Source: a virus
DNA length: 63,440 nt
Reading direction: 5' to 3' (one strand)
IMG/VR virus record: IMGVR_UViG_3300025133_007312
Span: 1 to 63,440 of that record
Numbering within the stretch: position 1 is the stretch's first letter; each line of letters starts with the position of its first letter. The notes under the pieces are model-generated. The model had not been told where the DNA came from. It searched no databases and saw only the letters and a program-made list of their open reading frames with translations. A program made the position numbers and the translations under genes. Positions 1-63,440 of the stretch are shown piece by piece.

Positions 1-9
1 TAATGCTTT

Positions 10-678
10 TTAATAAGAGGGCAACAGTGTTTCTTCTAATTGAAAAGCATTACGTTGTGCCGAACTTGATACATAAGATTCATAATTCATTACATTTTCA
101 TAAGTTTGATTATAATAATTGTATATAACCTCAACGGACGCACCTTTCATATCAGGGGGATTATTAATTAAGTTCTTGTACCTGTCATCCACTGCAAAAC
201 CAAAATCGAATGTCAGTTCCTCAAATTTATTATTTACACCATATTGCGGGGGTGTAACTCCCAATGGATTAGAAACCCCCTGTAAAGATGTAAGGGAGTT
301 AATCCAGTTATGTAAAGAAGGTTGTTGATTGTAAGTACCGCTTTCGTCGTCAGAGGTACTAAACGCACCCCCTGGGGATCGAAGAATGGGTTCAATTTTT
401 AATATTTCTTTGTCCCAATTTGTCACCATGTTTGTTGGTTGAGCGCCACGGTTTTGGGCGAAAACCAGACTGCTTATTTTATAAGAAATAGATCCAGCAA
501 CAGAAGTGCGATCCGAGACAAACTCGCCCGAAGAATCATAAACCTTGCCCAACCTATAGCGAATTAAATCAACATTATCTGGTTTATAGATAATGGTCTG
601 CTTTCCTAAAGGGGGCGTCGTTTCATCATTATATGATGCAGAGGAAAATAATTTAATGTCGGTTTGTAATGGGGTCAT
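10..678 (-). CDS. Hypothetical virion protein, 222 aa
   Basis: I do not recognise the family. The product is soluble, with no signal peptide or membrane segment, and is rich in Ser, Asn and Tyr like the structural proteins next to it. Its ATG overlaps the TAA of the 1149-aa gene upstream (TAATG arrangement), so the two are translationally coupled and likely act in the same structure. It is the last gene of the left-hand virion run inside this window; what follows to the left is not visible. A baseplate or tail role is inferred from position only. Confidence 0.6.
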   Translation of the reverse strand: MTPLQTDIKLFSSASYNDETTPPLGKQTIIYKPDNVDLIRYRLGKVYDSSGEFVSDRTSVAGSISYKISSLVFAQNRGAQPTNMVTNWDKEILKIEPILRSPGGAFSTSDDESGTYNQQPSLHNWINSLTSLQGVSNPLGVTPPQYGVNNKFEELTFDFGFAVDDRYKNLINNPPDMKGASVEVIYNYYNQTYENVMNYESYVSSSAQRNAFQLEETLLPSY

Positions 679-3600
679 TAGTATTGAGAAACCCCTCTTG
701 GTACACGCAAAGTGGATGAATTTCTGACACCAGAAATATTATTACGCTGAGATAATGGGGATTGATTAGGGGAAACATTTTCTCTATAATATGTTATTTG
801 ATATTGTGGATTGTCCAAAGTTATTGACAGCGAATTTGATTGCTGCGGTTGCTCCTCTCTCTCTTCCATAATTATATTACTTTCGTTGTTACTTATGAAA
901 AAATAATTATCAATTATAGGTAAATTATTATCATATTGAATATTAAAAGAAGGGTTAGAGTAGGGCAGCAACCTACAAAGCAATTTTTTATTAGATGTTC
1001 TTGCTTTATCAAAAACATTTTTTGTGAGAGGTCGCCAAATATCATCTTTAACCGAAATATTCCCATTTTTATTCTGTTGGTATCCACTTAAATATTGTAC
1101 CACGGCAATATTTTGAAATAAGTTTTTAGCAATATTTTGAATCGCTGGTGTTGAAAAGGGGTCTTGATTAATAAGACTTGTTATTTCGGGGCGTATTGCA
1201 GGAGATGGGGAAAAATTAATATCTTTTATGATGTCCTGTGCTATGATGAGCGCCTTTAGTTGATTAGGTAAAACAGATATAACCTGGTTTGAATCGTCAC
1301 AATCTGTAGAAAGGACTTCAGGATTAAATTGTGAAATGTTTGGTTTTTCTGCTTTGAGCACCATTTCACTAGATAACATAGATTTAAAAAAAGTGGTAGA
1401 TTTAGCAATTTTGCTTGCAGTTGATTTTTTAGAGATTTTATTCTTTTTCAAACTACCACCTACATCATTTAATGATGCACCCTTGGAAATATTGTTATTG
1501 GTTGCCTTAAAAATTTTAGGGTTATTTTCGTCGCTCACAACTGAGGTTCCATATGTAACAGAGAAAAAGTTATCGAGTTTTCCATTTAAGGAATTAACTT
1601 CCTTGTCTAAGGAATTCTTTCCAACAGATCCAAGATTACTATTTAAATTTTGATTATTTTTGGAAGAAAGTCCCGTTATTACCATATCTACATATTGATC
1701 ATCAAATGATAATACAGATTCGATACAATCAGGTTTTTCTCCCTGGTTGTAAACAATTGAAGGGGTGAAATAACTATAAGAGGAAATATCCAGATTCATC
1801 TGGGCATTGGGTAATGAAGGTACAGATACATCAGCATTAGGCGAAGAATAGATTTTTTCTACTTCGCTGTTCTTATACTCAACAAACTTTTCATAAGAAA
1901 TAACTCTAATCCCCGGTGTTTGATTGGGGAGATCCTCATCCCTCATTTTGAAAAATACATTACCAAAATTTTTTAATATTTTAGTATCAACAAAAGTATC
2001 CCGAAATATATGATTTATTTTAATCTGATTGATCAAGGGATTGTTGTTATTTCTGCTTGCGCGACTCTTAGACACAGTATTTTGCTGATCTTTGGTCCCG
2101 TAATTTTTTCTAGAGAGGACAACGTTTCTACTTAATGTGTCGCTCATTTGCTGGAGGATTTCTAAAATTCTTATATATCCGTCCGAGGTTCCCGAAAAAG
2201 GGTTGAGAATATTTCTCATGGTCATCAAAGCGTTATCTCGTATATTTTGAGGGAACTCATTATAAGAAATTAAATTAAACGCCTCCATATAAACGGCGGG
2301 GATATCATCCCAGAAATCCCCGGAGATATTGATTAATTCTGTGTTATAGGAAATGTCCTTTATAAAAGAATTAGTAAACTTGTTCATTACCCCATCATAA
2401 AACTTTTGTTGATTTCTATTAGATAAGTTCTGTTTATCAAATGATTCTTCAACAGTTTTACGATCTTTTGTTATACCTATAACATGATTAATTTTTTTTA
2501 GTTTGTTTATCTGTTCACTAATTCGTGTTTTCAATTTTCCGAAATAATCAGATCTGTTATCCTCTATTTCTAACTCAATTTCATATTGATATAGTTCATT
2601 GTTGCGCTCACTAATTGATTTATCGGTGCCAACAATATAAATAATATTTTTAGAATTTTGCCGAATCAGGATATTTGAACGAGATGCTAATTGCGATACT
2701 CCATCGCCCGAAGAAGGGAGTGCATGAAATTCGCCATTTACATTTTTTGCCTCTATTATCATTTCTCTAGTGCGATCTACTAAATATGATTTTTGAAATT
2801 CCTTAGTATACCCCTTTCCTGTTTTAATGTACTCAAGCGCCGTTTCTCCTTTTTTATCCATATCGGCACTCTCCACACTTGACAAAGCAAGCACGGGATT
2901 AAAAGGTTTAGATGTGGAAAATACTTCTTCATCTAATTCAACTAACGGTCCACCTTTAGATTTAATTCTATAAACTTTAACAGAGGAAATGTTTATATAT
3001 GGCATTAATTTGTTAATCGAATAAGATTTTAAATTCAAACTGTCTAGTGTCTTTGCCCTTACCAGGGAATTCATATCCACAGCAAAAGTAAAATCTATGT
3101 TCCCATTTGATTCTCGGGAAGTATATAAATTTGAAAAAATAGAATTGTTAACAACAGCGTTATTTTTTTGCTTGTTTTCTTCAACTGGTCTTTTAAATAA
3201 AGTATTATTTGCCACCATATTTAAAGATCGTAAATCGTGAATAGTGCTATTTTTAACAATGGTCCGGTCAAGAATAGGTTGGGCGCGAGTTCCACCATGT
3301 ACCATTCCCCCCATATATCCAGTATAGGGTTGTCCATTGACTTCTACATCCCCATCGTGGTAATGAACTTCACCAGTCCAAACTTTACCCCCATTGGGTC
3401 CTGTGGTTTTAAAAACTGAAGATTCCCTAACCACTTCTCCGCTTAAAATAACCATTTCTTGTGTTATTTTAGAAATAGTGGGAATATCTAAGTCTCTAGT
3501 CTCACTTTCAACGTATGTAAATGCCGAATAACATAAGTGGTCTTGTTCTTCAGGAATTAAAACTAAACTATCGTTTCCTGGGGTGTTTTGCTTGGACGGA

Positions 3601-4127
3601 AATGAAACCACCTTATTGAAACTATATACGATTCCTTGTGGGGTTGCATTTGACTCTGCGAATTTTTGAGGAAGGGAATTTTCACTCTGATCGCCCAATA
3701 ATTCTTTCAATGTAAAAAACGCGATACTGGTTCCATCAAGTAAAGATTTAGAAAAGTGGTCGTTGGATGTGTTCTGAATTTTTAATATCTGTGTCGATGA
3801 ATTAATTTTTCTCCATTGTTGAGTTGCGGCGGGTTTGGTAGTTTGGACTACTGCTATCTTTATCGCATCTTTGATCTTTTTAGAAGATGGATTTTTAAAC
3901 CAGGTAGAATATTTGCCGTTGTATATATCCTTTAATACTACATTTATATCGATTTTTAAAAATTTACCACTTGGTGATGAATTTGTGGAAGGGGCGTTAT
4001 CTTTTTCAGTAAGCAGCGCACCCTTCATTTCTTGAATGGTGATCCTGTCAAAATATACAGTAGGAAAAGTTTCGCCTACGATGGTCTTCCCATCTAAAGA
4101 AATGCTGGTATCAATATTTAAAGTCAT
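678..4127 (-). CDS. Large virion structural protein, 1149 aa
   Basis: A 1149-residue soluble protein with no family that I can name. I set the start at the ATG at 4127, not the TTG two codons upstream, because this ATG overlaps the TGA of the preceding gene (ATGA). A His-rich stretch (HYHDGD) and a Gly-rich stretch occur near residue 260-290, and a Ser/Thr/Asn-rich region follows from about residue 690. It lies in an unbroken minus-strand run with gp25-like and gp6-like baseplate genes, with zero spacing on both sides, so a baseplate or tail-periphery component is the best inference. Its TAA overlaps the next start. Confidence 0.65.
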   Translation of the reverse strand: MTLNIDTSISLDGKTIVGETFPTVYFDRITIQEMKGALLTEKDNAPSTNSSPSGKFLKIDINVVLKDIYNGKYSTWFKNPSSKKIKDAIKIAVVQTTKPAATQQWRKINSSTQILKIQNTSNDHFSKSLLDGTSIAFFTLKELLGDQSENSLPQKFAESNATPQGIVYSFNKVVSFPSKQNTPGNDSLVLIPEEQDHLCYSAFTYVESETRDLDIPTISKITQEMVILSGEVVRESSVFKTTGPNGGKVWTGEVHYHDGDVEVNGQPYTGYMGGMVHGGTRAQPILDRTIVKNSTIHDLRSLNMVANNTLFKRPVEENKQKNNAVVNNSIFSNLYTSRESNGNIDFTFAVDMNSLVRAKTLDSLNLKSYSINKLMPYINISSVKVYRIKSKGGPLVELDEEVFSTSKPFNPVLALSSVESADMDKKGETALEYIKTGKGYTKEFQKSYLVDRTREMIIEAKNVNGEFHALPSSGDGVSQLASRSNILIRQNSKNIIYIVGTDKSISERNNELYQYEIELEIEDNRSDYFGKLKTRISEQINKLKKINHVIGITKDRKTVEESFDKQNLSNRNQQKFYDGVMNKFTNSFIKDISYNTELINISGDFWDDIPAVYMEAFNLISYNEFPQNIRDNALMTMRNILNPFSGTSDGYIRILEILQQMSDTLSRNVVLSRKNYGTKDQQNTVSKSRASRNNNNPLINQIKINHIFRDTFVDTKILKNFGNVFFKMRDEDLPNQTPGIRVISYEKFVEYKNSEVEKIYSSPNADVSVPSLPNAQMNLDISSYSYFTPSIVYNQGEKPDCIESVLSFDDQYVDMVITGLSSKNNQNLNSNLGSVGKNSLDKEVNSLNGKLDNFFSVTYGTSVVSDENNPKIFKATNNNISKGASLNDVGGSLKKNKISKKSTASKIAKSTTFFKSMLSSEMVLKAEKPNISQFNPEVLSTDCDDSNQVISVLPNQLKALIIAQDIIKDINFSPSPAIRPEITSLINQDPFSTPAIQNIAKNLFQNIAVVQYLSGYQQNKNGNISVKDDIWRPLTKNVFDKARTSNKKLLCRLLPYSNPSFNIQYDNNLPIIDNYFFISNNESNIIMEEREEQPQQSNSLSITLDNPQYQITYYRENVSPNQSPLSQRNNISGVRNSSTLRVPRGVSQY

Positions 4128-5263
4128 TCGCAATCCCCTATTTTATTACCTGTGGCGTCTGTTTCAAAAACTTTTGAATTATCAAACTGCTCTCGTTTTT
4201 CTATCTTGGAGCAATCCAAATCCCGTTCCGAAAAAATTCCTTGAGAGTTATCAACTGTTAATTTACAAAGTGTTTCTTCATCAATTTCATTATCCATATC
4301 AATTGAAAAATAATACCCCACATAACTTGAATCTAGGTCTAAACTTCTCATCTCATTAAGATCCCCTTCGGTTTCATTAAGAAATCCCCGAGATGTTGCA
4401 TCTCTTATGATTTCGTCACTATCCTCGTCAACAAGTATTCCATCTTTCACTAGTTCGGTCTTTTTCACAAAATAAAGGGGAGTCATATTTTGCTTCTTTT
4501 CGCCGCTAAAGTCTTCATCTTCTACTTCATAAACTTCAATGTCAAAATTCTGTTCACCGAAGAATACATTATTTTCTGCTATAGCAATAATGATCTCCTC
4601 ATCTCCTGGGATGATATTTATAAAACTTTCATCTTCTTCAAAATAATAATCATATTCAGTCACGTCTGAGTTTGCAGGCACTTTGCCAACAATGGTTTGA
4701 TATTCCACTGGATTTAAATTAAGTTGTGGGATTCTTTCTGTTGTAAATGCACCCGTTAAGTGATTAGAGGAAGATGATACAAGTCCCTGGAGGGTTGATA
4801 TATTCCATGAGGGCGCACTGTTGGTGTTCAAGTCAGAACTTCCAATAGGATAAGTAAGGGAATAAAATTTATCTGCGTCTGCTTGAATGGGCGGAAGAAA
4901 TGCATTTTCTTTAGGTGTGATTTCTGTGTATTCTATGCGTTCCATAGATGAATCTGAGGTGAAGGGGTCGGTAATGATCATCACCTCTTTATCTTCAAAA
5001 GTAAATCTTTCCCTTACCTTCGCGACTTTTGTCTCACATCCCGCATAATTTGCTTGTGCCTCAAGGCGTGGAGTGTCGTTTTTTATGCGATTTTGTATAT
5101 CATTTTGAAGTTCTGTTGTGGAGGCATACTCACTGTCATATAGAACCCCATCATCGAAAAAACTATAGTAATGTGGACTAAATTTACCCTTAGAAATCAA
5201 ATATCTCCCATAGGACGTAATCTCTATGTCAATAACCTGTTCTTTTCCGTTTAAAAACTTCAT
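4124..5263 (-). CDS. Virion protein, 379 aa, acidic C-terminal half
   Basis: The N-terminal 40 residues form a compact motif (ITSYGRYLISKGKFSPHYYS followed by FFDDGVLYDS) that I associate with a conserved structural protein of large T4-like marine phages, without a known function. The C-terminal half is strongly acidic. The ATG at 5263 has a good Shine-Dalgarno (AGAGGG, six bases upstream). The gene is 14 bp downstream of the 3166-aa gene and overlaps the next gene by four bases, so it belongs to the same late operon. T4 gp8 occupies a similar position after gp6 and gp7, but I see no sequence argument for homology. Confidence 0.6.
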   Translation of the reverse strand: MKFLNGKEQVIDIEITSYGRYLISKGKFSPHYYSFFDDGVLYDSEYASTTELQNDIQNRIKNDTPRLEAQANYAGCETKVAKVRERFTFEDKEVMIITDPFTSDSSMERIEYTEITPKENAFLPPIQADADKFYSLTYPIGSSDLNTNSAPSWNISTLQGLVSSSSNHLTGAFTTERIPQLNLNPVEYQTIVGKVPANSDVTEYDYYFEEDESFINIIPGDEEIIIAIAENNVFFGEQNFDIEVYEVEDEDFSGEKKQNMTPLYFVKKTELVKDGILVDEDSDEIIRDATSRGFLNETEGDLNEMRSLDLDSSYVGYYFSIDMDNEIDEETLCKLTVDNSQGIFSERDLDCSKIEKREQFDNSKVFETDATGNKIGDCE

Positions 5264-5277
5264 CGTGCCCTCTTTAT

Positions 5278-8200
5278 TTAAGTATCATCTTCGCTAATTT
5301 CAGATCCAGGTAACACAAATGTATTTTCAGTTTCAATTTGTGCCAGTTCAACAAGCGAAAAGAAATCATATGGCCAATTATAACTGTACGGAAGTTTTTT
5401 CTTGCCAAGACTAAATGCTAAATTAAATTGTTCGTCGTCCGAATTGGATGGGGTAACATCAAAATAATTATAAGATGCGCGTTTCTTGACCTTGAAAACC
5501 ATCCAACGTGTATCAGGGGGTAATTGCTTGCCGTGGAAAAATTCATCGTTTCCTGTGGGGTGACTGAATGTGTTATCATCAATACTTGGATCAGACATTT
5601 CTGGATTCGTGGATATTCTCGGCATAATTCCTTGCCAAATATCTGCTAAATCTTGAGCATTCAAGTAATGATTAAACTCGAATATATACATCGCAAAAGG
5701 ATTAATTTTTGAACGACCCTTACCATAAGTCATAAAATCTAGTTCAGGGGGAATAACATAATTGTCCATCAGTGATAACATTTTTGTAATTGATTCGCTA
5801 GGTTTTGCGTTTCCATCATTATCAGTTGGGATATTAAATAAGTTATCCTCTTTGTTTTGTTCATACCATTTCTTATAAAAATCGTATGTGCGAGTTTTAA
5901 TTCTAAAGAAATTCCTATCAAGAACTGGCGTTGTTTGTGCATACTTAGAAGAACGAGCGTAAGCACTTGGCGAATAAGGAATTGCTATTATCGCTTCACT
6001 TATTTTCTTAACGTCTGCGACTTCTCCAACTTTACGAATCTGGGGAGTATCAAAGCATTTCTGGAGCAGAGAAGCAGAACCAGGGTTATATCCCTCTTTA
6101 AAGGTTTCTTCGATTCCAAACGTTACTCCGTTACTGGATGTTAATAACTGTCCATATCCACTCCACATTCCTCTACCGAATTGTTCAACACGAGGTTGAT
6201 TACTAAAATCTAATACAGGTGTTTCCATTTTAGGACTAATGATCCATCGATTGCGACTTTCATCTGGGGCGTCAACCACTTCTAATAAATTGCCTTTATC
6301 GTCAAAGCGTGATTGTTTCTCAGTTAAAATACCAAATGTGTTAATGGATGCACTTAATTGCATCGCGCCTTCTTCGGCGGGGTAAGTGATTCGATCTGTG
6401 GTGGAAACTTGTGCATATGTGATGGAACCACTCTCCTCTCGAATGGTAACATCTGGATAAAGAGTTCCGGTCACAACTACCGTACTAGTGTAAAGTGTCT
6501 CCCACAAAGTTGGATCTCCATATTTATAAAGGGTTTGTGCGCCATTGACCGTATCATTATCTCCCACTCTAGGATTGCCGTTGGGATAACTTGTGTCTGC
6601 TTGAGAGGTCTGGGGACAGTATTGATATTTCAAAATCCCGTTATCTTCAATTAAAATTCTAAACCACCCGCCTGCTTGATAGGGGAGTGACGGGTTAAAT
6701 ACATTAGACCCATCTTCCCAAATATATATTTGACTGCCACCAGTTTTTGAATCAGCCGAAGATTGAATAGCATAATTAACGTCGGGGTAACTCGCGCTCG
6801 CATGTGGGTTATCGTTTAACCCAACAAAAACATTTTTGTCCTCTTGAGGTACTTGCCACTCAAAAAACTGACCGATATTTACCGATCTAGAATTTGCAGA
6901 AATCGCACCTAAGTCCCAGGCGACCGCTGCGCTTGTTTTTCGTAAACTAAAGTATTCTCCAATCGCGGAACTAGAACATTCGAAAACGCCGGTCGCGCCT
7001 CCGGAAGAAGATGTAACCCAAGAAATAAAGTTTGATCTTTTCTGTAACTTAGTAAAATTATCATATAACCCCTCGTTCCCGTAGTCAATTTCAGACTTCT
7101 CAAACATTTTTTTATAACTAAAATTACCTTTTTCGTCTTCTTCGTCAGCAACATATTTAATTGTAGCGGTGGACTTTCCGTAAAAATAAGGCGGGGTATA
7201 AGGGGCATATAAAGGATCTCCCGCATTTTCTGTAAACATAAAATATCCATATTCAGGAAGCGTGTCAAAATATAGGGGGCAATCTTCATTGAATAAATAT
7301 TCATCGCTGTTATACCCACCACTCACTGGTGGTCCAAAAAATTGCCCATTATAAGTTCTATATTGTGTTATGGTATAAGGTTGTCCATTGTTGGGTTCAT
7401 TTAAATAATCATCGATCATTATAACACCTTTGTCCTTTTCCACCGTAAGGTTGATATAATATGCCGTGCCAGAAACCAAAGATATTTCATCCTGCCTCTG
7501 TGATTTAATAGATTTTAGACGCGCTCCTTCTAAAAAGAACGTAGGAATTTCAGCAAGAAAATTATTTATTCCCAGTCTATAAAGATTGTATTCTGCCGAA
7601 GATATACCTTGAGTGCGAGCATCAGTGTTCATATAAACATAGGGTTCGCGGGGTTGCTGGAATCCTCTTGATCCGGTGTCCAACACGCCATTAGCATATT
7701 GTTGAAGTCCGGTATAAGTAGGATAAAGAAGCGATAATTTAGTATTCACCGCACTTCCACTATTTGATGGAATGCCTATATCTGATAAAGGATCTAATAT
7801 TGATTCAAATGGTATGCGATAATTCGCGGAAGACGAAAGGTTAATACCAAAAGTGTTTGCGTCTGTGTCATTTGATGCATCCCCAACACTCGAAGTGTAC
7901 GCTGCCCAGTCTACGGCGATACCCGATTTTATCGTATTATACATAATACCTGGCGCATAATAAGGTTGGAGTGCAGACTGTAGGGCGAGCGCCCCTGAAT
8001 TTTCAAAACTAGAAGTAATAGCAAGTCCATCTCTCCACCCTAGTCCGCTGATATAAGGTCCCACTGATTGAGAAAATAATGTTGCCAGTTGAAGAGATCG
8101 CTGTGACGGATAAAATCCGTTATAAGGCAAGAGTTTCTTTACACCGTTACACGTCAAAGATATATGTCCCAAATCTAAGTCGCTCGAAAATTCACCAAAA

Positions 8201-11200
8201 TAATTTTGAAAATCAGTATTGGAGTAGTCATTAAAAAAGGATTCATTGAACCCTCGTGCCTCACCAGATGACTCTATTAACGCACTAGAAGTAATGGGCG
8301 CACCATTAAGCGTTAAGAACTTATCATTATTTTTTCTGAAATTGAATTCTGAATAATAATCCATATGCTCTGAAATTCTAAACTCAGGAAGAATAGTAAA
8401 GTTAGGTGCAACCTTGCTGATGTCTTGACTATAATCTTCATACGAATCAAACCAGGGATTTTTGCCTGCAAGTTGGGCAGTCTTCCAGGCGAGTTTATTT
8501 AAAGATGCGGTCTGGTCCTGTCCTATAGTTTTAGAGCGATGATAATAATAAGCAGATGCAGTAGGATAAAATGTGGTTTGGTGTGCCCACGAACCAGTTA
8601 CGGATGACCCAGAAGATATACCAACATACCCGGCAATAGTTTGCCAATTTGGAGAATTTAATTCACCAGTATCAGGAAAAAGTGAAATAATATATTCACT
8701 ACCTGATAAATAATCATCAACATCGGAATTTGGTGGGAATAAGGACTGGGGATTAATAAGCCACCACACATAAGTTCCATCGCCCCAAACTGTATCACAG
8801 AAAGTAAGTGGTGTGGACCCCATTCCATAAATGCTGGTTGCTGCGCCGTCTAAATAACCCTGCGAATTGGGTAATGTAGTATAGACAAAGGGCATTACAC
8901 TAGAAGTGAGAGTATGTGTGTCGCCAGGGTATTGTGCGGGCGTATACTCAGTTCCCTCAAAAGAAATTCTACGATTCCTTAAATCTGCTTGGTCCCTCCA
9001 CATCGATCTTCTCAAAAGAGGTCCACGATCAATACCATTAGAACCCGTAGAAAATGATGCTGACCCATCAGTCACTGTGGCAGTTTCTGCATAATCTGTA
9101 CGTGTTCGAGTTTTTGCCAAACCAGTTAAGGCATCACGAGGATAAATAATTTCGCCATACTTGTTTTGAACGAGTGTTATATTATTGGCGTCTATAATCT
9201 GGTCATACATCTCCTGTGTGTTTGGTTCTACAAAACCAATATAATCAGTAATAGACCCAGAATTTCCGATAGGTTGAGAAAAATACTGTTTTTTATTTCC
9301 ATAGGGGTGAACAATGGTAGTACGATTACCTTCATTATCCCCCACAATACTTTCTAAAGATTTATTCTTAAAACTAACCGGGGGTTCTACAAAATTTTTA
9401 AATGCGGAGGGGCGTCTGTCAAGATATTGAGCAACTTGCCCCGGACCATTTCCATCAGGTAGAGTTACTACAGAAGGTGCGGGTGATACAGATAAGATAT
9501 TATTTTTCTTGTGGTAACGAGCGATTGGCGTTTCGCCAGTACGACTCTGTTTCCACGAAGGATATTGATAAGGTCCATTTAAATTCAAAAAATAATAAGG
9601 AATATCACGAGAAATGCCCGAATTGCTTGCGAAGTATTCCCCAGGACTAATAGTGTTTGTGCTAGAGGTAAGTTGATTAGCGTACCCCTCCATATAATCA
9701 CCGGGAAATTGAATACCAGCAACAGTAAACAGTCCATTGTAAGAACAAGTGACTGAATTAGAGAGTGCGCTATCAGGATGCCCAACCCATAGATTTGTAG
9801 ATTGGAGAAAAGGAACCGCTGATTGAGTAGTTGAAGTTGTGCCCGAAGGGATTGTGAAAGGGGTAACATAACCGAATGTATTACACGCAGACTTAGATAC
9901 CGAAGCAGTTACCCACGCATACTGAAAAACACTTTGGGGGATGGCGTGTTGTACCCACCAATTATCATAAATAACTGAGCATGTACTTTCTTGAGTAACG
10001 ACATGTCGTGGGTTTCTATTAGTTTTATCATAAGCGGCATTTGTGTCATATCCATCAGCACTTACAGAACTCCCAGACTTAATTCCAAATCGTCCGGTAT
10101 ATTCTGAATACCATCCATCAAGTGCTCTCCGCACTGTTAAATTTCTATAATTTAAAGTATTGTATACTGAATATTCAGCGCCGAAAACATTTAATCCGCC
10201 CGCTGTGGTTTCAGGTCCACCAGGGGCGGAAAATCTTTCTACAAAAATAGATTTATTTGTTCCCGTTAGATCATAGCGGGGCATCTCATAGTCAAATAAA
10301 TCCTTAACATACGATGATGAGGCATTAGTGAGGGTCGCACCTTCAGTTTCAATAAAATATCTATTGTTAATTGTGCGACCAGAAGTTTGAAGAATTTCAT
10401 AATCTTCAGAATAGTTCCCGATAGTTTGAGATCCGGTATTATACTTAATATTGCGAATATTAACAGGTTTTTTTGCTGTTCCCTCTCGAAATCTGGTTGC
10501 CCGTGCTTGAGAGTAACTACGGGGAGTGAGTTGGATAGCATTCCCAGTTATATCTAAATTCCATGATTCACCCCTTAAATCCCCATCAGTCTGAGGTGTG
10601 GTGACAATTCCTTGGTGCCGTGCTTGGCGACCACCAACATGCTCTTGGGTGAACGGACCTTGAATTGGAATACCACCTTGATGATAAGAATCGTCGTGAT
10701 AATTTGTGATATTAATGCTTGCTGTCACTCCAGAGGGAAATGTTCCATTTACTGGGGTGTAATTGTTCCTTACTTGCTGAATATATCCTGTATCCGCAGA
10801 AGAACTATAAAGACTAAATGGGGCAATTGTATCTCCTTTTTGACTGCTATATCCCAAGGGGTTTGTGGAATTTTGCAATTTAAAAAATGTTTTTCCTTTC
10901 CCTTTTAGTTTTTGCACTGGACTATTAAACTTAGTAAGTACAACATCGGAGGAGGGGGCAGATAAAGTAATGTTGGTTGCTAATTTTAATTCATCCTTTG
11001 TATAGTCTATGTGTTTCTGTTGGTTTGTGGTATTAGAACCCCCCTCATAGATAATAGGAGATTCGCTCACTATAGAACTCACGGAAACAGCACGAGTACG
11101 ACCTTCACGAATCTCTTCATTCCGTGCCTTCATAGCTTCTTTGATCGAAGAAGTATATTTCGAAATCGAATCTGGTCCTATAATTTTAGCAATTTCGCTT

Positions 11201-14200
11201 AATCTTAAATTAACATCGAGTTTATCCATTTCTTCCCGGTTAGCAATATCATTTAATAAATCTTCTATCAGTTGATCTGCTGGATCTTCGGGGCGAGTTC
11301 GGACAAAGGGGTTCGAAACTGGTAAACTGCGGGCAGCGCCGTAAGGACTATCAGGCATCGCAGTCGATATAGCTTGAACTTCATAAACAAGGGGACTTTC
11401 CGTATCCGCAGTCGGAAACTTAGACCAATATTTATTCCTCTCAAGCACATGACTCTCAACCATGTTCTTCATTCCATCTAAAAAGTTGGCAGATGCAGGT
11501 GCTAATTGCATTAGCATCACTGAAATTGAAGAATCGATCCATTTATAATATTCAAGAAACTTTTCAAAATCTGGATCGTTGGTCACATTTTGAAAATAAA
11601 GTTGGCGGAGTTTTTCTAAATTTTTGTACCCTTGGCGATAACGGTAAACAGGTTCGCCCATAATATTATTAAAATCTACAATAGTGGCAAACATGTTTAA
11701 CATATCTTTAGAAATCACATTATACATGCTCTTTTCAAAAGAGAAATAATAGTCAATAGGTCGAGATGAACGAGTAAATAACTCATCATCAGTTTCACTA
11801 ACAATAGAAACCATATTGGCGCTATTAATAAGTTCGGGTTTTTTCTGAATAGAGGAGTTTACATATTTTCTTGTAACAACAGAATCTCCAACAGGGAAAC
11901 CATGTCCATATCCGGGGTGTTGCATTTGAGTAATGCTGTCTAAAAACGAATATCCCGAAATATTTGCCGACCCAGAGGAGTAGTCAGGAACCACAAATAC
12001 GCCTGTGGTCCCAGTAACAGTTTCAAAATCCCAATTCATCGCTAATGTTTTAATGTCGGGAATATCATAAGGTGCAAGTCCCAATACAGTTCCTGAAACC
12101 GGGAGAAACTGATTATCTCCAGGTGATTTAACACCAAAATTAAAAGGATCTTTTGCATGAGATTTTAAATGCTCATTTTCAATTTTCTTTGCCCACACCC
12201 TACAACTAGAAATTTGAGCATTACATTTTTCCAATAATGTGCTTGTGAAATTTGTTTTATGAGCACCCACAAACATTCTCTTGTCCGCCTGAAGGAAACT
12301 TATACCGGAGGTATCAGAAATTGATGACGAAACGTCAAAACTATTAACAAGATCATCGAGCACATACTGAAAACCAGTAAACCTTACCGTATAGTTAGTG
12401 CTCGTGCTTCCAGAAACAGAACCAACAAAAGGATCTTCAGGATAAACTCTTAAAGATAGATTCCACTTAGAGTCGCTATATACACTTTTAAAAACACTGC
12501 TAGTTAATTCTGGCATAAAACCTCCCGCAGTGCCAGTTAAAACAAAGAATGCCTCATTCCTTTTTAAATTTTTTCTAACTGAATATATCTGAAAATTTCC
12601 AACATCTGGGGTTAACCAAGGTGGGTTACTTGCATCTGTCGTATGGGCACCAAAAATAGAAGAAGAGAGGAAATCAACTGAAAAAGAACCATCAATATTA
12701 TTAGGAGGGTTTGGTTTAAAGAACGCCTCACACTCAAACGTACTTCCAATATTTGCTGGAAGATCAGTGAAGTTAATAATTTCACTTTGGTCAGATGATG
12801 GTGCTGGTCTTTCTTGATATACTGTTGCCTCAAACCGATCAGGGTCAAAAAAGTCAATTGCTTTTTTTCTAACAACTGAATATCTTTCGTTCTCTCTTAA
12901 TTGATAATCGACATTATTTCCGTAAAGGTTAAGATTGACAATCGACTCATCAACACCAAAACACCTAATTAAATTTCTAAATGCTTTTTCTGTACCCTTT
13001 GATTTATAAATGTCTACAAGGTTATTATAGATATTCAAATAAATTAAGTTTTTGGTATCACTAAGTTTTGCTTCAAAATTTTCAGTTTCATTACGAGAAG
13101 CAAGGTATTCTAAAGCGGTGGCATTAGACAAAATCTCATCATTATCCATCCCAAAGGAGCGCAGGATTTCGGACATAAATGGTTGAGGTTTAGACCCACT
13201 AATCACAGTATCATATGAACGTGCCTTAACGTCTTTTAAAGCGCCCATCTGTAATTGTAGTTGGTCGAATTGACTACCCATTATCTGAGTTAGATTTCTA
13301 AGAGGGGAATTAGTTTTTGATTGATCTTCGTTGGTTATCCAACTTGGTAATGACCAATAAAGCGCAGAATTATTCTCAGCATCATAAAGTTTCCCTTGGT
13401 CAATATATGTGGTGCGTAAATCAGAAACTAGAGGGTTGGCAAGATATATAATCGGATCTTTAAATTCTGATGCTGCGGCGTCTGAAAGAACCATCGCAGA
13501 TCCTGTATTTCTCGACCCAACTGAGTATCCTGTCCAGGTTCCGTTAGAGGAGCGACCGGCATAATCTAAAACTACTGCGTCTTGAGAATCAATGGAGGAG
13601 GTATCTATGATGCCCTCATTAAACTTATAATAAATGCCCAAATCGGCATTATTGGAAAAATCGTATTTTTTTGATGAACTGACCGCTAATTCATAATCTG
13701 TATTGGTGCCGCCATTAATGCTGGTAAACCAGTTTTCTTGAATATCTTTTTCGGTCCTTGCGGTCTTCCAGATGCGGAAATCATCAAGAGATCCAGATAG
13801 TTTGCCAGCACCTTCTCCCGCATAATCAGGATTGGCGGAAAGCGCCCCCAAATACCCCACCATTGAACCTGTAATTTTACCAATTGAATCACCACCACCC
13901 ACAACGCTCCCCACTGTCTGGAATGCACCATTAACATAAAGGCGAGAGGACAAACTAGAACCATCATTTTTAAAAGTGAGTGCATAATGCCTCCATGTGT
14001 CATCATCTATAGGGTCGCCTGAGAGTATCAATTGATATTGGGAACTTACAGATCCCGATGTGAGATTGGCATATATGTTATTATCGGACACTCCCTCTAT
14101 AAACACCAAAAAACTGCCTTTCGATGCAGCATCTGATGAACCATTCCAAATATCTACGATAACTTGCCTATCTGATTGGGATCCTACATCAAAATCTGGT

Positions 14201-14778
14201 TTTTTCAACCAGAACTCGATGCTGAATCCTTTAGCGCCGTCTATGTCGATGTTTGTGTCCTGCCGAGAACCACTAGCATAAACATTTGATCCTGTAAAAT
14301 AATTTGATATTTTTTTAGTTGAATCATATCCAGGTGATTGGTTTGGTCCGCCGAAAAACTTAATATATTCTTGAGTTGTTGTAGGAGAAAAATCACCGGA
14401 ACCCCCACTGGTTATAGTTCCATAATCATATCCAATATTTACATAACCATTACTTCGGGGATATAAATTATCAAAAAAGTATTTATCGAGATAAGTGCCT
14501 GTTAATTCCCAATTAATTTTTTCACGATCTGAACCATCATAAGGATATTCATTAGTAATGTAGTCAATAGAGGTCTTATAATATTCTTCCGCTAACCCAT
14601 AAAAAGAAAAATTAGATGCAGTCGTAAAATCTACATTGGGTATAACCTGTTTTACTTGGGCGACTTTAGACTTAACGTAATCCGCCGATTCAATGGGATC
14701 ACCCACCTCACCCAAACTAGAGTCTGCTATAAGTTTGTTGCCTTGTCCCTTCTCAAATAAATCTTTAATATTTGCCAT
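5278..14778 (-). CDS. Giant baseplate-associated protein with LamG-like domain, 3166 aa
   Basis: This is the largest gene in the window. Residues about 185-345 look like a concanavalin A/LamG fold: SIEFWLKKP, then WRHYALTF, LYVNGAFQTVGSV and a closing LDDFRIWKTART strand. A second, weaker jelly-roll-like stretch occurs near residues 690-890 and ends in SSCRVWAKK. Such domains usually bind glycans, which suits a protein at the host-facing end of the tail. The rest is Ser, Thr, Tyr and Gly rich without clear family signatures. It comes after the gp6-like gene and the 488-aa gene, the region where T4-type phages keep gp7-gp10. Inferred role: baseplate wedge periphery or short fibre, possibly several T4 proteins merged into one chain. 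Confidence 0.75.
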   Translation of the reverse strand: MANIKDLFEKGQGNKLIADSSLGEVGDPIESADYVKSKVAQVKQVIPNVDFTTASNFSFYGLAEEYYKTSIDYITNEYPYDGSDREKINWELTGTYLDKYFFDNLYPRSNGYVNIGYDYGTITSGGSGDFSPTTTQEYIKFFGGPNQSPGYDSTKKISNYFTGSNVYASGSRQDTNIDIDGAKGFSIEFWLKKPDFDVGSQSDRQVIVDIWNGSSDAASKGSFLVFIEGVSDNNIYANLTSGSVSSQYQLILSGDPIDDDTWRHYALTFKNDGSSLSSRLYVNGAFQTVGSVVGGGDSIGKITGSMVGYLGALSANPDYAGEGAGKLSGSLDDFRIWKTARTEKDIQENWFTSINGGTNTDYELAVSSSKKYDFSNNADLGIYYKFNEGIIDTSSIDSQDAVVLDYAGRSSNGTWTGYSVGSRNTGSAMVLSDAAASEFKDPIIYLANPLVSDLRTTYIDQGKLYDAENNSALYWSLPSWITNEDQSKTNSPLRNLTQIMGSQFDQLQLQMGALKDVKARSYDTVISGSKPQPFMSEILRSFGMDNDEILSNATALEYLASRNETENFEAKLSDTKNLIYLNIYNNLVDIYKSKGTEKAFRNLIRCFGVDESIVNLNLYGNNVDYQLRENERYSVVRKKAIDFFDPDRFEATVYQERPAPSSDQSEIINFTDLPANIGSTFECEAFFKPNPPNNIDGSFSVDFLSSSIFGAHTTDASNPPWLTPDVGNFQIYSVRKNLKRNEAFFVLTGTAGGFMPELTSSVFKSVYSDSKWNLSLRVYPEDPFVGSVSGSTSTNYTVRFTGFQYVLDDLVNSFDVSSSISDTSGISFLQADKRMFVGAHKTNFTSTLLEKCNAQISSCRVWAKKIENEHLKSHAKDPFNFGVKSPGDNQFLPVSGTVLGLAPYDIPDIKTLAMNWDFETVTGTTGVFVVPDYSSGSANISGYSFLDSITQMQHPGYGHGFPVGDSVVTRKYVNSSIQKKPELINSANMVSIVSETDDELFTRSSRPIDYYFSFEKSMYNVISKDMLNMFATIVDFNNIMGEPVYRYRQGYKNLEKLRQLYFQNVTNDPDFEKFLEYYKWIDSSISVMLMQLAPASANFLDGMKNMVESHVLERNKYWSKFPTADTESPLVYEVQAISTAMPDSPYGAARSLPVSNPFVRTRPEDPADQLIEDLLNDIANREEMDKLDVNLRLSEIAKIIGPDSISKYTSSIKEAMKARNEEIREGRTRAVSVSSIVSESPIIYEGGSNTTNQQKHIDYTKDELKLATNITLSAPSSDVVLTKFNSPVQKLKGKGKTFFKLQNSTNPLGYSSQKGDTIAPFSLYSSSADTGYIQQVRNNYTPVNGTFPSGVTASINITNYHDDSYHQGGIPIQGPFTQEHVGGRQARHQGIVTTPQTDGDLRGESWNLDITGNAIQLTPRSYSQARATRFREGTAKKPVNIRNIKYNTGSQTIGNYSEDYEILQTSGRTINNRYFIETEGATLTNASSSYVKDLFDYEMPRYDLTGTNKSIFVERFSAPGGPETTAGGLNVFGAEYSVYNTLNYRNLTVRRALDGWYSEYTGRFGIKSGSSVSADGYDTNAAYDKTNRNPRHVVTQESTCSVIYDNWWVQHAIPQSVFQYAWVTASVSKSACNTFGYVTPFTIPSGTTSTTQSAVPFLQSTNLWVGHPDSALSNSVTCSYNGLFTVAGIQFPGDYMEGYANQLTSSTNTISPGEYFASNSGISRDIPYYFLNLNGPYQYPSWKQSRTGETPIARYHKKNNILSVSPAPSVVTLPDGNGPGQVAQYLDRRPSAFKNFVEPPVSFKNKSLESIVGDNEGNRTTIVHPYGNKKQYFSQPIGNSGSITDYIGFVEPNTQEMYDQIIDANNITLVQNKYGEIIYPRDALTGLAKTRTRTDYAETATVTDGSASFSTGSNGIDRGPLLRRSMWRDQADLRNRRISFEGTEYTPAQYPGDTHTLTSSVMPFVYTTLPNSQGYLDGAATSIYGMGSTPLTFCDTVWGDGTYVWWLINPQSLFPPNSDVDDYLSGSEYIISLFPDTGELNSPNWQTIAGYVGISSGSSVTGSWAHQTTFYPTASAYYYHRSKTIGQDQTASLNKLAWKTAQLAGKNPWFDSYEDYSQDISKVAPNFTILPEFRISEHMDYYSEFNFRKNNDKFLTLNGAPITSSALIESSGEARGFNESFFNDYSNTDFQNYFGEFSSDLDLGHISLTCNGVKKLLPYNGFYPSQRSLQLATLFSQSVGPYISGLGWRDGLAITSSFENSGALALQSALQPYYAPGIMYNTIKSGIAVDWAAYTSSVGDASNDTDANTFGINLSSSANYRIPFESILDPLSDIGIPSNSGSAVNTKLSLLYPTYTGLQQYANGVLDTGSRGFQQPREPYVYMNTDARTQGISSAEYNLYRLGINNFLAEIPTFFLEGARLKSIKSQRQDEISLVSGTAYYINLTVEKDKGVIMIDDYLNEPNNGQPYTITQYRTYNGQFFGPPVSGGYNSDEYLFNEDCPLYFDTLPEYGYFMFTENAGDPLYAPYTPPYFYGKSTATIKYVADEEDEKGNFSYKKMFEKSEIDYGNEGLYDNFTKLQKRSNFISWVTSSSGGATGVFECSSSAIGEYFSLRKTSAAVAWDLGAISANSRSVNIGQFFEWQVPQEDKNVFVGLNDNPHASASYPDVNYAIQSSADSKTGGSQIYIWEDGSNVFNPSLPYQAGGWFRILIEDNGILKYQYCPQTSQADTSYPNGNPRVGDNDTVNGAQTLYKYGDPTLWETLYTSTVVVTGTLYPDVTIREESGSITYAQVSTTDRITYPAEEGAMQLSASINTFGILTEKQSRFDDKGNLLEVVDAPDESRNRWIISPKMETPVLDFSNQPRVEQFGRGMWSGYGQLLTSSNGVTFGIEETFKEGYNPGSASLLQKCFDTPQIRKVGEVADVKKISEAIIAIPYSPSAYARSSKYAQTTPVLDRNFFRIKTRTYDFYKKWYEQNKEDNLFNIPTDNDGNAKPSESITKMLSLMDNYVIPPELDFMTYGKGRSKINPFAMYIFEFNHYLNAQDLADIWQGIMPRISTNPEMSDPSIDDNTFSHPTGNDEFFHGKQLPPDTRWMVFKVKKRASYNYFDVTPSNSDDEQFNLAFSLGKKKLPYSYNWPYDFFSLVELAQIETENTFVLPGSEISEDDT

Positions 14779-14792
14779 TTTTCTTGTTCCGT

Positions 14793-16259
14793 TTACTCAA
14801 CTCTAAAATTAAAAATCTGCTTTTGTTCTTGGTACGAACCGTCGATATAATATAGAAACCGGATACTATATAAATAACCAGACTCTAATAAACTCATATC
14901 TAGATCAAAATAACTCCCACTCACGTCGTAAGAGAGTTTTGTATGATTGGCACTACCTGTCCCGTAGGATATAACATCCTTGTTATCTATAACACGGACT
15001 ACCTTATAAAAGGCATCTTCAATAAAATAATTTTGTATCGCAGTAGAAGCAACGGTATAAATGGTCGGACTCCAATTTTTGAGTCGGGTAAATAATCTTA
15101 ATCGTGCGCCCGCGTCATCACGACTATAAGAATTTTTTAAATTAGTGATTGTCGTTACATATTGTGGTATATTATAATAATCAGAAGGATCATGTGTCGA
15201 AGTAGAAAAACTTCCGGTATTATAATACGTTGAACCGCTATACCACTTATCGTAGACGGTACTCGCAGTTGTATAAAGGGCGAATGAAGCAGAATAAATT
15301 CCCGTTGAAACATATCCGCCCGTTATTGGATTGGTTGGGGTGGGCGTTAATTCTTCGCCACTGGCGGTTGCGGTATGAAGTGTTACATAAATAGAACCTG
15401 TCTCCACATCATTTATGTTAGTTAACTGTCCTCGATGATAATTGTAAATATAGAGAGTGTTTAAATTATTTGCTGAACTCAAGGCAGAACTTGATACAAC
15501 AAAATTTCCTCGATTGTCTTTTTTGCTACTGTCCCAGCGTGCCTCTATAATAGGTCTGCTAAAAAAGTATTCACTGCCCCTAGCAGAGAATCTTTTTGTG
15601 TAATAAGACTGATTGCCACCTTCTTGACTTCCCGTGAGAAATACACCTACGCCATAGTTGCCCAATCCACTTGCACCAGTGCCCTTAATCCACTGTTCAA
15701 CCAATCCGGTCACATCAACCTCTAAATCTTCAGTGCCCTCTTGAAATGTTTGAGAATAATTAAATTCCGCATATGCAGATGCAGTCAAAAAATCTCCACC
15801 TTCGTTAGTCCAAGGTGAATGGGCGCGAGCATTAATCCAGTTGGAACCAGTGCCATCATAAGTTAAATCGGAATAGTTGTCTAAATCAACCCCATTTCCC
15901 TCTTCCCAGGATTGAGATACAGGCGAAGCAAGAAGGGTAAAGTTTTTTGGGAGTGTCTGATCGTGAACCACATTAGACATGCGCAAATAAAAATTAACGC
16001 TACCACTAGCGGGGATCTTACTATTGTTCCGATCTTCTAAAATGGTAGTAACACCATTTAAAACTGAGGATGTTACTGGAAATTGTACTAGCACTCGTGC
16101 CGCCTCAAGAGAGGAACTTGATGCCTGTGCGTAAATGGAAAAAACTTCTAGGGTATCTGCCAGTCCTGTATTGCTTCCGGTGCCACGAGTGACCAAATTA
16201 GAGGTGTAGGCATTTGTCAAGGTGTTATTTTTGTCTGCAAAATATCTTTTTATGCCCAT
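14793..16259 (-). CDS. DNRLRE-like beta-sandwich virion protein, 488 aa
   Basis: The N-terminal 240 residues follow the pattern of DNRLRE-type carbohydrate-binding modules: an opening stretch with many Asn/Ser residues, then RVLVQFPV, a central FYLRMSN strand, WEEGNG, and VDVTGLVEQWIKG. The C-terminal half is another Tyr/Ser-rich beta region. The ATG overlaps the TAA of the gp6-like gene (TAATG), so it is translated with the baseplate wedge genes. This suggests an adhesin or decoration protein on the baseplate that binds a polysaccharide; this is inference from fold pattern and position. Confidence 0.65.
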   Translation of the reverse strand: MGIKRYFADKNNTLTNAYTSNLVTRGTGSNTGLADTLEVFSIYAQASSSSLEAARVLVQFPVTSSVLNGVTTILEDRNNSKIPASGSVNFYLRMSNVVHDQTLPKNFTLLASPVSQSWEEGNGVDLDNYSDLTYDGTGSNWINARAHSPWTNEGGDFLTASAYAEFNYSQTFQEGTEDLEVDVTGLVEQWIKGTGASGLGNYGVGVFLTGSQEGGNQSYYTKRFSARGSEYFFSRPIIEARWDSSKKDNRGNFVVSSSALSSANNLNTLYIYNYHRGQLTNINDVETGSIYVTLHTATASGEELTPTPTNPITGGYVSTGIYSASFALYTTASTVYDKWYSGSTYYNTGSFSTSTHDPSDYYNIPQYVTTITNLKNSYSRDDAGARLRLFTRLKNWSPTIYTVASTAIQNYFIEDAFYKVVRVIDNKDVISYGTGSANHTKLSYDVSGSYFDLDMSLLESGYLYSIRFLYYIDGSYQEQKQIFNFRVE

Positions 16260-18061
16260 TATTTTATTGTCCCCTTAATATCATTTTGGGGAAATTTAAT
16301 TTCGAACACCACATTATCTGGCGCAATCAAATATCTCCCATCGTCAGAATAACTATCATCAATATTAAATGCTTGATCGGAGTAATTTAATCCCGATTTA
16401 TGAACAATCTTTACACGCGAAACATCCACAATACTATCTAATTTATTTAATCTACTATAAATTTCAGTAACCGAAAAGGGTTCACCAATATCTAATTTTC
16501 TATTATAAAACTCTGTTAATTCTTCAATGGCGTCTGTTAACACATCAAATTTATTTGCTTCTAAATTTGCGATTGCGGTGAATTGTATTCCCAAATTTAC
16601 AATTTTTGCATCTAAAATATCAACTGTATCATTAATCATTCTACTAGAATTTATCCATGTTTTTAAGTTTTCTTTAATAGTGTTATTAGTCTGGATTAAT
16701 CGCCCATAATTATCTTCAGAGGTCACATATAAATTTAGATTTCTTTTCAAAGAAGACGGATCTCGTCTTATAGAAACTCTTTTGATCGCTCCAAATTGGG
16801 GTGGCATCGAATAACACATAATCTTGTAATCTTCCTGGGTTACTGCGCGGTTTTGTGAAGTGAAAGAACTATATATACGATTTTTTAATTCCTGCACTGT
16901 GGGAAGTGTAACATCTCCCACAATAGGATTTTCATTGTTAACTTCCAAAGAAGATATTACAGTCTCAACTTCAGTTGCATTTAAAGATGATTCATCGCTA
17001 AACTCAAAAATAGGAGAACCTATATTAACCACAGAGTTTGCTGAAGAATTGCAATTTGTTGATTCATTAGTTCGATAGGTTACAGTTAGGACAGTATTTG
17101 CAGGCGCAACACCTAATTTATCCGTCTTTAATAAGTTATAGGGATCAAAATTAGTATCTGAATAGTAGTCTCGACCGTGTTTATTTAAAACTATCTTGCT
17201 GGGATCTATTAAAGGTTCTACATTATTTTCGGTGATTTCTTGACCAAATCCAAATTGAATAGCGGTAGTTCTTCGATTTCTCTCTATAACAAACCTTCGC
17301 GGGACGACAAAGGGGCGTAAATTTGCTTGCGTAATGGTACTATTGTCTCCTGTATTTGTGGTTGCTCGATAAACTACATCTTGAGAGAGGTAATCCACTT
17401 CATAATATTCATTACCCTCAGAATCAGTTACTGATACTATCTCACTTATATTGGGCGCGGCAAGTTCTAATTTTAAGAATTTTTGAAATGTGCCCACGGT
17501 AATCTCTTCTCTCTCAACGATACCAGAAATTACTTTTCCTGATGTTCGGATGGCGTAGGAGAGGGGAACGCCAGTTGTGTTATTTACGCGCCCTACAACA
17601 ATCTCATTATTGGGATCTGCAAAATTAACATCTTCGGTAAGAGAAAATCCATTTCCATTAGTAGACGAAAACGTTGATCCCTTTTTTAAAATAGGCATAT
17701 AATCAGTGTCAGGAATAGCACCACTGGATAGTGACGGGATAATAATATATAAATCTACTTCTCCAAAAGATGAAGGGTTGCCTTGGAATTTATATCCTAA
17801 CTGCTTTCCAATTTTTATTATATTTTCATATTCTATGGCGGTATCCAAAAAGGTTTCATTTACACTATAGTCCAGATAGAAAGAAAGAATGTCGCCAATA
17901 TAAGAAACAGAATCGAGCATTAATGAACCAAATCCTGCTTCGCTAAAATCTTTAAATGTGTTTGGGTAATATCTTTTAGCGTAGTCGGTAAGATCTCGCC
18001 TTATGGAATTAAAATCTCTAGAGGTATATTTTATTAATGGATATTTTTTATTAGCAGGCAA
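16259..18061 (-). CDS. gp6: Baseplate wedge protein, T4 gp6-like (baseplate J family), 600 aa
   Basis: The N-terminus (YTSRDFNSIRRDLTDYAKRY, then FSEAGFGSLMLDSVSYIGDI) is the hallmark of T4 gp6/baseplate J-type proteins, and the length is close to T4 gp6 (660 aa). In T4, gp6 forms the ring that ties the baseplate wedges to the hub. The gene follows the gp25-like gene, the same order as T4. The start is a TTG at 18061, supported by a GGGAG Shine-Dalgarno about nine bases upstream and by the absence of any ATG in the conserved N-terminal region. The C-terminal domain (after residue 380) contains the usual QNRAVTQEDYK segment. Confidence 0.9.
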   Translation of the reverse strand: MPANKKYPLIKYTSRDFNSIRRDLTDYAKRYYPNTFKDFSEAGFGSLMLDSVSYIGDILSFYLDYSVNETFLDTAIEYENIIKIGKQLGYKFQGNPSSFGEVDLYIIIPSLSSGAIPDTDYMPILKKGSTFSSTNGNGFSLTEDVNFADPNNEIVVGRVNNTTGVPLSYAIRTSGKVISGIVEREEITVGTFQKFLKLELAAPNISEIVSVTDSEGNEYYEVDYLSQDVVYRATTNTGDNSTITQANLRPFVVPRRFVIERNRRTTAIQFGFGQEITENNVEPLIDPSKIVLNKHGRDYYSDTNFDPYNLLKTDKLGVAPANTVLTVTYRTNESTNCNSSANSVVNIGSPIFEFSDESSLNATEVETVISSLEVNNENPIVGDVTLPTVQELKNRIYSSFTSQNRAVTQEDYKIMCYSMPPQFGAIKRVSIRRDPSSLKRNLNLYVTSEDNYGRLIQTNNTIKENLKTWINSSRMINDTVDILDAKIVNLGIQFTAIANLEANKFDVLTDAIEELTEFYNRKLDIGEPFSVTEIYSRLNKLDSIVDVSRVKIVHKSGLNYSDQAFNIDDSYSDDGRYLIAPDNVVFEIKFPQNDIKGTIK

Positions 18062-18082
18062 CTTATTAATCTCCCAAAATAA

Positions 18083-18478
18083 TTAGTCGGTTGGCAAAGT
18101 TATTTCAACAGTGTCCGTAGTTTCTAAAGGAGTGATGTTGTAAGATATTTTAACACCTAAAAAATTAGTGTCGAAATTAGGTTCATTGTTGGTGGCAGAA
18201 TTAAAAGTAATGTCCACCACTTCTATATAAGGCAAATATCTCGACACTTGACTCTTTATCCTCCCAGAAATGCTCGAATATAAAAGAGGGTTATCCAATT
18301 CAAACAAAAATTGACTTAATCCCACCCCAAAATTAATATCCATAACTCGTTCACCTGGACTTGTCAAAATTAAATTTTTAAAGTTTTGTCTTACAAGTTC
18401 CTGGTAAGAAGTTATTAGGTCAAAATCGTTAGTTGCGCCCCTCGTGAGGGGAAGTTTTGGTGTTAGTCCACTAGGCAC
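18083..18478 (-). CDS. gp25: Baseplate wedge protein, T4 gp25-like, 131 aa
   Basis: This is a short protein of the gp25/W family: an N-terminal arm, then the conserved segment QNFKNLILTSPGERVMDINF, followed by LSQFLFEL and a closing beta region ending DTVEITLPTD. The family forms the inner part of the wedge and touches the sheath. Length matches T4 gp25 (132 aa). The start is GTG at 18478 with a GGAGAG ribosome site about six bases upstream. It precedes the gp6-like gene by 21 bp, the canonical gp25-gp6 order. Confidence 0.9.
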   Translation of the reverse strand: MPSGLTPKLPLTRGATNDFDLITSYQELVRQNFKNLILTSPGERVMDINFGVGLSQFLFELDNPLLYSSISGRIKSQVSRYLPYIEVVDITFNSATNNEPNFDTNFLGVKISYNITPLETTDTVEITLPTD

Positions 18479-18543
18479 TATATCTCTCCATTATTTTAAT
18501 TAGAGGGAATATAAAGTTTTTATTCTAGAAACTTCCAAAAGAA

Positions 18544-21500
18544 CTACTCCTCCTCATTTCTGGTCGATAGTCCTGCTCGGGTAGAACGATGTGGGTCTGT
18601 TGCAGATTCTGTAACTCCCCATGATCTCGACCCTTGGTTGGGCGTCTCTGATGGTTCTTCCATGGATTCCTCCGCATCGGAAGATGTTCTTCGAGGGTCG
18701 CTAGGATTGGCAGCGGAAGATGTTCTTCGAGGGTCGCTAGGATTGGCAGAAGTATTTTCGCCCGGTTCATGACTTGCGCCGGGAAGTCCCTCCTCGGCAG
18801 CGGTTCCCTCGGATGAAGACGGGCGGGCATTGTCAACCGTTTGTTGTGTTGCGGGTGATGAAGGTCCAACAACCGCACCAGGTGTTGGGGCGATATTTGT
18901 AGCACGAGACGCAGCATAATAAGCATTAAGTACCGACGCATTAGACCCAGGAGGGGGTAATCCCAAATCGGCACTACAGTTTTCATCGGATTCACCTATG
19001 TTTTTTGTATTAGAAGATTTTTTGCCATTTAGCATATCATTAATCCAATCCGATGGGGGCATTGAATTTAACCAATTGGGTTCTGGTTTATAATCTAGTG
19101 CCCAATAAACAAACCCAAAGGGGATAGTAAGGGGGGGACCAAAAAAGAAAGGTGCAAAAATAGTTGCGGGCAATAATGCCAAAGAGACTGCCCATATTTG
19201 AGGTTCTGGGATAAAGTTTTCCTCAATCGGGTCGAAAAGAGAGGCATCCGGTTTTGATGGAAGAACAGCATTCTTGCTCTTACAAGAACCAGGACCCACC
19301 AAGTCAGTGCATGTGGTTCCGGTTGCCCATTCCTCACCAGTCTCATATAAAGCCGTCGCCAAATCAGAGATGCCGCTTGCCGTATCGGAAACTGCCTGTG
19401 ATGATTGGTTTATGAGTTGTTGAGACTGCGCAATAAATTTGTTCACTACATGAATTAAGTCGATAATTCGTTTAGATAAAAGAATATTAATATCAGCGGT
19501 TTCCATAAACCCCTTGAAGATTAGAACCGATGATTTGAGTATCATCATCGCCATTTGCCCCGCAAGACCCTTAATGTCAAACCCGTTTAACATACTTTCC
19601 ATCATCTCTCTATTGGATGGCGCACATTTTGACTTTTCATAATTGCCACTATCCAAAAGAATAAACAATAATTGCCTTAACTCTTCTTTAGTCGCATCAA
19701 AAACAGTATCTACATTTTTAATAGTGGAGAGATAAGTGTTTGAGTAAATATTATTAATCCCTAACATCCTATCAACGGGAAAAAGATACTTAAATAAGAG
19801 AGCGTAATCTTCTGTTTGATTTAATTGTGAAATGAGGGTTCTTAAGTTGCGTTGATAAACTGATTTAAAAAATTTTGAATAAACAGGGGTCGCCTCAACC
19901 AAAAACCCATTATCATCTAATTGAGGAGTAGAGTTCTTTTCATAACTAGATCGTGCATCTCTCATGGAAGTGTGCATATTAAATGGCATCTCCACTCCCG
20001 TAATAGGAATAATATTTACAGTTCTTGTCGCGCCATTAGCAGATTCCTTTATATAATATGATTTTGTATTTTTAATAGTGGAATTAGAGATAAACGAGCG
20101 ATGGTCGTGCAACTGAGAATCTTGATCAATTATCTTTGCTGAATCTTGGGGATCTATTAATTTAATGGGCATAACATAAGAAAGTCTAAATCCAAGATGA
20201 AGTTCCTCAAAATAGTCCCCTAGGATCTGATTACTAAATTCATATTCTCGTACTTGTGGATTTTGTGGTAAGTTGGCACCACATGCATCAGCAAGAGCAC
20301 TTTCAGAATTAATTATATCCCGATGCTCAATTCTGCCGCCAGATGCAATTGCCTGAATAAAATCATCGAACTCATCAATATTAATAATTCCTGTACGAGC
20401 CCATTCAGATCCTGCTTTGGCAGTCGTTACGAGGAGTTTATTATTAATTTTTTGAGTCATTCCTGCGGCAGTTGTACTTGCATTAATAGGATCATTGGGG
20501 TCCGTATTTAATTCTACCGCCCTTATATAAGGTTCCAATACCAATCCACCGTTTCCATAATCACTAGTTGGGGGAACTTCCATTGGGCGGCGAGGGGGTG
20601 GTAAATCGTTCACACGACTAAGAAGATCACTTCTTAACTTTAATCTTTCCTGTTCTGCATTTGATAAATCTCGAAATGCATTTTCCCACTCATTAATCCA
20701 CTTATCATATTGCTGTTCTACTCGCTCATGAATCCTTGAGTCAGCAATAACTTGTGCCCGTTCCCACTTCAAAACGTGTAAAATAGATAAAGGATCTAAG
20801 TCCAGAAGGGACGGTGCTGAATATGAACCTACGTCGATGTGTGCTATTGCATGATAAAAGGTCTTTAAATGAAATAGATCGCGAGTTCCATCTGGATTTA
20901 AAATAGAAGAAGCATTAGAAACGGGATTGGCAAAGAGTGCCATAGAATGTTGAGCGTTATCAAGATCAGTAAATACCGGGACTCGTTGAAAAGTTCTTGC
21001 CGGTCCCCAATAACGCCATGGATCTCTCAAAACTGCTACCCGACTGGCAGGATCATTTTCAAGAGCAGCGCGATCACTAGAACGCATAACAGTGGGGGCG
21101 AAACCAAAGCGGAATTCAACGCCATTAAAATCTTTTAAATACCGTGGTAAAAAGTTGGGAACGAGTGTGGGGCGGATAATTTCAGACAATCCAATATATC
21201 CTTGGGGGTTGCCCCAAACGGCTCGTTCTCCGCTTTCTGGGAGGTAATTCCCAATTCTCAAATAATAAGGATCTTCTCTCCATAATTTAAACCTAGGTTG
21301 GTCAGTATCAAAATAAGAGGCATCTGGGGCACTATAAGACCTTCCATAGTCATCTCCATCGAACTCAATCTCTCTACGTCGCTGTTGCCAAGAGGTCACG
21401 CCTTCCAAAACTTCGTCTCTTACACCTGAAGTGCCTATACTTACTGCACTTAAACTTCCCCGATTTAAAACGCCTTCCATCCGGGTAATCTCTGAATGAT

Positions 21501-24500
21501 CAAGAGTTGGCGACCAAAAACTTCCTGCTGTTGCGTTTGTAAAAACTTCTTGTGTCAGTTCAGAGAAGGTACTAGTAGGATCAAAAATTAACCCGTTAGC
21601 GACTAGTGCGCCATAGAAGTGATGACCTCTACCCAAGTCAATTTCATAATCTACATAAGGTCCATGACTGGGCGATCCAAGATCTCTTTGACCAACTTGA
21701 TCTATACTCGAACTAAAATTATGCCAAAAACCATAATTATTGTTTGTCATCAACCCCGCGCTATTATTACTAAAACGAATTCCAGGGGGAAACTCAATTT
21801 TAGATGAAGATAGAACTTGATCATAGAACCACCCAGGATAGTATGTCTTGCCATCAGATGTAATTGCCCCATTGTCAAACCCCCTATCTACATTAAAAGT
21901 GGTCGGGTGCGCGGTCATCGCCGTAAACTGGATAAGAGTGGACATTCCCCTTTTTTCATCCTCTGAAACCCCATATTGATATGCTGGACTTAAAAACTCC
22001 GTTAAGTTATCCCAGTTGTCCTCCAACGCGGAATAGTCTCTTGGACTCACAGAGGGATCGGGATGCCCACCAGACAAACCTGATGTTAAGAGAATTTCGG
22101 CAGCGCGGGAAGTGTGCTGTGGATCTGCTCCATGTTTATCAATCTTTTTCGATGGGGAAGTATCTTCTGTGCCCGCATAAGGTGTATTATTAAGTCGATA
22201 TTTTTCAGCATTAGTTAGATTAGAGTCCTCGTTTAAAGACCAAATTTTGATGCCGGTAGGTTGAGGGTACGGCATGTTTGGGTTCGGAGACGATTCTAAT
22301 CCAAAATACTTTCTAAAAAGAAATCCACTAGGGGCACGTTCAATATCTTGTGATATTTGAAGAATTTCACCCGGAGATAATGTTCCATCAGTCAAAGATT
22401 TAATTATCTGTGGACTAATAAATTCCAGGTCATTATTGGCGGAACTATAAGATGCATTTAATCGCGGTTCAGTTTCGGATCTTTGGATGGGCACCATTCT
22501 AATCCATTGTTCTAACAAAATTGTATCAATCGAAGTATCCCCTCTTGCACCTACCAATTTAGACATTCGATTAGCGACTGACCAGATTTGTTGTCGTACC
22601 AAAAATTTAATTGCCACATCATAATCAGTTTCCAGTATTCTTTCAGATGTGGAGGGATCTAGTGGAAGATCAACGTTGCGATTATATAAATCTAATACCT
22701 CTTTCTCAAATTCAGTAAAATATCCCTCTTTCTCGATTTCAGACGTAATATATCGACCAATATATAATACTAATAGGTTATCTACATCCTGGGGTTGCTT
22801 GTAGCGGAACCAATAAAAGACTTGCAACGAACGTAAAAATATTTCTGTTATATAAGTTCTCAGTATTAATAAAACAACGCCACCAAGGTTAGATTTTTCA
22901 AAAGGATTATCTTTATTACTACCAAGTCCGGTTGTATTAGGAAAAGACGCTTCCAGGCACTGAATAACAGAATATTCTTGTTTAATTCGATTTTTTACTG
23001 CATCTACATCAAGCAAATGCGCCGGACATTTTTGATTTTCAATACGCATAGGAGATAAATCTAATGCATTTAAATTTTTTAAATCGAACATGGGGTTTGA
23101 ATCTGCACCAATTTGACTTGTGAAACTACAAAAAATATCACGCCATACCTCATTATAGTAATTTAAGTTTCCTGCTGGCGATGTATCAAAAAGTTCTTTT
23201 AAGTTCGCTGTATTGGTGCCCATTCTTTGGCGGGGTTGCAATTCTAAATTTTGGTAAATTTGCGGACCCATATTAAATGAATCGTCTACTAAAGATCTAA
23301 AAAAGTTATCTTGAGGGGTACGATCTTGATATCGAAGGTGGTGAAGTGGATCTAAATTCCGTCCAGAATAACAATCTACTGCCCGTTTATTGATCTTTTC
23401 TTGTGGACCAGAAATGATCGTATTCAATTCTAATTGTTCTGCTCCGGAGGATGTTTCCCTAAATGCAGTGGGAGTGTCAGCAGCCACAATAAATCGAAAC
23501 TTATCCTCCGAATCATATCCTTCGTCGATCCACCCCCACGGAACATCATAGTTCAAACTAAATCCAAGATCATTAATCTTTCCAAATAACCCCCCCAATG
23601 CTTCTTTGAACCCAGCACCAATTTGTGCGTCCGACTGAGATCCCCTTGTATCTTGAGGAGTAAAAAAATCACTATCAAAGGTAGAACCCTTTAACGTCTC
23701 TAAATCAATATTAAGATTATCCAAAAGTTTATTAGGGACATCAAATTTAAATCTCTCGGCAGGAAGATTGTTATTTAAGTTAGTTAAGGGGGAAATGTAA
23801 AGTTTATTAAGTCCAGATTCCCTATGGCAAAAAGTCCGATATGTCTCTTGAAACCCCGGAGCAAAAGTATCATGACCCCTCTCCTTGATCACAACAGGAA
23901 CTGGGGAATATCCGTATTTTTGACTATAATATCCATTAGGGTCACTCCTCCCACCAAGGGATTTTCGATAACCAGGATTAGTATTATCATAAAAACTAGA
24001 ATTTGAATTCACATATTCATATAACATTTCAGATTCGGGAAAAGGTTTTGACATTCCTTGTGCCTGCTGAACGACGTTGTTCAGCTCTTCGGGGGCGGTA
24101 TTATTAGGATCGGGGGTGTCGTTGTGTGCAGCACCCACTGTAAAACCGTAAGATTGGAGAATCTCTGCTGTAGCACCCAACCAATTTACATTAACAAACC
24201 CAGAATCAGATGGAGTAGGCGGATACCTTGCTGGTTCATTAGATGTGAAAGATTTCATTGTTTCCCCATTCTGGTCAACTGCACCGGGGGGTAAAGAACC
24301 AAAAGAGTATTGCCCTTTTCCCACTAAATCTAAAAATTCAGCATTAAACATCCTTACAACTTTACCATTAATTTTCCTAGTAACTGTGCGAGGAATAATC
24401 CTCTCGACAGTTGGTGTTACGGTAACAGTGGGGACATAAGAAACTACATCCCGATTAAACGTGGTGGCGACACTATCATACAAAGTTCCAAGCAACTGAT

Positions 24501-26844
24501 CCATTGTAAAATCAAATTTAGGATGATGTCGATTGATAAGACCCGGTACGGTTTTGCCCGTTTTAGGATCATAGTGGCAATAAATAGGGGGAATTAATCC
24601 ATCTAATATATTATCTTTCTGCAAGAGAGCATTAAGTTCTTCCAACCGCTTTTTATCTCTAGCGTTTGATGAATCAATTTGCTCCTTAATTAAATCTAGG
24701 GGCATATCCTTCTTTGATAATAAGTTTTTGCGAAGTTCTGTGTCATCTGGATCACATAGGCACTCAAATTCTTGAGGTAATCTATCAGTTATCTCTTTAA
24801 CTGTTTGAAGTACCGTGGTATATCCAGAGAGTTTACCGATATCATTAAAGAACCCCAAAACATCTTCATCACTCTCCATCAATCCCGAATCGCGTATAGA
24901 GGGATAGTTGGAAGCAAGATTTTTAATAGTATCAATAGCATCTTGACTTGCACCACAACCTAGCATCATATTTCCTGCTTCGGCAGGAGTTAAAACTGAA
25001 GATGCTGCACTTAAAAATCCACCCATTTCTTCTTTTGCTTGGTTTGCTTGTTGAGTAAGTTCTTCTTGAAGTTTTTCATCACCTACATAGTTTTTATAAT
25101 CTGTTCCACGGACTTTGTTATGCAACTCCAATTCACCAGGCAGCAATAAGGGGTTTTTGGCAGATTGTTGCGTTTGTGCAATTAGTTTTTCTTGTTGTTC
25201 TGCAACTGATGTGCTTTGTCCGCCAGGTAAATTAATCCTCGTGCTGGTGATGCCTGTTTCGATTGCGCCTACCGCTGCTGCTGTAAAGGATTGTGCGCCT
25301 GCTCCCAAAACATTTCCGATACTCATTCCGCCGAAATTTAATCCGTCAAATCTTCCGCGTCCTTCCGCCTCATTTTGCAGAGCGCACTCCTTACAAAAAT
25401 CCAAAAGCATTTTAATAATCTCAATTACCATCTTGAAGAGAGTAGATAAAAGAGCGCGAATTATACCACTCTTAATAGATTCATAAATACCATCTAGGTA
25501 ATCTACAATAGGGAGATCATCCTTTAAGTATATTGTGGGGATATCAAAAATAGTTTTTTTAATATCAGATGACAGTGCTTCCGCCTGGTTTAAAAATAAT
25601 TTTGCGTTTGTTAGAAAGTCAAGACCGCGAAAATTTAAACACTCAAGTGCTGCTTCGATTAAAGAACGAATAGGAACTTTGTTTAGGACCTTTTTGTATA
25701 CGTCATTAACAGAGGGGGTTAAATTTGATAGTTCTCTTAAGTTTCCAATGATGCTATCTCCAACAAACTCAGATGCAGAATCTAAATTTTTCTTTAATTC
25801 ATCTTTAAACTCTTGAGATCCAAATAACCTCTCCTCTGCACTATACTCAGAATAAGTTTTAGAAGTCTTTTCATTTGCTTTTTCTTTTGCTTTTTTCACC
25901 GCTGCCGGTTCAGGGTTACTAAACATCTTTGCAGTGCTAAAATCAAATTTAGGGGGATCATAAATGTAGTTATCTATAAATTCCTTAATTGGTAAATTCT
26001 CTGAATCTTTGAATAGTTTGTCAAGTTCATCGATGCTCGACAATAATCTATTATTGCGAGCATTTGAAAACGACAGCGACTTTCTAAAATTATCAAAATT
26101 TTTATCTAGTGGTTTATGGCATTCATTATCTCTCAAGACCACATAACTTGGACTATAATCAGCACTCATACCAAAAATAAGTTCCATGTCGGAACCCCGT
26201 TGATAGGTATATTCATTATCCAACATTAACTTGGAAAGTGCGGGAATGGTTTGATTTATTTTAGTAGATTGAGATTTAAAACTCAATTTTGGAATACGAC
26301 CAAACAATTTTCTTGTTTCAGCATCATATCCTTCAAGCAAACTTCTTAAGTTGTTAATCTTTTTGTATAAATCTTTAGTATTAAACCTTACCTTAATAGC
26401 GGCAGTTTGAAGTCCTAAATCACCTTCCACTATTCCTGGTAGTCCATCTATCTGTACTGCCGCAATAGATACCAAAATTTTTAAACGAGAATTGGGGCGA
26501 GGTTTAATATCCCACCCCTCGACCATTACATTCCCAAATAATTCTTGACGCTTATCGGATTGACCAGGGTTTTTGTCGTAATAATTTAATATTCTAACAA
26601 ATCCCTTTTCTTTGTTTGCCGCTTTTTCTAATCTCGTGGCAAGATCATCTCGACTTGATCCAGCAGATTTATAATCAGTTACTACAGTAACCACATAACG
26701 ATTTTCTAAATTTAACGTTCTTCCATTAACAGTTTTAGTCTCTGCGGCTAAATAATATGGTTCACTTTTATTATTAAGAGTGGTCCAATCAGTGGTAATG
26801 GTTACGGGGGGTTTGTTTAAATCTATGTTTGTTTTGGTTGCCAT
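18544..26844 (-). CDS. Giant virion protein with hydrophobic segments, 2766 aa
   Basis: A 2766-residue protein that I cannot assign to a family. It sits between the spike/lysin genes and gp25, the baseplate hub-wedge junction of the gene order. Two features are unusual for a baseplate protein. One is the hydrophobic stretches near residues 470-560 (IIRALLSTLFKMVIEIIKML, followed by a Gly/Ala-rich region). The other is a strongly hydrophobic segment in the last 250 residues (LALLPATIFAPFFFGPPLTI, continuing to FVYWAL). The C-terminal tail is low-complexity and has a twice-repeated 12-residue unit (ANPSDPRRTSSA/D). Possible roles are a tape-measure-like or membrane-contacting hub component. Start ATG directly follows the stop of the spike gene. 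Confidence 0.7.
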   Translation of the reverse strand: MATKTNIDLNKPPVTITTDWTTLNNKSEPYYLAAETKTVNGRTLNLENRYVVTVVTDYKSAGSSRDDLATRLEKAANKEKGFVRILNYYDKNPGQSDKRQELFGNVMVEGWDIKPRPNSRLKILVSIAAVQIDGLPGIVEGDLGLQTAAIKVRFNTKDLYKKINNLRSLLEGYDAETRKLFGRIPKLSFKSQSTKINQTIPALSKLMLDNEYTYQRGSDMELIFGMSADYSPSYVVLRDNECHKPLDKNFDNFRKSLSFSNARNNRLLSSIDELDKLFKDSENLPIKEFIDNYIYDPPKFDFSTAKMFSNPEPAAVKKAKEKANEKTSKTYSEYSAEERLFGSQEFKDELKKNLDSASEFVGDSIIGNLRELSNLTPSVNDVYKKVLNKVPIRSLIEAALECLNFRGLDFLTNAKLFLNQAEALSSDIKKTIFDIPTIYLKDDLPIVDYLDGIYESIKSGIIRALLSTLFKMVIEIIKMLLDFCKECALQNEAEGRGRFDGLNFGGMSIGNVLGAGAQSFTAAAVGAIETGITSTRINLPGGQSTSVAEQQEKLIAQTQQSAKNPLLLPGELELHNKVRGTDYKNYVGDEKLQEELTQQANQAKEEMGGFLSAASSVLTPAEAGNMMLGCGASQDAIDTIKNLASNYPSIRDSGLMESDEDVLGFFNDIGKLSGYTTVLQTVKEITDRLPQEFECLCDPDDTELRKNLLSKKDMPLDLIKEQIDSSNARDKKRLEELNALLQKDNILDGLIPPIYCHYDPKTGKTVPGLINRHHPKFDFTMDQLLGTLYDSVATTFNRDVVSYVPTVTVTPTVERIIPRTVTRKINGKVVRMFNAEFLDLVGKGQYSFGSLPPGAVDQNGETMKSFTSNEPARYPPTPSDSGFVNVNWLGATAEILQSYGFTVGAAHNDTPDPNNTAPEELNNVVQQAQGMSKPFPESEMLYEYVNSNSSFYDNTNPGYRKSLGGRSDPNGYYSQKYGYSPVPVVIKERGHDTFAPGFQETYRTFCHRESGLNKLYISPLTNLNNNLPAERFKFDVPNKLLDNLNIDLETLKGSTFDSDFFTPQDTRGSQSDAQIGAGFKEALGGLFGKINDLGFSLNYDVPWGWIDEGYDSEDKFRFIVAADTPTAFRETSSGAEQLELNTIISGPQEKINKRAVDCYSGRNLDPLHHLRYQDRTPQDNFFRSLVDDSFNMGPQIYQNLELQPRQRMGTNTANLKELFDTSPAGNLNYYNEVWRDIFCSFTSQIGADSNPMFDLKNLNALDLSPMRIENQKCPAHLLDVDAVKNRIKQEYSVIQCLEASFPNTTGLGSNKDNPFEKSNLGGVVLLILRTYITEIFLRSLQVFYWFRYKQPQDVDNLLVLYIGRYITSEIEKEGYFTEFEKEVLDLYNRNVDLPLDPSTSERILETDYDVAIKFLVRQQIWSVANRMSKLVGARGDTSIDTILLEQWIRMVPIQRSETEPRLNASYSSANNDLEFISPQIIKSLTDGTLSPGEILQISQDIERAPSGFLFRKYFGLESSPNPNMPYPQPTGIKIWSLNEDSNLTNAEKYRLNNTPYAGTEDTSPSKKIDKHGADPQHTSRAAEILLTSGLSGGHPDPSVSPRDYSALEDNWDNLTEFLSPAYQYGVSEDEKRGMSTLIQFTAMTAHPTTFNVDRGFDNGAITSDGKTYYPGWFYDQVLSSSKIEFPPGIRFSNNSAGLMTNNNYGFWHNFSSSIDQVGQRDLGSPSHGPYVDYEIDLGRGHHFYGALVANGLIFDPTSTFSELTQEVFTNATAGSFWSPTLDHSEITRMEGVLNRGSLSAVSIGTSGVRDEVLEGVTSWQQRRREIEFDGDDYGRSYSAPDASYFDTDQPRFKLWREDPYYLRIGNYLPESGERAVWGNPQGYIGLSEIIRPTLVPNFLPRYLKDFNGVEFRFGFAPTVMRSSDRAALENDPASRVAVLRDPWRYWGPARTFQRVPVFTDLDNAQHSMALFANPVSNASSILNPDGTRDLFHLKTFYHAIAHIDVGSYSAPSLLDLDPLSILHVLKWERAQVIADSRIHERVEQQYDKWINEWENAFRDLSNAEQERLKLRSDLLSRVNDLPPPRRPMEVPPTSDYGNGGLVLEPYIRAVELNTDPNDPINASTTAAGMTQKINNKLLVTTAKAGSEWARTGIINIDEFDDFIQAIASGGRIEHRDIINSESALADACGANLPQNPQVREYEFSNQILGDYFEELHLGFRLSYVMPIKLIDPQDSAKIIDQDSQLHDHRSFISNSTIKNTKSYYIKESANGATRTVNIIPITGVEMPFNMHTSMRDARSSYEKNSTPQLDDNGFLVEATPVYSKFFKSVYQRNLRTLISQLNQTEDYALLFKYLFPVDRMLGINNIYSNTYLSTIKNVDTVFDATKEELRQLLFILLDSGNYEKSKCAPSNREMMESMLNGFDIKGLAGQMAMMILKSSVLIFKGFMETADINILLSKRIIDLIHVVNKFIAQSQQLINQSSQAVSDTASGISDLATALYETGEEWATGTTCTDLVGPGSCKSKNAVLPSKPDASLFDPIEENFIPEPQIWAVSLALLPATIFAPFFFGPPLTIPFGFVYWALDYKPEPNWLNSMPPSDWINDMLNGKKSSNTKNIGESDENCSADLGLPPPGSNASVLNAYYAASRATNIAPTPGAVVGPSSPATQQTVDNARPSSSEGTAAEEGLPGASHEPGENTSANPSDPRRTSSAANPSDPRRTSSDAEESMEEPSETPNQGSRSWGVTESATDPHRSTRAGLSTRNEEE
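18678..18749 (-). repeat. Two perfect 36-bp tandem copies
   Basis: Positions 18678-18713 and 18714-18749 are identical, in frame within the 2766-aa gene, and encode two 12-residue units in its disordered tail. The identity at every third position suggests a recent slippage duplication. Confidence 0.9.
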
Positions 26845-26846
26845 AA

Positions 26847-27791
26847 TTAATTTGAGTTGTTAAAGCGACTATTAATATACTTCTCCCCTGGGTATTCTAA
26901 ATATGATATCTGAAAATTTGTCAAATTTGTTTTAAATAATTCAATTGATTCTATAACTTGACTATGCAAATCCAGATTGCAAGATTTAGCGGCAAACGAG
27001 ACTGGCATTGATTGAATTGTTGGTTGTCCTTGAAAGGGAGATACATGCCAATGATCTGCCACCACTGAATTAAGATACATCTGGTGAGTACAAAAAGCAT
27101 CAACAATTCCGCTTAATTTATTCATATGGTGTATCACCCTATTTAGTGCATCGACCAAATTATCACCTTTTACAAGGGGTTGGAGAGAATTAACTTCATT
27201 CCCGGCAATAATATCGATGCCCCCCATTCCCAATATCTTTCCACCTTGTGAATTTTTAGTGTCAGTTCCTGTGACTAATTTAATCCCCTCGCGTGCAATA
27301 ATCCTAATTCCGTCTGCTTTCATCGCGATAGCAGATTTAGGCGATTTTTCTGCGCCCTCCAACCCAGGACTCCCAAGTGTTCCCGGTGCCAGGGCAAAGT
27401 TCAGATCAACATCTGTTTTTTGACTAATATAAATGCGGGCGGCATCTTTAAAAAGATCGGGTTCGATGCCTCTCCTTTCCCCATTAGCATCTACAGCAAT
27501 TGCATTCGGACCTTGATACCCCGCAACAATATCAATCATTGATGATTGCGTGTCTCCTCGCCCGCCATATCCGGATAAAATACTTCGCGGTCGGTCGCGT
27601 CCAAAAACAATGCCAGAATTTTGAAATTTTTCTCGATTATCAATAACGCGCTCAACAGCGGGTATCTTCAAATAAGGGGGGCACGGGTCGGTGCCTTCCA
27701 CATAAGCAGCGTCTTTGGGACTCATTTCATCTAAGGATTTTTGAGTTTTAGGATTTAATCCTACAGTATCATGTGCTTTTTTAAAAGTCAT
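26847..27791 (-). CDS. Putative tail spike / baseplate hub protein, 314 aa
   Basis: The central part (about residues 130-200) alternates short beta strands with Gly/Asp turns (AIAMKADGIRIIAREGIKLV, then GGKILGMGGIDIIAGN). This is the kind of repeat seen in the beta-helical needle of T4 gp5 and VgrG-like spikes. The C-terminal 110 residues include a helical segment and a His-containing stretch (ADHWHVSP). It lies between the M15-peptidase gene and the 2766-aa gene, where a T4-like phage would encode hub parts. I infer a membrane-puncturing spike or a chaperone-like partner of the lysin; the family is not certain. Ribosome site GAGG upstream of the ATG. Confidence 0.6.
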   Translation of the reverse strand: MTFKKAHDTVGLNPKTQKSLDEMSPKDAAYVEGTDPCPPYLKIPAVERVIDNREKFQNSGIVFGRDRPRSILSGYGGRGDTQSSMIDIVAGYQGPNAIAVDANGERRGIEPDLFKDAARIYISQKTDVDLNFALAPGTLGSPGLEGAEKSPKSAIAMKADGIRIIAREGIKLVTGTDTKNSQGGKILGMGGIDIIAGNEVNSLQPLVKGDNLVDALNRVIHHMNKLSGIVDAFCTHQMYLNSVVADHWHVSPFQGQPTIQSMPVSFAAKSCNLDLHSQVIESIELFKTNLTNFQISYLEYPGEKYINSRFNNSN

Positions 27792-27800
27792 TAAAAACCT

Positions 27801-28868
27801 CTATTGCCAACTTGGTATTCTTTTTGCTGCTTTTGCGGGTCCATAGTATACCCAATGCCAGGGTTCGCTTCGGACTGTTCGAACAAACCCATATTGGGGA
27901 GCATTATTTCGCAACCACTCATAAACTTTCGTTATGTATTTGGGCGGTTTAGAACCTTTTGTACTAATATCAATGGCGATACCATTTTGATGACGACTAT
28001 ACCCTGGTTTTGCTGCATTCTTTGGTTTACCCTTTTTTGCCCATCGTTTACGAGATTGCTCTTGTTGCTTATAAGTTCGAAAACCAGAATTTATTTTCAT
28101 CGTTGCGCCGGGATTGTCACTCTCAAATGCTCGTTTCATATTTTCATAGGCAGTAGCAACTTCAGGTTTTGCCCTGAATCCAGAACGAGGACCAGGTAGT
28201 GAATTAAGATCTATTTTCCCAATTACTTTCCCCCTGGACCATGCGCAATTATCCCCACGGGGATCTTTTTCACATTCTTCTTCTTCGGGAAGATCAACGG
28301 GGATCGCCTCTTTTCTTGTAACCCACTCCTGAAAATGTTTTGTTGCTGGTTCTGCACTGAGGGGGACTCCGCACTTAGCAATTATACCCATATAAATACC
28401 AACTGGGTTTAAATACCCACGCGCCAACGGATGGTATACATATACGTCATCCCCCACATTTGGCGGTTGATTATCTAATTGGGGAGTCCCTTCATAAACA
28501 TAATGTTGGTAAATGAGACTCTCTTCGTCGCCGGGATTAATTAAATTGCTAGGTATCGCCTTTCCTGAATCAAATGCTGTATGGACATATAATTGTAAAC
28601 AATTAAGATTTTGAAAATTATTTTCTTTGTTAAGGCGGTCACGCATTCCACCTGGGGTGGGGATGGCGTTTTGAACAACCTTTAAAACTTTTCCTGGGAT
28701 GAGTTCATTGATATCAACACCGGGCGGTCTTAAAGACTCCCTTACAATCGCCTGGAGGCGATCAGTAAATTTTTCTCCAGGTTCAAGAAATGTTCCGGGG
28801 AATTTCCTATTAGTTGAAAGAGAATTAACTAATCCATTTTCTAATTTAATTTTATCTTTATCGCTCAT
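27801..28868 (-). CDS. Tail-associated peptidoglycan endopeptidase (M15 family), 355 aa
   Basis: The C-terminal 130 residues are a VanY/D-Ala-D-Ala carboxypeptidase type (M15) domain: SGFRTYKQQEQ, the zinc motif SRHQNGIAIDI (SxHxxGxxxD) and EPWHWVYY (ExxH region). The N-terminal 200 residues carry a beta domain that may correspond to the OB-like hub domain of T4 gp5, linked by an acidic Cys-containing loop (EEECEKDPRGDNC). So this seems to be the analogue of gp5: a hub protein with a cell-wall-cutting domain, here a peptidase in place of lysozyme. Position next to the spike gene supports it. It would act in the periplasm during injection. Confidence 0.85.
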   Translation of the reverse strand: MSDKDKIKLENGLVNSLSTNRKFPGTFLEPGEKFTDRLQAIVRESLRPPGVDINELIPGKVLKVVQNAIPTPGGMRDRLNKENNFQNLNCLQLYVHTAFDSGKAIPSNLINPGDEESLIYQHYVYEGTPQLDNQPPNVGDDVYVYHPLARGYLNPVGIYMGIIAKCGVPLSAEPATKHFQEWVTRKEAIPVDLPEEEECEKDPRGDNCAWSRGKVIGKIDLNSLPGPRSGFRAKPEVATAYENMKRAFESDNPGATMKINSGFRTYKQQEQSRKRWAKKGKPKNAAKPGYSRHQNGIAIDISTKGSKPPKYITKVYEWLRNNAPQYGFVRTVRSEPWHWVYYGPAKAAKRIPSWQ

Positions 28869-28870
28869 GA

Positions 28871-29164
28871 CTATTCCTTATTTAGTTGCTTAAAGATTTC
28901 TTCTCTTTCCTCATCTGACAAAGAAGAATCAGTAGATTCAGTTTTTTGCTTAAGGGACGCAATTTTAACCAATTGCTCATTGGAGCGTTGCAAAGTCTCC
29001 ATGTATTTTGCTGCTGTTAACCCTACTTCTTTATGACGCTCATCTGCGCCAGATAAATATTTAATAAGATCCTGTAGAAGTTCCTGTGTTTGCTCTCGAT
29101 CATCTCGAATATTATTAATTGCTTCGCTTGTCAACTTATCAAAATTTTGCTTCACTTGTCCCAC
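28871..29164 (-). CDS. Small helical protein, 97 aa
   Basis: An alpha-helical, charged protein of unknown family with likely coiled-coil segments around residues 15-75. It overlaps the 3-prime end of the gp55-like gene by 13 bases. The start is GTG: either the one at 29164, or the GTG at 29155 that overlaps the TGA of the sigma gene. The second would be the more usual coupling. It is followed after 2 bp by the hub lysin gene. Confidence 0.6.
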   Translation of the reverse strand: MGQVKQNFDKLTSEAINNIRDDREQTQELLQDLIKYLSGADERHKEVGLTAAKYMETLQRSNEQLVKIASLKQKTESTDSSLSDEEREEIFKQLNKE

Positions 29165-29850
29165 TTCTTCTTAAAATGACCATATTCCCCCCTAAATCTT
29201 TTTAAATTGTTTAAAATTTGTTTAGTATTGAGATTTGTCATTTCCCTTATATACAGATAAATAGCTTTCTTATTAAATATCTCAATGTCATCTGACTCCT
29301 TAAAGAGTATTTTTATTGCTTCAAGAATTTTCTTTTCGTTTTCTTTTAAATTTAATTTGGATTCCCAATTATATACTTCTTTTAGGAAGTGCTCCATAAA
29401 CTCTCTCTTGTTTCTATCTTCAATATAGCGATTATAGATCGAGAGATATTCAACTTCTACTTTTTTTGATATTTCATCATACTTTGCTTCGCGCTTCATC
29501 TGAACTGAATTCTTTTTAACGCGAGCAATAAACCAATTTTTAGTAACAACACTAAAATATGAAAATGCCTTTGATCCCTTTGACGCATCAAAGTTAGAAA
29601 GAATAGTGATAAGGTGTATTTCACACTCCTCTTTTAAACTGGCGACGTTGGGAAGGGTACTAAATTTATAAGTAAAAACAATCTTGTTGATCATCTCAAC
29701 AAAAACTGGACGGATTATATTACAATAAAGTTCATTCTTTTTCTTGTTGCTATTACATGAAATATATTCAAGAATAGCATCTTCATGAACTTGTGTGAAA
29801 TATTGATTACTCTTTTTCTTCTTGAGTTTCTTCTTGGTTGTATTCATCAT
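29152..29850 (-). CDS. gp55: Late transcription sigma factor, T4 gp55-like, 232 aa
   Basis: The protein resembles the reduced sigma-70 family factor gp55 of T4-like phages. It has a basic N-terminus, a region-2-like core around residues 70-120 (CEIHLITILSNFDASKGSKA followed by FSYFSVVTKNWFIARVKKN), then helical segments and a Lys-rich end. The phrase FxYFxxVxxNWFI is the clearest signature. gp55 directs host RNA polymerase to late promoters of the TATAAATA type, and candidates for such sites occur in this window. The gene overlaps the 120-aa membrane protein gene upstream. The gp45 clamp and gp33 partners are not recognisable here. Confidence 0.8.
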   Translation of the reverse strand: MMNTTKKKLKKKKSNQYFTQVHEDAILEYISCNSNKKKNELYCNIIRPVFVEMINKIVFTYKFSTLPNVASLKEECEIHLITILSNFDASKGSKAFSYFSVVTKNWFIARVKKNSVQMKREAKYDEISKKVEVEYLSIYNRYIEDRNKREFMEHFLKEVYNWESKLNLKENEKKILEAIKILFKESDDIEIFNKKAIYLYIREMTNLNTKQILNNLKRFRGEYGHFKKKWDK

Positions 29851-30169
29851 CTACTTTTTGTAAAATTTCCACTAAATCTGGTTGGGCGAAGGAATAAATA
29901 TCCTCGTACCTTTCAAAGAAAACAACAAGATTTCTTGTATGTTCTAGTAAAGATTTCAGCGTCTCATCACCATAAAAGGTAGGCAATTCGTAAACTGCAC
30001 TTAAGTGCTTTTCATAAGTCTCCAAATGAGTAAACAATTGTGCAGATTCTTCCGATGCAGCGATGATGGGGGCGATAACTTTTCGAATATAAGAAAATAA
30101 AACCGCTACCACACTTAAAAGAAGTATAGATAACAATAATAGAATTATATGCGTTAAATCAAGATTCAT
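29807..30169 (-). CDS. Single-pass membrane protein, 120 aa
   Basis: Residues 7-28 form a strongly hydrophobic helix (IILLLLSILLLSVVAVLFSY); the remaining 90 residues are hydrophilic, helical and end in a very acidic tail. There is no lipobox or cleavage site, so an inner-membrane anchor with a cytoplasmic or periplasmic helical domain is expected. The ATG has a ribosome site (AGG, ten bases away). The 3-prime 44 bases overlap the sigma-factor gene. No family recognised; function unknown. Confidence 0.65.
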   Translation of the reverse strand: MNLDLTHIILLLLSILLLSVVAVLFSYIRKVIAPIIAASEESAQLFTHLETYEKHLSAVYELPTFYGDETLKSLLEHTRNLVVFFERYEDIYSFAQPDLVEILQKVDDEYNQEETQEEKE

Positions 30170-30416
30170 ACTTTCTACCTTTTAATTCTTGTTTCGTATT
30201 ATCAGATTCTTGTTTAATATCTTCAATAACTTCCCGTACAATGGTGCCGGGTGGTTGATCTTTATTTATTAATTTTGGATAATTAAAAGAAACCGGGATT
30301 TTGTTTAATCCATTTTCAATACCACACTTGACGCAAACACTGTGAATCTCGCTTAATGAATGGGAAATCGTATAAGTCATTTCGCAGTGTTTACAGCAAT
30401 AGGTATATTTAGGCAT
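30159..30416 (-). CDS. FmdB-like zinc-ribbon protein, 85 aa
   Basis: The first 35 residues hold two Cys pairs spaced as in FmdB/CxxC zinc ribbons: CCKHC near residues 7-11 and CVKC near 28-31. The first-strand pattern PKYTYCCKHCE is typical. These small proteins occur widely in bacteria and T4-like phages; they are annotated as regulators but the role is not proven. The C-terminal half is charged and probably flexible. Overlaps both neighbours by about 10 bases, in the gp55 cluster. Confidence 0.7.
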   Translation of the reverse strand: MPKYTYCCKHCEMTYTISHSLSEIHSVCVKCGIENGLNKIPVSFNYPKLINKDQPPGTIVREVIEDIKQESDNTKQELKGRKYES

Positions 30417-30672
30417 CTACCGAGTCCTTCTTTTTAGTCACCTTTTTAGTTCTTGGTTTGGTTTTACGTTTTGCTCTCTTTTTGGGAACTGTTTTTTCAC
30501 TGGGTGGTGGTGGTTTGTCAAAACGCACCGATGGGGGATTTTCAATTATTAATCCATCTACGGAATTTACGACATTAAACCCCTTCAACACAGAGGTGAT
30601 ATCTATCTGTTCCATAATACCTTTTTGTAGAGCAAGCATAATTGCCCCAACTGCCTGATTTGATAATTCCAT
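30409..30672 (-). CDS. Small conserved phage protein with basic tail, 87 aa
   Basis: The N-terminal 45 residues (AVGAIMLALQKGIMEQ, ITSVLKGFNV) form a short conserved module that I associate with small proteins of marine T4-like phages near the sigma gene. The last 30 residues are Lys/Arg/Thr-rich, suitable for nucleic acid or RNA polymerase contact. A strong ribosome site (AAGGAG) precedes the ATG. Function unknown; a transcription accessory role is only suggested by position and charge. Confidence 0.6.
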   Translation of the reverse strand: MELSNQAVGAIMLALQKGIMEQIDITSVLKGFNVVNSVDGLIIENPPSVRFDKPPPPSEKTVPKKRAKRKTKPRTKKVTKKKDSVDA

Positions 30673-30681
30673 ATTATCTCC

Positions 30682-31488
30682 TTATATATTTTTGATTTGG
30701 TCCTCAATGGTTCTTATTCCAAGAGAGGTATTAAGTTCTTTATTGCTTTGTAAAGTACGATCACAGGGTGTGTGAAATTCGTGTGGAGTGATATCTAAAT
30801 TTAAGTTAAATCGCTCGGATAATAAAGTTAATAAAGTATATTTATCTATCGCGTTAGAGTGAAGGTGAAACAATCCATGCTCGTGCATATCTTCTTTAAT
30901 AATTTTTTCGCAGACCAAGGCATATTCACTAGTGGTTATACCGTTCCATAAATGATTAGTAAACCCCTTTACCTCTTTATCTTTCATAGATTTTGCCCAC
31001 TCAATCAAACTGGAATTATTATGAATTTCCTCGCCAATAATACTAGTTCTGAGGACCATACAATTCTTTGGTTCTCCCAGAGATTTCGACTTACCGTAAA
31101 AATCGGTACAATCGTGCAGACTATTTTCATCATAATTCCCGCCTTTCCCCGAAAAAACACAATCTGTGGTTATATGAACGAGTTTCGTCTTAGTCTTTTT
31201 ACAGTAGGCGGATAATTTATAAGGGAATAAAGAGTTTATTTTAATACTTGTTGCTCGATCATTTTCAATATTTGGTTTAATGATCCCAATGCAGTTTATA
31301 ATGTAATCTACTTTAGGTAAATGTGTTAATGGTGTCTTACGGGCATCAAAATAAACTTTATTCATCCCATATGTGACATCAAAATTGCGATAAGATAAAT
31401 GAGTCTCATACTCGCTATTATTCAAAAAATGCTTACCAACTGCATTCCCCAACATTCCCGTGCTGCCCAAAATTAAAACTTTTACCAA
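30682..31488 (-). CDS. dTDP-4-dehydrorhamnose reductase-like SDR, 268 aa
   Basis: A short-chain dehydrogenase of the RmlD type. The NAD(P)-binding motif GSTGMLG is at residues 8-14, followed by YIINCIGIIKP, the TTDCVFSGKGG segment and the catalytic YGKSK. RmlD reduces a 4-keto sugar nucleotide, the last step of dTDP-L-rhamnose synthesis; the real sugar here may differ because RmlA and RmlB are not visible. Length matches the family (about 290 aa). The start is TTG at 31488 after GAGGGG. The stop of the FAD gene is 3 bp upstream, so they are cotranscribed with the glycan island. Confidence 0.8.
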   Translation of the reverse strand: MVKVLILGSTGMLGNAVGKHFLNNSEYETHLSYRNFDVTYGMNKVYFDARKTPLTHLPKVDYIINCIGIIKPNIENDRATSIKINSLFPYKLSAYCKKTKTKLVHITTDCVFSGKGGNYDENSLHDCTDFYGKSKSLGEPKNCMVLRTSIIGEEIHNNSSLIEWAKSMKDKEVKGFTNHLWNGITTSEYALVCEKIIKEDMHEHGLFHLHSNAIDKYTLLTLLSERFNLNLDITPHEFHTPCDRTLQSNKELNTSLGIRTIEDQIKNI

Positions 31489-31491
31489 TCT

Positions 31492-32574
31492 CTACCCCTC
31501 AATAATCTTTTCCACATATTCAGCAATCGCCAAACAACTTGTTAGTCCTGGGGATTCTATCCCCACTAAATTAATAAAATTCTTATAACCCTTATCGACC
31601 TCATTTTTTATAATAAAATCCTTGAATCCTGCCTGTTTTTTTATTTTAGGTCGCACACCTGCGGTGTCTGCCCAAATATCTTTACACGAAATATCCAAAT
31701 ACTTATTTATACTATCACAGAAATGTTGGTGATTTAAATCATTTATTGAATAATCGACATCACTTACATAATATGCGTTAGGTCCAAAAGATAAATTTCC
31801 CCCCATATCCAAAACCGTATGTATTCCTAATCCATGTTCAGAAGGAAGGGGGTAAATTAAGCAATTCATATGAGGATACTTATTTGTTTTATAATATTCC
31901 CCTTTATACCACTCTATTTCATATTCTTCTATGCCTAACATTTGAGCGATTTGATCACTCCAAAGACCCGAAGAATTTATCACAATGCGACTCTCAACAT
32001 TATAATCCTCCCCCTCAAAAGATAGTACATATTTATCGTTCAGCAGGGAAACATCAGAAACAGCGGTATTATACACTACAACTCCATTATTTTTTGTAAA
32101 ATTGTTTCTAAGTTGAAGCATTAAAGAGTGTGCGTCTACAATCCCCGCGCTAGGGACTTGGATTGCCTTAATTGCTTTAATTTCAGGTTGTATTTCTTTA
32201 ATCTTCTGTGGGTCGAGAATCGTCAGGTTAGGGACTGCGTTTGCCATACCACGTCTATAAATTATATCTAATTGCGAAACTTCTTTCTCTGTGGTGGCAA
32301 CAATTAACTTTCCACACTGTTTATGTGGTAAATTATACCTCTGTAGAAAATGATACAGGAGGCGGTTGCCGTTAATACATAACGAAGACTTTAAAGTACC
32401 CTTTGGGTAATAAATACCAGAATGAATGACTCCGCTATTACGACTGGATGTATGTTGACCGAACGAGGATTCTTTTTCGACTATTAGAACATTATTAAAT
32501 TTATGGGAAAGTTGAGATGCAATTGCCAATCCCACAATACCTGCACCGATGACCACTGCATCAAACTCATACAC
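31492..32574 (-). CDS. FAD-dependent oxidoreductase, LhgO / L-2-hydroxyglutarate dehydrogenase-like, 360 aa
   Basis: The N-terminus has the Rossmann FAD motif GAGIVG (residues 10-15) and a following acidic residue that binds the ribose (VEKE). The motif SSRNSGVIHSGIYY matches the LhgO/L2HGDH branch of DAO-type flavoenzymes closely, as does the C-terminal GIESPGLTSCLAIAEYV. Canonical members oxidise L-2-hydroxyglutarate to 2-oxoglutarate and pass electrons to quinone. Relatives of this enzyme also appear in marine polysaccharide islands, which fits its position between RmlD- and RmlC-like genes. I cannot tell which substrate applies. Start GTG at 32574. Confidence 0.8.
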   Translation of the reverse strand: MYEFDAVVIGAGIVGLAIASQLSHKFNNVLIVEKESSFGQHTSSRNSGVIHSGIYYPKGTLKSSLCINGNRLLYHFLQRYNLPHKQCGKLIVATTEKEVSQLDIIYRRGMANAVPNLTILDPQKIKEIQPEIKAIKAIQVPSAGIVDAHSLMLQLRNNFTKNNGVVVYNTAVSDVSLLNDKYVLSFEGEDYNVESRIVINSSGLWSDQIAQMLGIEEYEIEWYKGEYYKTNKYPHMNCLIYPLPSEHGLGIHTVLDMGGNLSFGPNAYYVSDVDYSINDLNHQHFCDSINKYLDISCKDIWADTAGVRPKIKKQAGFKDFIIKNEVDKGYKNFINLVGIESPGLTSCLAIAEYVEKIIEG

Positions 32575-32599
32575 CTCTAATTAAACATAATTACACGAT

Positions 32600-33016
32600 T
32601 TAACGATAATTATCTCCCCATATGTCCCACTTATCCCACTCAAATCTAATATCGTCACCCACACTTTCTTCTAATGTGGAAGTAGAAAAGAACATAATAA
32701 TAGTGCCATCTTCCAGGTTCTTAAATCCATTTGCAAAACCAGGGGGGATATATAAAACAGAGGGACTCTGAGAAGATAGGGTGAAGGTGTTTATCTCGTC
32801 CGTTTTCATATCTACTGCACCTACTAACGCTGTTCCACTAGGCACATAGACATATTTTCCTTCTTTTTGGTGCCCGTGCCATGCACGAATAAATCCCTTT
32901 TGGTGATTTTCAACTTGGTAAAAGCGTTTTACATTAGAAAAATCAAAATCGTTCACGAATCGAAGAAATCCTCGATCATCGGCAAAGACATTCCCCTTGA
33001 ATTGTTTAAAAGTCAT
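32600..33016 (-). CDS. RmlC-like sugar-nucleotide epimerase/isomerase (cupin), 138 aa
   Basis: A single cupin domain. The segments ADDRGFL, VENHQKGFIRAWHGH (the RGxH-type active-site His) and YIPPGFANGF are typical of the dTDP-4-dehydrorhamnose 3,5-epimerase family. At 138 residues it is shorter than RmlC (about 180 aa) and nearer to the WxcM/FdtA-like sugar isomerases. It overlaps the 3-prime end of the SDR gene upstream by 11 bases. Probably part of making a deoxy sugar for surface glycan. Confidence 0.8.
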   Translation of the reverse strand: MTFKQFKGNVFADDRGFLRFVNDFDFSNVKRFYQVENHQKGFIRAWHGHQKEGKYVYVPSGTALVGAVDMKTDEINTFTLSSQSPSVLYIPPGFANGFKNLEDGTIIMFFSTSTLEESVGDDIRFEWDKWDIWGDNYR

Positions 33017-33947
33017 TCAGTTTCCTCATAAACGCCGCATTGGAATAAATCTCGTCAGAAGTATCTTTAATTCTTTCTTCCAGAATCAAAGAAGAGATCT
33101 GTAAAATTCCATCTTCTAAATTATACACCGGATTCCACCCAGTATGTAAATATTTTTCATTTTTTACTTTATAATTACGCAAATCTTCAAATTTCATATT
33201 GGTATATGATATAACGCAATCGGGAATAAGTCTTTGAATTTCTTTTCCTAGATCAGAAATGCGAAAGTTCTTATAGGATAAATTGTATAATCCACTAATA
33301 TTATTTTCAATACCATGTAATATTGCTGTGGAAACATCTCTTACGTGCAAAAGAGGTCGCCACTGTTCTCCACCGAAAACTGTTAAAGGTTCGCCAAGTG
33401 CCGCCTTCATTGACAGAATATTCGCTACTAAATCTAAACGGATACGACTATGATCATCCCCCAATCCAAAAAGAGTACCTAAGCGAAACACTAAAGAATT
33501 CGGGGAATTACTCAAAACATATTTTTCCGCTTCAAGTTTTGTCGCGGCATAAAGTGATAAAGGATTAGGAATGGCATCTTCTTCTATTAAGTTATTATTG
33601 ACGCCATAAACTGAACACGTAGAGGGGAAAATAATTTTTCCTTTATAATTGTCCACTAACCATTTAACTGAATCAACATTAAGTTCAGACGTTAATTGAG
33701 GATTAACTGCACAAGCACCATCCCCCACAAGTCCTGCCAACCAGATAACCACGTCATATTTATCAATGATGTTGCTTAATTTTTGCTGATCTCGAATATC
33801 TCCATAAATAAATTTATTATTTTTCATATAGCGGGACTCAAAAAGAAGATTGTCATAAACCGTCACATCATAGTTGTTATCCGACAAATGATCAGTTAAA
33901 AAACCCCCAATATAACCTGCGCCCCCCACAATTAAAATCTCACTCAT
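33006..33947 (-). CDS. NAD-dependent sugar epimerase/dehydratase, 313 aa
   Basis: Extended SDR protein. GGAGYIGG lies at residues 8-15 (NAD binding). The catalytic set is S/T in FPSTCSVYG and the YAATK motif (YxxxK). A C-terminal WRPLLHVRDVSTAI segment is typical of NDP-sugar epimerases. Substrate specificity cannot be read from the sequence. It starts with an ATG that overlaps the methyltransferase stop (TAATG), and the RmlC-like gene overlaps its end. Confidence 0.85.
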   Translation of the reverse strand: MSEILIVGGAGYIGGFLTDHLSDNNYDVTVYDNLLFESRYMKNNKFIYGDIRDQQKLSNIIDKYDVVIWLAGLVGDGACAVNPQLTSELNVDSVKWLVDNYKGKIIFPSTCSVYGVNNNLIEEDAIPNPLSLYAATKLEAEKYVLSNSPNSLVFRLGTLFGLGDDHSRIRLDLVANILSMKAALGEPLTVFGGEQWRPLLHVRDVSTAILHGIENNISGLYNLSYKNFRISDLGKEIQRLIPDCVISYTNMKFEDLRNYKVKNEKYLHTGWNPVYNLEDGILQISSLILEERIKDTSDEIYSNAAFMRKLNDF

Positions 33948-34525
33948 TAGTTTCGCCCCCTCTTAGACCTTAAACAAAAAATCATAAGTTTTCCATCATA
34001 AAAAGTTCGAACATCTAATATTTCAAAAAAAGGTTTAAATTTTTCTTTCCAAAAATTTAAACCTTTTTGTATGAGATGTAACTCAACACCATCCAGACAA
34101 TCGGAGTGATTCGCTACAGAAAAGTAGCAAAAAGAACTATTTTTTGAAAAAGCAGACATAATTTCATCAATAAACTTTTCTTCTATATGCTCCAAGACAT
34201 CTAAGCAACAAAGTAAATCAACTTTTTTAATTTTGCTTAAATCTTCAGCGACAGATAAATTAATTTTAGTAAAATTAACATTACTAAAATTATTAATGTT
34301 ATAAAAACATTCTAAATCATAAGAATGAATAGATTCTATTTTATTTTCAGAAATATATGGAAATAAGTTGCCTCTACCTGATCCAATATCCGCTAGAGTG
34401 GTTATTTCTTCTTTATGCTGGAGATATGTAATAAACTCACGAGCATAAACATAAGAAACGAACTGTCCCGTGTTATATTCTAACCGTGTTTTAAACAAAT
34501 TAGAGTATATTTCTTTATAATTCAT
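33947..34525 (-). CDS. SAM-dependent methyltransferase (class I), 192 aa
   Basis: Motif I is LADIGSGRGNLFPY (about residues 46-59 of this frame), followed by SYDLECF (ribose-binding acid) and LLCCLDVLEHIE (motif IV region). These are the marks of class I small-molecule methyltransferases. The likely start is the ATG at 34525, not the TTG one codon before it. In this cluster it would methylate a sugar, for example at the non-reducing end of a glycan. Its start overlaps the glycosyltransferase remnant described next. Confidence 0.8.
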   Translation of the reverse strand: MNYKEIYSNLFKTRLEYNTGQFVSYVYAREFITYLQHKEEITTLADIGSGRGNLFPYISENKIESIHSYDLECFYNINNFSNVNFTKINLSVAEDLSKIKKVDLLCCLDVLEHIEEKFIDEIMSAFSKNSSFCYFSVANHSDCLDGVELHLIQKGLNFWKEKFKPFFEILDVRTFYDGKLMIFCLRSKRGRN

Positions 34526-34637
34526 CAATATTCTCGGTTGTTTCTATACATTTATTAATTTTATCCGTTAAATAAGAAGAATAATTCCTGTTTAATATTA
34601 AAATATCAACAAACTTATTCTTCTTATTTACCCCCAA
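34515..34637 (-). pseudogene. Candidate remnant of a family 2 glycosyltransferase, 40 codons
   Basis: Between the WecB-like gene and the methyltransferase there is an open frame of 40 codons, with a possible TTG start at 34637. Its translation contains FVDILILNRNYSSYLTDKIN followed by KCIETT. This is the first beta-strand and helix of a GT-A glycosyltransferase (VDILILNRN... opening), after which the frame stops at 34515 just past the methyltransferase start. The rest of the enzyme is absent. I read it as the 5-prime stub of a gene whose body was deleted and replaced. It is too short to be sure. Confidence 0.45.
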
Positions 34638-35731
34638 ATTTTTTCACCACGATGAGTCGGGTCTTTGCTTATTTGCACCCTCAATATCTTCTCTATTTCT
34701 TTAGATGTAACACCATTTCCCAACCATAGTGCATTTCCACTAAAAGGTTTAAGTGCCCAATCTAAACAATTTTGAAAATCCTCATCATTTGCATCAAGCA
34801 TTATACTACATTCGTTTTCTAAAGATTCAGGGCGCTCAGTAAAATCTCTGGGCACTATAACGGGGACATTTAATAGGGCGGGTTCTTCTTGTGCTGTACC
34901 GCTATCACTAATGATGAATAAAGAATCTTGCATAAACTTAACAAAATCCCTATATCCCATTAAATCAATTACCTCTATTTTTCCTAATGTGATTCCATAT
35001 TCCTCTATTGATTTAAATGCTCTACCAAAATTAAGCATTTTCACAGACTTTCCAGTTTGTTCAATACAAAAATTTGCAAATTTTATAATAGATTCCATTC
35101 TATCTTTATATTTAAAATTTTCAGGTCTATGAATATCTAATAAGATATGCTCTTTGATTCCCACATAATTTAAATCCACGATCTCATTTAAAGGTTCAAC
35201 AATCGTGTTTCCCACCACAAATATTCGCTCCTCGGGGATACCTTCTCGTAATGCCTTTTGCTTATAATTTTCGTGATAAACAAAAAGAAAATTTGAAACA
35301 TGATCGCAAACTTTTCGATTAATTTCTTCTAGCATTCTCTCATCGTAACTTCTCATTCCCGCTTCAATATGCCCTATCTTATACCCCTCTTTACGCAGGG
35401 GAACTGCGGCAAGAACTGAATTACTGTCGCCCAAAAAAAGGACAACATCAGGATTAATGTTTTTCTCACGAAACAAATCAATAATTGCCGGTCCTAAGTC
35501 TGCTTGCTGTTGATAATGAGATTTTGTAGGACCACCAATCTGCAAATTATAATCAGGTTCGCGAATATTCAAATCTTTAAAGAAGATTCCCGATAACAAC
35601 TCATCATAGTGTTGTCCTGTGTGAATCAAAATATGCTCACACCAATCTGCATTGTCTAATGCTTTAAACACCTCTGACATTCTAATAAAATCAGGACGAA
35701 TACCTGAAACTGTTACTATTGTCTTTTTCAT
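34628..35731 (-). CDS. wecB: UDP-N-acetylglucosamine 2-epimerase, 367 aa
   Basis: Non-hydrolysing 2-epimerase of the WecB/MnaA family, which makes UDP-ManNAc from UDP-GlcNAc. Recognisable elements are the N-terminal TVSGIRPDFIRMSEV, HTGQHYDELLS, GDSNS (Asp102), HIEAGMRS (Glu123), the ERMLEEINR segment (Glu135/136), and DIHRPEN (His201). These match the catalytic Asp, Glu, Glu and His of E. coli WecB. I place the start at the ATG at 35731, which overlaps the TGA of the glycosyltransferase upstream (ATGA), instead of a codon 33 bases earlier. The full family length is present. Confidence 0.88.
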   Translation of the reverse strand: MKKTIVTVSGIRPDFIRMSEVFKALDNADWCEHILIHTGQHYDELLSGIFFKDLNIREPDYNLQIGGPTKSHYQQQADLGPAIIDLFREKNINPDVVLFLGDSNSVLAAVPLRKEGYKIGHIEAGMRSYDERMLEEINRKVCDHVSNFLFVYHENYKQKALREGIPEERIFVVGNTIVEPLNEIVDLNYVGIKEHILLDIHRPENFKYKDRMESIIKFANFCIEQTGKSVKMLNFGRAFKSIEEYGITLGKIEVIDLMGYRDFVKFMQDSLFIISDSGTAQEEPALLNVPVIVPRDFTERPESLENECSIMLDANDEDFQNCLDWALKPFSGNALWLGNGVTSKEIEKILRVQISKDPTHRGEKIWG

Positions 35732-37350
35732 TGTTTTTCTAAAGTTTCCTTGATCGCAGAACACAACGTATTGTCGTAATCCTGATAATTTTCATGAGTT
35801 ATGAGGTTATTATATTTCTGGGATGTGGGGTGCCCACCATACCAATGAATTCCAATGCCTTTTTCTTTTAACTCTTTGAATGCATTTATCTCATATATAT
35901 TGTTTAAATTTTTAAAATCATAATAATAAACACTATCCACGTCCAAATTATGAATTTGGTTATTAAAAGCAGACGCCAACAACTCATAAGTGGGATATAA
36001 GTTTATAATCATATCAGATCCAATTGATTGATATTTACTTGGGTCAAAATTATTCATAGATAATTTAGCATAAGTTTTAAAAAGGATATTATTTTTTTCT
36101 GCCATCATAAATCCAATAGATGGCATAGAATTATGCCTGGGGTCATAGCACATAATAGTGTCCACATTAGAATGGTTTTTTATATTAAAGTTTGCGTTGT
36201 TAAGACTCTTAAAGAAAATAATATCCATATCACACCATAGACCACCATTTTTATTTAAGATGTTCCACCTCAAGTAATCTGATTTATGGACTTCTGATGC
36301 CTCATTGGTGAGTGGGGAATTTGAAAAATCTACATAAATCGTTTTAACCGAAACTTCTTCTAATAGTTTGTCAAAATAATCTAATTCCCCTGTATAATCT
36401 GTGCGATCATAGCGGTGATGATTATCATCTTCTCCCCAGGTTCGAGATTCACTTAAAACTTTAGGCAAATATAGATGAACAGACCAATCAGGATTATGAG
36501 TCTTAAAACTTTTAATCGTCATATATCTCATAAACGACATTTTATTACTCCCCCAATAAAAATTAGCAATCTTGGGGATCTTCCCGAGGTGCCATTTCGG
36601 GGAAGCATCATATATCTCCCCAGTCAACTTATCTGCCTCTGCTACACAATTTCGATTTTCCACAGAAAGAGAGTCAGGGGGGTCATTATGAGTCCCCAAT
36701 ACTTGATCCACGTAAGCATATCTACTCTTTAATCCCATTCTCATCGCCATATGATAATCTTCACCCGGAATATTTATATAATCACCGCATCTTTTCTTTA
36801 AATCCATTGTAAACATAAAGCAGGTTCCAAGGAAACACTGGATTCGGTTAATCTTACACCAATCATCTCGAATCACTACGTCGCCTGAAACACTATTATC
36901 ATGTGATTGCCCATTACAAAAGGTAAATTTCTTGGAATATGGATCTTGGTGATAAGGTTTGAATATACGACCTAAATATTTACTCTCGAAAGCAGACGAA
37001 ACAAATTCAATATCTCGATTATCTTTCATTACCGTTACTAAGGATTCTAAAAAATGAGGGACTTTATTATCATCTGATGATGCCCACGTACCAAATTCCC
37101 CGTTCGCTTTTAAAAATCCCAAATTTAATGCAGACCCAGTGCCGCCATTTTTCTTAGTAAAAATTTGAATGCGCTTATCTTGCTTGGCATAATTTTCTAA
37201 AATAGTAGACGTATAATCGGTAGAACCATCATCCACAATTATTAATTCAAAATTTTCATAAGTTTGAGCGAGAATATCGTCTATAGCAGATTTAAGATAA
37301 GGCGCGTCATTATAGGTGGGCATCACTATTGAAATTAAATCTTTTTCCAT
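35728..37350 (-). CDS. Two-domain glycosyltransferase: GT2 plus GT32-like module, 540 aa
   Basis: Residues 1-240 are a GT-A family 2 domain: ISIVMPTYNDAPYLKSAIDD, the VDDGSTD motif at 39-45, and SSDDN near 91-95. From residue 258 a second module begins (KIPKIANFYWGSNKMSFMRY, then MTIKSFKTHNPDW). It holds KSDYLRWNIL (356-365) and GGLWCDMDI with a DxD at 374-376, the sugar-nucleotide/metal site of GT32/OCH1-like transferases. It therefore can transfer two sugars in sequence. The same C-terminal module recurs in two other genes of this window. Confidence 0.85.
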   Translation of the reverse strand: MEKDLISIVMPTYNDAPYLKSAIDDILAQTYENFELIIVDDGSTDYTSTILENYAKQDKRIQIFTKKNGGTGSALNLGFLKANGEFGTWASSDDNKVPHFLESLVTVMKDNRDIEFVSSAFESKYLGRIFKPYHQDPYSKKFTFCNGQSHDNSVSGDVVIRDDWCKINRIQCFLGTCFMFTMDLKKRCGDYINIPGEDYHMAMRMGLKSRYAYVDQVLGTHNDPPDSLSVENRNCVAEADKLTGEIYDASPKWHLGKIPKIANFYWGSNKMSFMRYMTIKSFKTHNPDWSVHLYLPKVLSESRTWGEDDNHHRYDRTDYTGELDYFDKLLEEVSVKTIYVDFSNSPLTNEASEVHKSDYLRWNILNKNGGLWCDMDIIFFKSLNNANFNIKNHSNVDTIMCYDPRHNSMPSIGFMMAEKNNILFKTYAKLSMNNFDPSKYQSIGSDMIINLYPTYELLASAFNNQIHNLDVDSVYYYDFKNLNNIYEINAFKELKEKGIGIHWYGGHPTSQKYNNLITHENYQDYDNTLCSAIKETLEKQ

Positions 37351-37361
37351 CTTTCACGCTC

Positions 37362-38639
37362 CTAACTGTTAAACTCTAACCCACCATCAAAATCAGATTC
37401 TTGAGAATGTTCATAAACGACACCACACATCTTCTTATATTGAGCGTCTTCTGAAAATTCCTCTTTAATCCATTTTTGCAATTTCTTGGATTTGGACAAG
37501 TGAGTATTATAATTTTTTACCAGCGCCCGCATTGATTTTTTAGCAGACCACTCCTTGGGAAAACACCATTGAGAATCTTTTATTAAAATATCTTGCCAAA
37601 CTGCTTCAGGTTGAATGGGTTTAAGATCATGAGCAACAGATGTAAACATAGCAGTTTTCTTCTTTTTAGTTGGGGCATATAAATAATCTAGTTGTCCGCC
37701 CCAAGCTGGCGTGATAATTGGTAAACCGTTACATGCTGCTTCAAAAATTGGCAACCCGAAACCTTCACCATGTGACAAAGAAATAAGGCACTTGATTTTA
37801 GGATGATTATATAATCCGACCATTTGGGATTCTGGAATATCACCATGTAGAAGATAAACTGAACATTGACGATCTGGATATTTAGATAAAATATTTTTCA
37901 ATCTCATTTGAGTGAATCGTCGATCACGTAAGGATTGTTTAGCAGTGGAAACCTTTAACACCAGTCCCACCTCTTGCTCTTTGAATTCCTGCACAAACCA
38001 TTCGATGGTATTTTCCAAATTTTTACGCGGTATCCAGGTAGCAACAACAAGAAAATTAAAATCATGCTTTAAATCAAGATCAATATTTTCTCCAGTCACA
38101 TCCTTAATAGGAAAATTAACCACATCTACTGGAACCGCACATGACACCTTAAAAGATTGCTTTGTCTGATGATTATATGCATCATAAACAGTATCTATAA
38201 ACCCACTTTTGGAATGTTCAGAAACCACCACAACTTTATTCATCATAAGAGATTTCTCTATCCATTTGGGGGATATTTTATTTGTTTCAGTTCCCGCTGT
38301 AACTCCAATATTGATGGGTGCGAGTTTTTCCCATTCTTGGGGGATTGTCACCTGAATCGACATATCAAAACCTTGTCCCGTAATCCACTCAGTACCGTCA
38401 CTATCCCTTCGACGTGTCATTTCATTATGCATATAAATGCCTGTTTTTTGAATCAAGTGGTCCATCCAGCGTCTTTCTTCATTATCTTCAATTAACCACG
38501 AAGTTGTACCCCAATTAAGATTATCTAAATAAATATCAAATTCATCAGGAAGTGTCCTAAGTGCCCTTAATACAAATCGTGTATGCTCACCATATCCACT
38601 TTGAGATAATGCGGGTCCTTTAACCAAAACTCTTTTCAT
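37362..38639 (-). CDS. Glycosyltransferase family 4-like (GT-B), 425 aa
   Basis: Typical GT-B enzyme. The N-terminal domain starts VLVKGPALSQSGYGEHTRFV, a Gly-rich loop, and the C-terminal domain has FLVVATWIPRKNLENTI and SHGEGFGLPIFEAACNGLPI with the E(x7)E motif. Likely substrate is a nucleotide-activated hexose. The ATG overlaps the TGA of the GT upstream (ATGA). Such enzymes occur in large T4-like phages, where they may act on host surface glycan or on phage DNA; the glycan-island context favours the former. Confidence 0.85.
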   Translation of the reverse strand: MKRVLVKGPALSQSGYGEHTRFVLRALRTLPDEFDIYLDNLNWGTTSWLIEDNEERRWMDHLIQKTGIYMHNEMTRRRDSDGTEWITGQGFDMSIQVTIPQEWEKLAPINIGVTAGTETNKISPKWIEKSLMMNKVVVVSEHSKSGFIDTVYDAYNHQTKQSFKVSCAVPVDVVNFPIKDVTGENIDLDLKHDFNFLVVATWIPRKNLENTIEWFVQEFKEQEVGLVLKVSTAKQSLRDRRFTQMRLKNILSKYPDRQCSVYLLHGDIPESQMVGLYNHPKIKCLISLSHGEGFGLPIFEAACNGLPIITPAWGGQLDYLYAPTKKKKTAMFTSVAHDLKPIQPEAVWQDILIKDSQWCFPKEWSAKKSMRALVKNYNTHLSKSKKLQKWIKEEFSEDAQYKKMCGVVYEHSQESDFDGGLEFNS

Positions 38640-39967
38640 ATTTCAATTAACTCCCATGTATCGTATCCTTTTCGATTTTCCCACGATCCATATTTCTCGT
38701 GTGTCTCTAACATTAACTTTTCCCACCTACTAATATAACTTTCAAATGAATAATCTTTTAAAATTTTATCTTGGCAATTCTTTCCTAACTGTTCGCGTTT
38801 TTCTGCCCCATATGCGTACATTTGCATTAAAGCATCCACCACCTGCTGTTCACATAAGCGATCTTCATAAATATATGGAACTTGCTGAGATCCAATAATT
38901 GCCTTCGAGGAAGATTCAAGCGCAATACCATAATCCGTTTCTATATTCTTGCCACTTTGTTGGCGGTGGCGCTCTTGTATTAAATCATGGGTAACGTTAT
39001 CCATATCTGTCACCTGTTCTTGTAATCCTCCCGTTAAAGTGGCAATAATAGGGGTGCCACATGCCATTGACTCAAATGTATATAATCCAAACCCTTCTGC
39101 ATCTGATATACTGATTGTGGTGTCTGCCGCGTTGTATATCATACATAAATCGTTAGGGGGCATTTTTTGATTGGAAAAATATATATTAGTGTTCTCAGTT
39201 AAATTTAACTTTTGTGCAATCGCGTGTAAATCTTGACCATTCGGGTCCTTGGGGTCAGTGTGGAGCAAAATAGTGGAATTTCTATGTCCATATTTTTTCT
39301 CTAACTCGTCTAAGAAACTCTTAAACCAAAATAATAATGAACCGCTTTGCTTTCGACGCGCATTTCGATTAGTCCAAAAAATAAAAAAGTTGTTTTCATC
39401 TATTCTTAAATTATCCTTTCTAAATTTTGAAACTATATTTTTATCTAATTTTTTAAAAATATTCGGCGGCACCGCGTGGGGGATATATTGCTCGTGGACC
39501 GTTGGGGATACCGTTTTAACTATATCCGATGTTAATTTTGATATAGTTGCAACTACATCAGTGGAGTCATACCACACCTTATTATAGTCAGGATAAGGAA
39601 AATTATCCCATACGTGATAATAAACTAAGGGAACTAAAGCACGAATTTCATGTTCCATGTCCCACAACCACTCATAAAACCGAGGGTCAGTCATAAACCA
39701 CAATATATCAGGTTTATAACTCCTTATAATCGACCTTATGGAATCTGGTGTTCCATACCCATCCACAGGATGGATAACCCAATCGTCTTTATATTCTTCA
39801 GTTTTTGTAAGGTTATAATTTTGATGTTTTATCGCACCGGCAACACTATAAAAAGAAAATTTTCCAGTATCTAAAAGTCCAGTTATAAAATATTTAGTTT
39901 GAGTTCCAACACCAGAAGGTGATAGGGGGTGATCCGAAATTGTAAGTATTTTTATTTTTTTATCCAT
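38636..39967 (-). CDS. Glycosyltransferase family 4-like (GT-B), 443 aa
   Basis: GT-B enzyme related to its downstream neighbour. ILTISDHPLSPSGVGTQTKY forms the N-terminal Gly-rich loop, FIFWTNRNARRKQSGSLLFW starts the C-terminal domain, and SDAEGFGLYTFESMACGTPI carries the E(x7)E donor motif. A good ribosome site (AAGGA) lies eight bases upstream of the ATG. The pair is the first of the glycan operon in the direction of transcription and may build successive linkages. Acceptor unknown. Confidence 0.85.
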   Translation of the reverse strand: MDKKIKILTISDHPLSPSGVGTQTKYFITGLLDTGKFSFYSVAGAIKHQNYNLTKTEEYKDDWVIHPVDGYGTPDSIRSIIRSYKPDILWFMTDPRFYEWLWDMEHEIRALVPLVYYHVWDNFPYPDYNKVWYDSTDVVATISKLTSDIVKTVSPTVHEQYIPHAVPPNIFKKLDKNIVSKFRKDNLRIDENNFFIFWTNRNARRKQSGSLLFWFKSFLDELEKKYGHRNSTILLHTDPKDPNGQDLHAIAQKLNLTENTNIYFSNQKMPPNDLCMIYNAADTTISISDAEGFGLYTFESMACGTPIIATLTGGLQEQVTDMDNVTHDLIQERHRQQSGKNIETDYGIALESSSKAIIGSQQVPYIYEDRLCEQQVVDALMQMYAYGAEKREQLGKNCQDKILKDYSFESYISRWEKLMLETHEKYGSWENRKGYDTWELIEI

Positions 39968-39974
39968 TTAATCC

Positions 39975-40739
39975 TTAAGGACAATGGGGGGTTCCTCGAA
40001 ACTCACATCGTCCACACTTTAATCTATTTTTGGGATGATTATTACTATGGATATTATATACTGCTTTATTTAAAATGTTTAAAGCATTATTAATTTTTTT
40101 TTCACCAGAGGACACACGAAAAATTTCAATACGGTCCTTTTTAGCAGTTCTCTTAAGTAATCCAAAATAGGTTTCAACCAATTTGGGATCAATCTGGTGC
40201 TTCTGAGCGAAAAAATTCTTATAATAGGTTAACTGATAAGTCACTATTTTATCCGATTTCTTTTTCCTATCCCACCCCCAAGAACAAGATTTCCAATCAA
40301 TAATGTGGTATTTTCCATTTGGTGTTTTTAAAACTAAATCGATGAATCCCTTAAAATCATGGTCCACATCTATATTGTTTATTTTTTCCATCAATTTTTC
40401 TTCACATGAAACTAATTCCCACCTTGGGAATGTCTTATCCAAAGATTCAATCACCAATGCTGCCAAATCAATCCCTTGAATCTTCATATCTTCTACCATC
40501 TTTTCCTTAGACGGATCGAGTGTTATTGAATCTAGTTCTTTAGAAAAGGATTCAAGAAAAATCTTTTTATAATTTGATTTTCTATTTTTGGTTAATTCTT
40601 CACATGCAAGATGAAGAGAAGTTCCAAAGGCAGTATATTCATTTCCCTGAAATAATCTAATCTTATCGATGTATGTTAATTTATGATAAAAGGGGCAAAA
40701 ATCCCAATTTTTTAAAGCACTATATGATATATGCGACAT
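39975..40739 (-). CDS. PD-(D/E)XK nuclease with probable Fe-S cluster, 254 aa
   Basis: RecB/Cas4-type nuclease. The N-terminal ISYSALKNWDFCPFYHKLTY is typical of AddB/Cas4-like enzymes. The catalytic core follows: DHDFKGFIDLVLKTPNGKYH, then IIDWKS, with the D in the GFIDLV strand and the D-x-K of DWKS. The C-terminus ends CGRCEFRGTPHC, which together with Cys16 supplies four cysteines for a 4Fe-4S cluster. Role likely in recombination or DNA end processing. Strong ribosome site (GGTGGA) precedes the ATG. Confidence 0.82.
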   Translation of the reverse strand: MSHISYSALKNWDFCPFYHKLTYIDKIRLFQGNEYTAFGTSLHLACEELTKNRKSNYKKIFLESFSKELDSITLDPSKEKMVEDMKIQGIDLAALVIESLDKTFPRWELVSCEEKLMEKINNIDVDHDFKGFIDLVLKTPNGKYHIIDWKSCSWGWDRKKKSDKIVTYQLTYYKNFFAQKHQIDPKLVETYFGLLKRTAKKDRIEIFRVSSGEKKINNALNILNKAVYNIHSNNHPKNRLKCGRCEFRGTPHCP

Positions 40740-40748
40740 TCTCCACCT

Positions 40749-41102
40749 CTACTTTTTGGTGGTCTTTCTTCTTTTTCTTGTCCGCTTTTTGGACACCGTA
40801 AGAGAATTAGCAACACCATTATTTAATGATACCACAGGTAGGTTAGGGATGTCAACCGTCTTTTTTTCTAATTTAATAAATTTAAAACTTCCGTGAGGAG
40901 AAGTAAATTTATTATCAATTCTTGTTATAGAATTAGGATGCAATACATAATCTTCATACCCTCGCTCCTTTAAGTAACTAAGTGCCGCTTCGGATGTGAT
41001 GCCCTCCCTTATGATTGGGGGGTTTCTCCTACCACCATTATAGACAGCGCACGTTATGTTTAAAATTATCTCATCTTTATTTTTTTCTATATTAATTTCC
41101 AT
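40749..41102 (-). CDS. Basic hypothetical protein, 117 aa
   Basis: Unknown family. The N-terminal 80 residues look like a mixed alpha/beta domain and the C-terminal 18 residues are Lys/Arg-rich (KKRTRKRRKTTKK), suggesting nucleic-acid contact. I take the ATG at 41102, preceded by GAGGAA, over one 12 bases upstream. It overlaps the end of the HExxH gene and lies 9 bp from the PD-(D/E)XK nuclease gene. Confidence 0.55.
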   Translation of the reverse strand: MEINIEKNKDEIILNITCAVYNGGRRNPPIIREGITSEAALSYLKERGYEDYVLHPNSITRIDNKFTSPHGSFKFIKLEKKTVDIPNLPVVSLNNGVANSLTVSKKRTRKRRKTTKK

Positions 41103-41796
41103 TAATTTCCTCATTATTTAATTTATTTAAGATTTTTACTATTTTTGAATAAAGAACTGGACTAAGGTCTTTTAAATATTCGTGTTCTTCAGATAAATAT
41201 AATAAAAATCCATTAGCAAAATATTCTCTAACACTAGTAATTGAATATGGCGAAAAAAATAATCCCGCACTAAGCAAAGACAATTTATCATATCCTACCT
41301 CCTGATAAAGAAAGATATCAAACTCTCTTAAATGATCATCAGAAAAAAACAATTCAGGAGTTATTTCATATCCGTCTGCTTTTAAGAGTGAATAAAGTCT
41401 TTGTTTTTTAGATTCATATTCCTGCTCGATGCCGTCGCTGCCATATAAAATTTCTTGGAATCTATCTTCTAATAAATGTGCTATTTCATGAATAATATTT
41501 TCCGCAATTAAAGGTTCCGTTATGACATTAACAATATTGTTGGATGAAATCCAGATCGCACCGTCTTTCAACATTGATTGTATTTTACGTTTATTTAAAT
41601 CATCAAAATCACCTATATAAATTGCGTCTAATCCATTTAAGAAATTTCTATTTATCTTTTCCTTTACAGAATTTAATATATTGTTTGTTTTTATGTGTTT
41701 GGAAAATTTATTAATAACATAGACCGGAACATTATATAACATATATTCGCTTCTATCCTGTATTCTCCTATTAGACTCTTTTATATATGTTATCAT
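41092..41796 (-). CDS. HExxH zinc-metallopeptidase-like protein (lethal-factor-like), 234 aa
   Basis: The zinc motif IIHEIAHLLED lies near residue 110 and is followed about 70 residues later by SVREYFANGFLLYLSE. The same two-part arrangement (HExxH then a Glu in an (Y/F)FAxGF helix) is found in the ATLF-like toxin domain of anthrax lethal factor relatives. No signal peptide is seen, so it would act in the cytoplasm on an unknown protein. It starts with an ATG ten bases after a perfect TATAAATA sequence and has no clear Shine-Dalgarno. Confidence 0.65.
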   Translation of the reverse strand: MITYIKESNRRIQDRSEYMLYNVPVYVINKFSKHIKTNNILNSVKEKINRNFLNGLDAIYIGDFDDLNKRKIQSMLKDGAIWISSNNIVNVITEPLIAENIIHEIAHLLEDRFQEILYGSDGIEQEYESKKQRLYSLLKADGYEITPELFFSDDHLREFDIFLYQEVGYDKLSLLSAGLFFSPYSITSVREYFANGFLLYLSEEHEYLKDLSPVLYSKIVKILNKLNNEEINGN

Positions 41797-41805
41797 AAAT
41801 TTATA

Positions 41806-41813
41806 TATTTATA
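41806..41813 (-). promoter_or_regulatory. Candidate T4-type late promoter TATAAATA
   Basis: On the minus strand the sequence is exactly TATAAATA, the T4 gp55 consensus, ten bases upstream of the ATG of the HExxH gene. The predicted transcript would have almost no leader. The region is very AT-rich, so the match could be chance. Confidence 0.4.
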
Positions 41814-41852
41814 TTAATATCACATTTTCAAAGAAAAATCAAGAAAAAAATA

Positions 41853-43175
41853 TTATAAAACCTTCGCAGAAATTGTAGCAACCTTTGATCTTTCACCTTT
41901 CAAAAATGTAACATGCCCAGAAATATCAAACTCTTTAAGTTTTTCAATAACATACGCTAATCCGTTTGAATTTTCGTTTAGGTTTACATTATCGATCTGT
42001 TCTATATCTCCAGTTAAAATTATTTTGCTACCTTCTCCGACTCTAGTTAAAATAGTTTTAACTTCATGACGTGTTAGATTTTGACATTCATCAATAATAA
42101 TATAGGCATTTTGAATACTTCGACCTCGAATATAGGTTAGTGCCTCTACCTCAATAACCCCTTTTTCCATATAAGACTCCAGCATTAAATCATCGTTTCC
42201 AAATAAAAATCTTAAATTATCTTGAATGGGCGCTAACCAAACTCCCATTTTTTCTTCCATCGTTCCTGGCAAATATCCAATATCTTTGCCCATTGGCATG
42301 ATAGGGCGTGACACTATGAGTCGATTATAAGTTGGTTTCTCACCAATCACCTGCTCTAACCCAGCAGCAACAGCACACAAGGTCTTTCCACTACCTGCTT
42401 TCCCTATGAGGGAAACCACAGGAATATTGCTATTATACAATAAATCCATCGCGAAATTTTGTTCTTTATTTTTAGGGGCGATGCCCCATGATGATCCCGC
42501 CCGGTGTTCTTTGACTTTATGGAGGGGTTCGTGTTCATTAGTAAATTGCGTTAATACTGTTTTCTTCTCATTTGCCGAAGAAACCATCATTACAAATTGA
42601 TTTGGAGAAAACTGAGTTATATCGGAGATATTTTCCATATATATGTTTTCGCCTTCGTAAACTCGATCAATAATTTGATCATCTACTAAGATATCGATAA
42701 ATCCCGTATATAACTCTCCTCCATGCTCTATAATATTTTCAGGAAAGTAATCTTCTGCTATAATCCCAATCGCATCACACTTTATTCGTAAATTGATATC
42801 ATTACTAACTAAAATTACTTTTTTAGTGGGATTTTCAGTTTTTAAAGTAAGTGCAGTAGCAATAATTTGGTGATCGGCAATTGATGGGTCATAACCTACA
42901 GGGAGTTCGTCCAAGTTAGGTGAAACAGAAAAAGCAACACCCTTACCTTTGTCAATTCGGACCCCCTTATGAAGTAAACCCTTCTCTCGAAGACCATCTA
43001 AAATACGAATAATTCGTCGTGCATTTACCCCCACACCATTTGGTCTTTTTTTATGCTTATCTATTTCCTCAAGTACAATTAAAGGTATTGCAATATCATT
43101 ATTTCCATAAGAATAGAAAACTTTAAAGTCAGTTAAATATACACTAGTATCAAGTACATATATTTTTTTCCCCAT
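41853..43175 (-). CDS. phoH: PhoH2-type protein: PIN nuclease domain plus PhoH ATPase, 440 aa
   Basis: Residues 1-150 form a PIN ribonuclease domain with the expected acids at D9 (YVLDTSVY), E37 (VLEEIDK), D101 (ADHQIIATA) and D126 (SNDINL). Residues 235-440 form the PhoH ATPase with P-loop GKAGSGKT (258-265) and Walker B IIIDECQN (358-366). Two-domain PhoH2 proteins unwind and cleave RNA in bacteria; T4-like marine phages mostly carry the shorter PhoH alone. Inferred role: RNA turnover in the infected cell. The gene is read away from the plus-strand protease gene with a 90-bp intergenic region. Confidence 0.88.
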   Translation of the reverse strand: MGKKIYVLDTSVYLTDFKVFYSYGNNDIAIPLIVLEEIDKHKKRPNGVGVNARRIIRILDGLREKGLLHKGVRIDKGKGVAFSVSPNLDELPVGYDPSIADHQIIATALTLKTENPTKKVILVSNDINLRIKCDAIGIIAEDYFPENIIEHGGELYTGFIDILVDDQIIDRVYEGENIYMENISDITQFSPNQFVMMVSSANEKKTVLTQFTNEHEPLHKVKEHRAGSSWGIAPKNKEQNFAMDLLYNSNIPVVSLIGKAGSGKTLCAVAAGLEQVIGEKPTYNRLIVSRPIMPMGKDIGYLPGTMEEKMGVWLAPIQDNLRFLFGNDDLMLESYMEKGVIEVEALTYIRGRSIQNAYIIIDECQNLTRHEVKTILTRVGEGSKIILTGDIEQIDNVNLNENSNGLAYVIEKLKEFDISGHVTFLKGERSKVATISAKVL

Positions 43176-43265
43176 ATAACCCTCTTAATCCAACCTTTCC
43201 TATTACTAAATAGCACGGACTTTTAATATTTTACATCGTAGTTAGATATAGGAAATATCCCCCCT

Positions 43266-44126
43266 ATGTTAAAAGATGCGGTTGCAAGAATAATATTAAT
43301 GATAGTGATAATAGTAGTGTTTACTGCTTGTTCCTCGTGTGTCACCAATTCTTATTTATTTGGCGAAGGTAATCTTTTCAGGTCTAAACGACGCTCATTT
43401 ATAAAAATAAATACGCACAAGAATTTATTGATAGTAAAAACATCTTCCATAAATCGCGGGCATGTGGAAGAAGATTATATGATAAATTTTTCATCAGTCG
43501 CATCGGGGGTTATTCTTAATCATTATCGTGAAATAAGTTTAGTGGCGACATCAGCGCACGTATGCACAATGAAATATGGCAACCAACTAAATTATTTCAT
43601 CCCTGATTATTCTCCCAACAATAAAAATTGGCACGTCTTAGAAAAAAATGTTTTTAGGTTATCAGACATAAATGGCAAAAGATATACGGCGGCAATATTA
43701 AAAATAGATCTATCATCAGATTTATGTATTCTCCTAACTAAATCTATACCACATCCACACATTCAAATTTCAACTATGGACCCCCTTATAGGCGAAAAAT
43801 ATTATAATATTGCAGCGCCCCATGGAATATGGGAAAAGAAACTTGTGCCTATGTTTGAGGGGCGATTTATAGGTAAGACAAAATCAAAATTTACCGGAAG
43901 CGATTCTTATATGTTTAGTATCCCCGCAGCAGGAGGTTCTTCAGGGAGTCCCATAATAAATTGGTATGGAGACTTAGTGGGGTTACTCCACTCTGCCTAT
44001 AGCGATTTTCACCACATATCACTTACAGCGACTAATCAACAATTGCAAGTTTTATTATCCGGGTCATTAATGAAGTTGAGAAAGCAGTATGATGCATACA
44101 AAATTATTTTATCCATTAATAATTAG
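43266..44126 (+). CDS. Trypsin-like serine protease, probable lipoprotein, 286 aa
   Basis: Residues 1-22 form a signal peptide ending in a lipobox-like FTAC, so the mature protein would be lipid-anchored by Cys22. The catalytic triad of an S1-type protease is visible: His98 in TSAHVC, Asp152 in SSDLCIL and Ser226 in GGSSGSPI. Length fits one protease domain. It would sit in the periplasm or outer membrane and cut surface or envelope proteins. It is the first gene of a two-gene plus-strand island; candidate promoter element ACTAAATA at 43205-43212 lies upstream. A role in receptor removal or protein quality control is inference. Confidence 0.8.
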   Translation: MLKDAVARIILMIVIIVVFTACSSCVTNSYLFGEGNLFRSKRRSFIKINTHKNLLIVKTSSINRGHVEEDYMINFSSVASGVILNHYREISLVATSAHVCTMKYGNQLNYFIPDYSPNNKNWHVLEKNVFRLSDINGKRYTAAILKIDLSSDLCILLTKSIPHPHIQISTMDPLIGEKYYNIAAPHGIWEKKLVPMFEGRFIGKTKSKFTGSDSYMFSIPAAGGSSGSPIINWYGDLVGLLHSAYSDFHHISLTATNQQLQVLLSGSLMKLRKQYDAYKIILSINN

Positions 44127-44131
44127 CACTA

Positions 44132-44722
44132 ATGAGTCGTAAATTATTTTTCAAGTTTAAATATCTAAAACTAGAACTAGATGAGACAAAAGAAGCAACA
44201 GATGAATATAACACCCAGTTCATGAACGACTTTCAAGAAGAAATTGAGTTTCTAAACTCAATTAACACCCCAAATATCCCAAAAAATGAACCTAATTTAA
44301 CAAAAGAGGGCACTATATCATCCTCTAAAGATACCTCCGCTTATCCTCAAGAATTCAAAGAATTTTACAAAGAACTTATTAAAAGTTTCCACCCAGATTT
44401 AAAACCAGACTCAGAAAAGGAAAAATACGAAGAACTGATAAAAGGGGTAACTAGGGCGTATGAAGAACAAGAGTGGATCGAATTAATCAATATTGCAGAA
44501 CTGCACAATTTGCCCATCCCAAATTTTCCAGAGTCGTATCAGGACGAATTTGAAAAAAATTTAACCAAAATAGAAAATAATATATTTGAGATGAAAAATA
44601 AACTTTGTTGGGTATGGATGTCCAAACTAAAACCAAATAACCGTTCAAAAGAAGATGTTTATCGATTAATGAACATTGATATTGAGAAATTTAATGAATG
44701 GAAAAAAAATAAAAATCAGTAA
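44132..44722 (+). CDS. J-domain (DnaJ-like) protein, 196 aa
   Basis: The HPD signature of J domains occurs at residues 87-89 within LIKSFHPDLKPDSEKEKYEE, followed by the expected long helix. It is in the middle of the chain, preceded by a charged region of about 70 residues, with a C-terminal helical segment unlike host DnaJ (no Gly/Phe or zinc regions). J-domain proteins recruit and activate Hsp70 (DnaK). A phage copy may redirect the host chaperone to virion assembly or replication. It starts five bases after the protease stop and is thus coexpressed. Confidence 0.75.
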   Translation: MSRKLFFKFKYLKLELDETKEATDEYNTQFMNDFQEEIEFLNSINTPNIPKNEPNLTKEGTISSSKDTSAYPQEFKEFYKELIKSFHPDLKPDSEKEKYEELIKGVTRAYEEQEWIELINIAELHNLPIPNFPESYQDEFEKNLTKIENNIFEMKNKLCWVWMSKLKPNNRSKEDVYRLMNIDIEKFNEWKKNKNQ

Positions 44723-44925
44723 ACTACATGAATATCAATATCATGACTTGAGGTGCCCTCTAGGTCTATCTGTTTGGAGCGACCATTAAGGTCTTTAACA
44801 ATTATGACACCTTCATCATTATGAGGATCAATTAAGAAACTAGTTATGGTGGATGGTCCTTCACACGAGGTTTCTTTACTCTCGCGATCTGTATATAATA
44901 AAAATATTTTATCACCAATATTCAT
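44716..44925 (-). CDS. Small hypothetical protein, 69 aa
   Basis: Unknown family; a probable small beta-barrel with segments DKIFLLYTD, GVIIVKDLNG and IDIHVVY. Its stop overlaps the end of the plus-strand J-domain gene by 7 bases, a convergent junction without a terminator. It lies downstream of the tmRNA gene in the same orientation. Ribosome site is weak. Confidence 0.5.
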   Translation of the reverse strand: MNIGDKIFLLYTDRESKETSCEGPSTITSFLIDPHNDEGVIIVKDLNGRSKQIDLEGTSSHDIDIHVVY

Positions 44926-44977
44926 AATGCTACTCTATCATAAGTAGACCCGAAAGGCAAGGAGGGAATAAAAATAA

Positions 44978-45226
44978 TGGAGGTGGCGGGAATCGAACCC
45001 GCGTCCTCAATGTTTTAATAGTTTGTGATACACAAGGTTAAAAGATTGGTATAATAAAACACGGTTTTGGGTAACAAGGAAACCGTAAACCCCGCTTTGA
45101 TTGCTTACGCCGCCAAAGTTAGTGCAACATTATCGTTAGCAGTTATTTGTTTTAAGCCTTTTAGTGTTTGCTTATACACCCTTGCACAAATCTACCTCGA
45201 CACCCAGTCGAATCCAGTTCACCCCC
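44978..45226 (-). ncRNA. ssrA: One-piece tmRNA
   Basis: On the minus strand, the 5-prime end is GGGGGTGAACTGGATTCGAC and the 3-prime end is GCGGGTTCGATTCCCGC then CACCTCCA. The ends pair as a 7-bp acceptor stem (GGGGGUG with CACCUCC) and the T arm is perfect. A tag frame follows a TAACT element corresponding to the conserved UAGUC region. Gene length is 249 nt, shorter than E. coli (363 nt); CCA is not encoded. It rescues ribosomes stalled on cut or broken mRNAs. No smpB gene is seen, so host SmpB is assumed. Confidence 0.92.
45105..45140 (-). other. tmRNA tag-coding frame, resume codon GCT
   Basis: The reading frame runs from GCT at 45138-45140 to TAA at 45105-45107 and encodes the 11-residue tag ANDNVALTLAA. 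The E. coli tag is ANDENYALAA. The Ala-Ala end is the ClpXP degron, so tagged proteins should be destroyed by host proteases. The insertion-like LT before LAA is the main departure. Confidence 0.85.
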
Positions 45227-45239
45227 GTAGTGTATAAGT

Positions 45240-45268
45240 ATTGTAGCAGTTATTTTTTGGAATGTAAA
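45240..45268 (-). promoter_or_regulatory. Sigma70-type promoter of the tmRNA gene
   Basis: Minus-strand reading gives TTTACA, exactly 17 bases, then TACAAT: one mismatch to each consensus hexamer with the ideal spacing. The -10 box ends 13 bases before the tmRNA 5-prime G, leaving a short leader for RNase P to remove. This suggests transcription by unmodified host polymerase, that is, early or throughout infection. Confidence 0.75.
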
Positions 45269-45277
45269 GAAATTAAT

Positions 45278-45613
45278 TTAAGGACGAAGTCCTGATTCTA
45301 CCGCTGCACTGACTAAATCTTTAATGCCCAATTCACGAAGGTCATTATCATCATAATTAGACAGCATTTGCTGTATTCCTGCACCCAAAGCGGGCATCAT
45401 TCGAGGGTATCCTCTGGCAATTTCCATGGCGCGTTTTATATAACCTTCAAATTTTTCAGTATCTCTGTTCTTCGCTGCCCGTTGCATGTCTTGGATGAGA
45501 AATTTCGTTTTATCGCTTTCACGCGATACACCTGAAGTATCATATGGACCTTCAATTAATTTTTCTACTTCTTCCTTGATAATTTTCTGAAGTTTTTCTT
45601 TTGTTAGTTTCAT
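45278..45613 (-). CDS. Hypothetical protein with N-terminal LxxIIKEE motif, 111 aa
   Basis: The N-terminus (MKLTKEKLQKIIKEEVEKLI) is a short amphipathic helix of the kind that recurs in proteins encoded nearby, ending in a Glu-rich run. The remaining 90 residues are helical and charged, with no recognised domain. The ATG at 45613 has a clear ribosome site (AGGAG, seven bases). The end of the gene is 51 bp upstream of the tmRNA gene. Confidence 0.6.
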   Translation of the reverse strand: MKLTKEKLQKIIKEEVEKLIEGPYDTSGVSRESDKTKFLIQDMQRAAKNRDTEKFEGYIKRAMEIARGYPRMMPALGAGIQQMLSNYDDNDLRELGIKDLVSAAVESGLRP

Positions 45614-45696
45614 ATAGATCTCCTATTGGGTATAATAAATAGTTACTTATAAACCGAGAAGAACACCTGCCCAACAATTATATACAGCAAGATTGT

Positions 45697-45704
45697 TATT
45701 TATT
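45697..45704 (-). promoter_or_regulatory. Candidate late promoter AATAAATA
   Basis: AATAAATA on the minus strand, 84 bases upstream of the 111-aa gene, fits NATAAATA, the relaxed late consensus of T4-like phages. It lies in the 195-bp gap 45614-45809, the longest gene-free stretch in the window, which also holds a perfect 8-bp inverted repeat (TTGTTATT/AATAACAA) at 45694-45716 and nothing else I can identify. Confidence 0.3.
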
Positions 45705-45809
45705 TCCAATAACAACGGTAGGTCTAATAAAAAAAAATCATTAATGTGACCACACAATGATCAAGTAGGTTATAATTAAAATTTATCTTGCTGATTGAGA
45801 TTATAACAA

Positions 45810-46199
45810 TTAAGTGATGGCGTCGTCAATCTTTTTTTCATAATATTGCTCAGTTTTATATTTCTTAACCAACTCTATGAGAGTTTTTTCTTGAATGCCT
45901 AAGAATCGTGCTGCTTCGCGTTTTGACTGGGTGGCAGAAAGTGCGTATTTTAAGACGGCATCGGAAATGATATATTTAAGTGATTGCCACACGGGAAAAC
46001 CATAAAATTTTCCCTTTAATAAATCGCGAGTGGCGATTTCTAATTTTAAAGAAACTACTTCCTCCAAAGAAAGATTAGATAAATAAACCTCTAATTCTTC
46101 GTTAGATTTCCCTTGTTCTCTTAATTTTTTGGATAATGAATAACTTTTATTTTTACCGCTATTCGTCTTCTTGGTCATTTGATATACCGAGTATACCAT
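45810..46199 (-). CDS. Fis-like helix-turn-helix protein, 129 aa
   Basis: The C-terminal 40 residues (VLKYALSATQSKREAARFLG, then IQEKTLIELVKKY) match the helix-turn-helix of the Fis family: the AAxxLGIxxxTL core is typical. The N-terminal 80 residues are charged. It probably binds DNA as a regulator or architectural protein. Two starts are possible: ATG 46199 or ATG 46178; neither has a strong ribosome site. It overlaps the 91-aa gene upstream by 41 or 20 bases. Confidence 0.65.
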   Translation of the reverse strand: MVYSVYQMTKKTNSGKNKSYSLSKKLREQGKSNEELEVYLSNLSLEEVVSLKLEIATRDLLKGKFYGFPVWQSLKYIISDAVLKYALSATQSKREAARFLGIQEKTLIELVKKYKTEQYYEKKIDDAIT

Positions 46200-46434
46200 A
46201 TCCCGCTATATCTTTAAACGGTGATTCTCCAAATGCTTCTTTCTGACTTGCAATTCTAAATAACTTATCAACAATACGTGTTATTGCTAACATATCTTTA
46301 TATTGAGTGGGTTCTACGCCATTGGGATATAAAACTTTTAAAATTTGCTCGGATTTCTCAAATGAACTACCATATGCCTTATTCTTTAAGTCAACAAGTT
46401 TACCAACTTCAGTACCAATCTTTTCAAATTTCAT
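46159..46434 (-). CDS. Conserved phage protein, 91 aa
   Basis: The sequence MKFEKIGTEVGKLVDLKNKA, then YGSSFEKSEQILKVLYPNGV, belongs to a common small phage protein without assigned function. I use the ATG at 46434 because an AGAGG ribosome site lies just upstream; a longer frame begins inside the 292-aa gene and is less likely. Conserved His-free, Lys/Glu-rich helical fold. It follows the 292-aa gene after 10 bp. Confidence 0.7.
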   Translation of the reverse strand: MKFEKIGTEVGKLVDLKNKAYGSSFEKSEQILKVLYPNGVEPTQYKDMLAITRIVDKLFRIASQKEAFGESPFKDIAGYGILGISNDQEDE

Positions 46435-46444
46435 TAACACCTCT

Positions 46445-47323
46445 TTATAGGTCAAAGTCAAATTCTTCTTCGCCAGTTCCCGTTCCAAGATCTTCTTCGC
46501 CGCCAGTCTCAAGGGACTGATCTTCTTTTTCTTTTTCATACGCATCCGTAGTGGGTTCAGTGATTTGGGTACTCAACTCTGCCTCATATTTATCAAAATA
46601 CATTTTTATATTGGTGATTAAATAATCACGAAATGTTTTTCGATCTGTATCATCGCTTAAAATTGCATAAGAGTCAATAATATTCTTTTCAATATTGTCA
46701 TAGGTTTTCGCTGCCATGTTCCGCCCGGTTTCTTCTTGACCCTCAATTCCAAATTTAGATTCTTCTTCTTCGGGGATTTCACCATCGTCATCGATGTCTA
46801 TAAACATGTCATCGGGATCTATTTCTGTTGGTGCATCTTCTTCGTCTTCAACTTTTACCTCAACTTCTTCAAGGGGGACCTCAAGTTCACTTTCGGTGCC
46901 TGCATGGAGATTAACATCTTCTGCTGCTAATAATTTTGATACTGCATCTAAAAGATTTGCTCTAAAAGAGTCCCTTTGTTCCGTGGAGGTTGTGAGGGTT
47001 TTAAAATCAACTTCGACACCAGGCAAAATTTGCTTAAGTAATTCTTCAAGTAGATTAATGGCAGTTGACGAATGTGGGGCATTTTCAACTTCTTTTTTTG
47101 CCTCAATAATTAATTTTCTCACAATATCACGTAACTCTAAACTCTCGTTAACTGGTTTTGTTTTGTGGATTACATTACGACACAGTTCACGAATAATTGT
47201 ACGCAATTCGCGCTCATCAGATTGTCCTTCGACATCGCCTTTTGAATGAGGAGTTCCGGCACCTGACATAGACGAAATTTCATTTTGAATCATATCCATT
47301 AAAAAATTTTTAGAATTATTCAT
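46445..47323 (-). CDS. Acidic protein with two LRxIIR-type motifs, 292 aa
   Basis: Not a recognised family. Two short helical motifs lie near the N-terminus: ELRTIIRELCRNVI (39-52) and ELRDIVRKLIIEAKKE (63-78). The middle third is dominated by Glu/Asp and the C-terminus ends in an acidic run (EEEFDFDL). Such composition fits a scaffold or internal protein of the phage head, but this is speculative. Its start overlaps the coiled-coil gene upstream by 8 bases. Confidence 0.6.
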   Translation of the reverse strand: MNNSKNFLMDMIQNEISSMSGAGTPHSKGDVEGQSDERELRTIIRELCRNVIHKTKPVNESLELRDIVRKLIIEAKKEVENAPHSSTAINLLEELLKQILPGVEVDFKTLTTSTEQRDSFRANLLDAVSKLLAAEDVNLHAGTESELEVPLEEVEVKVEDEEDAPTEIDPDDMFIDIDDDGEIPEEEESKFGIEGQEETGRNMAAKTYDNIEKNIIDSYAILSDDTDRKTFRDYLITNIKMYFDKYEAELSTQITEPTTDAYEKEKEDQSLETGGEEDLGTGTGEEEFDFDL

Positions 47324-47570
47324 TTTTATTTTCCTGCAAAAAATTAACTTCTTCTTCTAATTTTTTGATCTGTTCATCCATACGTCGAGTCACCCGCCGC
47401 AATTCATTTACTTGGTGTTTCATTAATTCCACCCGCCTTTGATCAGTTCTTGTGTTGGGGCGCAAAGAAGACAAATTTTCTTGAAGGGATTGTATCCAAA
47501 CTTGAAAAGGAGGAGCAACCCCCTCATTAAGAATGAAATTTTTTGTTATTTCGTTTAATGAATTTTTCAT
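47316..47570 (-). CDS. Coiled-coil protein, 84 aa
   Basis: Residues 45-80 show heptads (RRMDEQIKKLEEEVNFLQEN), a clear coiled coil. The first 40 residues have a short motif FQVWIQSLQENLSSL. No family recognised. It sits between the 62-aa gene and the acidic protein gene and overlaps the latter; likely a partner in the same assembly. Confidence 0.55.
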   Translation of the reverse strand: MKNSLNEITKNFILNEGVAPPFQVWIQSLQENLSSLRPNTRTDQRRVELMKHQVNELRRVTRRMDEQIKKLEEEVNFLQENKNE

Positions 47571-47590
47571 ATTAAATTACAAAAACTATA

Positions 47591-47779
47591 TTATTCTTTA
47601 TTGACTCTAGGTATGGATTTAGAACGTGTTTTTATTTGTTTTCTAGTTTTAATTTCGGGTATACTTTTGGGTATACTAACTTGGACCACCTCTAAAGACT
47701 CGGGCACACTTATCCTATTTGGACGGGATTCTAAACCTGGTAAGAGTCCGAGTTTTCTCAATTTTCTTTTTAATGCCAC
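47591..47779 (-). CDS. Small basic protein, 62 aa
   Basis: Very basic, with a GLLPGL turn and repeated Ile-Pro-Lys/Glu segments. GTG start at 47779 with a GGAG site about nine bases upstream supports translation. No homology recognised; small basic peptides of this kind may be head-internal or nucleic-acid-binding. Short length keeps confidence low. Confidence 0.45.
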   Translation of the reverse strand: MALKRKLRKLGLLPGLESRPNRISVPESLEVVQVSIPKSIPEIKTRKQIKTRSKSIPRVNKE

Positions 47780-47791
47780 CTTATTGTACTC

Positions 47792-48208
47792 CTATTTACA
47801 CCACTTTTCAACAAGTTTAGTATATGTTTGTTGTCTTGCGTTTCGACGAATACTACGACCTTTCGGAAGAAATGATTCTACAATTTCTTCTTCTGACCCT
47901 TCGATATTATCTTCTTCAAGTGGTTCATGCCTCTTGTCAAATCTCATTCTTTTTTCTATATCTCTAACCTCGTCGCCATCTTCGGCACGATTTCGACGAT
48001 AATTCGCTTTTTCGCGATCACCAGAATCTTCTGCCACCGCAATTTCCGCATCACCGGCACCCAAGGCAACTGCTTGGGTATCTCCAGCGGCGTCATCCAT
48101 CATCCGATCAAGATCGCCCTCTTCATTTAAATCTTCATCAAACATTTCTTGAATAACTCCACGAATGATGTTTCTTAACCTTGACTCATTTAATTTGTCT
48201 TTTGACAT
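47792..48208 (-). CDS. Possible internal-start product, 138 aa
   Basis: Inside the 300-aa gene, in the same frame, ATG 48208 is preceded by AGGAG at 48217-48221, eight bases upstream, a strong ribosome site. The product would start MSKDKLNESRLRNIIRGVIQ and have the LRxIIR-type motif close to its N-terminus, as in the 111-aa protein at 45278-45613. I infer that both long and short forms may be made. Confidence 0.4.
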   Translation of the reverse strand: MSKDKLNESRLRNIIRGVIQEMFDEDLNEEGDLDRMMDDAAGDTQAVALGAGDAEIAVAEDSGDREKANYRRNRAEDGDEVRDIEKRMRFDKRHEPLEEDNIEGSEEEIVESFLPKGRSIRRNARQQTYTKLVEKWCK

Positions 48209-48694
48209 TTTATTATCTCCTAAATTTTCGTTATATCCCATTTGTATTGTCGCAAACGGGGCACCTTTAAATAATGGCACAACACCATCTTTCTTTATTC
48301 CATCTTCCCAGTCTCTAAAGATCATATTACCGCACTCATATGCCTCGCGTTCCATTTCACGAAGATGTTCATCCGTTTGAGCGTATCCTTCATTGGTATT
48401 TGCACTATTTGTTAAATCACCACGACAATTTTGAGAGTGATGAACTAATTCGTGCGAAAAAGACCTCATTAAATCCTTGGGATGTCTCCCCATAAAATAA
48501 AGACTAATTTCTTTAGTCTCTGGGTTATATGATGCGGTTTTTCCCAAGGGGTTTAATGAATTACTAGTATTGTTCACTAGATTAAGGTTTATATCCTCAT
48601 TAAATCTAAGTTCTTTTTTTGAAGTATTATAAAGATTATTAACCAACTCTAAAAATAACTTAAAATCTCCTTTGTCGGATGTTGGACCATTCAT
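47792..48694 (-). CDS. HExxH peptidase-like domain plus LRxIIR-motif domain, 300 aa
   Basis: Residues 60-130 carry a zincin-like site: RSFSHELVHHSQN (HExxH at 81-85) followed 35 residues on by EMEREAYECGN, whose Glu could be the third ligand. From residue 163 the chain changes character: KLNESRLRNIIRGVIQEMFD, then acidic and Arg-rich sequence. That second part begins at an internal Met with its own ribosome site, so it may also be made as a separate protein. Function unknown; processing of head proteins is a possibility. Confidence 0.6.
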   Translation of the reverse strand: MNGPTSDKGDFKLFLELVNNLYNTSKKELRFNEDINLNLVNNTSNSLNPLGKTASYNPETKEISLYFMGRHPKDLMRSFSHELVHHSQNCRGDLTNSANTNEGYAQTDEHLREMEREAYECGNMIFRDWEDGIKKDGVVPLFKGAPFATIQMGYNENLGDNKMSKDKLNESRLRNIIRGVIQEMFDEDLNEEGDLDRMMDDAAGDTQAVALGAGDAEIAVAEDSGDREKANYRRNRAEDGDEVRDIEKRMRFDKRHEPLEEDNIEGSEEEIVESFLPKGRSIRRNARQQTYTKLVEKWCK

Positions 48695-48727
48695 TACTCA
48701 TAAATAGTCATTTAGAATATTAAAAGG

Positions 48728-48925
48728 TTATAACTTAATGATAATCATATGTTCATCTGTGATTTCTTGAGAGTTCGGATTATTGTAGGAAGAACTATGC
48801 GACGGTCGATAAATTGGCAATTCAATTCGGGGACGATTTTCGTCTTCTTTTCTTTGCCTTCGTTCTTCTTCTTCGATAATAATTTCGATTGGAATATCTT
48901 CCCAAGGTTTTTTATCGTTCCCCAT
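48728..48925 (-). CDS. Small acidic/proline-rich protein, 65 aa
   Basis: The sequence KPWEDIPIEIIIEEEERRQR with a following RPRIELPIY is charged and low in complexity. An ATG at 48925 has GGAG ten bases upstream. A second frame of similar length overlaps it but has no such site. Function unknown. Confidence 0.45.
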   Translation of the reverse strand: MGNDKKPWEDIPIEIIIEEEERRQRKEDENRPRIELPIYRPSHSSSYNNPNSQEITDEHMIIIKL

Positions 48926-48947
48926 ATTCTAACTACTCCGGTCTTCA

Positions 48948-49208
48948 CTAATGTGACTCCAATTTCAATGATCCCAAATTCATTTCTTTAATTTCCCCAA
49001 GAGAAGAACGAATAATCGCTGTAAAAAATACCCTATTATTAAAAAAAGTCTTTTCTTTTACCCTTACAATTATTCCATAAATTTTTTCTTGTTGACCTAA
49101 TGGAATCCATGAAACTAAGTCACCATCTTTAAATTGTGATGTTAATCTAAATCCAATTCCGGTTTTATCATTTTGCTGCCCACTCAATATATGTATAAAT
49201 ACATTCAT
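48948..49208 (-). CDS. Small beta-barrel-like protein, 86 aa or less
   Basis: The core FKDGDLVSWIPLGQQEKIYG followed by IIVRVKEKT resembles small SH3-like beta proteins. The start is unclear: the ATG at 49208 lies inside the 3-prime end of the gene upstream and has no ribosome site; a TTG at 49187 is an alternative. No function can be assigned. Confidence 0.45.
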   Translation of the reverse strand: MNVFIHILSGQQNDKTGIGFRLTSQFKDGDLVSWIPLGQQEKIYGIIVRVKEKTFFNNRVFFTAIIRSSLGEIKEMNLGSLKLESH

Positions 49209-49635
49209 TCGCCATTTGTTGATAGTTCTTGTTATCTACAAATATGCCTATTCGGTCTGCAAGACTCACGCCACGCTTCCAAGCATCTATTTCCTCAATG
49301 AGTGTTTCAACCCTATATCCCTTTGTTCGCTCAATGCCACGGTGGGTTAAAAATTGATTCATTTTTGCCTGTGTTGGGTACGTTTGTTCATATTTGTGAC
49401 TATTTTGTTGAATTAATAAGTGACCGCATTCATGTAACAGAGAATATAATCGCTTTTCTGAACCGCTGCGTTTAGAAATTGTTATGTACTTTCCATTAAA
49501 AAAGATTTCATCACGCACACAATAATCGCAGTCTACCGACCATCCCTTATTTTCCAACCATTCCTCTAATCGAGAAAACCCCTCAATAAACATTTTTTGC
49601 TTAATTTTTTGCATTTTTGTTGATTTCTTGCCCAC
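49168..49635 (-). CDS. HExxH zinc-peptidase-like protein, 155 aa
   Basis: LYSLLHECGHLLIQQN carries the HExxH motif and the chain continues with EEIDAWKRGVSLADR, a helix with Glu/Asp that could complete the zinc site as in IrrE/ImmA-type peptidases. I take the GTG at 49635 as start because GGAGG is placed six bases upstream; codons before it lie outside any ribosome site. No helix-turn-helix is present. Possible target: a repressor or virion protein, unknown. Confidence 0.6.
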   Translation of the reverse strand: MGKKSTKMQKIKQKMFIEGFSRLEEWLENKGWSVDCDYCVRDEIFFNGKYITISKRSGSEKRLYSLLHECGHLLIQQNSHKYEQTYPTQAKMNQFLTHRGIERTKGYRVETLIEEIDAWKRGVSLADRIGIFVDNKNYQQMANECIYTYIEWAAK

Positions 49636-49701
49636 CTTGCACCTCCAAATGGTAAGAATAGTGTACCACAAAGTAGATTTTTTGTCAAGTGGTTGATTTT
49701 A

Positions 49702-49962
49702 TTAAGAAGATAAGTCCTGCAATTCAATAATTAATCTTTCAAAGTCTGCAACTTTCCATCCCTTGAAGTATATTACGGATAAATAAGGATCAGGGGCGAC
49801 TAAAGCAATTAATCCGCAGTCCTGGGTTGGATCACTATAATAATTAATTATTTGTTGACTTTTTTCTCGTATATGGGAAATTAAAGGTCTTGTTCCGGTA
49901 TTAGAAAGAAATTCTTTATGCCGCTCTATACTCTCAATTAATGGATTGATAAAAATGTCCAT
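49702..49962 (-). CDS. Hypothetical protein, 86 aa
   Basis: Soluble, with a conserved-looking Gly/Pro segment (CGLIALVAPDPYLSVIYFKG). It immediately follows the LamG gene with 2 bp spacing, so it is likely cotranslated. No family recognised. Confidence 0.5.
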   Translation of the reverse strand: MDIFINPLIESIERHKEFLSNTGTRPLISHIREKSQQIINYYSDPTQDCGLIALVAPDPYLSVIYFKGWKVADFERLIIELQDLSS

Positions 49963-49964
49963 TT

Positions 49965-50981
49965 TTAACTACTTTGGGTCAATGCTATCATAGCATTTTT
50001 ACCGCTGCCTCCGTTATATAATTTGGAAACTTGCCCACTATTAAGTTCAAAGTTCCACGCTGATATCTCGTCAACCATTCCTTCAAGCATCCATGCTCCC
50101 CCCAAATACCAGTTCCCCAGTCCCGTCGCATTAGAGGTATTTAACTTATTTGAAAACCCCGTACTAGCGCCATAATCTTTGTAGGGAGTACCCACATCAA
50201 TTCCGTTAACATATGCACTGATCGAGCGATTACCAAGAATAGATCCACTAATTGCCCACACTATATGATTCCATTGGTTGGCAACAATTGGATTCACCGA
50301 TGCCGATGGGAACCAGTTCCAAGTGTTGGTAGATCCGCTGACATACCATCCCACAGATCCATCAGTGGTGGACGATGCATTTGAACCCAAAACCAACATA
50401 AAACTATAATCGCTTACATTTGGATCCTTCAACCAAAAGACCCCATTATATTGCCAGGTTGATTGAGTAGAATTGGTAGGTCTAACCCATGCGGAAATAG
50501 AAAACGATTCAGAAAATAAAGTTTCCCATTGTGGTCTATTCGCTGGTGTGTCAAAGTCAACATATGCCTGTCTTGTATTGTAAACAGAAGAAGTATAAAG
50601 TTGAAGTGAATACGAACCACTAAAGGCATTTGCGGTTTGAAATGTCGGAATACCGCCCGCCCATCCCCTATCCTCTAAAGTCCCACTATATGTAGACTGA
50701 GATCCTGTTACCGAAACAGAGGTGGACGAAGAAATCTCAAAATCTGCATAAATAAATGGAACATAGTAAGAGGGATCTGGATCAGGTAAAATTGTATTCC
50801 GACTAAAAATTGATGTAGCATTCCCCTCTGTCACAACATAGGGGGCACCCGCCAATCTTAAATTTCGCGCAGATGGGGCACCAATAGAAAAGGGTGCCTG
50901 AACTTGAACATCATTTGAATCAACATATTCGGAAGAACCGGAGGAAAGAGTGGTGATTATATAATTATTGGTGTTTGACAC
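49965..50981 (-). CDS. LamG/concanavalin-A-like virion protein, 338 aa
   Basis: Residues about 120-330 contain a single jelly-roll: SFSISAWVRPTNS, WNHIVWAIS, ISAYVNGIDVG and a final EGMVDEISAWNFELNSGQV, the usual LamG pattern. The N-terminal 100 residues are Ser/Thr-rich and may form an attachment domain. LamG modules on phage proteins usually bind surface glycans, so a fibre or head decoration is likely. The start is GTG at 50981; no convincing Shine-Dalgarno, and a GATAAATA promoter candidate lies just upstream. Confidence 0.75.
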   Translation of the reverse strand: MSNTNNYIITTLSSGSSEYVDSNDVQVQAPFSIGAPSARNLRLAGAPYVVTEGNATSIFSRNTILPDPDPSYYVPFIYADFEISSSTSVSVTGSQSTYSGTLEDRGWAGGIPTFQTANAFSGSYSLQLYTSSVYNTRQAYVDFDTPANRPQWETLFSESFSISAWVRPTNSTQSTWQYNGVFWLKDPNVSDYSFMLVLGSNASSTTDGSVGWYVSGSTNTWNWFPSASVNPIVANQWNHIVWAISGSILGNRSISAYVNGIDVGTPYKDYGASTGFSNKLNTSNATGLGNWYLGGAWMLEGMVDEISAWNFELNSGQVSKLYNGGSGKNAMIALTQSS

Positions 50982-50995
50982 TAAAATAATTAGTC

Positions 50996-51289
50996 TTATT
51001 TATCTTTTACATTCCTAAAAGCACAATGAATGCCACGGAATGCTTTACGATCAATTTTTAATTGAATTCCTGAGTCTATAAAACTATAATCCAGAATAGC
51101 ATTAGCGCAACGATCAATAATTTTAGCGGCATCTGCTTTATTACTATAGACCCACACAAACCCATCTTTTTTATCCGCATTACAATCCAGAATGTGGGAT
51201 TCCGATTCGGGTCCGCCACCTTTGCCCTTAAAGTGTTTAGAAAGTTCTTTAAGAGTTGGTTTTTCGTTTAATAATTGTCCCTTGATCAT
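50996..51289 (-). CDS. Hypothetical protein, 97 aa
   Basis: I use the ATG at 51289, which has AAGGA upstream; the frame extends further only through the exonuclease gene. The sequence GFVWVYSNKADAAKIIDRCA shows a compact alpha/beta domain. Function unknown. It starts just past the end of the DnaQ-like gene and is probably cotranscribed. Confidence 0.55.
   Translation of the reverse strand: MIKGQLLNEKPTLKELSKHFKGKGGGPESESHILDCNADKKDGFVWVYSNKADAAKIIDRCANAILDYSFIDSGIQLKIDRKAFRGIHCAFRNVKDK
50997..51004 (-). promoter_or_regulatory. Candidate late promoter GATAAATA
   Basis: GATAAATA on the minus strand, 15 bases upstream of the GTG of the LamG gene, inside the last codons of the preceding gene. 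This placement before a virion gene supports a late promoter, though AT-rich DNA will give chance matches. Confidence 0.35.
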
Positions 51290-51290
51290 A

Positions 51291-51881
51291 TTATTTTCCT
51301 TCATGGAAATACACATTAAAAAGTGCTTCCATAGATTTTGCTGTTGCCAAAGCATCATAATATGAGCGATGACGTTCATTATTTTTTAGTTGATTGTTGG
51401 TAGTTTCGAACAAGACATCAGCAGATGCTCTATTGCCCCCAACGTGATTAACGAGCATTAAAAATTCTAAAATTGAGGCACTATCTACAGTGCGTCCATA
51501 AAAATCCTCATTGATATTTTCATTTGCCAATTTATATAATCTCTGCAAAAAACCATAATCAAAACTAGAGTTGTGAGCGATAATTTTTGTAGGTTTGCGT
51601 TCTGGACCGAGAACTGTGTCCATTTTTTTTCTTATGGATTTCACTGCTTCGTTCGGACTTTTTCCTAACTGCTTTACCTTATTTAAATCAATTTGGTTAA
51701 TTTCCATCGCTTTTGGAATACAACTAATATTTTCTTCGCAAATATATGTATCGAAAATCGGTTTAATAACCTTTCCAGGTTTCCATAGAATACCGCTGAT
51801 TTCCAAAATGCTGTGTTCTTTTGGATTCAGTCCGCCAGTTTCTACGTCAAGTACAATATATGACTGTTTATCTTTGAACAT
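51291..51881 (-). CDS. DnaQ-like 3-5 exonuclease (DEDDh), 196 aa
   Basis: All three exonuclease motifs are present: ExoI VLDVETGG (residues 10-17), ExoII AHNSSFDYGFL, ExoIII HRSYYDALAT, with His at the DEDDh position. Length matches stand-alone epsilon-type exonucleases. It may proofread or trim DNA or RNA ends. T4 DexA is an analogue but not clearly the same. The gene begins after a 58-bp gap with no evident promoter. Confidence 0.85.
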   Translation of the reverse strand: MFKDKQSYIVLDVETGGLNPKEHSILEISGILWKPGKVIKPIFDTYICEENISCIPKAMEINQIDLNKVKQLGKSPNEAVKSIRKKMDTVLGPERKPTKIIAHNSSFDYGFLQRLYKLANENINEDFYGRTVDSASILEFLMLVNHVGGNRASADVLFETTNNQLKNNERHRSYYDALATAKSMEALFNVYFHEGK

Positions 51882-51939
51882 AGTATAATATTACCACTAT
51901 TTTACCCAAAGATCAAGATAAAAATGGAGATCTGGTCTT

Positions 51940-52350
51940 TTATGATGGTTGTTTATTAAGGTATTTCAATACTTTATCGTGAATTTTAGAATCCACATTA
52001 TCTTTCCAAGAAGAATCACCTTGATTAATCTTATTTCTAATTTCGGTGGCAGAGATAAACCCTATATTTGGCGGTGGTACATGCTCAATAATGCCATATC
52101 CTACGCCACGACCATAATTAACCGATTCAATATCCGGAATAGTCATTACCACTACGTCTTTATCTGCATAAACAGTTTCTAACATGTCCACTGTTTCTTC
52201 AGTGGTAAAGGGGTTTTTATCATCAGGGGGAATGTCCCTAACACAAATTAAAACAGGGATATTTTTATCTAATTTTTCTCCGATTAACCATTTGTGTCCA
52301 TTATGTAAAGGTTGCCATCTACCGACAAACATCGCTCTCTTAGTAGTCAT
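51940..52350 (-). CDS. Nucleotidyltransferase (cytidylyltransferase-like, NadM/TagD type), 136 aa
   Basis: GRWQPLHNGHKWLI (residues 10-23) is the HxGH signature of the nucleotidyltransferase superfamily, and ISATEIRNKI is the second signature. Members activate nicotinamide mononucleotide, phosphocholine, glycerol-phosphate or other groups. At 136 residues it is a minimal domain. It is followed by the HAD phosphatase gene with 4-base overlap and then by the sulfation genes, a set that suggests metabolite activation for surface modification; NMN adenylylation for NAD supply is the alternative. Confidence 0.8.
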   Translation of the reverse strand: MTTKRAMFVGRWQPLHNGHKWLIGEKLDKNIPVLICVRDIPPDDKNPFTTEETVDMLETVYADKDVVVMTIPDIESVNYGRGVGYGIIEHVPPPNIGFISATEIRNKINQGDSSWKDNVDSKIHDKVLKYLNKQPS

Positions 52351-52712
52351 TTATTTTCTCCTATTATAAAATCTATAGTTTTGTGCCATGCATTTGGGTC
52401 TTCTTTTTCAAATCTAATGGCGTGATCATCAATATAGTATTTTGCCGGATGTTTAATATTAGTAACATCATCAAAAAAATGCGATAAATTATATTTATCC
52501 AACCATTTGCGAATAGGTTTAACGGGACGACTAGACACAATAATTAATCGATACCCCGCATCCTTTAATTTTTGAAGTGACGGTATTGCACCTGGCATTG
52601 GTGGGTCATATGTATTGGTTAACCCCTGAAACCCTTTAGAATATTGGTGAATAACACCATCAAAATCAATAGCAATTGTAGATTCCTTAAATTGTGTTTT
52701 TACTTCTTTCAT
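52347..52712 (-). CDS. HAD-superfamily phosphatase, 121 aa
   Basis: Motif I is IAIDFDGVIHQY (residues 13-24), motif II is IIVSSRPV and motif III/IV is KYYIDDHAI. The chain is a minimal HAD domain with no cap. It sits between the nucleotidyltransferase and the sulfotransferase and overlaps the former by four bases. A possible role is hydrolysis of PAP or a sugar phosphate, but nothing in the sequence fixes the substrate. Confidence 0.8.
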   Translation of the reverse strand: MKEVKTQFKESTIAIDFDGVIHQYSKGFQGLTNTYDPPMPGAIPSLQKLKDAGYRLIIVSSRPVKPIRKWLDKYNLSHFFDDVTNIKHPAKYYIDDHAIRFEKEDPNAWHKTIDFIIGENK

Positions 52713-52713
52713 A

Positions 52714-53511
52714 TTATAATTTTAAAAACTCCTCCCATGTTGTTTTTAAGATTTCCAAATCGGATTTCCAAATGTGCTCCACCTTCTCCCTTGATCCCTT
52801 ATTTTGCTCGTATATCTCCCATTTACGTCCACTCAGTACATGGTGGGGCGAAGATCCTTTTTCAAAATATTTTTTGTTAAACGGAATATTATACTTTTCA
52901 AATTCAAAATCAGAGCGAAGTATATCCTCTAAAAATATAAGATGATCTATATTTTTTATAATTTCTTGTTCTGTCTTATAATGGGGGGGATAAGGTATGA
53001 CTTGAGGGACTGCATGTAAAAATACATTTCTTAGTGATGGATGGGGAAGGGGAACTGGGTCGCATAATAAATCCAGATAATCATTAAAGGTGTAGTTCTC
53101 CCAATTAGGCAGTGAAGGACCGACGAAACCACAATCCATCCACACTTTGAATTGATTAAAGCAAGAAATCGCCCTATCATATACATTCCTAACAAAAAAA
53201 ATATTTTTATAGAGAGGATCTTCAAAGTGTTGTAAGGATGCTTGTTCTGTGGGAAAATATGGGACAACCCCTTTGGCGTGCCCATACCAAGTAGGAGATC
53301 GATAAAGGTGCAACCACCCGCGATTTTTTTTATTTAAATCACTATATGCCTTTTCGAGCATGTTTTTTGAAGCATAAAACGCCTTTAAAATACTCAGACT
53401 AGCGACCTTGGGACGATGATAATAACATATTTTTCTTTCGACATCGAGGAGCGCGTCGATGATAAATATCCCTTTTATGGACTGAGATTCTATTTGTTGT
53501 TGATAATTCAC
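52714..53511 (-). CDS. PAPS-dependent sulfotransferase, 265 aa
   Basis: Two PAPS-binding signatures appear: RPKVASLSILKAF at 33-45 (5-prime phosphosulfate loop; the usual form is PKVGSTS) and FFVRNVYDRAISCFNQF at 105-121 (3-prime phosphate loop). This is the organisation of the Golgi/carbohydrate sulfotransferase family (Sulfotransfer_2-like). It probably sulfates a glycan made by the other enzymes here. Its gene lies 5 bp after the APS kinase gene, so donor synthesis and transfer are linked. Confidence 0.82.
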   Translation of the reverse strand: MNYQQQIESQSIKGIFIIDALLDVERKICYYHRPKVASLSILKAFYASKNMLEKAYSDLNKKNRGWLHLYRSPTWYGHAKGVVPYFPTEQASLQHFEDPLYKNIFFVRNVYDRAISCFNQFKVWMDCGFVGPSLPNWENYTFNDYLDLLCDPVPLPHPSLRNVFLHAVPQVIPYPPHYKTEQEIIKNIDHLIFLEDILRSDFEFEKYNIPFNKKYFEKGSSPHHVLSGRKWEIYEQNKGSREKVEHIWKSDLEILKTTWEEFLKL

Positions 53512-53516
53512 TTTTT

Positions 53517-54266
53517 CTATAATTGAGAAATAATATATTTCTCTAAAAGTGCCACTGATTGATCTAAACTCTGATTAGCGGTATTAATTATGAGATCGCA
53601 GTCTTTTGGTTCCTCAAAGGGATCAGAAACTCCCGTAAAATTTTGAATTTCCCCACTTAATGCCTTAGCATACAACCCCTTTACATCGCGGTCGATACAT
53701 GTCTCTAAACTACACTTTATAAAAACTGTTTTAGCGCCACATTTATTTTCCAATTCTTGGCGCACTTCTTGATACGGATTAATGGCAGACATAATAGTGA
53801 TTACACCATTTCGACTTAAAACCTTTCCCACAAATCCTAAACGACGAACATTAGTATTTCTATCTTCCTTGGAAAATCCCAAGTCTTTACATAATCCTTC
53901 GCGATATTCATCCCCATCAATGATTTCAATTTTATATCCCTTTTGTCGTAATTTTTCTCCAACTGTAAACGCCAGCGTCGATTTTCCTGCGCCTGACAGT
54001 CCTGTCATTTGTATAAACATACCCTTTGTTTTACCCCACTTAATAAAATTCCACAAGCGTTCATGAAGAAAAAACACAAACACTTGAATAATATTATAAC
54101 ATAAAGCTATTAAACTTGTAGATTTAATATTGCCTGTAGTCGCGAAGACAACCGCAACTAGAATAACAACGGCAACCAAGCGCCATGTTACTGCTTTCCA
54201 AAAACTTCTTTTTTTTGAGTCAATCATATTTTTCTCAACGCCAATAAACTCACACTGTTTTTTCAT
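53517..54266 (-). CDS. cysC: Membrane-anchored APS kinase (DUF2061-CysC fusion), 249 aa
   Basis: Residues 20-75 hold a DUF2061 module with two hydrophobic helices (KAVTWRLVAVVILVAVVFAT and SLIALCYNIIQVFVFFLHER). Residues 80-249 are APS kinase: P-loop GLSGAGKST (89-97), DGDEYREGLCKDLGFSKEDR and the NPYQEVRQ segment. It phosphorylates adenylylsulfate to PAPS, the sulfate donor. The fusion puts the kinase at the inner membrane, near sugar-lipid synthesis. Sulfate adenylyltransferase is not visible, so the host must supply APS. Confidence 0.88.
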   Translation of the reverse strand: MKKQCEFIGVEKNMIDSKKRSFWKAVTWRLVAVVILVAVVFATTGNIKSTSLIALCYNIIQVFVFFLHERLWNFIKWGKTKGMFIQMTGLSGAGKSTLAFTVGEKLRQKGYKIEIIDGDEYREGLCKDLGFSKEDRNTNVRRLGFVGKVLSRNGVITIMSAINPYQEVRQELENKCGAKTVFIKCSLETCIDRDVKGLYAKALSGEIQNFTGVSDPFEEPKDCDLIINTANQSLDQSVALLEKYIISQL

Positions 54267-54312
54267 ATAGAATATTTCACAAAGTTTCCGTATATATATT
54301 TTTTGGAAAAAC

Positions 54313-54320
54313 TATTTATG
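54313..54320 (-). promoter_or_regulatory. Candidate late promoter CATAAATA
   Basis: Minus-strand CATAAATA lies about 47 bases upstream of the APS kinase start in the divergent intergenic region (54267-54317) and overlaps the ATG of the plus-strand glycosyltransferase. It could start the sulfation operon. Confidence 0.35.
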
Positions 54321-55166
54321 AATATGTCTTTGCATGTAAGTTATATTATTCCCCACCGAGATCGTGAAGGTCTTTTTCAATATAACCTAAATAGTCTCAA
54401 GGCACAAACTAATAAAGATTTTGAAATTATTATAATAGATAGTTCACAGGATTCCTCAAAAATAAAAGAGATTGTAACTCAATACAAAAAATTTTTAAAT
54501 ATTCGTTTATTTTTTGTAGACCCCAAAAAATGTATCTATGCTCACGACGGCAGCATTTATGGTAATAATTTCTGCCCCGCACTTCAACAAAATATAGGGG
54601 TTAAAAAATGTGATGGGGATATTATCGTCCTTACATCTCCAGAGATTGTCAATGCGTCCACAAATGTAAGTAAAATTATTAATAAATTTAAAAACAGAGA
54701 CTCACAATTTTTATTAGGGTGGATGGACGAAATGAAAAAAGAAAATATAGCACCATGGATCAATTCGGGATACAACTTAAATCAATTAAAATCCCTCTGC
54801 GAGAACAATGCCAAAATTGGTGCGTGGTGTAAAGAGCATGATTGGCGACCAGCAAACTATTTTCTAGGAGTTCTCCTAAAAAAAGATTTCATTCATATTG
54901 GGGGAATAGAAGAGTCTTTCATGGGGGGAATTGCATGGGAGGATGATGAGTTCTCTCGTAGGTGTATTGATAATGATATAAAATGTTCTTTTGAGGGCGG
55001 TATTGGGGGCGTTCATCTCTCCCATCCACGCACTTATCAATGTGTCGGGGAGACGGCATGGGAAATTGATAGCATTAATGGAAAAATTTTTCACCAAACT
55101 TATAATCTCGTTGCTAACCAAAATCACGAATGGGGATCTTTTGAAACTATCATAGGGGAATATTAG
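54318..55166 (+). CDS. Family 2-type glycosyltransferase, 282 aa
   Basis: GT-A fold: SYIIPHRDREGLFQYNLNSL starts the nucleotide-binding domain, followed by FEIIIIDSSQD and WEDDEFSRRCID (acidic pair near the catalytic base). I choose ATG 54318; a TTG 15 bases earlier is less likely. Its acceptor and sugar are unknown. It is followed after 6 bp by the GT25/GT32 gene on the same strand, and is divergent to the sulfation operon. Confidence 0.8.
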   Translation: MNMSLHVSYIIPHRDREGLFQYNLNSLKAQTNKDFEIIIIDSSQDSSKIKEIVTQYKKFLNIRLFFVDPKKCIYAHDGSIYGNNFCPALQQNIGVKKCDGDIIVLTSPEIVNASTNVSKIINKFKNRDSQFLLGWMDEMKKENIAPWINSGYNLNQLKSLCENNAKIGAWCKEHDWRPANYFLGVLLKKDFIHIGGIEESFMGGIAWEDDEFSRRCIDNDIKCSFEGGIGGVHLSHPRTYQCVGETAWEIDSINGKIFHQTYNLVANQNHEWGSFETIIGEY

Positions 55167-55172
55167 TTTAAA

Positions 55173-56861
55173 ATGAAAAATTATGCTGAAAATTTATGTA
55201 AATCTTTTCCGCTATGGAAGAGATTTTCTGAGCGGTTTAAATGGAACTTGGGAGACTATGACTTTAAATCCTACACAAACCCAGAAAGCATCCCCAAAAA
55301 GCAAAAAAGCACCTTTAGTAATTTTAAACAATTTTTTGATTGTGTATATATTGTTAATTTAAAAGATGAAGTAAGTAAATATGAAAAAACCCTCAAAATA
55401 TTGAATTCCTATAACATCACAAATGTTAAAAGAGTTATCGCATATGACGCGATAAATAACCCTAAACAATATCGCAAACTAAAACGAATCCACGACCAAA
55501 GTGCTACTGAACATTGGAAAACAGAGGGTCTTTTCAGAGTCCCAGGAGCATTCGGAGTTCATATGTCTCATATTTGGATTCTTGAAGATGCAATTTCTCA
55601 CAAATGGAAATCCATTCTTATTCTGGAGGATGATGTTGTATTACATCAGGATTTTTATGACCTTTTCATGCACCAGTATAAAAATTTACCCGACCATTGG
55701 AAAATGTGGCAGTTGGGGGCATCACAGCATGGCAACTGGAATGAATTGGAGATTAATGACAAAAATCAACTCTACAAAGTGAAACCAAAGACATATGGAG
55801 CTTTTGCGTATGCTCTTAAATCAGAAATTTTTGGATTATTGTGGAATGAATTTCAAAAACATAAATTGCCCAATGATGTAATTACGGGTAATATTGCAAA
55901 TGAATATTATTCATCCAGCGCGTTTGTTTCTCATCCCAATCTAATAATTGCCGATATTATTCCCAGCAAGACACGGGGGGCATATAAAGAAACCTTAAAT
56001 CCGCCACCAAAAAATGACGGTAAATTCAAATATCCCAAAACCCTTCATTTATATTGGGGAAAAACCCCTCTTTCATTTTTAAATTACTTAACCGTAAAAT
56101 CTTTTTCCAAATATCACCCCCATTGGAAAATAAAGATTCATATTTCTAAAAATCCAACTCACCCTGCACTGAATAAAAGGGCATATAGCGGACCATGTTT
56201 TTTACAAAAAATAAAAAATATTCCCAATTTATCACTCCATCCAGTAGACTTAGATAATATTGGATTTAATAATGAAGGAGGTGACACCCACAAGAGTGAG
56301 TATTTTCGATATTATATATTAGAAAAAGAGGGCGGGGTTTGGTCTGATTTTGATATTCTTTATTTAAAATCTTTGGAGGGATCTTTTAATTTTACCGAAG
56401 AGAGTGTTATCTTTAAAAAAAGGTTTTTGGATTTGCAGTCTAAAGAACTTATTAAGTATCACCCTGTGGGATTGTTTTTATCACAACCAAAAAGTCGCTT
56501 TTTTAAATTTTTAAAAGAACAATGTGCAAACCAATATAACTCCACCAACTATCAACATGGGGGCACTAAACTATTTCAACGCTTATTTTCAAATGAAGGA
56601 AGCGTTTATGCCATTGATGAAGACTTACGAGAGCACATATTAACCCCCCAAAAACCCGCTTATTTACCTATAGAACGAAACAAGGTACATACCCTTTATG
56701 AATCCGGTTCTCCAAAAAAATTCACTTCCGATACCGTGGGCGTGTGCTGGTTTAATGGGACAAAAGAAAGTCAGGAATATAATTTAAAATTAAGTAAAAG
56801 GATAAACTGTTTTAATCCAGAATGCCCAATGGATTACCTAATCGAGCAATTCATCGCGTAA
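55173..56861 (+). CDS. Two-domain glycosyltransferase: GT25 plus GT32-like module, 562 aa
   Basis: Residues 50-270 match GT25 (LPS core/collagen-type) enzymes: FDCVYIVNLKDEVSKYEKTL opens the domain and ILILEDDVVLHQDF (LEDD at 151-154) is the donor site. Residues 285-560 are the GT32-like module: TLHLYWGKTPLSFLNYLTVK, KSEYFRYYILEKEGGVWSDF, DxD at 392-394. It shares this second module with two other genes here, but its first module differs. LPS oligosaccharide is the natural acceptor. The 3-prime end faces the 664-aa gene convergently. Confidence 0.85.
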   Translation: MKNYAENLCKSFPLWKRFSERFKWNLGDYDFKSYTNPESIPKKQKSTFSNFKQFFDCVYIVNLKDEVSKYEKTLKILNSYNITNVKRVIAYDAINNPKQYRKLKRIHDQSATEHWKTEGLFRVPGAFGVHMSHIWILEDAISHKWKSILILEDDVVLHQDFYDLFMHQYKNLPDHWKMWQLGASQHGNWNELEINDKNQLYKVKPKTYGAFAYALKSEIFGLLWNEFQKHKLPNDVITGNIANEYYSSSAFVSHPNLIIADIIPSKTRGAYKETLNPPPKNDGKFKYPKTLHLYWGKTPLSFLNYLTVKSFSKYHPHWKIKIHISKNPTHPALNKRAYSGPCFLQKIKNIPNLSLHPVDLDNIGFNNEGGDTHKSEYFRYYILEKEGGVWSDFDILYLKSLEGSFNFTEESVIFKKRFLDLQSKELIKYHPVGLFLSQPKSRFFKFLKEQCANQYNSTNYQHGGTKLFQRLFSNEGSVYAIDEDLREHILTPQKPAYLPIERNKVHTLYESGSPKKFTSDTVGVCWFNGTKESQEYNLKLSKRINCFNPECPMDYLIEQFIA

Positions 56862-56876
56862 TCCAACCCTGAACAT

Positions 56877-58871
56877 TTAATTGCTTAGATCAGATGAAAT
56901 CGTTTTTAAAATCCCTTTGTCTCTTCGACTCATATATCGATTAAAAATTGTCATAAAATCGTTTTCTTCAAATGTATCAAGATTGGTATGATTAAATTTA
57001 TTAATAAATCTTTGTGAGTGGGGAGATCCGTTAAACCAGTGTATGCAGCACGAATTTTTTACCTTTCGTAACACTTCTTTGGGCGAGTGGGACGATTTAA
57101 AAAGCGTGCTCATCTGATACCACTTATAAGGGGCAAATACATCTATATTTACTAAACTCTTATCCCAATCATAATCATTCTCTAACATAAATTTACTTGC
57201 CACCTTATTAAGCATGGGGGTTCCGATACTCGAATAGTGGTCTGGATTTAAATTATCCCATACGGATTCTAATAATTTTTTCGTTATTTCACTGTCGGGA
57301 TGAGAAAACACTATATATTGACAAAAATGTCGTTCGTTCGATTTTATCTCGTTCTGATGATGATTACAAAAAACAAATTTTGATTTATCATATACTTGAG
57401 AAGCGGTCGGGCGCTTATGTTTGGTGCCAAATCCCCCATTAAGTGAAATCGCTAACTCTCGTATATCCTTATAGGAATCATAAGGGGTCGCCTTCACCAC
57501 CCTTTCAATTGAGTTAACCCAAAAAGTATCCATGTCTAACCACATTCCGCCTGATCGGGTCAATATTTTTAAACGTAAGAAGTCTGATTTAATGACTTCT
57601 GATAAATAAAATGGAATCCCCTCAAACCCAGATTCAAAATCGATTTCCACCACCTTAATGTCCATTTTTAGTAATTCTTTTATATAATTAGATGAGGTAT
57701 ATTTTTTCTTATTTTCAAAACCAGTCCAAGAATTATAAACAAATCTTCGTTTGGGGTAGTATAATACCACTTCCCAATCAGGATTAAATTTTTTAAAAGT
57801 ATAAAGCGTTAAATAATGCAAAAAAGATAAATTGGACATATCCCAATAAGTGAACGCAATTTTGGGAATAGAATTGAAATATTTTATATTAGGGGGACAA
57901 TAAATTTGATTTTTGGGCGCGTTTGCATAATCTGGATTTTCTATGAGTCGTGCTTGAAGGCATATTTTTTCCGAACGGAAGGGCACTTCATCTAACTTTG
58001 TTATTTTCTCTTTAAGAAGACCTTTAACTATTTCTAAAAAAAATTCCTCGGTGTGCTCATAAAATACTTTTTGATTTTGTTTCCACTGGGTATAGATTTT
58101 TTTATTTTTGGAATCTGCATTAATTTTGTAAGAAGGGTTTGGTTGATGATATTGGTGAACTACAAATACTTTCTCGGTAAACGGATCAGGAATTTCGATG
58201 TTTAACCCTGCTTGATATTTTAGTGACATAACAAAACCATCATCATCAAAGCAATACCCTTTGTAGTAATCTGAATTAAATCCGCCAACTTCTTCTAATT
58301 TTGTCTTATAAATGGCAGAACAGTAATGATATCCCGAAGTGATCGATGGTGCGGTTGGTTGAGGATGATTATACCAATAAACTCCCGAATTGACTTTATC
58401 TTTATTTATTTTCGCCAATCCCTTATCAAAAAACACCATATCATATATGGTTTTTCTAGAATTTAATATCTCCTGAGTTGCTTCTTTTGAGTGAGAGGTA
58501 TAACAGGCATAACTTATATATTTGTCTTTAGTTAAGTTTTTTAATGTGTATCCTAAAATGTTTCCCTCATGGATACACTCGGGACTTTGAATAATAATAA
58601 TATCCCCTTGCGCTTTTCTAAATCCTAAATTATAAATTGCGCCTGGGTTTACTATCTCACGCTGGTTCCGTTTAGTTATCACCTTTAACAATTCAATTGG
58701 AAATGAATATTTTGCTAGGATATTGTCGATTTCATGGCGTTTATTACTATTGTCGTCCACAATAATAACTTCAAAATCATATTTACCTGTGTAATCAGTT
58801 TCAAATTTGTCTAAAGTGCTCTGTAATAATTCTTTACGATTGTGATACGCCATTACAATGGAGAATTTCAT
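56877..58871 (-). CDS. Two-domain glycosyltransferase: GT2 plus GT32-like module, 664 aa
   Basis: Residues 1-250 form a GT2 domain: FSIVMAYHNRKELLQSTLDK, VIIVDDNSN (36-44), QSPECIH, and FDDDGFVMSLK. Residues 335-640 repeat the GT32-like module: KIAFTYWDMSNLSFLHYLTL, KSDFLRLKIL and GGMWLDMDTF (DxD 446-448). The middle segment (250-330) is a helical linker. It would transfer two sugars to a surface glycan. It is on the minus strand 26 bp after the HNH gene. Confidence 0.85.
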   Translation of the reverse strand: MKFSIVMAYHNRKELLQSTLDKFETDYTGKYDFEVIIVDDNSNKRHEIDNILAKYSFPIELLKVITKRNQREIVNPGAIYNLGFRKAQGDIIIIQSPECIHEGNILGYTLKNLTKDKYISYACYTSHSKEATQEILNSRKTIYDMVFFDKGLAKINKDKVNSGVYWYNHPQPTAPSITSGYHYCSAIYKTKLEEVGGFNSDYYKGYCFDDDGFVMSLKYQAGLNIEIPDPFTEKVFVVHQYHQPNPSYKINADSKNKKIYTQWKQNQKVFYEHTEEFFLEIVKGLLKEKITKLDEVPFRSEKICLQARLIENPDYANAPKNQIYCPPNIKYFNSIPKIAFTYWDMSNLSFLHYLTLYTFKKFNPDWEVVLYYPKRRFVYNSWTGFENKKKYTSSNYIKELLKMDIKVVEIDFESGFEGIPFYLSEVIKSDFLRLKILTRSGGMWLDMDTFWVNSIERVVKATPYDSYKDIRELAISLNGGFGTKHKRPTASQVYDKSKFVFCNHHQNEIKSNERHFCQYIVFSHPDSEITKKLLESVWDNLNPDHYSSIGTPMLNKVASKFMLENDYDWDKSLVNIDVFAPYKWYQMSTLFKSSHSPKEVLRKVKNSCCIHWFNGSPHSQRFINKFNHTNLDTFEENDFMTIFNRYMSRRDKGILKTISSDLSN

Positions 58872-58897
58872 ATGATTATAATTATCTCACATCTCAA

Positions 58898-59398
58898 TTA
58901 AGATATCAAAAAATCTTCCCAGGGGCGCGGGATTTCCCCGTGAATATAAGTAAAAAAATTTAATCTAGGTTGAGATGGTTTTTTCTTAAGGATTAAATTT
59001 GCATCTTGTGGTGATTTGTCGCCTTTATGTGTATTACACCGATGGCACGAGGTAACTAAATTGTCCCAAGAGGTTTTGCCCCCTTTTGATCGGGGAATTA
59101 CATGGTCAATAGTAAAATTTTTCTTATTTAATCTTTTTCGGCAATATTGACATTCGCCACGATCTCTTATAAGGATATTAGTTCGGGTTAATTTAACCCC
59201 CCACGGCAATTTAAAAATAAAGTTGACTAATCGCACAACGGCAGGTAATTTAAACTTTTTATTTGGTGAATTAACCCATATATCTTCATATTCTCGGATT
59301 ATCTCAATTTTCTCTTGGAAGTACATCGTCATCGCCTTTTGCCACGAAACTTGTTTAATTGGACGATAACTTGCGTCTAAAACTAATACATGTTGCAT
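58898..59398 (-). CDS. HNH endonuclease, 166 aa
   Basis: The HNH/zinc core is clear: CQYCRKRLNKKNFTIDHVIP followed by RSKGG and NLVTSCHRCNTHKGDK, with two Cys pairs and the DH of HNH. The N-terminal 80 residues (VLVLDASYRPIKQVSWQKAM) match the common cyanobacterial and cyanophage type. It may be a free-standing homing nuclease or a DNA repair or packaging nuclease. A terminator of the upstream gene lies 49 bp before the ATG at 59398. Confidence 0.85.
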   Translation of the reverse strand: MQHVLVLDASYRPIKQVSWQKAMTMYFQEKIEIIREYEDIWVNSPNKKFKLPAVVRLVNFIFKLPWGVKLTRTNILIRDRGECQYCRKRLNKKNFTIDHVIPRSKGGKTSWDNLVTSCHRCNTHKGDKSPQDANLILKKKPSQPRLNFFTYIHGEIPRPWEDFLIS

Positions 59399-59447
59399 AT
59401 CTATTAGTATATAGAACTTTATACTTCATAGAGTAAAAAGTCAAGGC

Positions 59448-59474
59448 AAAAAAAAAGGGGCAAATGCCCCCTTC
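59448..59474 (-). terminator. Rho-independent terminator after the beta-barrel gene
   Basis: Read on the minus strand, AAGGGGGCATTTGCCCCTTT forms a GC-rich hairpin (about 8 pairs) followed by a run of nine T. It ends the transcript of the outer membrane protein gene and insulates the HNH gene. Confidence 0.85.
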
Positions 59475-59499
59475 AAAAAATCTTATTTTTTAATTATGA

Positions 59500-60111
59500 T
59501 TATAGTGAGACGCCGAGTCCAAGACCCAAAACGTGTGCCGTAGATGACAAATCGCTACCTGTCGAATCAAGCATATAAAATGCTGTCACACTCATTGTAT
59601 CGTTCACACCCTTGGTGATACCAATGGACGCACGGTTGCCCGTAATACCATCGGCGTTTGCGCGAAGTTCGTCCGAAACGCCTAAAGTAATACCTCTTAT
59701 TTGAGTGCTCATATCAAGTGCAGTGCGACCACTCAAGGTGTCAAATCCACTCAACTCAATTCGAGACGCGCTATCGATATTTAAATCACCGCTCAATAGT
59801 CGAAAAACACCCCCAACATAAGGTCGGTGCTCACCAGCACTTGTATTCCGATACCCCACAGAGACGCCCATAAGATCATTAACCTTAAAACCAAGGTTTA
59901 AATCAGTATGTTGACGTGCCAACGTTGGACCAGAAATGTCACTAAAACGAAGTTCTTCTTCTACGTTTAAGGTTACATTATCTGCAACACCACCTGTAAC
60001 ATTCAAAGTAGTCCAAACGGATGTCTCCGCTGCCATCGCAGTATCCGCCCAAAGCGCGATACCAATTGCGGCGAATCCAAACGCCAGTATTTTTTTCATT
60101 TTGTTAGTCAT
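59500..60111 (-). CDS. Outer-membrane beta-barrel protein, 203 aa
   Basis: Residues 1-28 form a signal peptide (ILAFGFAAIGIALWADTAMA then AAET). The mature part alternates polar and hydrophobic residues in strands ending in aromatic or Leu residues, as in small porin-like barrels (DUF2490-type shape). The AAGGAG ribosome site supports ATG 60111. GC content in sampled stretches is about 47 percent, above the neighbouring genes, which suggests a more recent capture from a host. It has its own terminator. It could alter permeability or block a receptor during infection. Confidence 0.7.
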   Translation of the reverse strand: MTNKMKKILAFGFAAIGIALWADTAMAAETSVWTTLNVTGGVADNVTLNVEEELRFSDISGPTLARQHTDLNLGFKVNDLMGVSVGYRNTSAGEHRPYVGGVFRLLSGDLNIDSASRIELSGFDTLSGRTALDMSTQIRGITLGVSDELRANADGITGNRASIGITKGVNDTMSVTAFYMLDSTGSDLSSTAHVLGLGLGVSL

Positions 60112-60144
60112 TTTATTAACTCCTTATATTTCCCTAATTGGGAA

Positions 60145-60218
60145 AGCCACAAATAGGATTCGAACCTACGACCTACGGTTTACAAAACCGTTACTCTACC
60201 GGACTGAGTTATTGTGGC
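60145..60218 (-). tRNA. tRNA-Thr (anticodon TGT)
   Basis: On the minus strand the acceptor stem pairs GCCACAA with TTGTGGC and the anticodon stem-loop is ACGGT TTTGTAA ACCGT. The T arm is regular. CCA is not encoded. The anticodon reads ACA codons, common in AT-rich phage genes. Confidence 0.95.
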
Positions 60219-60236
60219 ATTTGTTATTTGATTGTG

Positions 60237-60318
60237 TGCTCACAGGGGGATTCGAACCCCCACGCTGCTTAAGCAAAAGATTTTAAGTCTTCCGTGTCTA
60301 CCGTTTCACCATGCGAGC
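60237..60318 (-). tRNA. tRNA-Leu (anticodon TAA)
   Basis: Minus strand: acceptor GCTCGCA pairs with TGTGAGC and the anticodon loop is CTTAAAA. A long variable arm typical of leucine tRNA is present and the T arm GGGGG/CCCCC is complete. It reads UUA codons. It is 18 bp from tRNA-Thr. Confidence 0.95.
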
Positions 60319-60502
60319 AAAATTTCCCACCTTTCCCATGATCTGCATTTTTGCCAAAATAGAGCACTTCAAATTCTGAAGTTTCTGCCTTATAAGCACA
60401 ATGAAGATGAAGCAAATGTCGCATTAATAACTCCAATGGTCTTTTTTCAATCGAAATGATCGTGTTCGGTATTCCATTTTCCTTATAAATAAATTTATAC
60501 AT
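60269..60502 (-). CDS. Small hypothetical protein overlapping tRNA-Leu, 77 aa
   Basis: ATG 60502 is overlapped by the TAA of the Cys-rich gene (TAATG) and preceded by AAGGA, so translation is plausible. The protein contains a helical, His-containing middle (LLMRHLLHLHCAYKAE). Its last 16 codons lie in the tRNA-Leu sequence, which suggests that the original stop was lost when the tRNA arrived, or that the overlap is tolerated. No family recognised. Confidence 0.45.
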   Translation of the reverse strand: MYKFIYKENGIPNTIISIEKRPLELLMRHLLHLHCAYKAETSEFEVLYFGKNADHGKGGKFCSHGETVDTEDLKSFA

Positions 60503-60717
60503 TATTTTTTTTCCTTACAAAACTCACTCCTACACGGTGAATTACATCGTGTATAGCATTTTCCAAACTCATGGGAGTGATTAATGGTCCTTTGACAGAT
60601 CACTGAGCAATCTGATGTACATTTAAAAAAAGTTTCATCACAATAAAGATGAGAACTAGAAGTGCTGCATGGGTTAGGATTTACCAAAAAAAATACAACA
60701 AACGCAAGACCTCTCAC
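60502..60717 (-). CDS. Small cysteine-rich protein with hydrophobic N-terminus, 71 aa
   Basis: The N-terminal 12 residues (RGLAFVVFFLV) can serve as a signal or membrane segment, and the remaining 55 residues carry nine cysteines at 17, 26, 33, 37, 41, 54, 58, 62 and 67. Spacing of three or four residues between several of them would fit disulfides in the periplasm or metal binding. GTG start at 60717 has GGAG eight bases upstream. Function unknown. Confidence 0.55.
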   Translation of the reverse strand: MRGLAFVVFFLVNPNPCSTSSSHLYCDETFFKCTSDCSVICQRTINHSHEFGKCYTRCNSPCRSEFCKEKK

Positions 60718-60776
60718 TTTTTATCTCCATCTCATTTTTAGATCATATCACCCTAAATGGTGCCTGTCAACATAAA

Positions 60777-60902
60777 TCAACTTAACTTTCGCTGTATTAA
60801 ATTTTTTATTTTCTTATAAAAATCAATTAAACGTACAGATACAAAAACAAACGAAGCGACCGGGATTATAAAAATATAAATAATTATTTCCCTTAACCTC
60901 AT
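60777..60902 (-). CDS. Putative membrane microprotein, 41 aa
   Basis: A 41-codon frame starts 11 bp after the isocitrate lyase stop: MRLREIIIYIFIIPVASFVF and then a basic tail (KKIKNLIQRKLS). It has one predicted membrane helix and a positive C-terminus. There is no clear Shine-Dalgarno, so it would rely on coupling to the lyase. Support is structural only. Confidence 0.4.
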   Translation of the reverse strand: MRLREIIIYIFIIPVASFVFVSVRLIDFYKKIKNLIQRKLS

Positions 60903-60913
60903 CTTATTAATTA

Positions 60914-62158
60914 TTAAAATTGTTCTTCTTCAGTAGAATTTTTTAATGCAAGTGTGGAAGACTCTCCGTCAGAAATAACTTGAGAAATTTTGTCAAAATA
61001 TCCAGTTCCCACTTCACGTTGATGCTTGACTGCTGTAAATCCGTGAATCACTTCATCAAATTCATTTTGCTGTAATTCGGAATAAGCAGACATGCCTCGC
61101 TCAGAGTATTCCTTAGCGAGAGTAAACATGCTATGGTTAAGGGCATGAAAACCAGCAAGAGTCACAAACTGAAACTTGTATCCCATTGACTCCAACTCCT
61201 TTTGAAATTTAGCAATTGTTTCCTTATCTAAATGTTTTTCCCAATTAAATGAGGGAGAGCAATTATATGCTAATAATTTATTGGGATACTTTTCATGAAT
61301 GGCATCTGCAAATTTTTGTGCTTCCTCTAGCGATGGAGTAGAAGTTTCTAACCAGAGAAGATCGGCGAAAGGCGCGTAAGATAGACCTCTCGAAATGCCC
61401 ATCTCAATTCCGCCTGTAATTTTATAAAAACCCTCTGGGGTCCTTTCGCCTGTAATAAATGGGTGATCCCTCTCGTCTATATCGGAAGTTATGAGTTTTG
61501 CTGAATTAGCATCTGTTCTGGCAATTATGATAGTGGGTGTGTCGCATACGTCGGCAGCAAGTCTTGCCGCAGTCAATGTTTTAATAAATTGTTTGGTGGG
61601 AACAAGGACTTTGCCGCCCATGTGCCCACACTTCTTTTCTGCCGCCAATTGGTCTTCAAAATGAACACCCGCAGCACCCGCTTCGATCATAGACTTCATG
61701 AGTTCATATGCGTTCAGCGGACCACCAAATCCAGCTTCAGCATCGGCAATAATCGGTGCGAAATAATCATGTTCAGGTTGACCTACAATACCGCCCTCAA
61801 CACACTCAAGTTGATCTGCTCGCTGGAATGCTTTATTTATTTTTCTTACAACAGCAGGGACGCTATTGACGGGATATAAACTTTGATCGGGGTACATATC
61901 CCCTGCTAGATTTGCGTCTGCTGCGACTTGCCATCCACTTAAATAAATCGCTTTGAGTCCCGCCTTTACTTGTTGAACTGCTTGATTGCCAGTTAAGGCA
62001 CCTAGGCACCGAACGGCATCTTCCTCATGTAACATTTCCCATAATTTCTTTGCCCCATCAGTTGCAAGCGTATATTCAATCTTTTTACTTCCACGAAGAT
62101 TCAATACTTCTTCTTTAATATATGTTCGTTCAATTCCATCCCATCTATATGGTGACAT
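60914..62158 (-). CDS. aceA: Isocitrate lyase, 414 aa
   Basis: Cleaves isocitrate into glyoxylate and succinate, the first step of the glyoxylate bypass. Complete domain: SGWQVAAD (74-81), DQSLYP, the catalytic KKCGH (175-179, with Cys177 as proton donor), [16 protein letters not shown] (299-306) and the C-terminal EEEQF. These match E. coli AceA over nearly the full length (E. coli 434 aa; the first 16 residues are missing). No key residue is changed, so the enzyme should be active. It lies 17 bp after the malate synthase gene and in the same direction, as in bacterial aceBA operons, within phage-type surroundings. Confidence 0.97.
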
Positions 62159-62175
62159 ATTTCTTACTCCTTCCT

Positions 62176-63440
62176 TTATTCAATTATTTCGTAACACTCT
62201 AGTGTTAAAAAATCTTTTAAATTATCTGACATGCACATATCTTTTATCAAGTTAAATATAGTTTCAAAATTTTTATTTTTTTCATATTTTCTGGATTCTT
62301 CTCTCAACACTTGATTAAAATATGTTTTATTCATAACAACGCGATTACTTAAAACAATCTCATGTTTTATCCACTGCCAAATTTGGGCACGACTTATTTC
62401 TGCCGTTGCTGCATCTTCCATTAAATAATTAATTGGTACGCACCCATTTCCCTTAATCCACGAACTGATATAGAGAAATATGATATTAATATTTTCACGC
62501 AACATTTGCTCGGTGCAATCACCAATCGGGGGAATAATCAAATCACTTATAGTAATATCTCGGTTTAATGATGACTTGGTGCCTATTTGGTTAAGGGCGG
62601 GCATGTGTTCATCAAAAATGGATTTAGCAATATGTACCAAAAAAGGATGAGCGACCCATGTTCCATCATGTCCAGATTGTACCTCCCTGAGTTTACCTGC
62701 TTTTACTTTTCTCATCGCAATATCATTTGCTTCGGGGTCGTTTCCAATAGGTATCTGTGCTGCCATGCCCCCTATCGCATGAACCCCGCGCCGATGGCAA
62801 GTCTTTATAAGTAATTGAGAGTAGGATTTCATAAAATGAGAACCCATATCCACCGTGGAACGATCCGGTAACACATAATTTTTATCATGTTGGAAGGTTT
62901 TTATAAAACTAAAGATATAATCCCATCGACCACAATTTAGACCGGCAGAATGCTCTCGCAACTCGTATAAAATTTCATCCATTTGAAGAACCGCAGGAAA
63001 TGTTTCAATTAAAACAGTCGCCTTTATAGTTCCGGGGGGAATTTCTACATATTTTTCTGCAAAATTAAAAATTTCCGCCCACAACCTTGCTTCCCTGGAG
63101 TGTTCTAGTTTAGGGAGATAAAAATAAGGTCTTGTTCCATTTTTCAAAAGTTCTTTATAGTTATGAAAGAAGTATAGACCAAAATCAAAAAGACATGCGC
63201 GAATACGATCACCACCAACCAGATAATTCTTTTCTTCTAGATGAAGACCTCTTGGTCGGACAAATAGAACGGCAGTATCACTTTCCAATGTATACTTTTT
63301 CTTTTGGTTTGTACATGTTATGGTTTTTCTTACCGCGTCATAAAGATTAATTTGTCCATTAATGCAATTATCCCACGTAGGGGAATTAGAATCTTCAAAA
63401 TCGCACATATAAACATTTGCACCTGAATTAAGGGCGTTTA
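62176..63440 (-). CDS. aceB: Malate synthase A, partial at the right edge, at least 420 aa
   Basis: Condenses glyoxylate with acetyl-CoA to malate, the second step of the bypass. The frame remains open to base 63440: before the Met at 63408 the chain reads [10 protein letters not shown], which aligns with the E. coli segment just before MADFEDS, so the N-terminus is outside the window. Conserved pieces: [19 protein letters not shown] (substrate Arg), [30 protein letters not shown] and [18 protein letters not shown] (catalytic Asp). About four fifths of the E. coli enzyme is present. Its stop is 17 bp before aceA. Confidence 0.96.

What the first reader, a model, noticed from the sequence alone, without database searches (positions are those of the whole stretch)
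44978..45226. Phage-encoded one-piece tmRNA with an unusual tag
Acceptor stem, T arm, start consensus and tag frame are all present, with tag ANDNVALTLAA. At 249 nt it is shorter than the usual bacterial molecule, so it may have lost pseudoknots. Alphaproteobacteria, including SAR11, have two-piece tmRNAs, so this argues for a different host or for gene capture from one. During infection, massive mRNA cutting stalls ribosomes; a phage tmRNA might rescue them, or overload host tagging.
Basis: partly seen in the sequence, partly recalled or inferred. Interest (0 to 1): 0.8.

Follow-up and report, generated by a model that had tools for sequence, protein, structure and literature searches.

The report
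Phage tmRNA missing two pseudoknots
A marine phage carries its own shortened version of the bacterial ribosome-rescue RNA (tmRNA), and in its close relatives the stretch that was lost is occupied by a complete small protein gene, an arrangement for which I found no earlier report.

Summary
Window 44978-45226 (minus strand) is a one-piece tmRNA (ARAGORN; Rfam RF00023, 105 bits, E 5e-40) with G3·U70 acceptor stem, T arm, PK1, tag ANDNVALTLAA, tag hairpin and PK2. PK3 and PK4 are gone, replaced by a 23-nt linker. It sits upstream of phoH in an uncultured T4-like marine phage lineage, behind a conserved sigma70-type promoter. No SmpB gene occurs in 20 related records, so it needs host SmpB. The host inference is not supported: ANDNVA..AA tags were found only in permuted alphaproteobacterial tmRNAs, and 28 of 28 sampled alphaproteobacterial tags begin ANDN. 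Phage tmRNAs are known, so this one alone is modest. The surprise is in its sisters: 20 phage contigs carry a complete gene (ribosome-binding site, 63-69 codons, stop) inside the tmRNA gene, exactly where PK3/PK4 were lost. Both parts look functional. Rfam's model spans the insert at 79-114 bits; acceptor stem, H2 and T stem covary across it; the protein has pN/pS 0.12-0.26. ORF-bearing and ORF-less forms alternate among near-identical phages. Best reading: a working, host-SmpB-dependent ribosome-rescue RNA whose dispensable pseudoknot site has become a cargo site. None of this has been tested experimentally.

The parts
44978..45226 (-). one-piece tmRNA (ssrA) gene, 249 nt
   Evidence: ARAGORN; RF00023 105.1 bits, E 5e-40
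45220..45226 (-). acceptor stem 5' strand GGGGGTG; pairs with 44979-44985 CACCTCC, containing the G3.U70 wobble
   Evidence: sequence; G3.U70 kept in 23/23 clade members
45180..45205 (-). helix H2, 5' strand
   Evidence: CM alignment; pair counts
45154..45179 (-). pseudoknot PK1 (GTGT/ACAC and AAGC/GCTT)
45105..45140 (-). tag reading frame ANDNVALTLAA + TAA
   Evidence: no second-codon-position change among 23 clade members
45095..45118 (-). tag-end hairpin (H5-like, CTTTG/CAAAG)
   Evidence: pair counts with compensated changes
45061..45092 (-). pseudoknot PK2 (GGGT/ACCC and ACGGTTT/AAACCGT)
   Evidence: first stem counted; second stem by eye
45038..45060 (-). 23-nt AT-rich linker where PK3 and PK4 are missing; in sister phages this site holds a complete 63-69 codon gene
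45008..45037 (-). helix H2, 3' strand
44986..45002 (-). T stem-loop GCGGG-TTCGATT-CCCGC
   Evidence: stem covaries
45240..45268 (-). sigma70-type promoter TTTACA-17-TACAAT with TG before the -10; -10 ends 13 nt before the tmRNA
   Evidence: TATAAT at the same distance in most clade members
41853..43175 (-). phoH-like gene with PIN domain, syntenic neighbour of the tmRNA in relatives
44716..44925 (-). small ORF (MNIGDKIF...) directly downstream; the same start follows the tmRNA in L018 and L121
   Evidence: similarity seen by eye
45278..45613 (-). 111-aa ORF upstream of the promoter, function unknown

Best explanation
The window holds a functional, phage-encoded, minimal (PK1 + PK2) one-piece tmRNA. 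Host RNA polymerase would transcribe it from its own promoter (conserved motif shown, use inferred). Host enzymes would trim it and add CCA, and host AlaRS would charge it through G3.U70 (element shown, charging inferred). Host SmpB would bring it to ribosomes stalled on broken mRNAs, and the tag ANDNVALTLAA would mark the stalled chains for the host's tag-directed proteolysis (inferred). PK3/PK4 were lost within the phage lineage. That site tolerates either a short linker, as here, or a complete small protein gene, as in 20 sister contigs, so in the sisters one gene encodes tmRNA and, inside it, a protein.
For: tmRNA identity. The same gene in many independent contigs upstream of phoH. Structure under selection: 97.8% of cells pair, 9 pairs with two-sided change (0 of 500 shuffles; slid controls 40-50% paired), G3.U70 invariant, five T-stem versions all compensated. 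Tag frame conserved. Conserved promoter. No SmpB in 20 records up to 204 kb while controls ring. ORF inside sister tmRNAs; CM spans the insert above cut-off in 8 of 8 tested; ORF pN/pS 0.12 and 0.26; it is the only copy in the records searched. Alphaproteobacterial-type tag.
Against: No expression, charging, SmpB-binding or tagging data. The host is unknown; the nearest cultured capsid relatives infect Flavobacterium and Microcystis at about 46% identity, which does not favour Alphaproteobacteria. The H2 end nearest the acceptor is poorly paired in some members (5 of 18 unpaired at one pair). The records are partial, so absence of SmpB is not proof.
Confidence: 0.7

Rival explanations
1. Decoy or sabotage: the RNA titrates host SmpB or floods the cell with tagging, switching host quality control off, as proposed for the tRNA-domain-only RNA of mycobacteriophage DS6A.
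For: A DS6A-like molecule inhibits tmRNA (PMC4131195); tRNA-domain-only RNAs of about 75 nt do occur in marine phage contigs L088 and L138.
Against: This RNA keeps a conserved tag frame with stop codon, resume region, PK1, tag hairpin and PK2, none of which a decoy needs.
Confidence: 0.12
2. Replacement part: the host tmRNA is cut or inactivated during infection (by host defence or by the phage) and the phage supplies a resistant one. The tRNA domain would vary to escape.
For: Sisters L017, L018 and L019 have a re-made T loop (AGTCGGTG) with a compensated stem, and similar loops occur in unrelated phage tmRNAs L085 and L096. Escape from tRNA-cutting defences is proposed for phage tRNAs (PMC10264068, abstract).
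Against: No known tmRNA-cutting defence was tested or found; the window's own T loop is canonical TTCGATT. This is a reason for the gene, compatible with the best explanation, not a different activity.
Confidence: 0.1
3. A passive relic: host tmRNA picked up by imprecise excision or kept as an integration site remnant, not used.
For: tmRNA genes are common integration sites (PMC11915505).
Against: Compensated base changes, conserved tag and promoter, maintained in many divergent phage contigs; a T4-like lineage by capsid and baseplate.
Confidence: 0.05

Closest known systems
Standard one-piece bacterial tmRNA (Rfam RF00023)
   Same: Order acceptor-H2-PK1-tag-hairpin-PK2-H2-T arm; G3.U70; full-length model match
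   Different: 249 nt; PK3 and PK4 absent; CCA not encoded; phage-borne; sister genes hold a protein gene at the vacated site
Two-piece (permuted) alphaproteobacterial tmRNA (RF04321; L224-L238)
   Same: Tag of the same style (ANDNVALTLAA against ANDNVALAVAA / ANDNVALALAA)
   Different: Not permuted; T loop TTCGATT, against GGCRGTR-type loops in the alphaproteobacterial genes
Phage tmRNAs: mycobacteriophage Bxz1 group and Bacillus phage G (PMC4131195), Bradyrhizobium elkanii phages (PMC12656738), two-piece OM43 phage Melnitz (PMC9004378; 402 of 18,146 phages)
   Same: Phage-encoded ssrA; proposed roles are the same
   Different: No match to this gene in 50,697 phage records; none of the passages read describes PK3/PK4 loss or a nested gene
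tmRNA genes with group I introns and homing endonucleases (PMC11915505)
   Same: A protein gene can lie inside a tmRNA gene
   Different: Those interrupt the T loop and splice out; here the ORF lies at the PK3/PK4 site and no intron structure was reported by Rfam

Membership tests
one-piece tmRNA (RF00023) | covariance-model match above cut-off over the full model | tested here: met
   105.1 bits against 47, model 1-374
one-piece tmRNA (RF00023) | G3.U70 acceptor stem and T arm for alanine charging | tested here: met
one-piece tmRNA (RF00023) | tag reading frame ending in a small hydrophobic tail (LAA) plus stop | tested here: met
   ANDNVALTLAA*
one-piece tmRNA (RF00023) | four pseudoknots (typical, not universal) | tested here: not met
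   PK1 and PK2 only; PK3/PK4 columns deleted
one-piece tmRNA (RF00023) | charged with alanine, binds SmpB, tags nascent chains | not testable with these tools
   needs biochemistry
two-piece (permuted) tmRNA (RF04321) | acceptor 3' piece encoded upstream of the coding piece | tested here: not met
   acceptor 3' strand and T arm lie downstream; the marginal RF04321 hit (47.2 bits) is spurious
tRNA-domain-only decoy (DS6A type) | no tag frame, little more than the tRNA-like domain | tested here: not met
   tag, PK1 and PK2 present
self-sufficient trans-translation module | phage-encoded SmpB beside the tmRNA | tested here: not met
   PF01668 absent in 20 records, controls ring; the records may be partial
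intron-bearing tmRNA (for the ORF-bearing sisters) | group I intron in the T loop | tested here: not met
   insert lies between PK2 and H2; Rfam at gathering threshold reports no intron there; T loop uninterrupted

The most novel reading that the evidence does not exclude
In this phage clade the PK3/PK4 site of tmRNA is a cargo site: the same gene yields a working tmRNA and, from an internal ribosome-binding site, a separate 63-69 residue protein. It would be a natural two-frame tmRNA/mRNA hybrid, or a non-permuted two-piece tmRNA if the insert is cut; one lineage (L012) even has a perfect internal promoter (TTGACA-18-TATAAT) before the ORF. The window's tmRNA is the empty form of this site.
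Probability: 0.5. Interest if true: 0.8.

Novelty: new variant of a known kind. Interest (0 to 1): 0.6.

Why it matters
Phage tmRNAs have been listed but not explained. This family shows one under structural selection while two pseudoknots are lost and, in sisters, replaced by a gene. That gives natural evidence on which parts of tmRNA are dispensable. It also gives a compact minimal tmRNA to test, and raises the question of whether one RNA can serve as tmRNA and as an ordinary mRNA, and whether the tag of a phage tmRNA is matched to the host's proteolysis machinery.

Tried and rejected
Permuted tmRNA: rejected (marginal RF04321 hit; in several sisters the hit begins in the tRNA-Gly lying just upstream). 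Nearest cultured phage by tmRNA: none; a longer relative, L036, matched only a 35-nt end of the tRNA-like domain in an Alcaligenes phage. Host by capsid: only about 46% to Flavobacterium and Microcystis phages, and RF00023 finds no full-length tmRNA in the immuto, Mel-JY01 and RM378 records. ORF protein function: no PHROG family, no cultured-phage homolog, AlphaFold gives a helical hairpin (pLDDT 81) with no significant structural match. ORF as the result of one ancient insertion kept ever since: not supported by the phoH tree, where ORF-bearing and ORF-less forms interleave (7 changes for the ORF label). ORF moved elsewhere in ORF-less phages: no copy in the 156-kb L009 record. Assembly artefact: rejected, 20 contigs from many samples with divergent alleles.

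Full report
OBSERVATION. ARAGORN finds one tmRNA in the window, 44978-45226 minus strand, tag ANDNVALTLAA. Rfam RF00023 matches it end to end at 105.1 bits, E 5e-40, with the model positions of the third and fourth pseudoknots collapsed to 4 and 3 nt. The window is a 63,440-base IMG/VR virus record. Baseplate wedge proteins and phoH, and a Gp23 capsid in the larger relatives, place it in a T4-like lineage; the best cultured capsid relatives are only about 46% identical.

ANATOMY. On the minus strand: acceptor stem GGGGGTG/CACCTCC with G3.U70; H2; PK1; resume region AATAACT followed by GCT; tag; tag hairpin; PK2; 23-nt linker; H2; T arm; discriminator A; no encoded CCA. A promoter-like TTTACA-17-TACAAT with extended -10 ends 13 nt upstream. 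Several such sites per kilobase are expected by chance (mean 3.8 in 1.1 kb), but TATAAT recurs at the same distance in most clade members, which chance does not explain. Upstream and downstream ORFs lie on the same strand; a trypsin-like protease and a weak DnaJ-like match lie on the plus strand between the tmRNA and phoH.

RELATIVES. A phoH search and two DNA patterns brought in some 30 distinct related one-piece tmRNAs, most at the same phoH-linked site: a short class (238-253 nt, including the window), a longer class (276-421 nt) that retains more of the PK3/PK4 region, and an ORF-bearing class. No match exists in 50,697 phage records.

THE NESTED GENE. In 15 loci read in full, a ribosome-binding site (AGGAGG or GAGGAG type), an ATG and 63-69 codons ending in TAA lie between PK2 and the H2 3' strand; a junction pattern finds 20 contigs in the collection. 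RF00023 still spans the whole model in all 8 ORF-bearing loci tested, 79-114 bits. With the ORF excised, an 18-sequence alignment (11 ORF-bearing, 7 short) pairs in 97.8% of cells, with 9 pairs changed on both sides, 0 of 500 shuffles as high, and slid controls at 40-50%. Changes compensated across the insert include acceptor pair 6 (U-A to C-G in L007) and H2; the T stem appears in five compensated versions. A caution: the structure was read from these same sequences, which favours it in the slid control, but not in the two-sided changes. The ORF itself evolves as a protein: pN/pS 0.12 and 0.26 in its two allele groups, with third positions dominant. Its distant homologs in other phages stand alone, with the same CA-rich leader (L039 beside tRNAs, L149 and L153 before a RecA/UvsX-like gene, the last read by eye). 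In records that have the nested copy there is no second copy, and the 156-kb ORF-less L009 record has none. In the phoH tree ORF-bearing and ORF-less phages interleave, and L014 carries a quite different 340-nt tmRNA among near-identical phages. L094 shows the window-type linker on the other 5'/3' background. So the site is exchanged repeatedly. In most loci the ORF has no promoter of its own, but L012 has TTGACA-18-TATAAT, 12 of 12 matches, inside the tmRNA gene.

TAG AND HOST. A pattern for phage-like tags in 84,980 species genomes gave 15 hits, all titled as Alphaproteobacteria or groups within it except one titled only Proteobacteria; 14 are permuted tmRNAs. In a class-wide sample 68 of 76 genomes have a permuted tmRNA; all 28 tags read from its 30 best loci start ANDN. 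The tag therefore fits an alphaproteobacterial host while the gene form does not; a phage may need only the tag to match host proteolysis (inference). The capsid evidence does not settle the host. Gene capture from an alphaproteobacterium is not shown.

FUNCTION. No SmpB in 20 related records, so host SmpB is required if the RNA acts in rescue. Retained charging element, tag, resume region and pseudoknots argue for full trans-translation rather than a DS6A-type decoy. Charging, SmpB binding and tagging are inferred, not shown.

NOVELTY. Phage tmRNAs are established. In the passages read and the papers searched I found no tmRNA with a protein gene at the PK3/PK4 site; known inserts are group I introns in the T loop. 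The library holds only open-licence papers, so an earlier report may exist. I call it a new variant of a known kind.

Noticed in passing
L017, L018/L108, L019/L146 (T arm of the tmRNA); L085:7110-7455 (-); L096:1957-2314 (+): Non-canonical 8-nt T loop AGTCGGTG (also AGTCGATG, AGTCGGAG) in otherwise intact phage tmRNAs, which ARAGORN misses. Alphaproteobacterial tmRNAs have a different non-canonical loop, GGCRGTR.
   Followed up: partly
L138:4957-5031 (+); L088:13740-13814 (-): tRNA-domain-only mini tmRNAs of about 75 nt with encoded CCA and no tag, like that of mycobacteriophage DS6A, in marine phage contigs.
   Followed up: no
L012:5927-5956 (+): Perfect sigma70 consensus TTGACA-18-TATAAT inside the tmRNA gene, just before the nested ORF.
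   Followed up: partly
L014:2259-2598 (+): A different 340-nt tmRNA (tag ANNNNHFQSLALAA) at the same site in a phage whose phoH is nearly identical to ORF-bearing L012/L013: replacement of the tmRNA gene.
   Followed up: partly
L086, L089, L091, L095, L099, L102, L106, L110, L111, L119, L124, L135: ARAGORN calls permuted (two-piece) tmRNAs in viral contigs, with tags such as ANDDVYFEDYALAA and ANDEKFALAA.
   Followed up: no
LR756508.1:92434-92880 and 414804-414915: A 484-kb uncultured phage record with one tmRNA-length match and one 112-nt match to RF00023, both above cut-off.
   Followed up: no
window 43266-44722 (+): Trypsin-like protease ORF followed by an ORF with a weak DnaJ-like match, on the opposite strand to their neighbours, between phoH and the tmRNA.
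   Followed up: no
window 60145-60318 (-): tRNA-Thr (TGT) and tRNA-Leu (TAA) pair.
   Followed up: no
window 5278-14778 (-), 18544-26844 (-): Two giant ORFs of 3166 and 2766 aa next to baseplate genes.
   Followed up: no

Follow-up and report, generated by a model that had tools for sequence, protein, structure and literature searches.

The window, by which we mean the whole stretch of DNA analysed (63,440 bases), is an entire IMG/VR record without end repeats, and it closes with two adjacent and co-oriented genes, aceB followed by aceA, in the layout of an operon (Table 1). The reading frame of aceA is free of internal stops, and its product matches the Pfam isocitrate lyase family (ICL, PF00463, E = 3.8e-108) as well as solved isocitrate lyases over residues 5-414 (phmmer, E = 8e-191). 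The aceB product matches the MS_TIM-barrel (PF01274, E = 1.3e-106) and MS_C (PF20659, E = 4.4e-36) domains and, among solved structures, finds class A malate synthase at E = 1e-145 but class G only at about 1e-4, which by sequence comparison makes it isoform A, not G. Because the record stops inside the gene, about 79 N-terminal residues are missing as judged by alignment to relatives (498 aa in the homologue at locus L003), with the alignment beginning at residue 101 of the Bacillus anthracis and 104 of the Escherichia coli malate synthase. The same segment is intact in the relatives L003, L004, L018, L020 and L022-L024.

Table 1. Features at the aceBA end of the window and the basis of each assignment
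Feature	Position	Strand	Basis
aceA, isocitrate lyase, 414 aa, complete	60914..62158	minus	PF00463, PDB isocitrate lyases, catalytic residues
aceB, malate synthase A, 420 aa shown, 5' end open	62176..63438	minus	PF01274, PF20659, PDB malate synthase A
aceB-aceA junction, 17 nt, Shine-Dalgarno AAGGAGT	62159..62175	minus	sequence
Small conserved ORF, 71 aa, downstream of aceA	60502..60717	minus	homologue in G001
DUF2490 protein, downstream neighbour of aceA	59500..60111	minus	PF10677, E = 2.4e-10

The active sites of both enzymes are conserved. AceA contains the motifs KKCGH, SGW and NCSPSFNW, and its residues D91, D139, C177 and R214, which correspond to D108, D153, C191 and R228 of the Mycobacterium tuberculosis enzyme, have invariant equivalents among 12 viral isocitrate lyases; Asp108, Cys191 and Arg228 are core residues of the M. 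tuberculosis protein (PMC7609661). For AceB, the window and eight viral relatives all have equivalents of E. coli malate synthase A residues R166, E250, D278 and D447. We take R166, E250 and D278 to have roles in the active site. D447 is the active-site base (PMC3112382). A strong Shine-Dalgarno sequence lies immediately 5' of the aceA ATG, and this arrangement suggests that the two genes may be translated from a single mRNA. The first-pass annotation, made from the letters alone, had described a complete isocitrate lyase with its catalytic motifs, a malate synthase intact as far as the window extends and an operon of the two, and all three descriptions hold.

Both genes are under purifying selection, as dN/dS is low. 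For aceA it is 0.035-0.04 in L003-L004 and L003-L005, the closest pairs and the only ones given because dS is saturated when the window is compared with L003 or L004; for aceB it is about 0.12-0.18. At the level of coding capacity, a phage glyoxylate bypass is supported by these sequences. Neither AceA nor AceB has a family in PHROGs, and that viral annotation library therefore misses the pair. The 71-aa ORF downstream of aceA has no Pfam match, and its homologue in the related record G001 (53% identity over 66 aa) also lies downstream of aceA; the DUF2490 gene is likewise kept downstream of aceA at L003, L004, L005 and L164.

Phage context of the pair

The window carries a tmRNA, two tRNAs, PhoH, an HNH endonuclease and glycosyltransferases, but it contains no match to gp23, terminase or sheath and no capsid gene, so that the T4-like genome proposed in the first-pass annotation could not be read from the window itself. 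A probable assignment came instead from G001, a 111-kb record that holds locus L003 and matches 39 window genes, mostly in the same order and at 25-87% identity. G001 encodes a T4-type portal, gp20 (PF07230, E = 1.1e-78), and a T4-type terminase, and gp23 is present in the more distant aceBA phages G021, G022, G025, G027 and G044. The first-pass annotation had pointed to the far side of aceB as the place to look for phage genes, and in G001 this side carries small phage-like ORFs across about 13 kb, together with an HNH-endonuclease-family gene (phrog_1314). Seen through this collinear relative, aceBA is flanked by phage genes on both sides.

These comparisons bear on whether the pair could be a bacterial housekeeping operon that was misassembled onto a phage contig or carried as a transduced fragment. 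The window ends within aceB and on its own would fit such an origin, as would the few IMG/VR aceB contigs that group with bacteria (L132/L133, L139/L140, L154/L155, L158 and L160), but the portal, the terminase and the phage-like sequence beyond aceB in the collinear G001 make a host chimera very unlikely. Furthermore, aceBA and its DUF2490 neighbour are shared by L003, L004 and L164, AceB clusters exclusively with phage copies, and AceA is 82-85% identical to its nearest phage homologues versus 72% to the best bacterial sequence found. We consequently rejected host DNA through the relatives G001 (L003), L004, L164 and G016, and regard it as having only a few chances in a hundred. In G016, an 81-kb relative with the same backbone, aceBA lies between a homologue of the window's 45810-46199 and the PhoH region, in the interval that corresponds to the position of the tmRNA in the window; because its position differs on a shared backbone, the pair has moved or been exchanged within this phage group. 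We interpret aceB-aceA, with a probability of roughly 85%, as a phage auxiliary metabolic operon inside a large T4-related phage genome.

Several other features of these records were observed. The tmRNA of the window (44978-45226, minus strand; Rfam RF00023, 105 bits) encodes the tag ANDNVALTLAA, and ARAGORN found no tmRNA in G001 or G016. An APS kinase (PF01583, 5e-52) and a DUF2061 membrane segment make up a single fusion protein, encoded at 53517-54266 on the minus strand; this phage sulfate-activation gene has a homologue in G001 with 73% identity. The minus strand also encodes two giant proteins, one of 3166 aa at 5278-14778 with a concanavalin-like lectin domain and one of 2766 aa at 18544-26844. 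Locus L105 of G001 (3464-4669, minus strand) gives a weak match to a tubulin/FtsZ GTPase (3.5e-6) that falls under the curated cut-off.

Spread and ancestry among viral contigs

An alignment-based scan found aceB encoded in 50 IMG/VR contigs, which are related to one another and hence do not count as independent events, and 46 of them carry aceA in tandem. The lyase gene lies directly downstream of aceB in 40 contigs (gap of at most 107 nt) and just upstream in six, while two of the four contigs without a tandem aceA are cut by contig ends. Seven records combine aceBA with terminase and/or gp23 (G001, G016, G021, G022, G025, G027 and G044), including sequences of 201,585 bp (G021), 267,118 bp (G025), 178,344 bp (G027) and 118,248 bp (G044); G027, at locus L127, has gp23 and terminase as well as aceBA. 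In 24 contigs a ribonucleotide reductase (RNR) gene lies no more than 6 kb upstream of aceB in the same orientation; this adjacency partly reflects shared ancestry and was not seen in the window's own subclade. Frequent neighbours also include ThyX, a glutamine-synthetase-like gene, an amidase and DnaB. The glutamine-synthetase-like gene is short, occurs near aceBA in 12 contigs (for example, L020 8719-9729) and has a Pfam match that spans only part of the catalytic domain.

Trees were built for both proteins, as the first-pass annotation had proposed. In an AceB tree of 75 sequences, 38 viral sequences fell on one side of a branch with support of 98/94. A larger AceB tree, built quickly with a short search, covered 72 bacterial sequences from several phyla and five other viral sequences, against which the 34 core phage sequences grouped exclusively with one another (SH-aLRT 99). 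Among the bacterial AceBs found, the closest was 57% identical. In the AceA tree, ten viral copies of the window lineage grouped together (91/81), with a Myxococcales metagenome-assembled genome as their nearest neighbour. The AceBs of L132/L133, L139/L140, L154/L155, L158 and L160 were placed among bacterial sequences and represent either separate acquisitions or misfiled records.

Overall, this pattern points to aceBA as an old module maintained by phages. We lean towards a history in which large T4-related phages took up a virus-specific central-carbon module on one or very few occasions; the module would then have diversified with them across many lineages and moved within the backbone, in many cases coming to lie beside RNR, ThyX and the glutamine-synthetase-like gene as part of a nucleotide-supply block. 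A clade made up only of phage sequences, along with the close linkage to nucleotide genes, suggests selection acting on phages rather than the accidental capture of host DNA.

Possible roles during infection

If isocitrate lyase and malate synthase are both made in the infected cell, the former would convert isocitrate to succinate and glyoxylate, and the latter would combine glyoxylate with acetyl-CoA to give malate. Operating as a full bypass during infection, the two enzymes would keep C4 acids available for aspartate, pyrimidines and amino acids. The most plausible outcome would be a supply of C4 acids that feeds the synthesis of nucleotides and amino acids in the infected cell. We favour a full bypass because both enzymes are kept in tandem and placed after RNR in many relatives, and we favour a biosynthetic, nucleotide-supplying role over a purely energetic one because the pair closely follows RNR in many relatives and is often near ThyX and the glutamine-synthetase-like gene. 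The first-pass annotation had proposed that the phage conserves carbon for nucleotides in cells burning acetate or fatty acids, for example from the breakdown of host lipids; the proximity to RNR fits the nucleotide part of this proposal, and the lipid part is speculative for the window's lineage.

Some phages have aceA alone, so a full bypass is not the only use that phages make of the lyase. The complete phage C48C1 lacks aceB, as do L006-L017 as far as their contigs extend. In the AceA tree, L006-L017 lie next to Burkholderiales and C48C1 occupies a long branch of its own; these positions look separate, and we rejected the idea that the lyase-only phages stem from the same acquisition as the window aceA. 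Such phages, together with the argument of Hurwitz et al. 2013 for energy production (PMC4053976), lend some weight to the possibility that the main gain is energetic or redox-related, or lies in glyoxylate and succinate supplied by the lyase, rather than in net conservation of C4 acids. The tandem aceA in 46 of 50 viral aceB contigs is more in keeping with a full bypass than with a role for the lyase by itself, and we judge a main gain of this kind possible but rather unlikely.

Within the lyase-only group, a fatty-acid desaturase gene (PF00487) closely follows aceA in the two members scanned (L007 11816-12529 and L014 11218-11916, both on the plus strand), and a similar-looking ORF occupies the same position in L010 and L012; this is a lipid-related lead for the lyase-only group only. 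L007 also encodes a tRNA with the anticodon CUA (5857-5932, minus strand; ARAGORN), a possible amber suppressor hinting at stop-codon recoding.

A role in lysogeny or pseudolysogeny, as proposed for aceBA by Nishimura et al. 2017 (PMC5332604), would mean that the operon helps the carrier cell to survive instead of serving biosynthesis in the lytic cycle. The many glycosyltransferases and sugar-nucleotide enzymes of the window are the type of co-occurrence behind that proposal (PMC5332604), but no integrase or lysogeny gene was detected among the proteins scanned, the backbone is probably T4-related, and many relatives have aceBA in a replication and nucleotide block (UvsX, DnaB, RNR and ThyX). 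We consider this role improbable and retain C4-acid supply as the preferred reading. Phages with the two-enzyme bypass could shift the split of acetate carbon in infected cells between CO2 and biomass, which makes this specific form of carbon rewiring by viruses open to testing.

Comparison with known systems

The first-pass annotation knew of no defined phage in which both genes are complete and linked, and here it was mistaken. A complete virus genome of 179 kb that encodes homologues of T4-like structural genes was reported by Nishimura et al. 2017 (mSphere) to contain an aceBA operon, the first such operon in any complete viral genome according to those authors (PMC5332604). The presence of aceBA in a phage has thus been known since 2017, and the window is not the first case. 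In the open-access literature we found no earlier report of the breadth of aceBA, the exclusive AceB clade or the linkage to nucleotide genes. Isocitrate lyase has also been described in a survey of viruses under an Antarctic ice shelf, in viruses assigned to Pelagibacter and Woesiales (PMC10721903).

Compared by description, TARA_ERS478052_N000008 (PMC5332604) resembles the window in being a large virus with an aceBA operon and surface-polysaccharide genes; it is complete, at 179 kb, and has T4-like structural genes. The similarly sized G027, with its gp23, terminase and aceBA, may be close to it. The KdsA family was considered as a further feature shared with the Nishimura phage and rejected, as PF00793 was found in none of 13 records, namely the window and 12 related records (a set that does not include G027). 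The aceAB genes reported from the Pacific Ocean Virome by Hurwitz et al. 2013 likewise comprise isocitrate lyase and malate synthase A from the viral fraction but, unlike those of the window, are gene families without a defined phage genome carrying the linked pair (PMC4053976).

Phage C48C1 (OQ984149, Kyanoviridae, 156 kb, circular), on which we found no papers in the open-access literature, is a T4-type phage that, like the window, encodes an intact isocitrate lyase; the enzyme is 57% identical and is annotated only as a hypothetical protein (L019 14995-16236, equivalent to OQ984149.1 44175-45416). It differs in having a genome without malate synthase and an AceA of a separate, long-branched lineage. 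Finally, bacterial aceBA of the E. coli type shares its gene order, enzyme families and conserved active sites with the window, whereas the phage AceB falls in its own clade and the best identities to bacterial sequences reach 57% for AceB and 72% for AceA.
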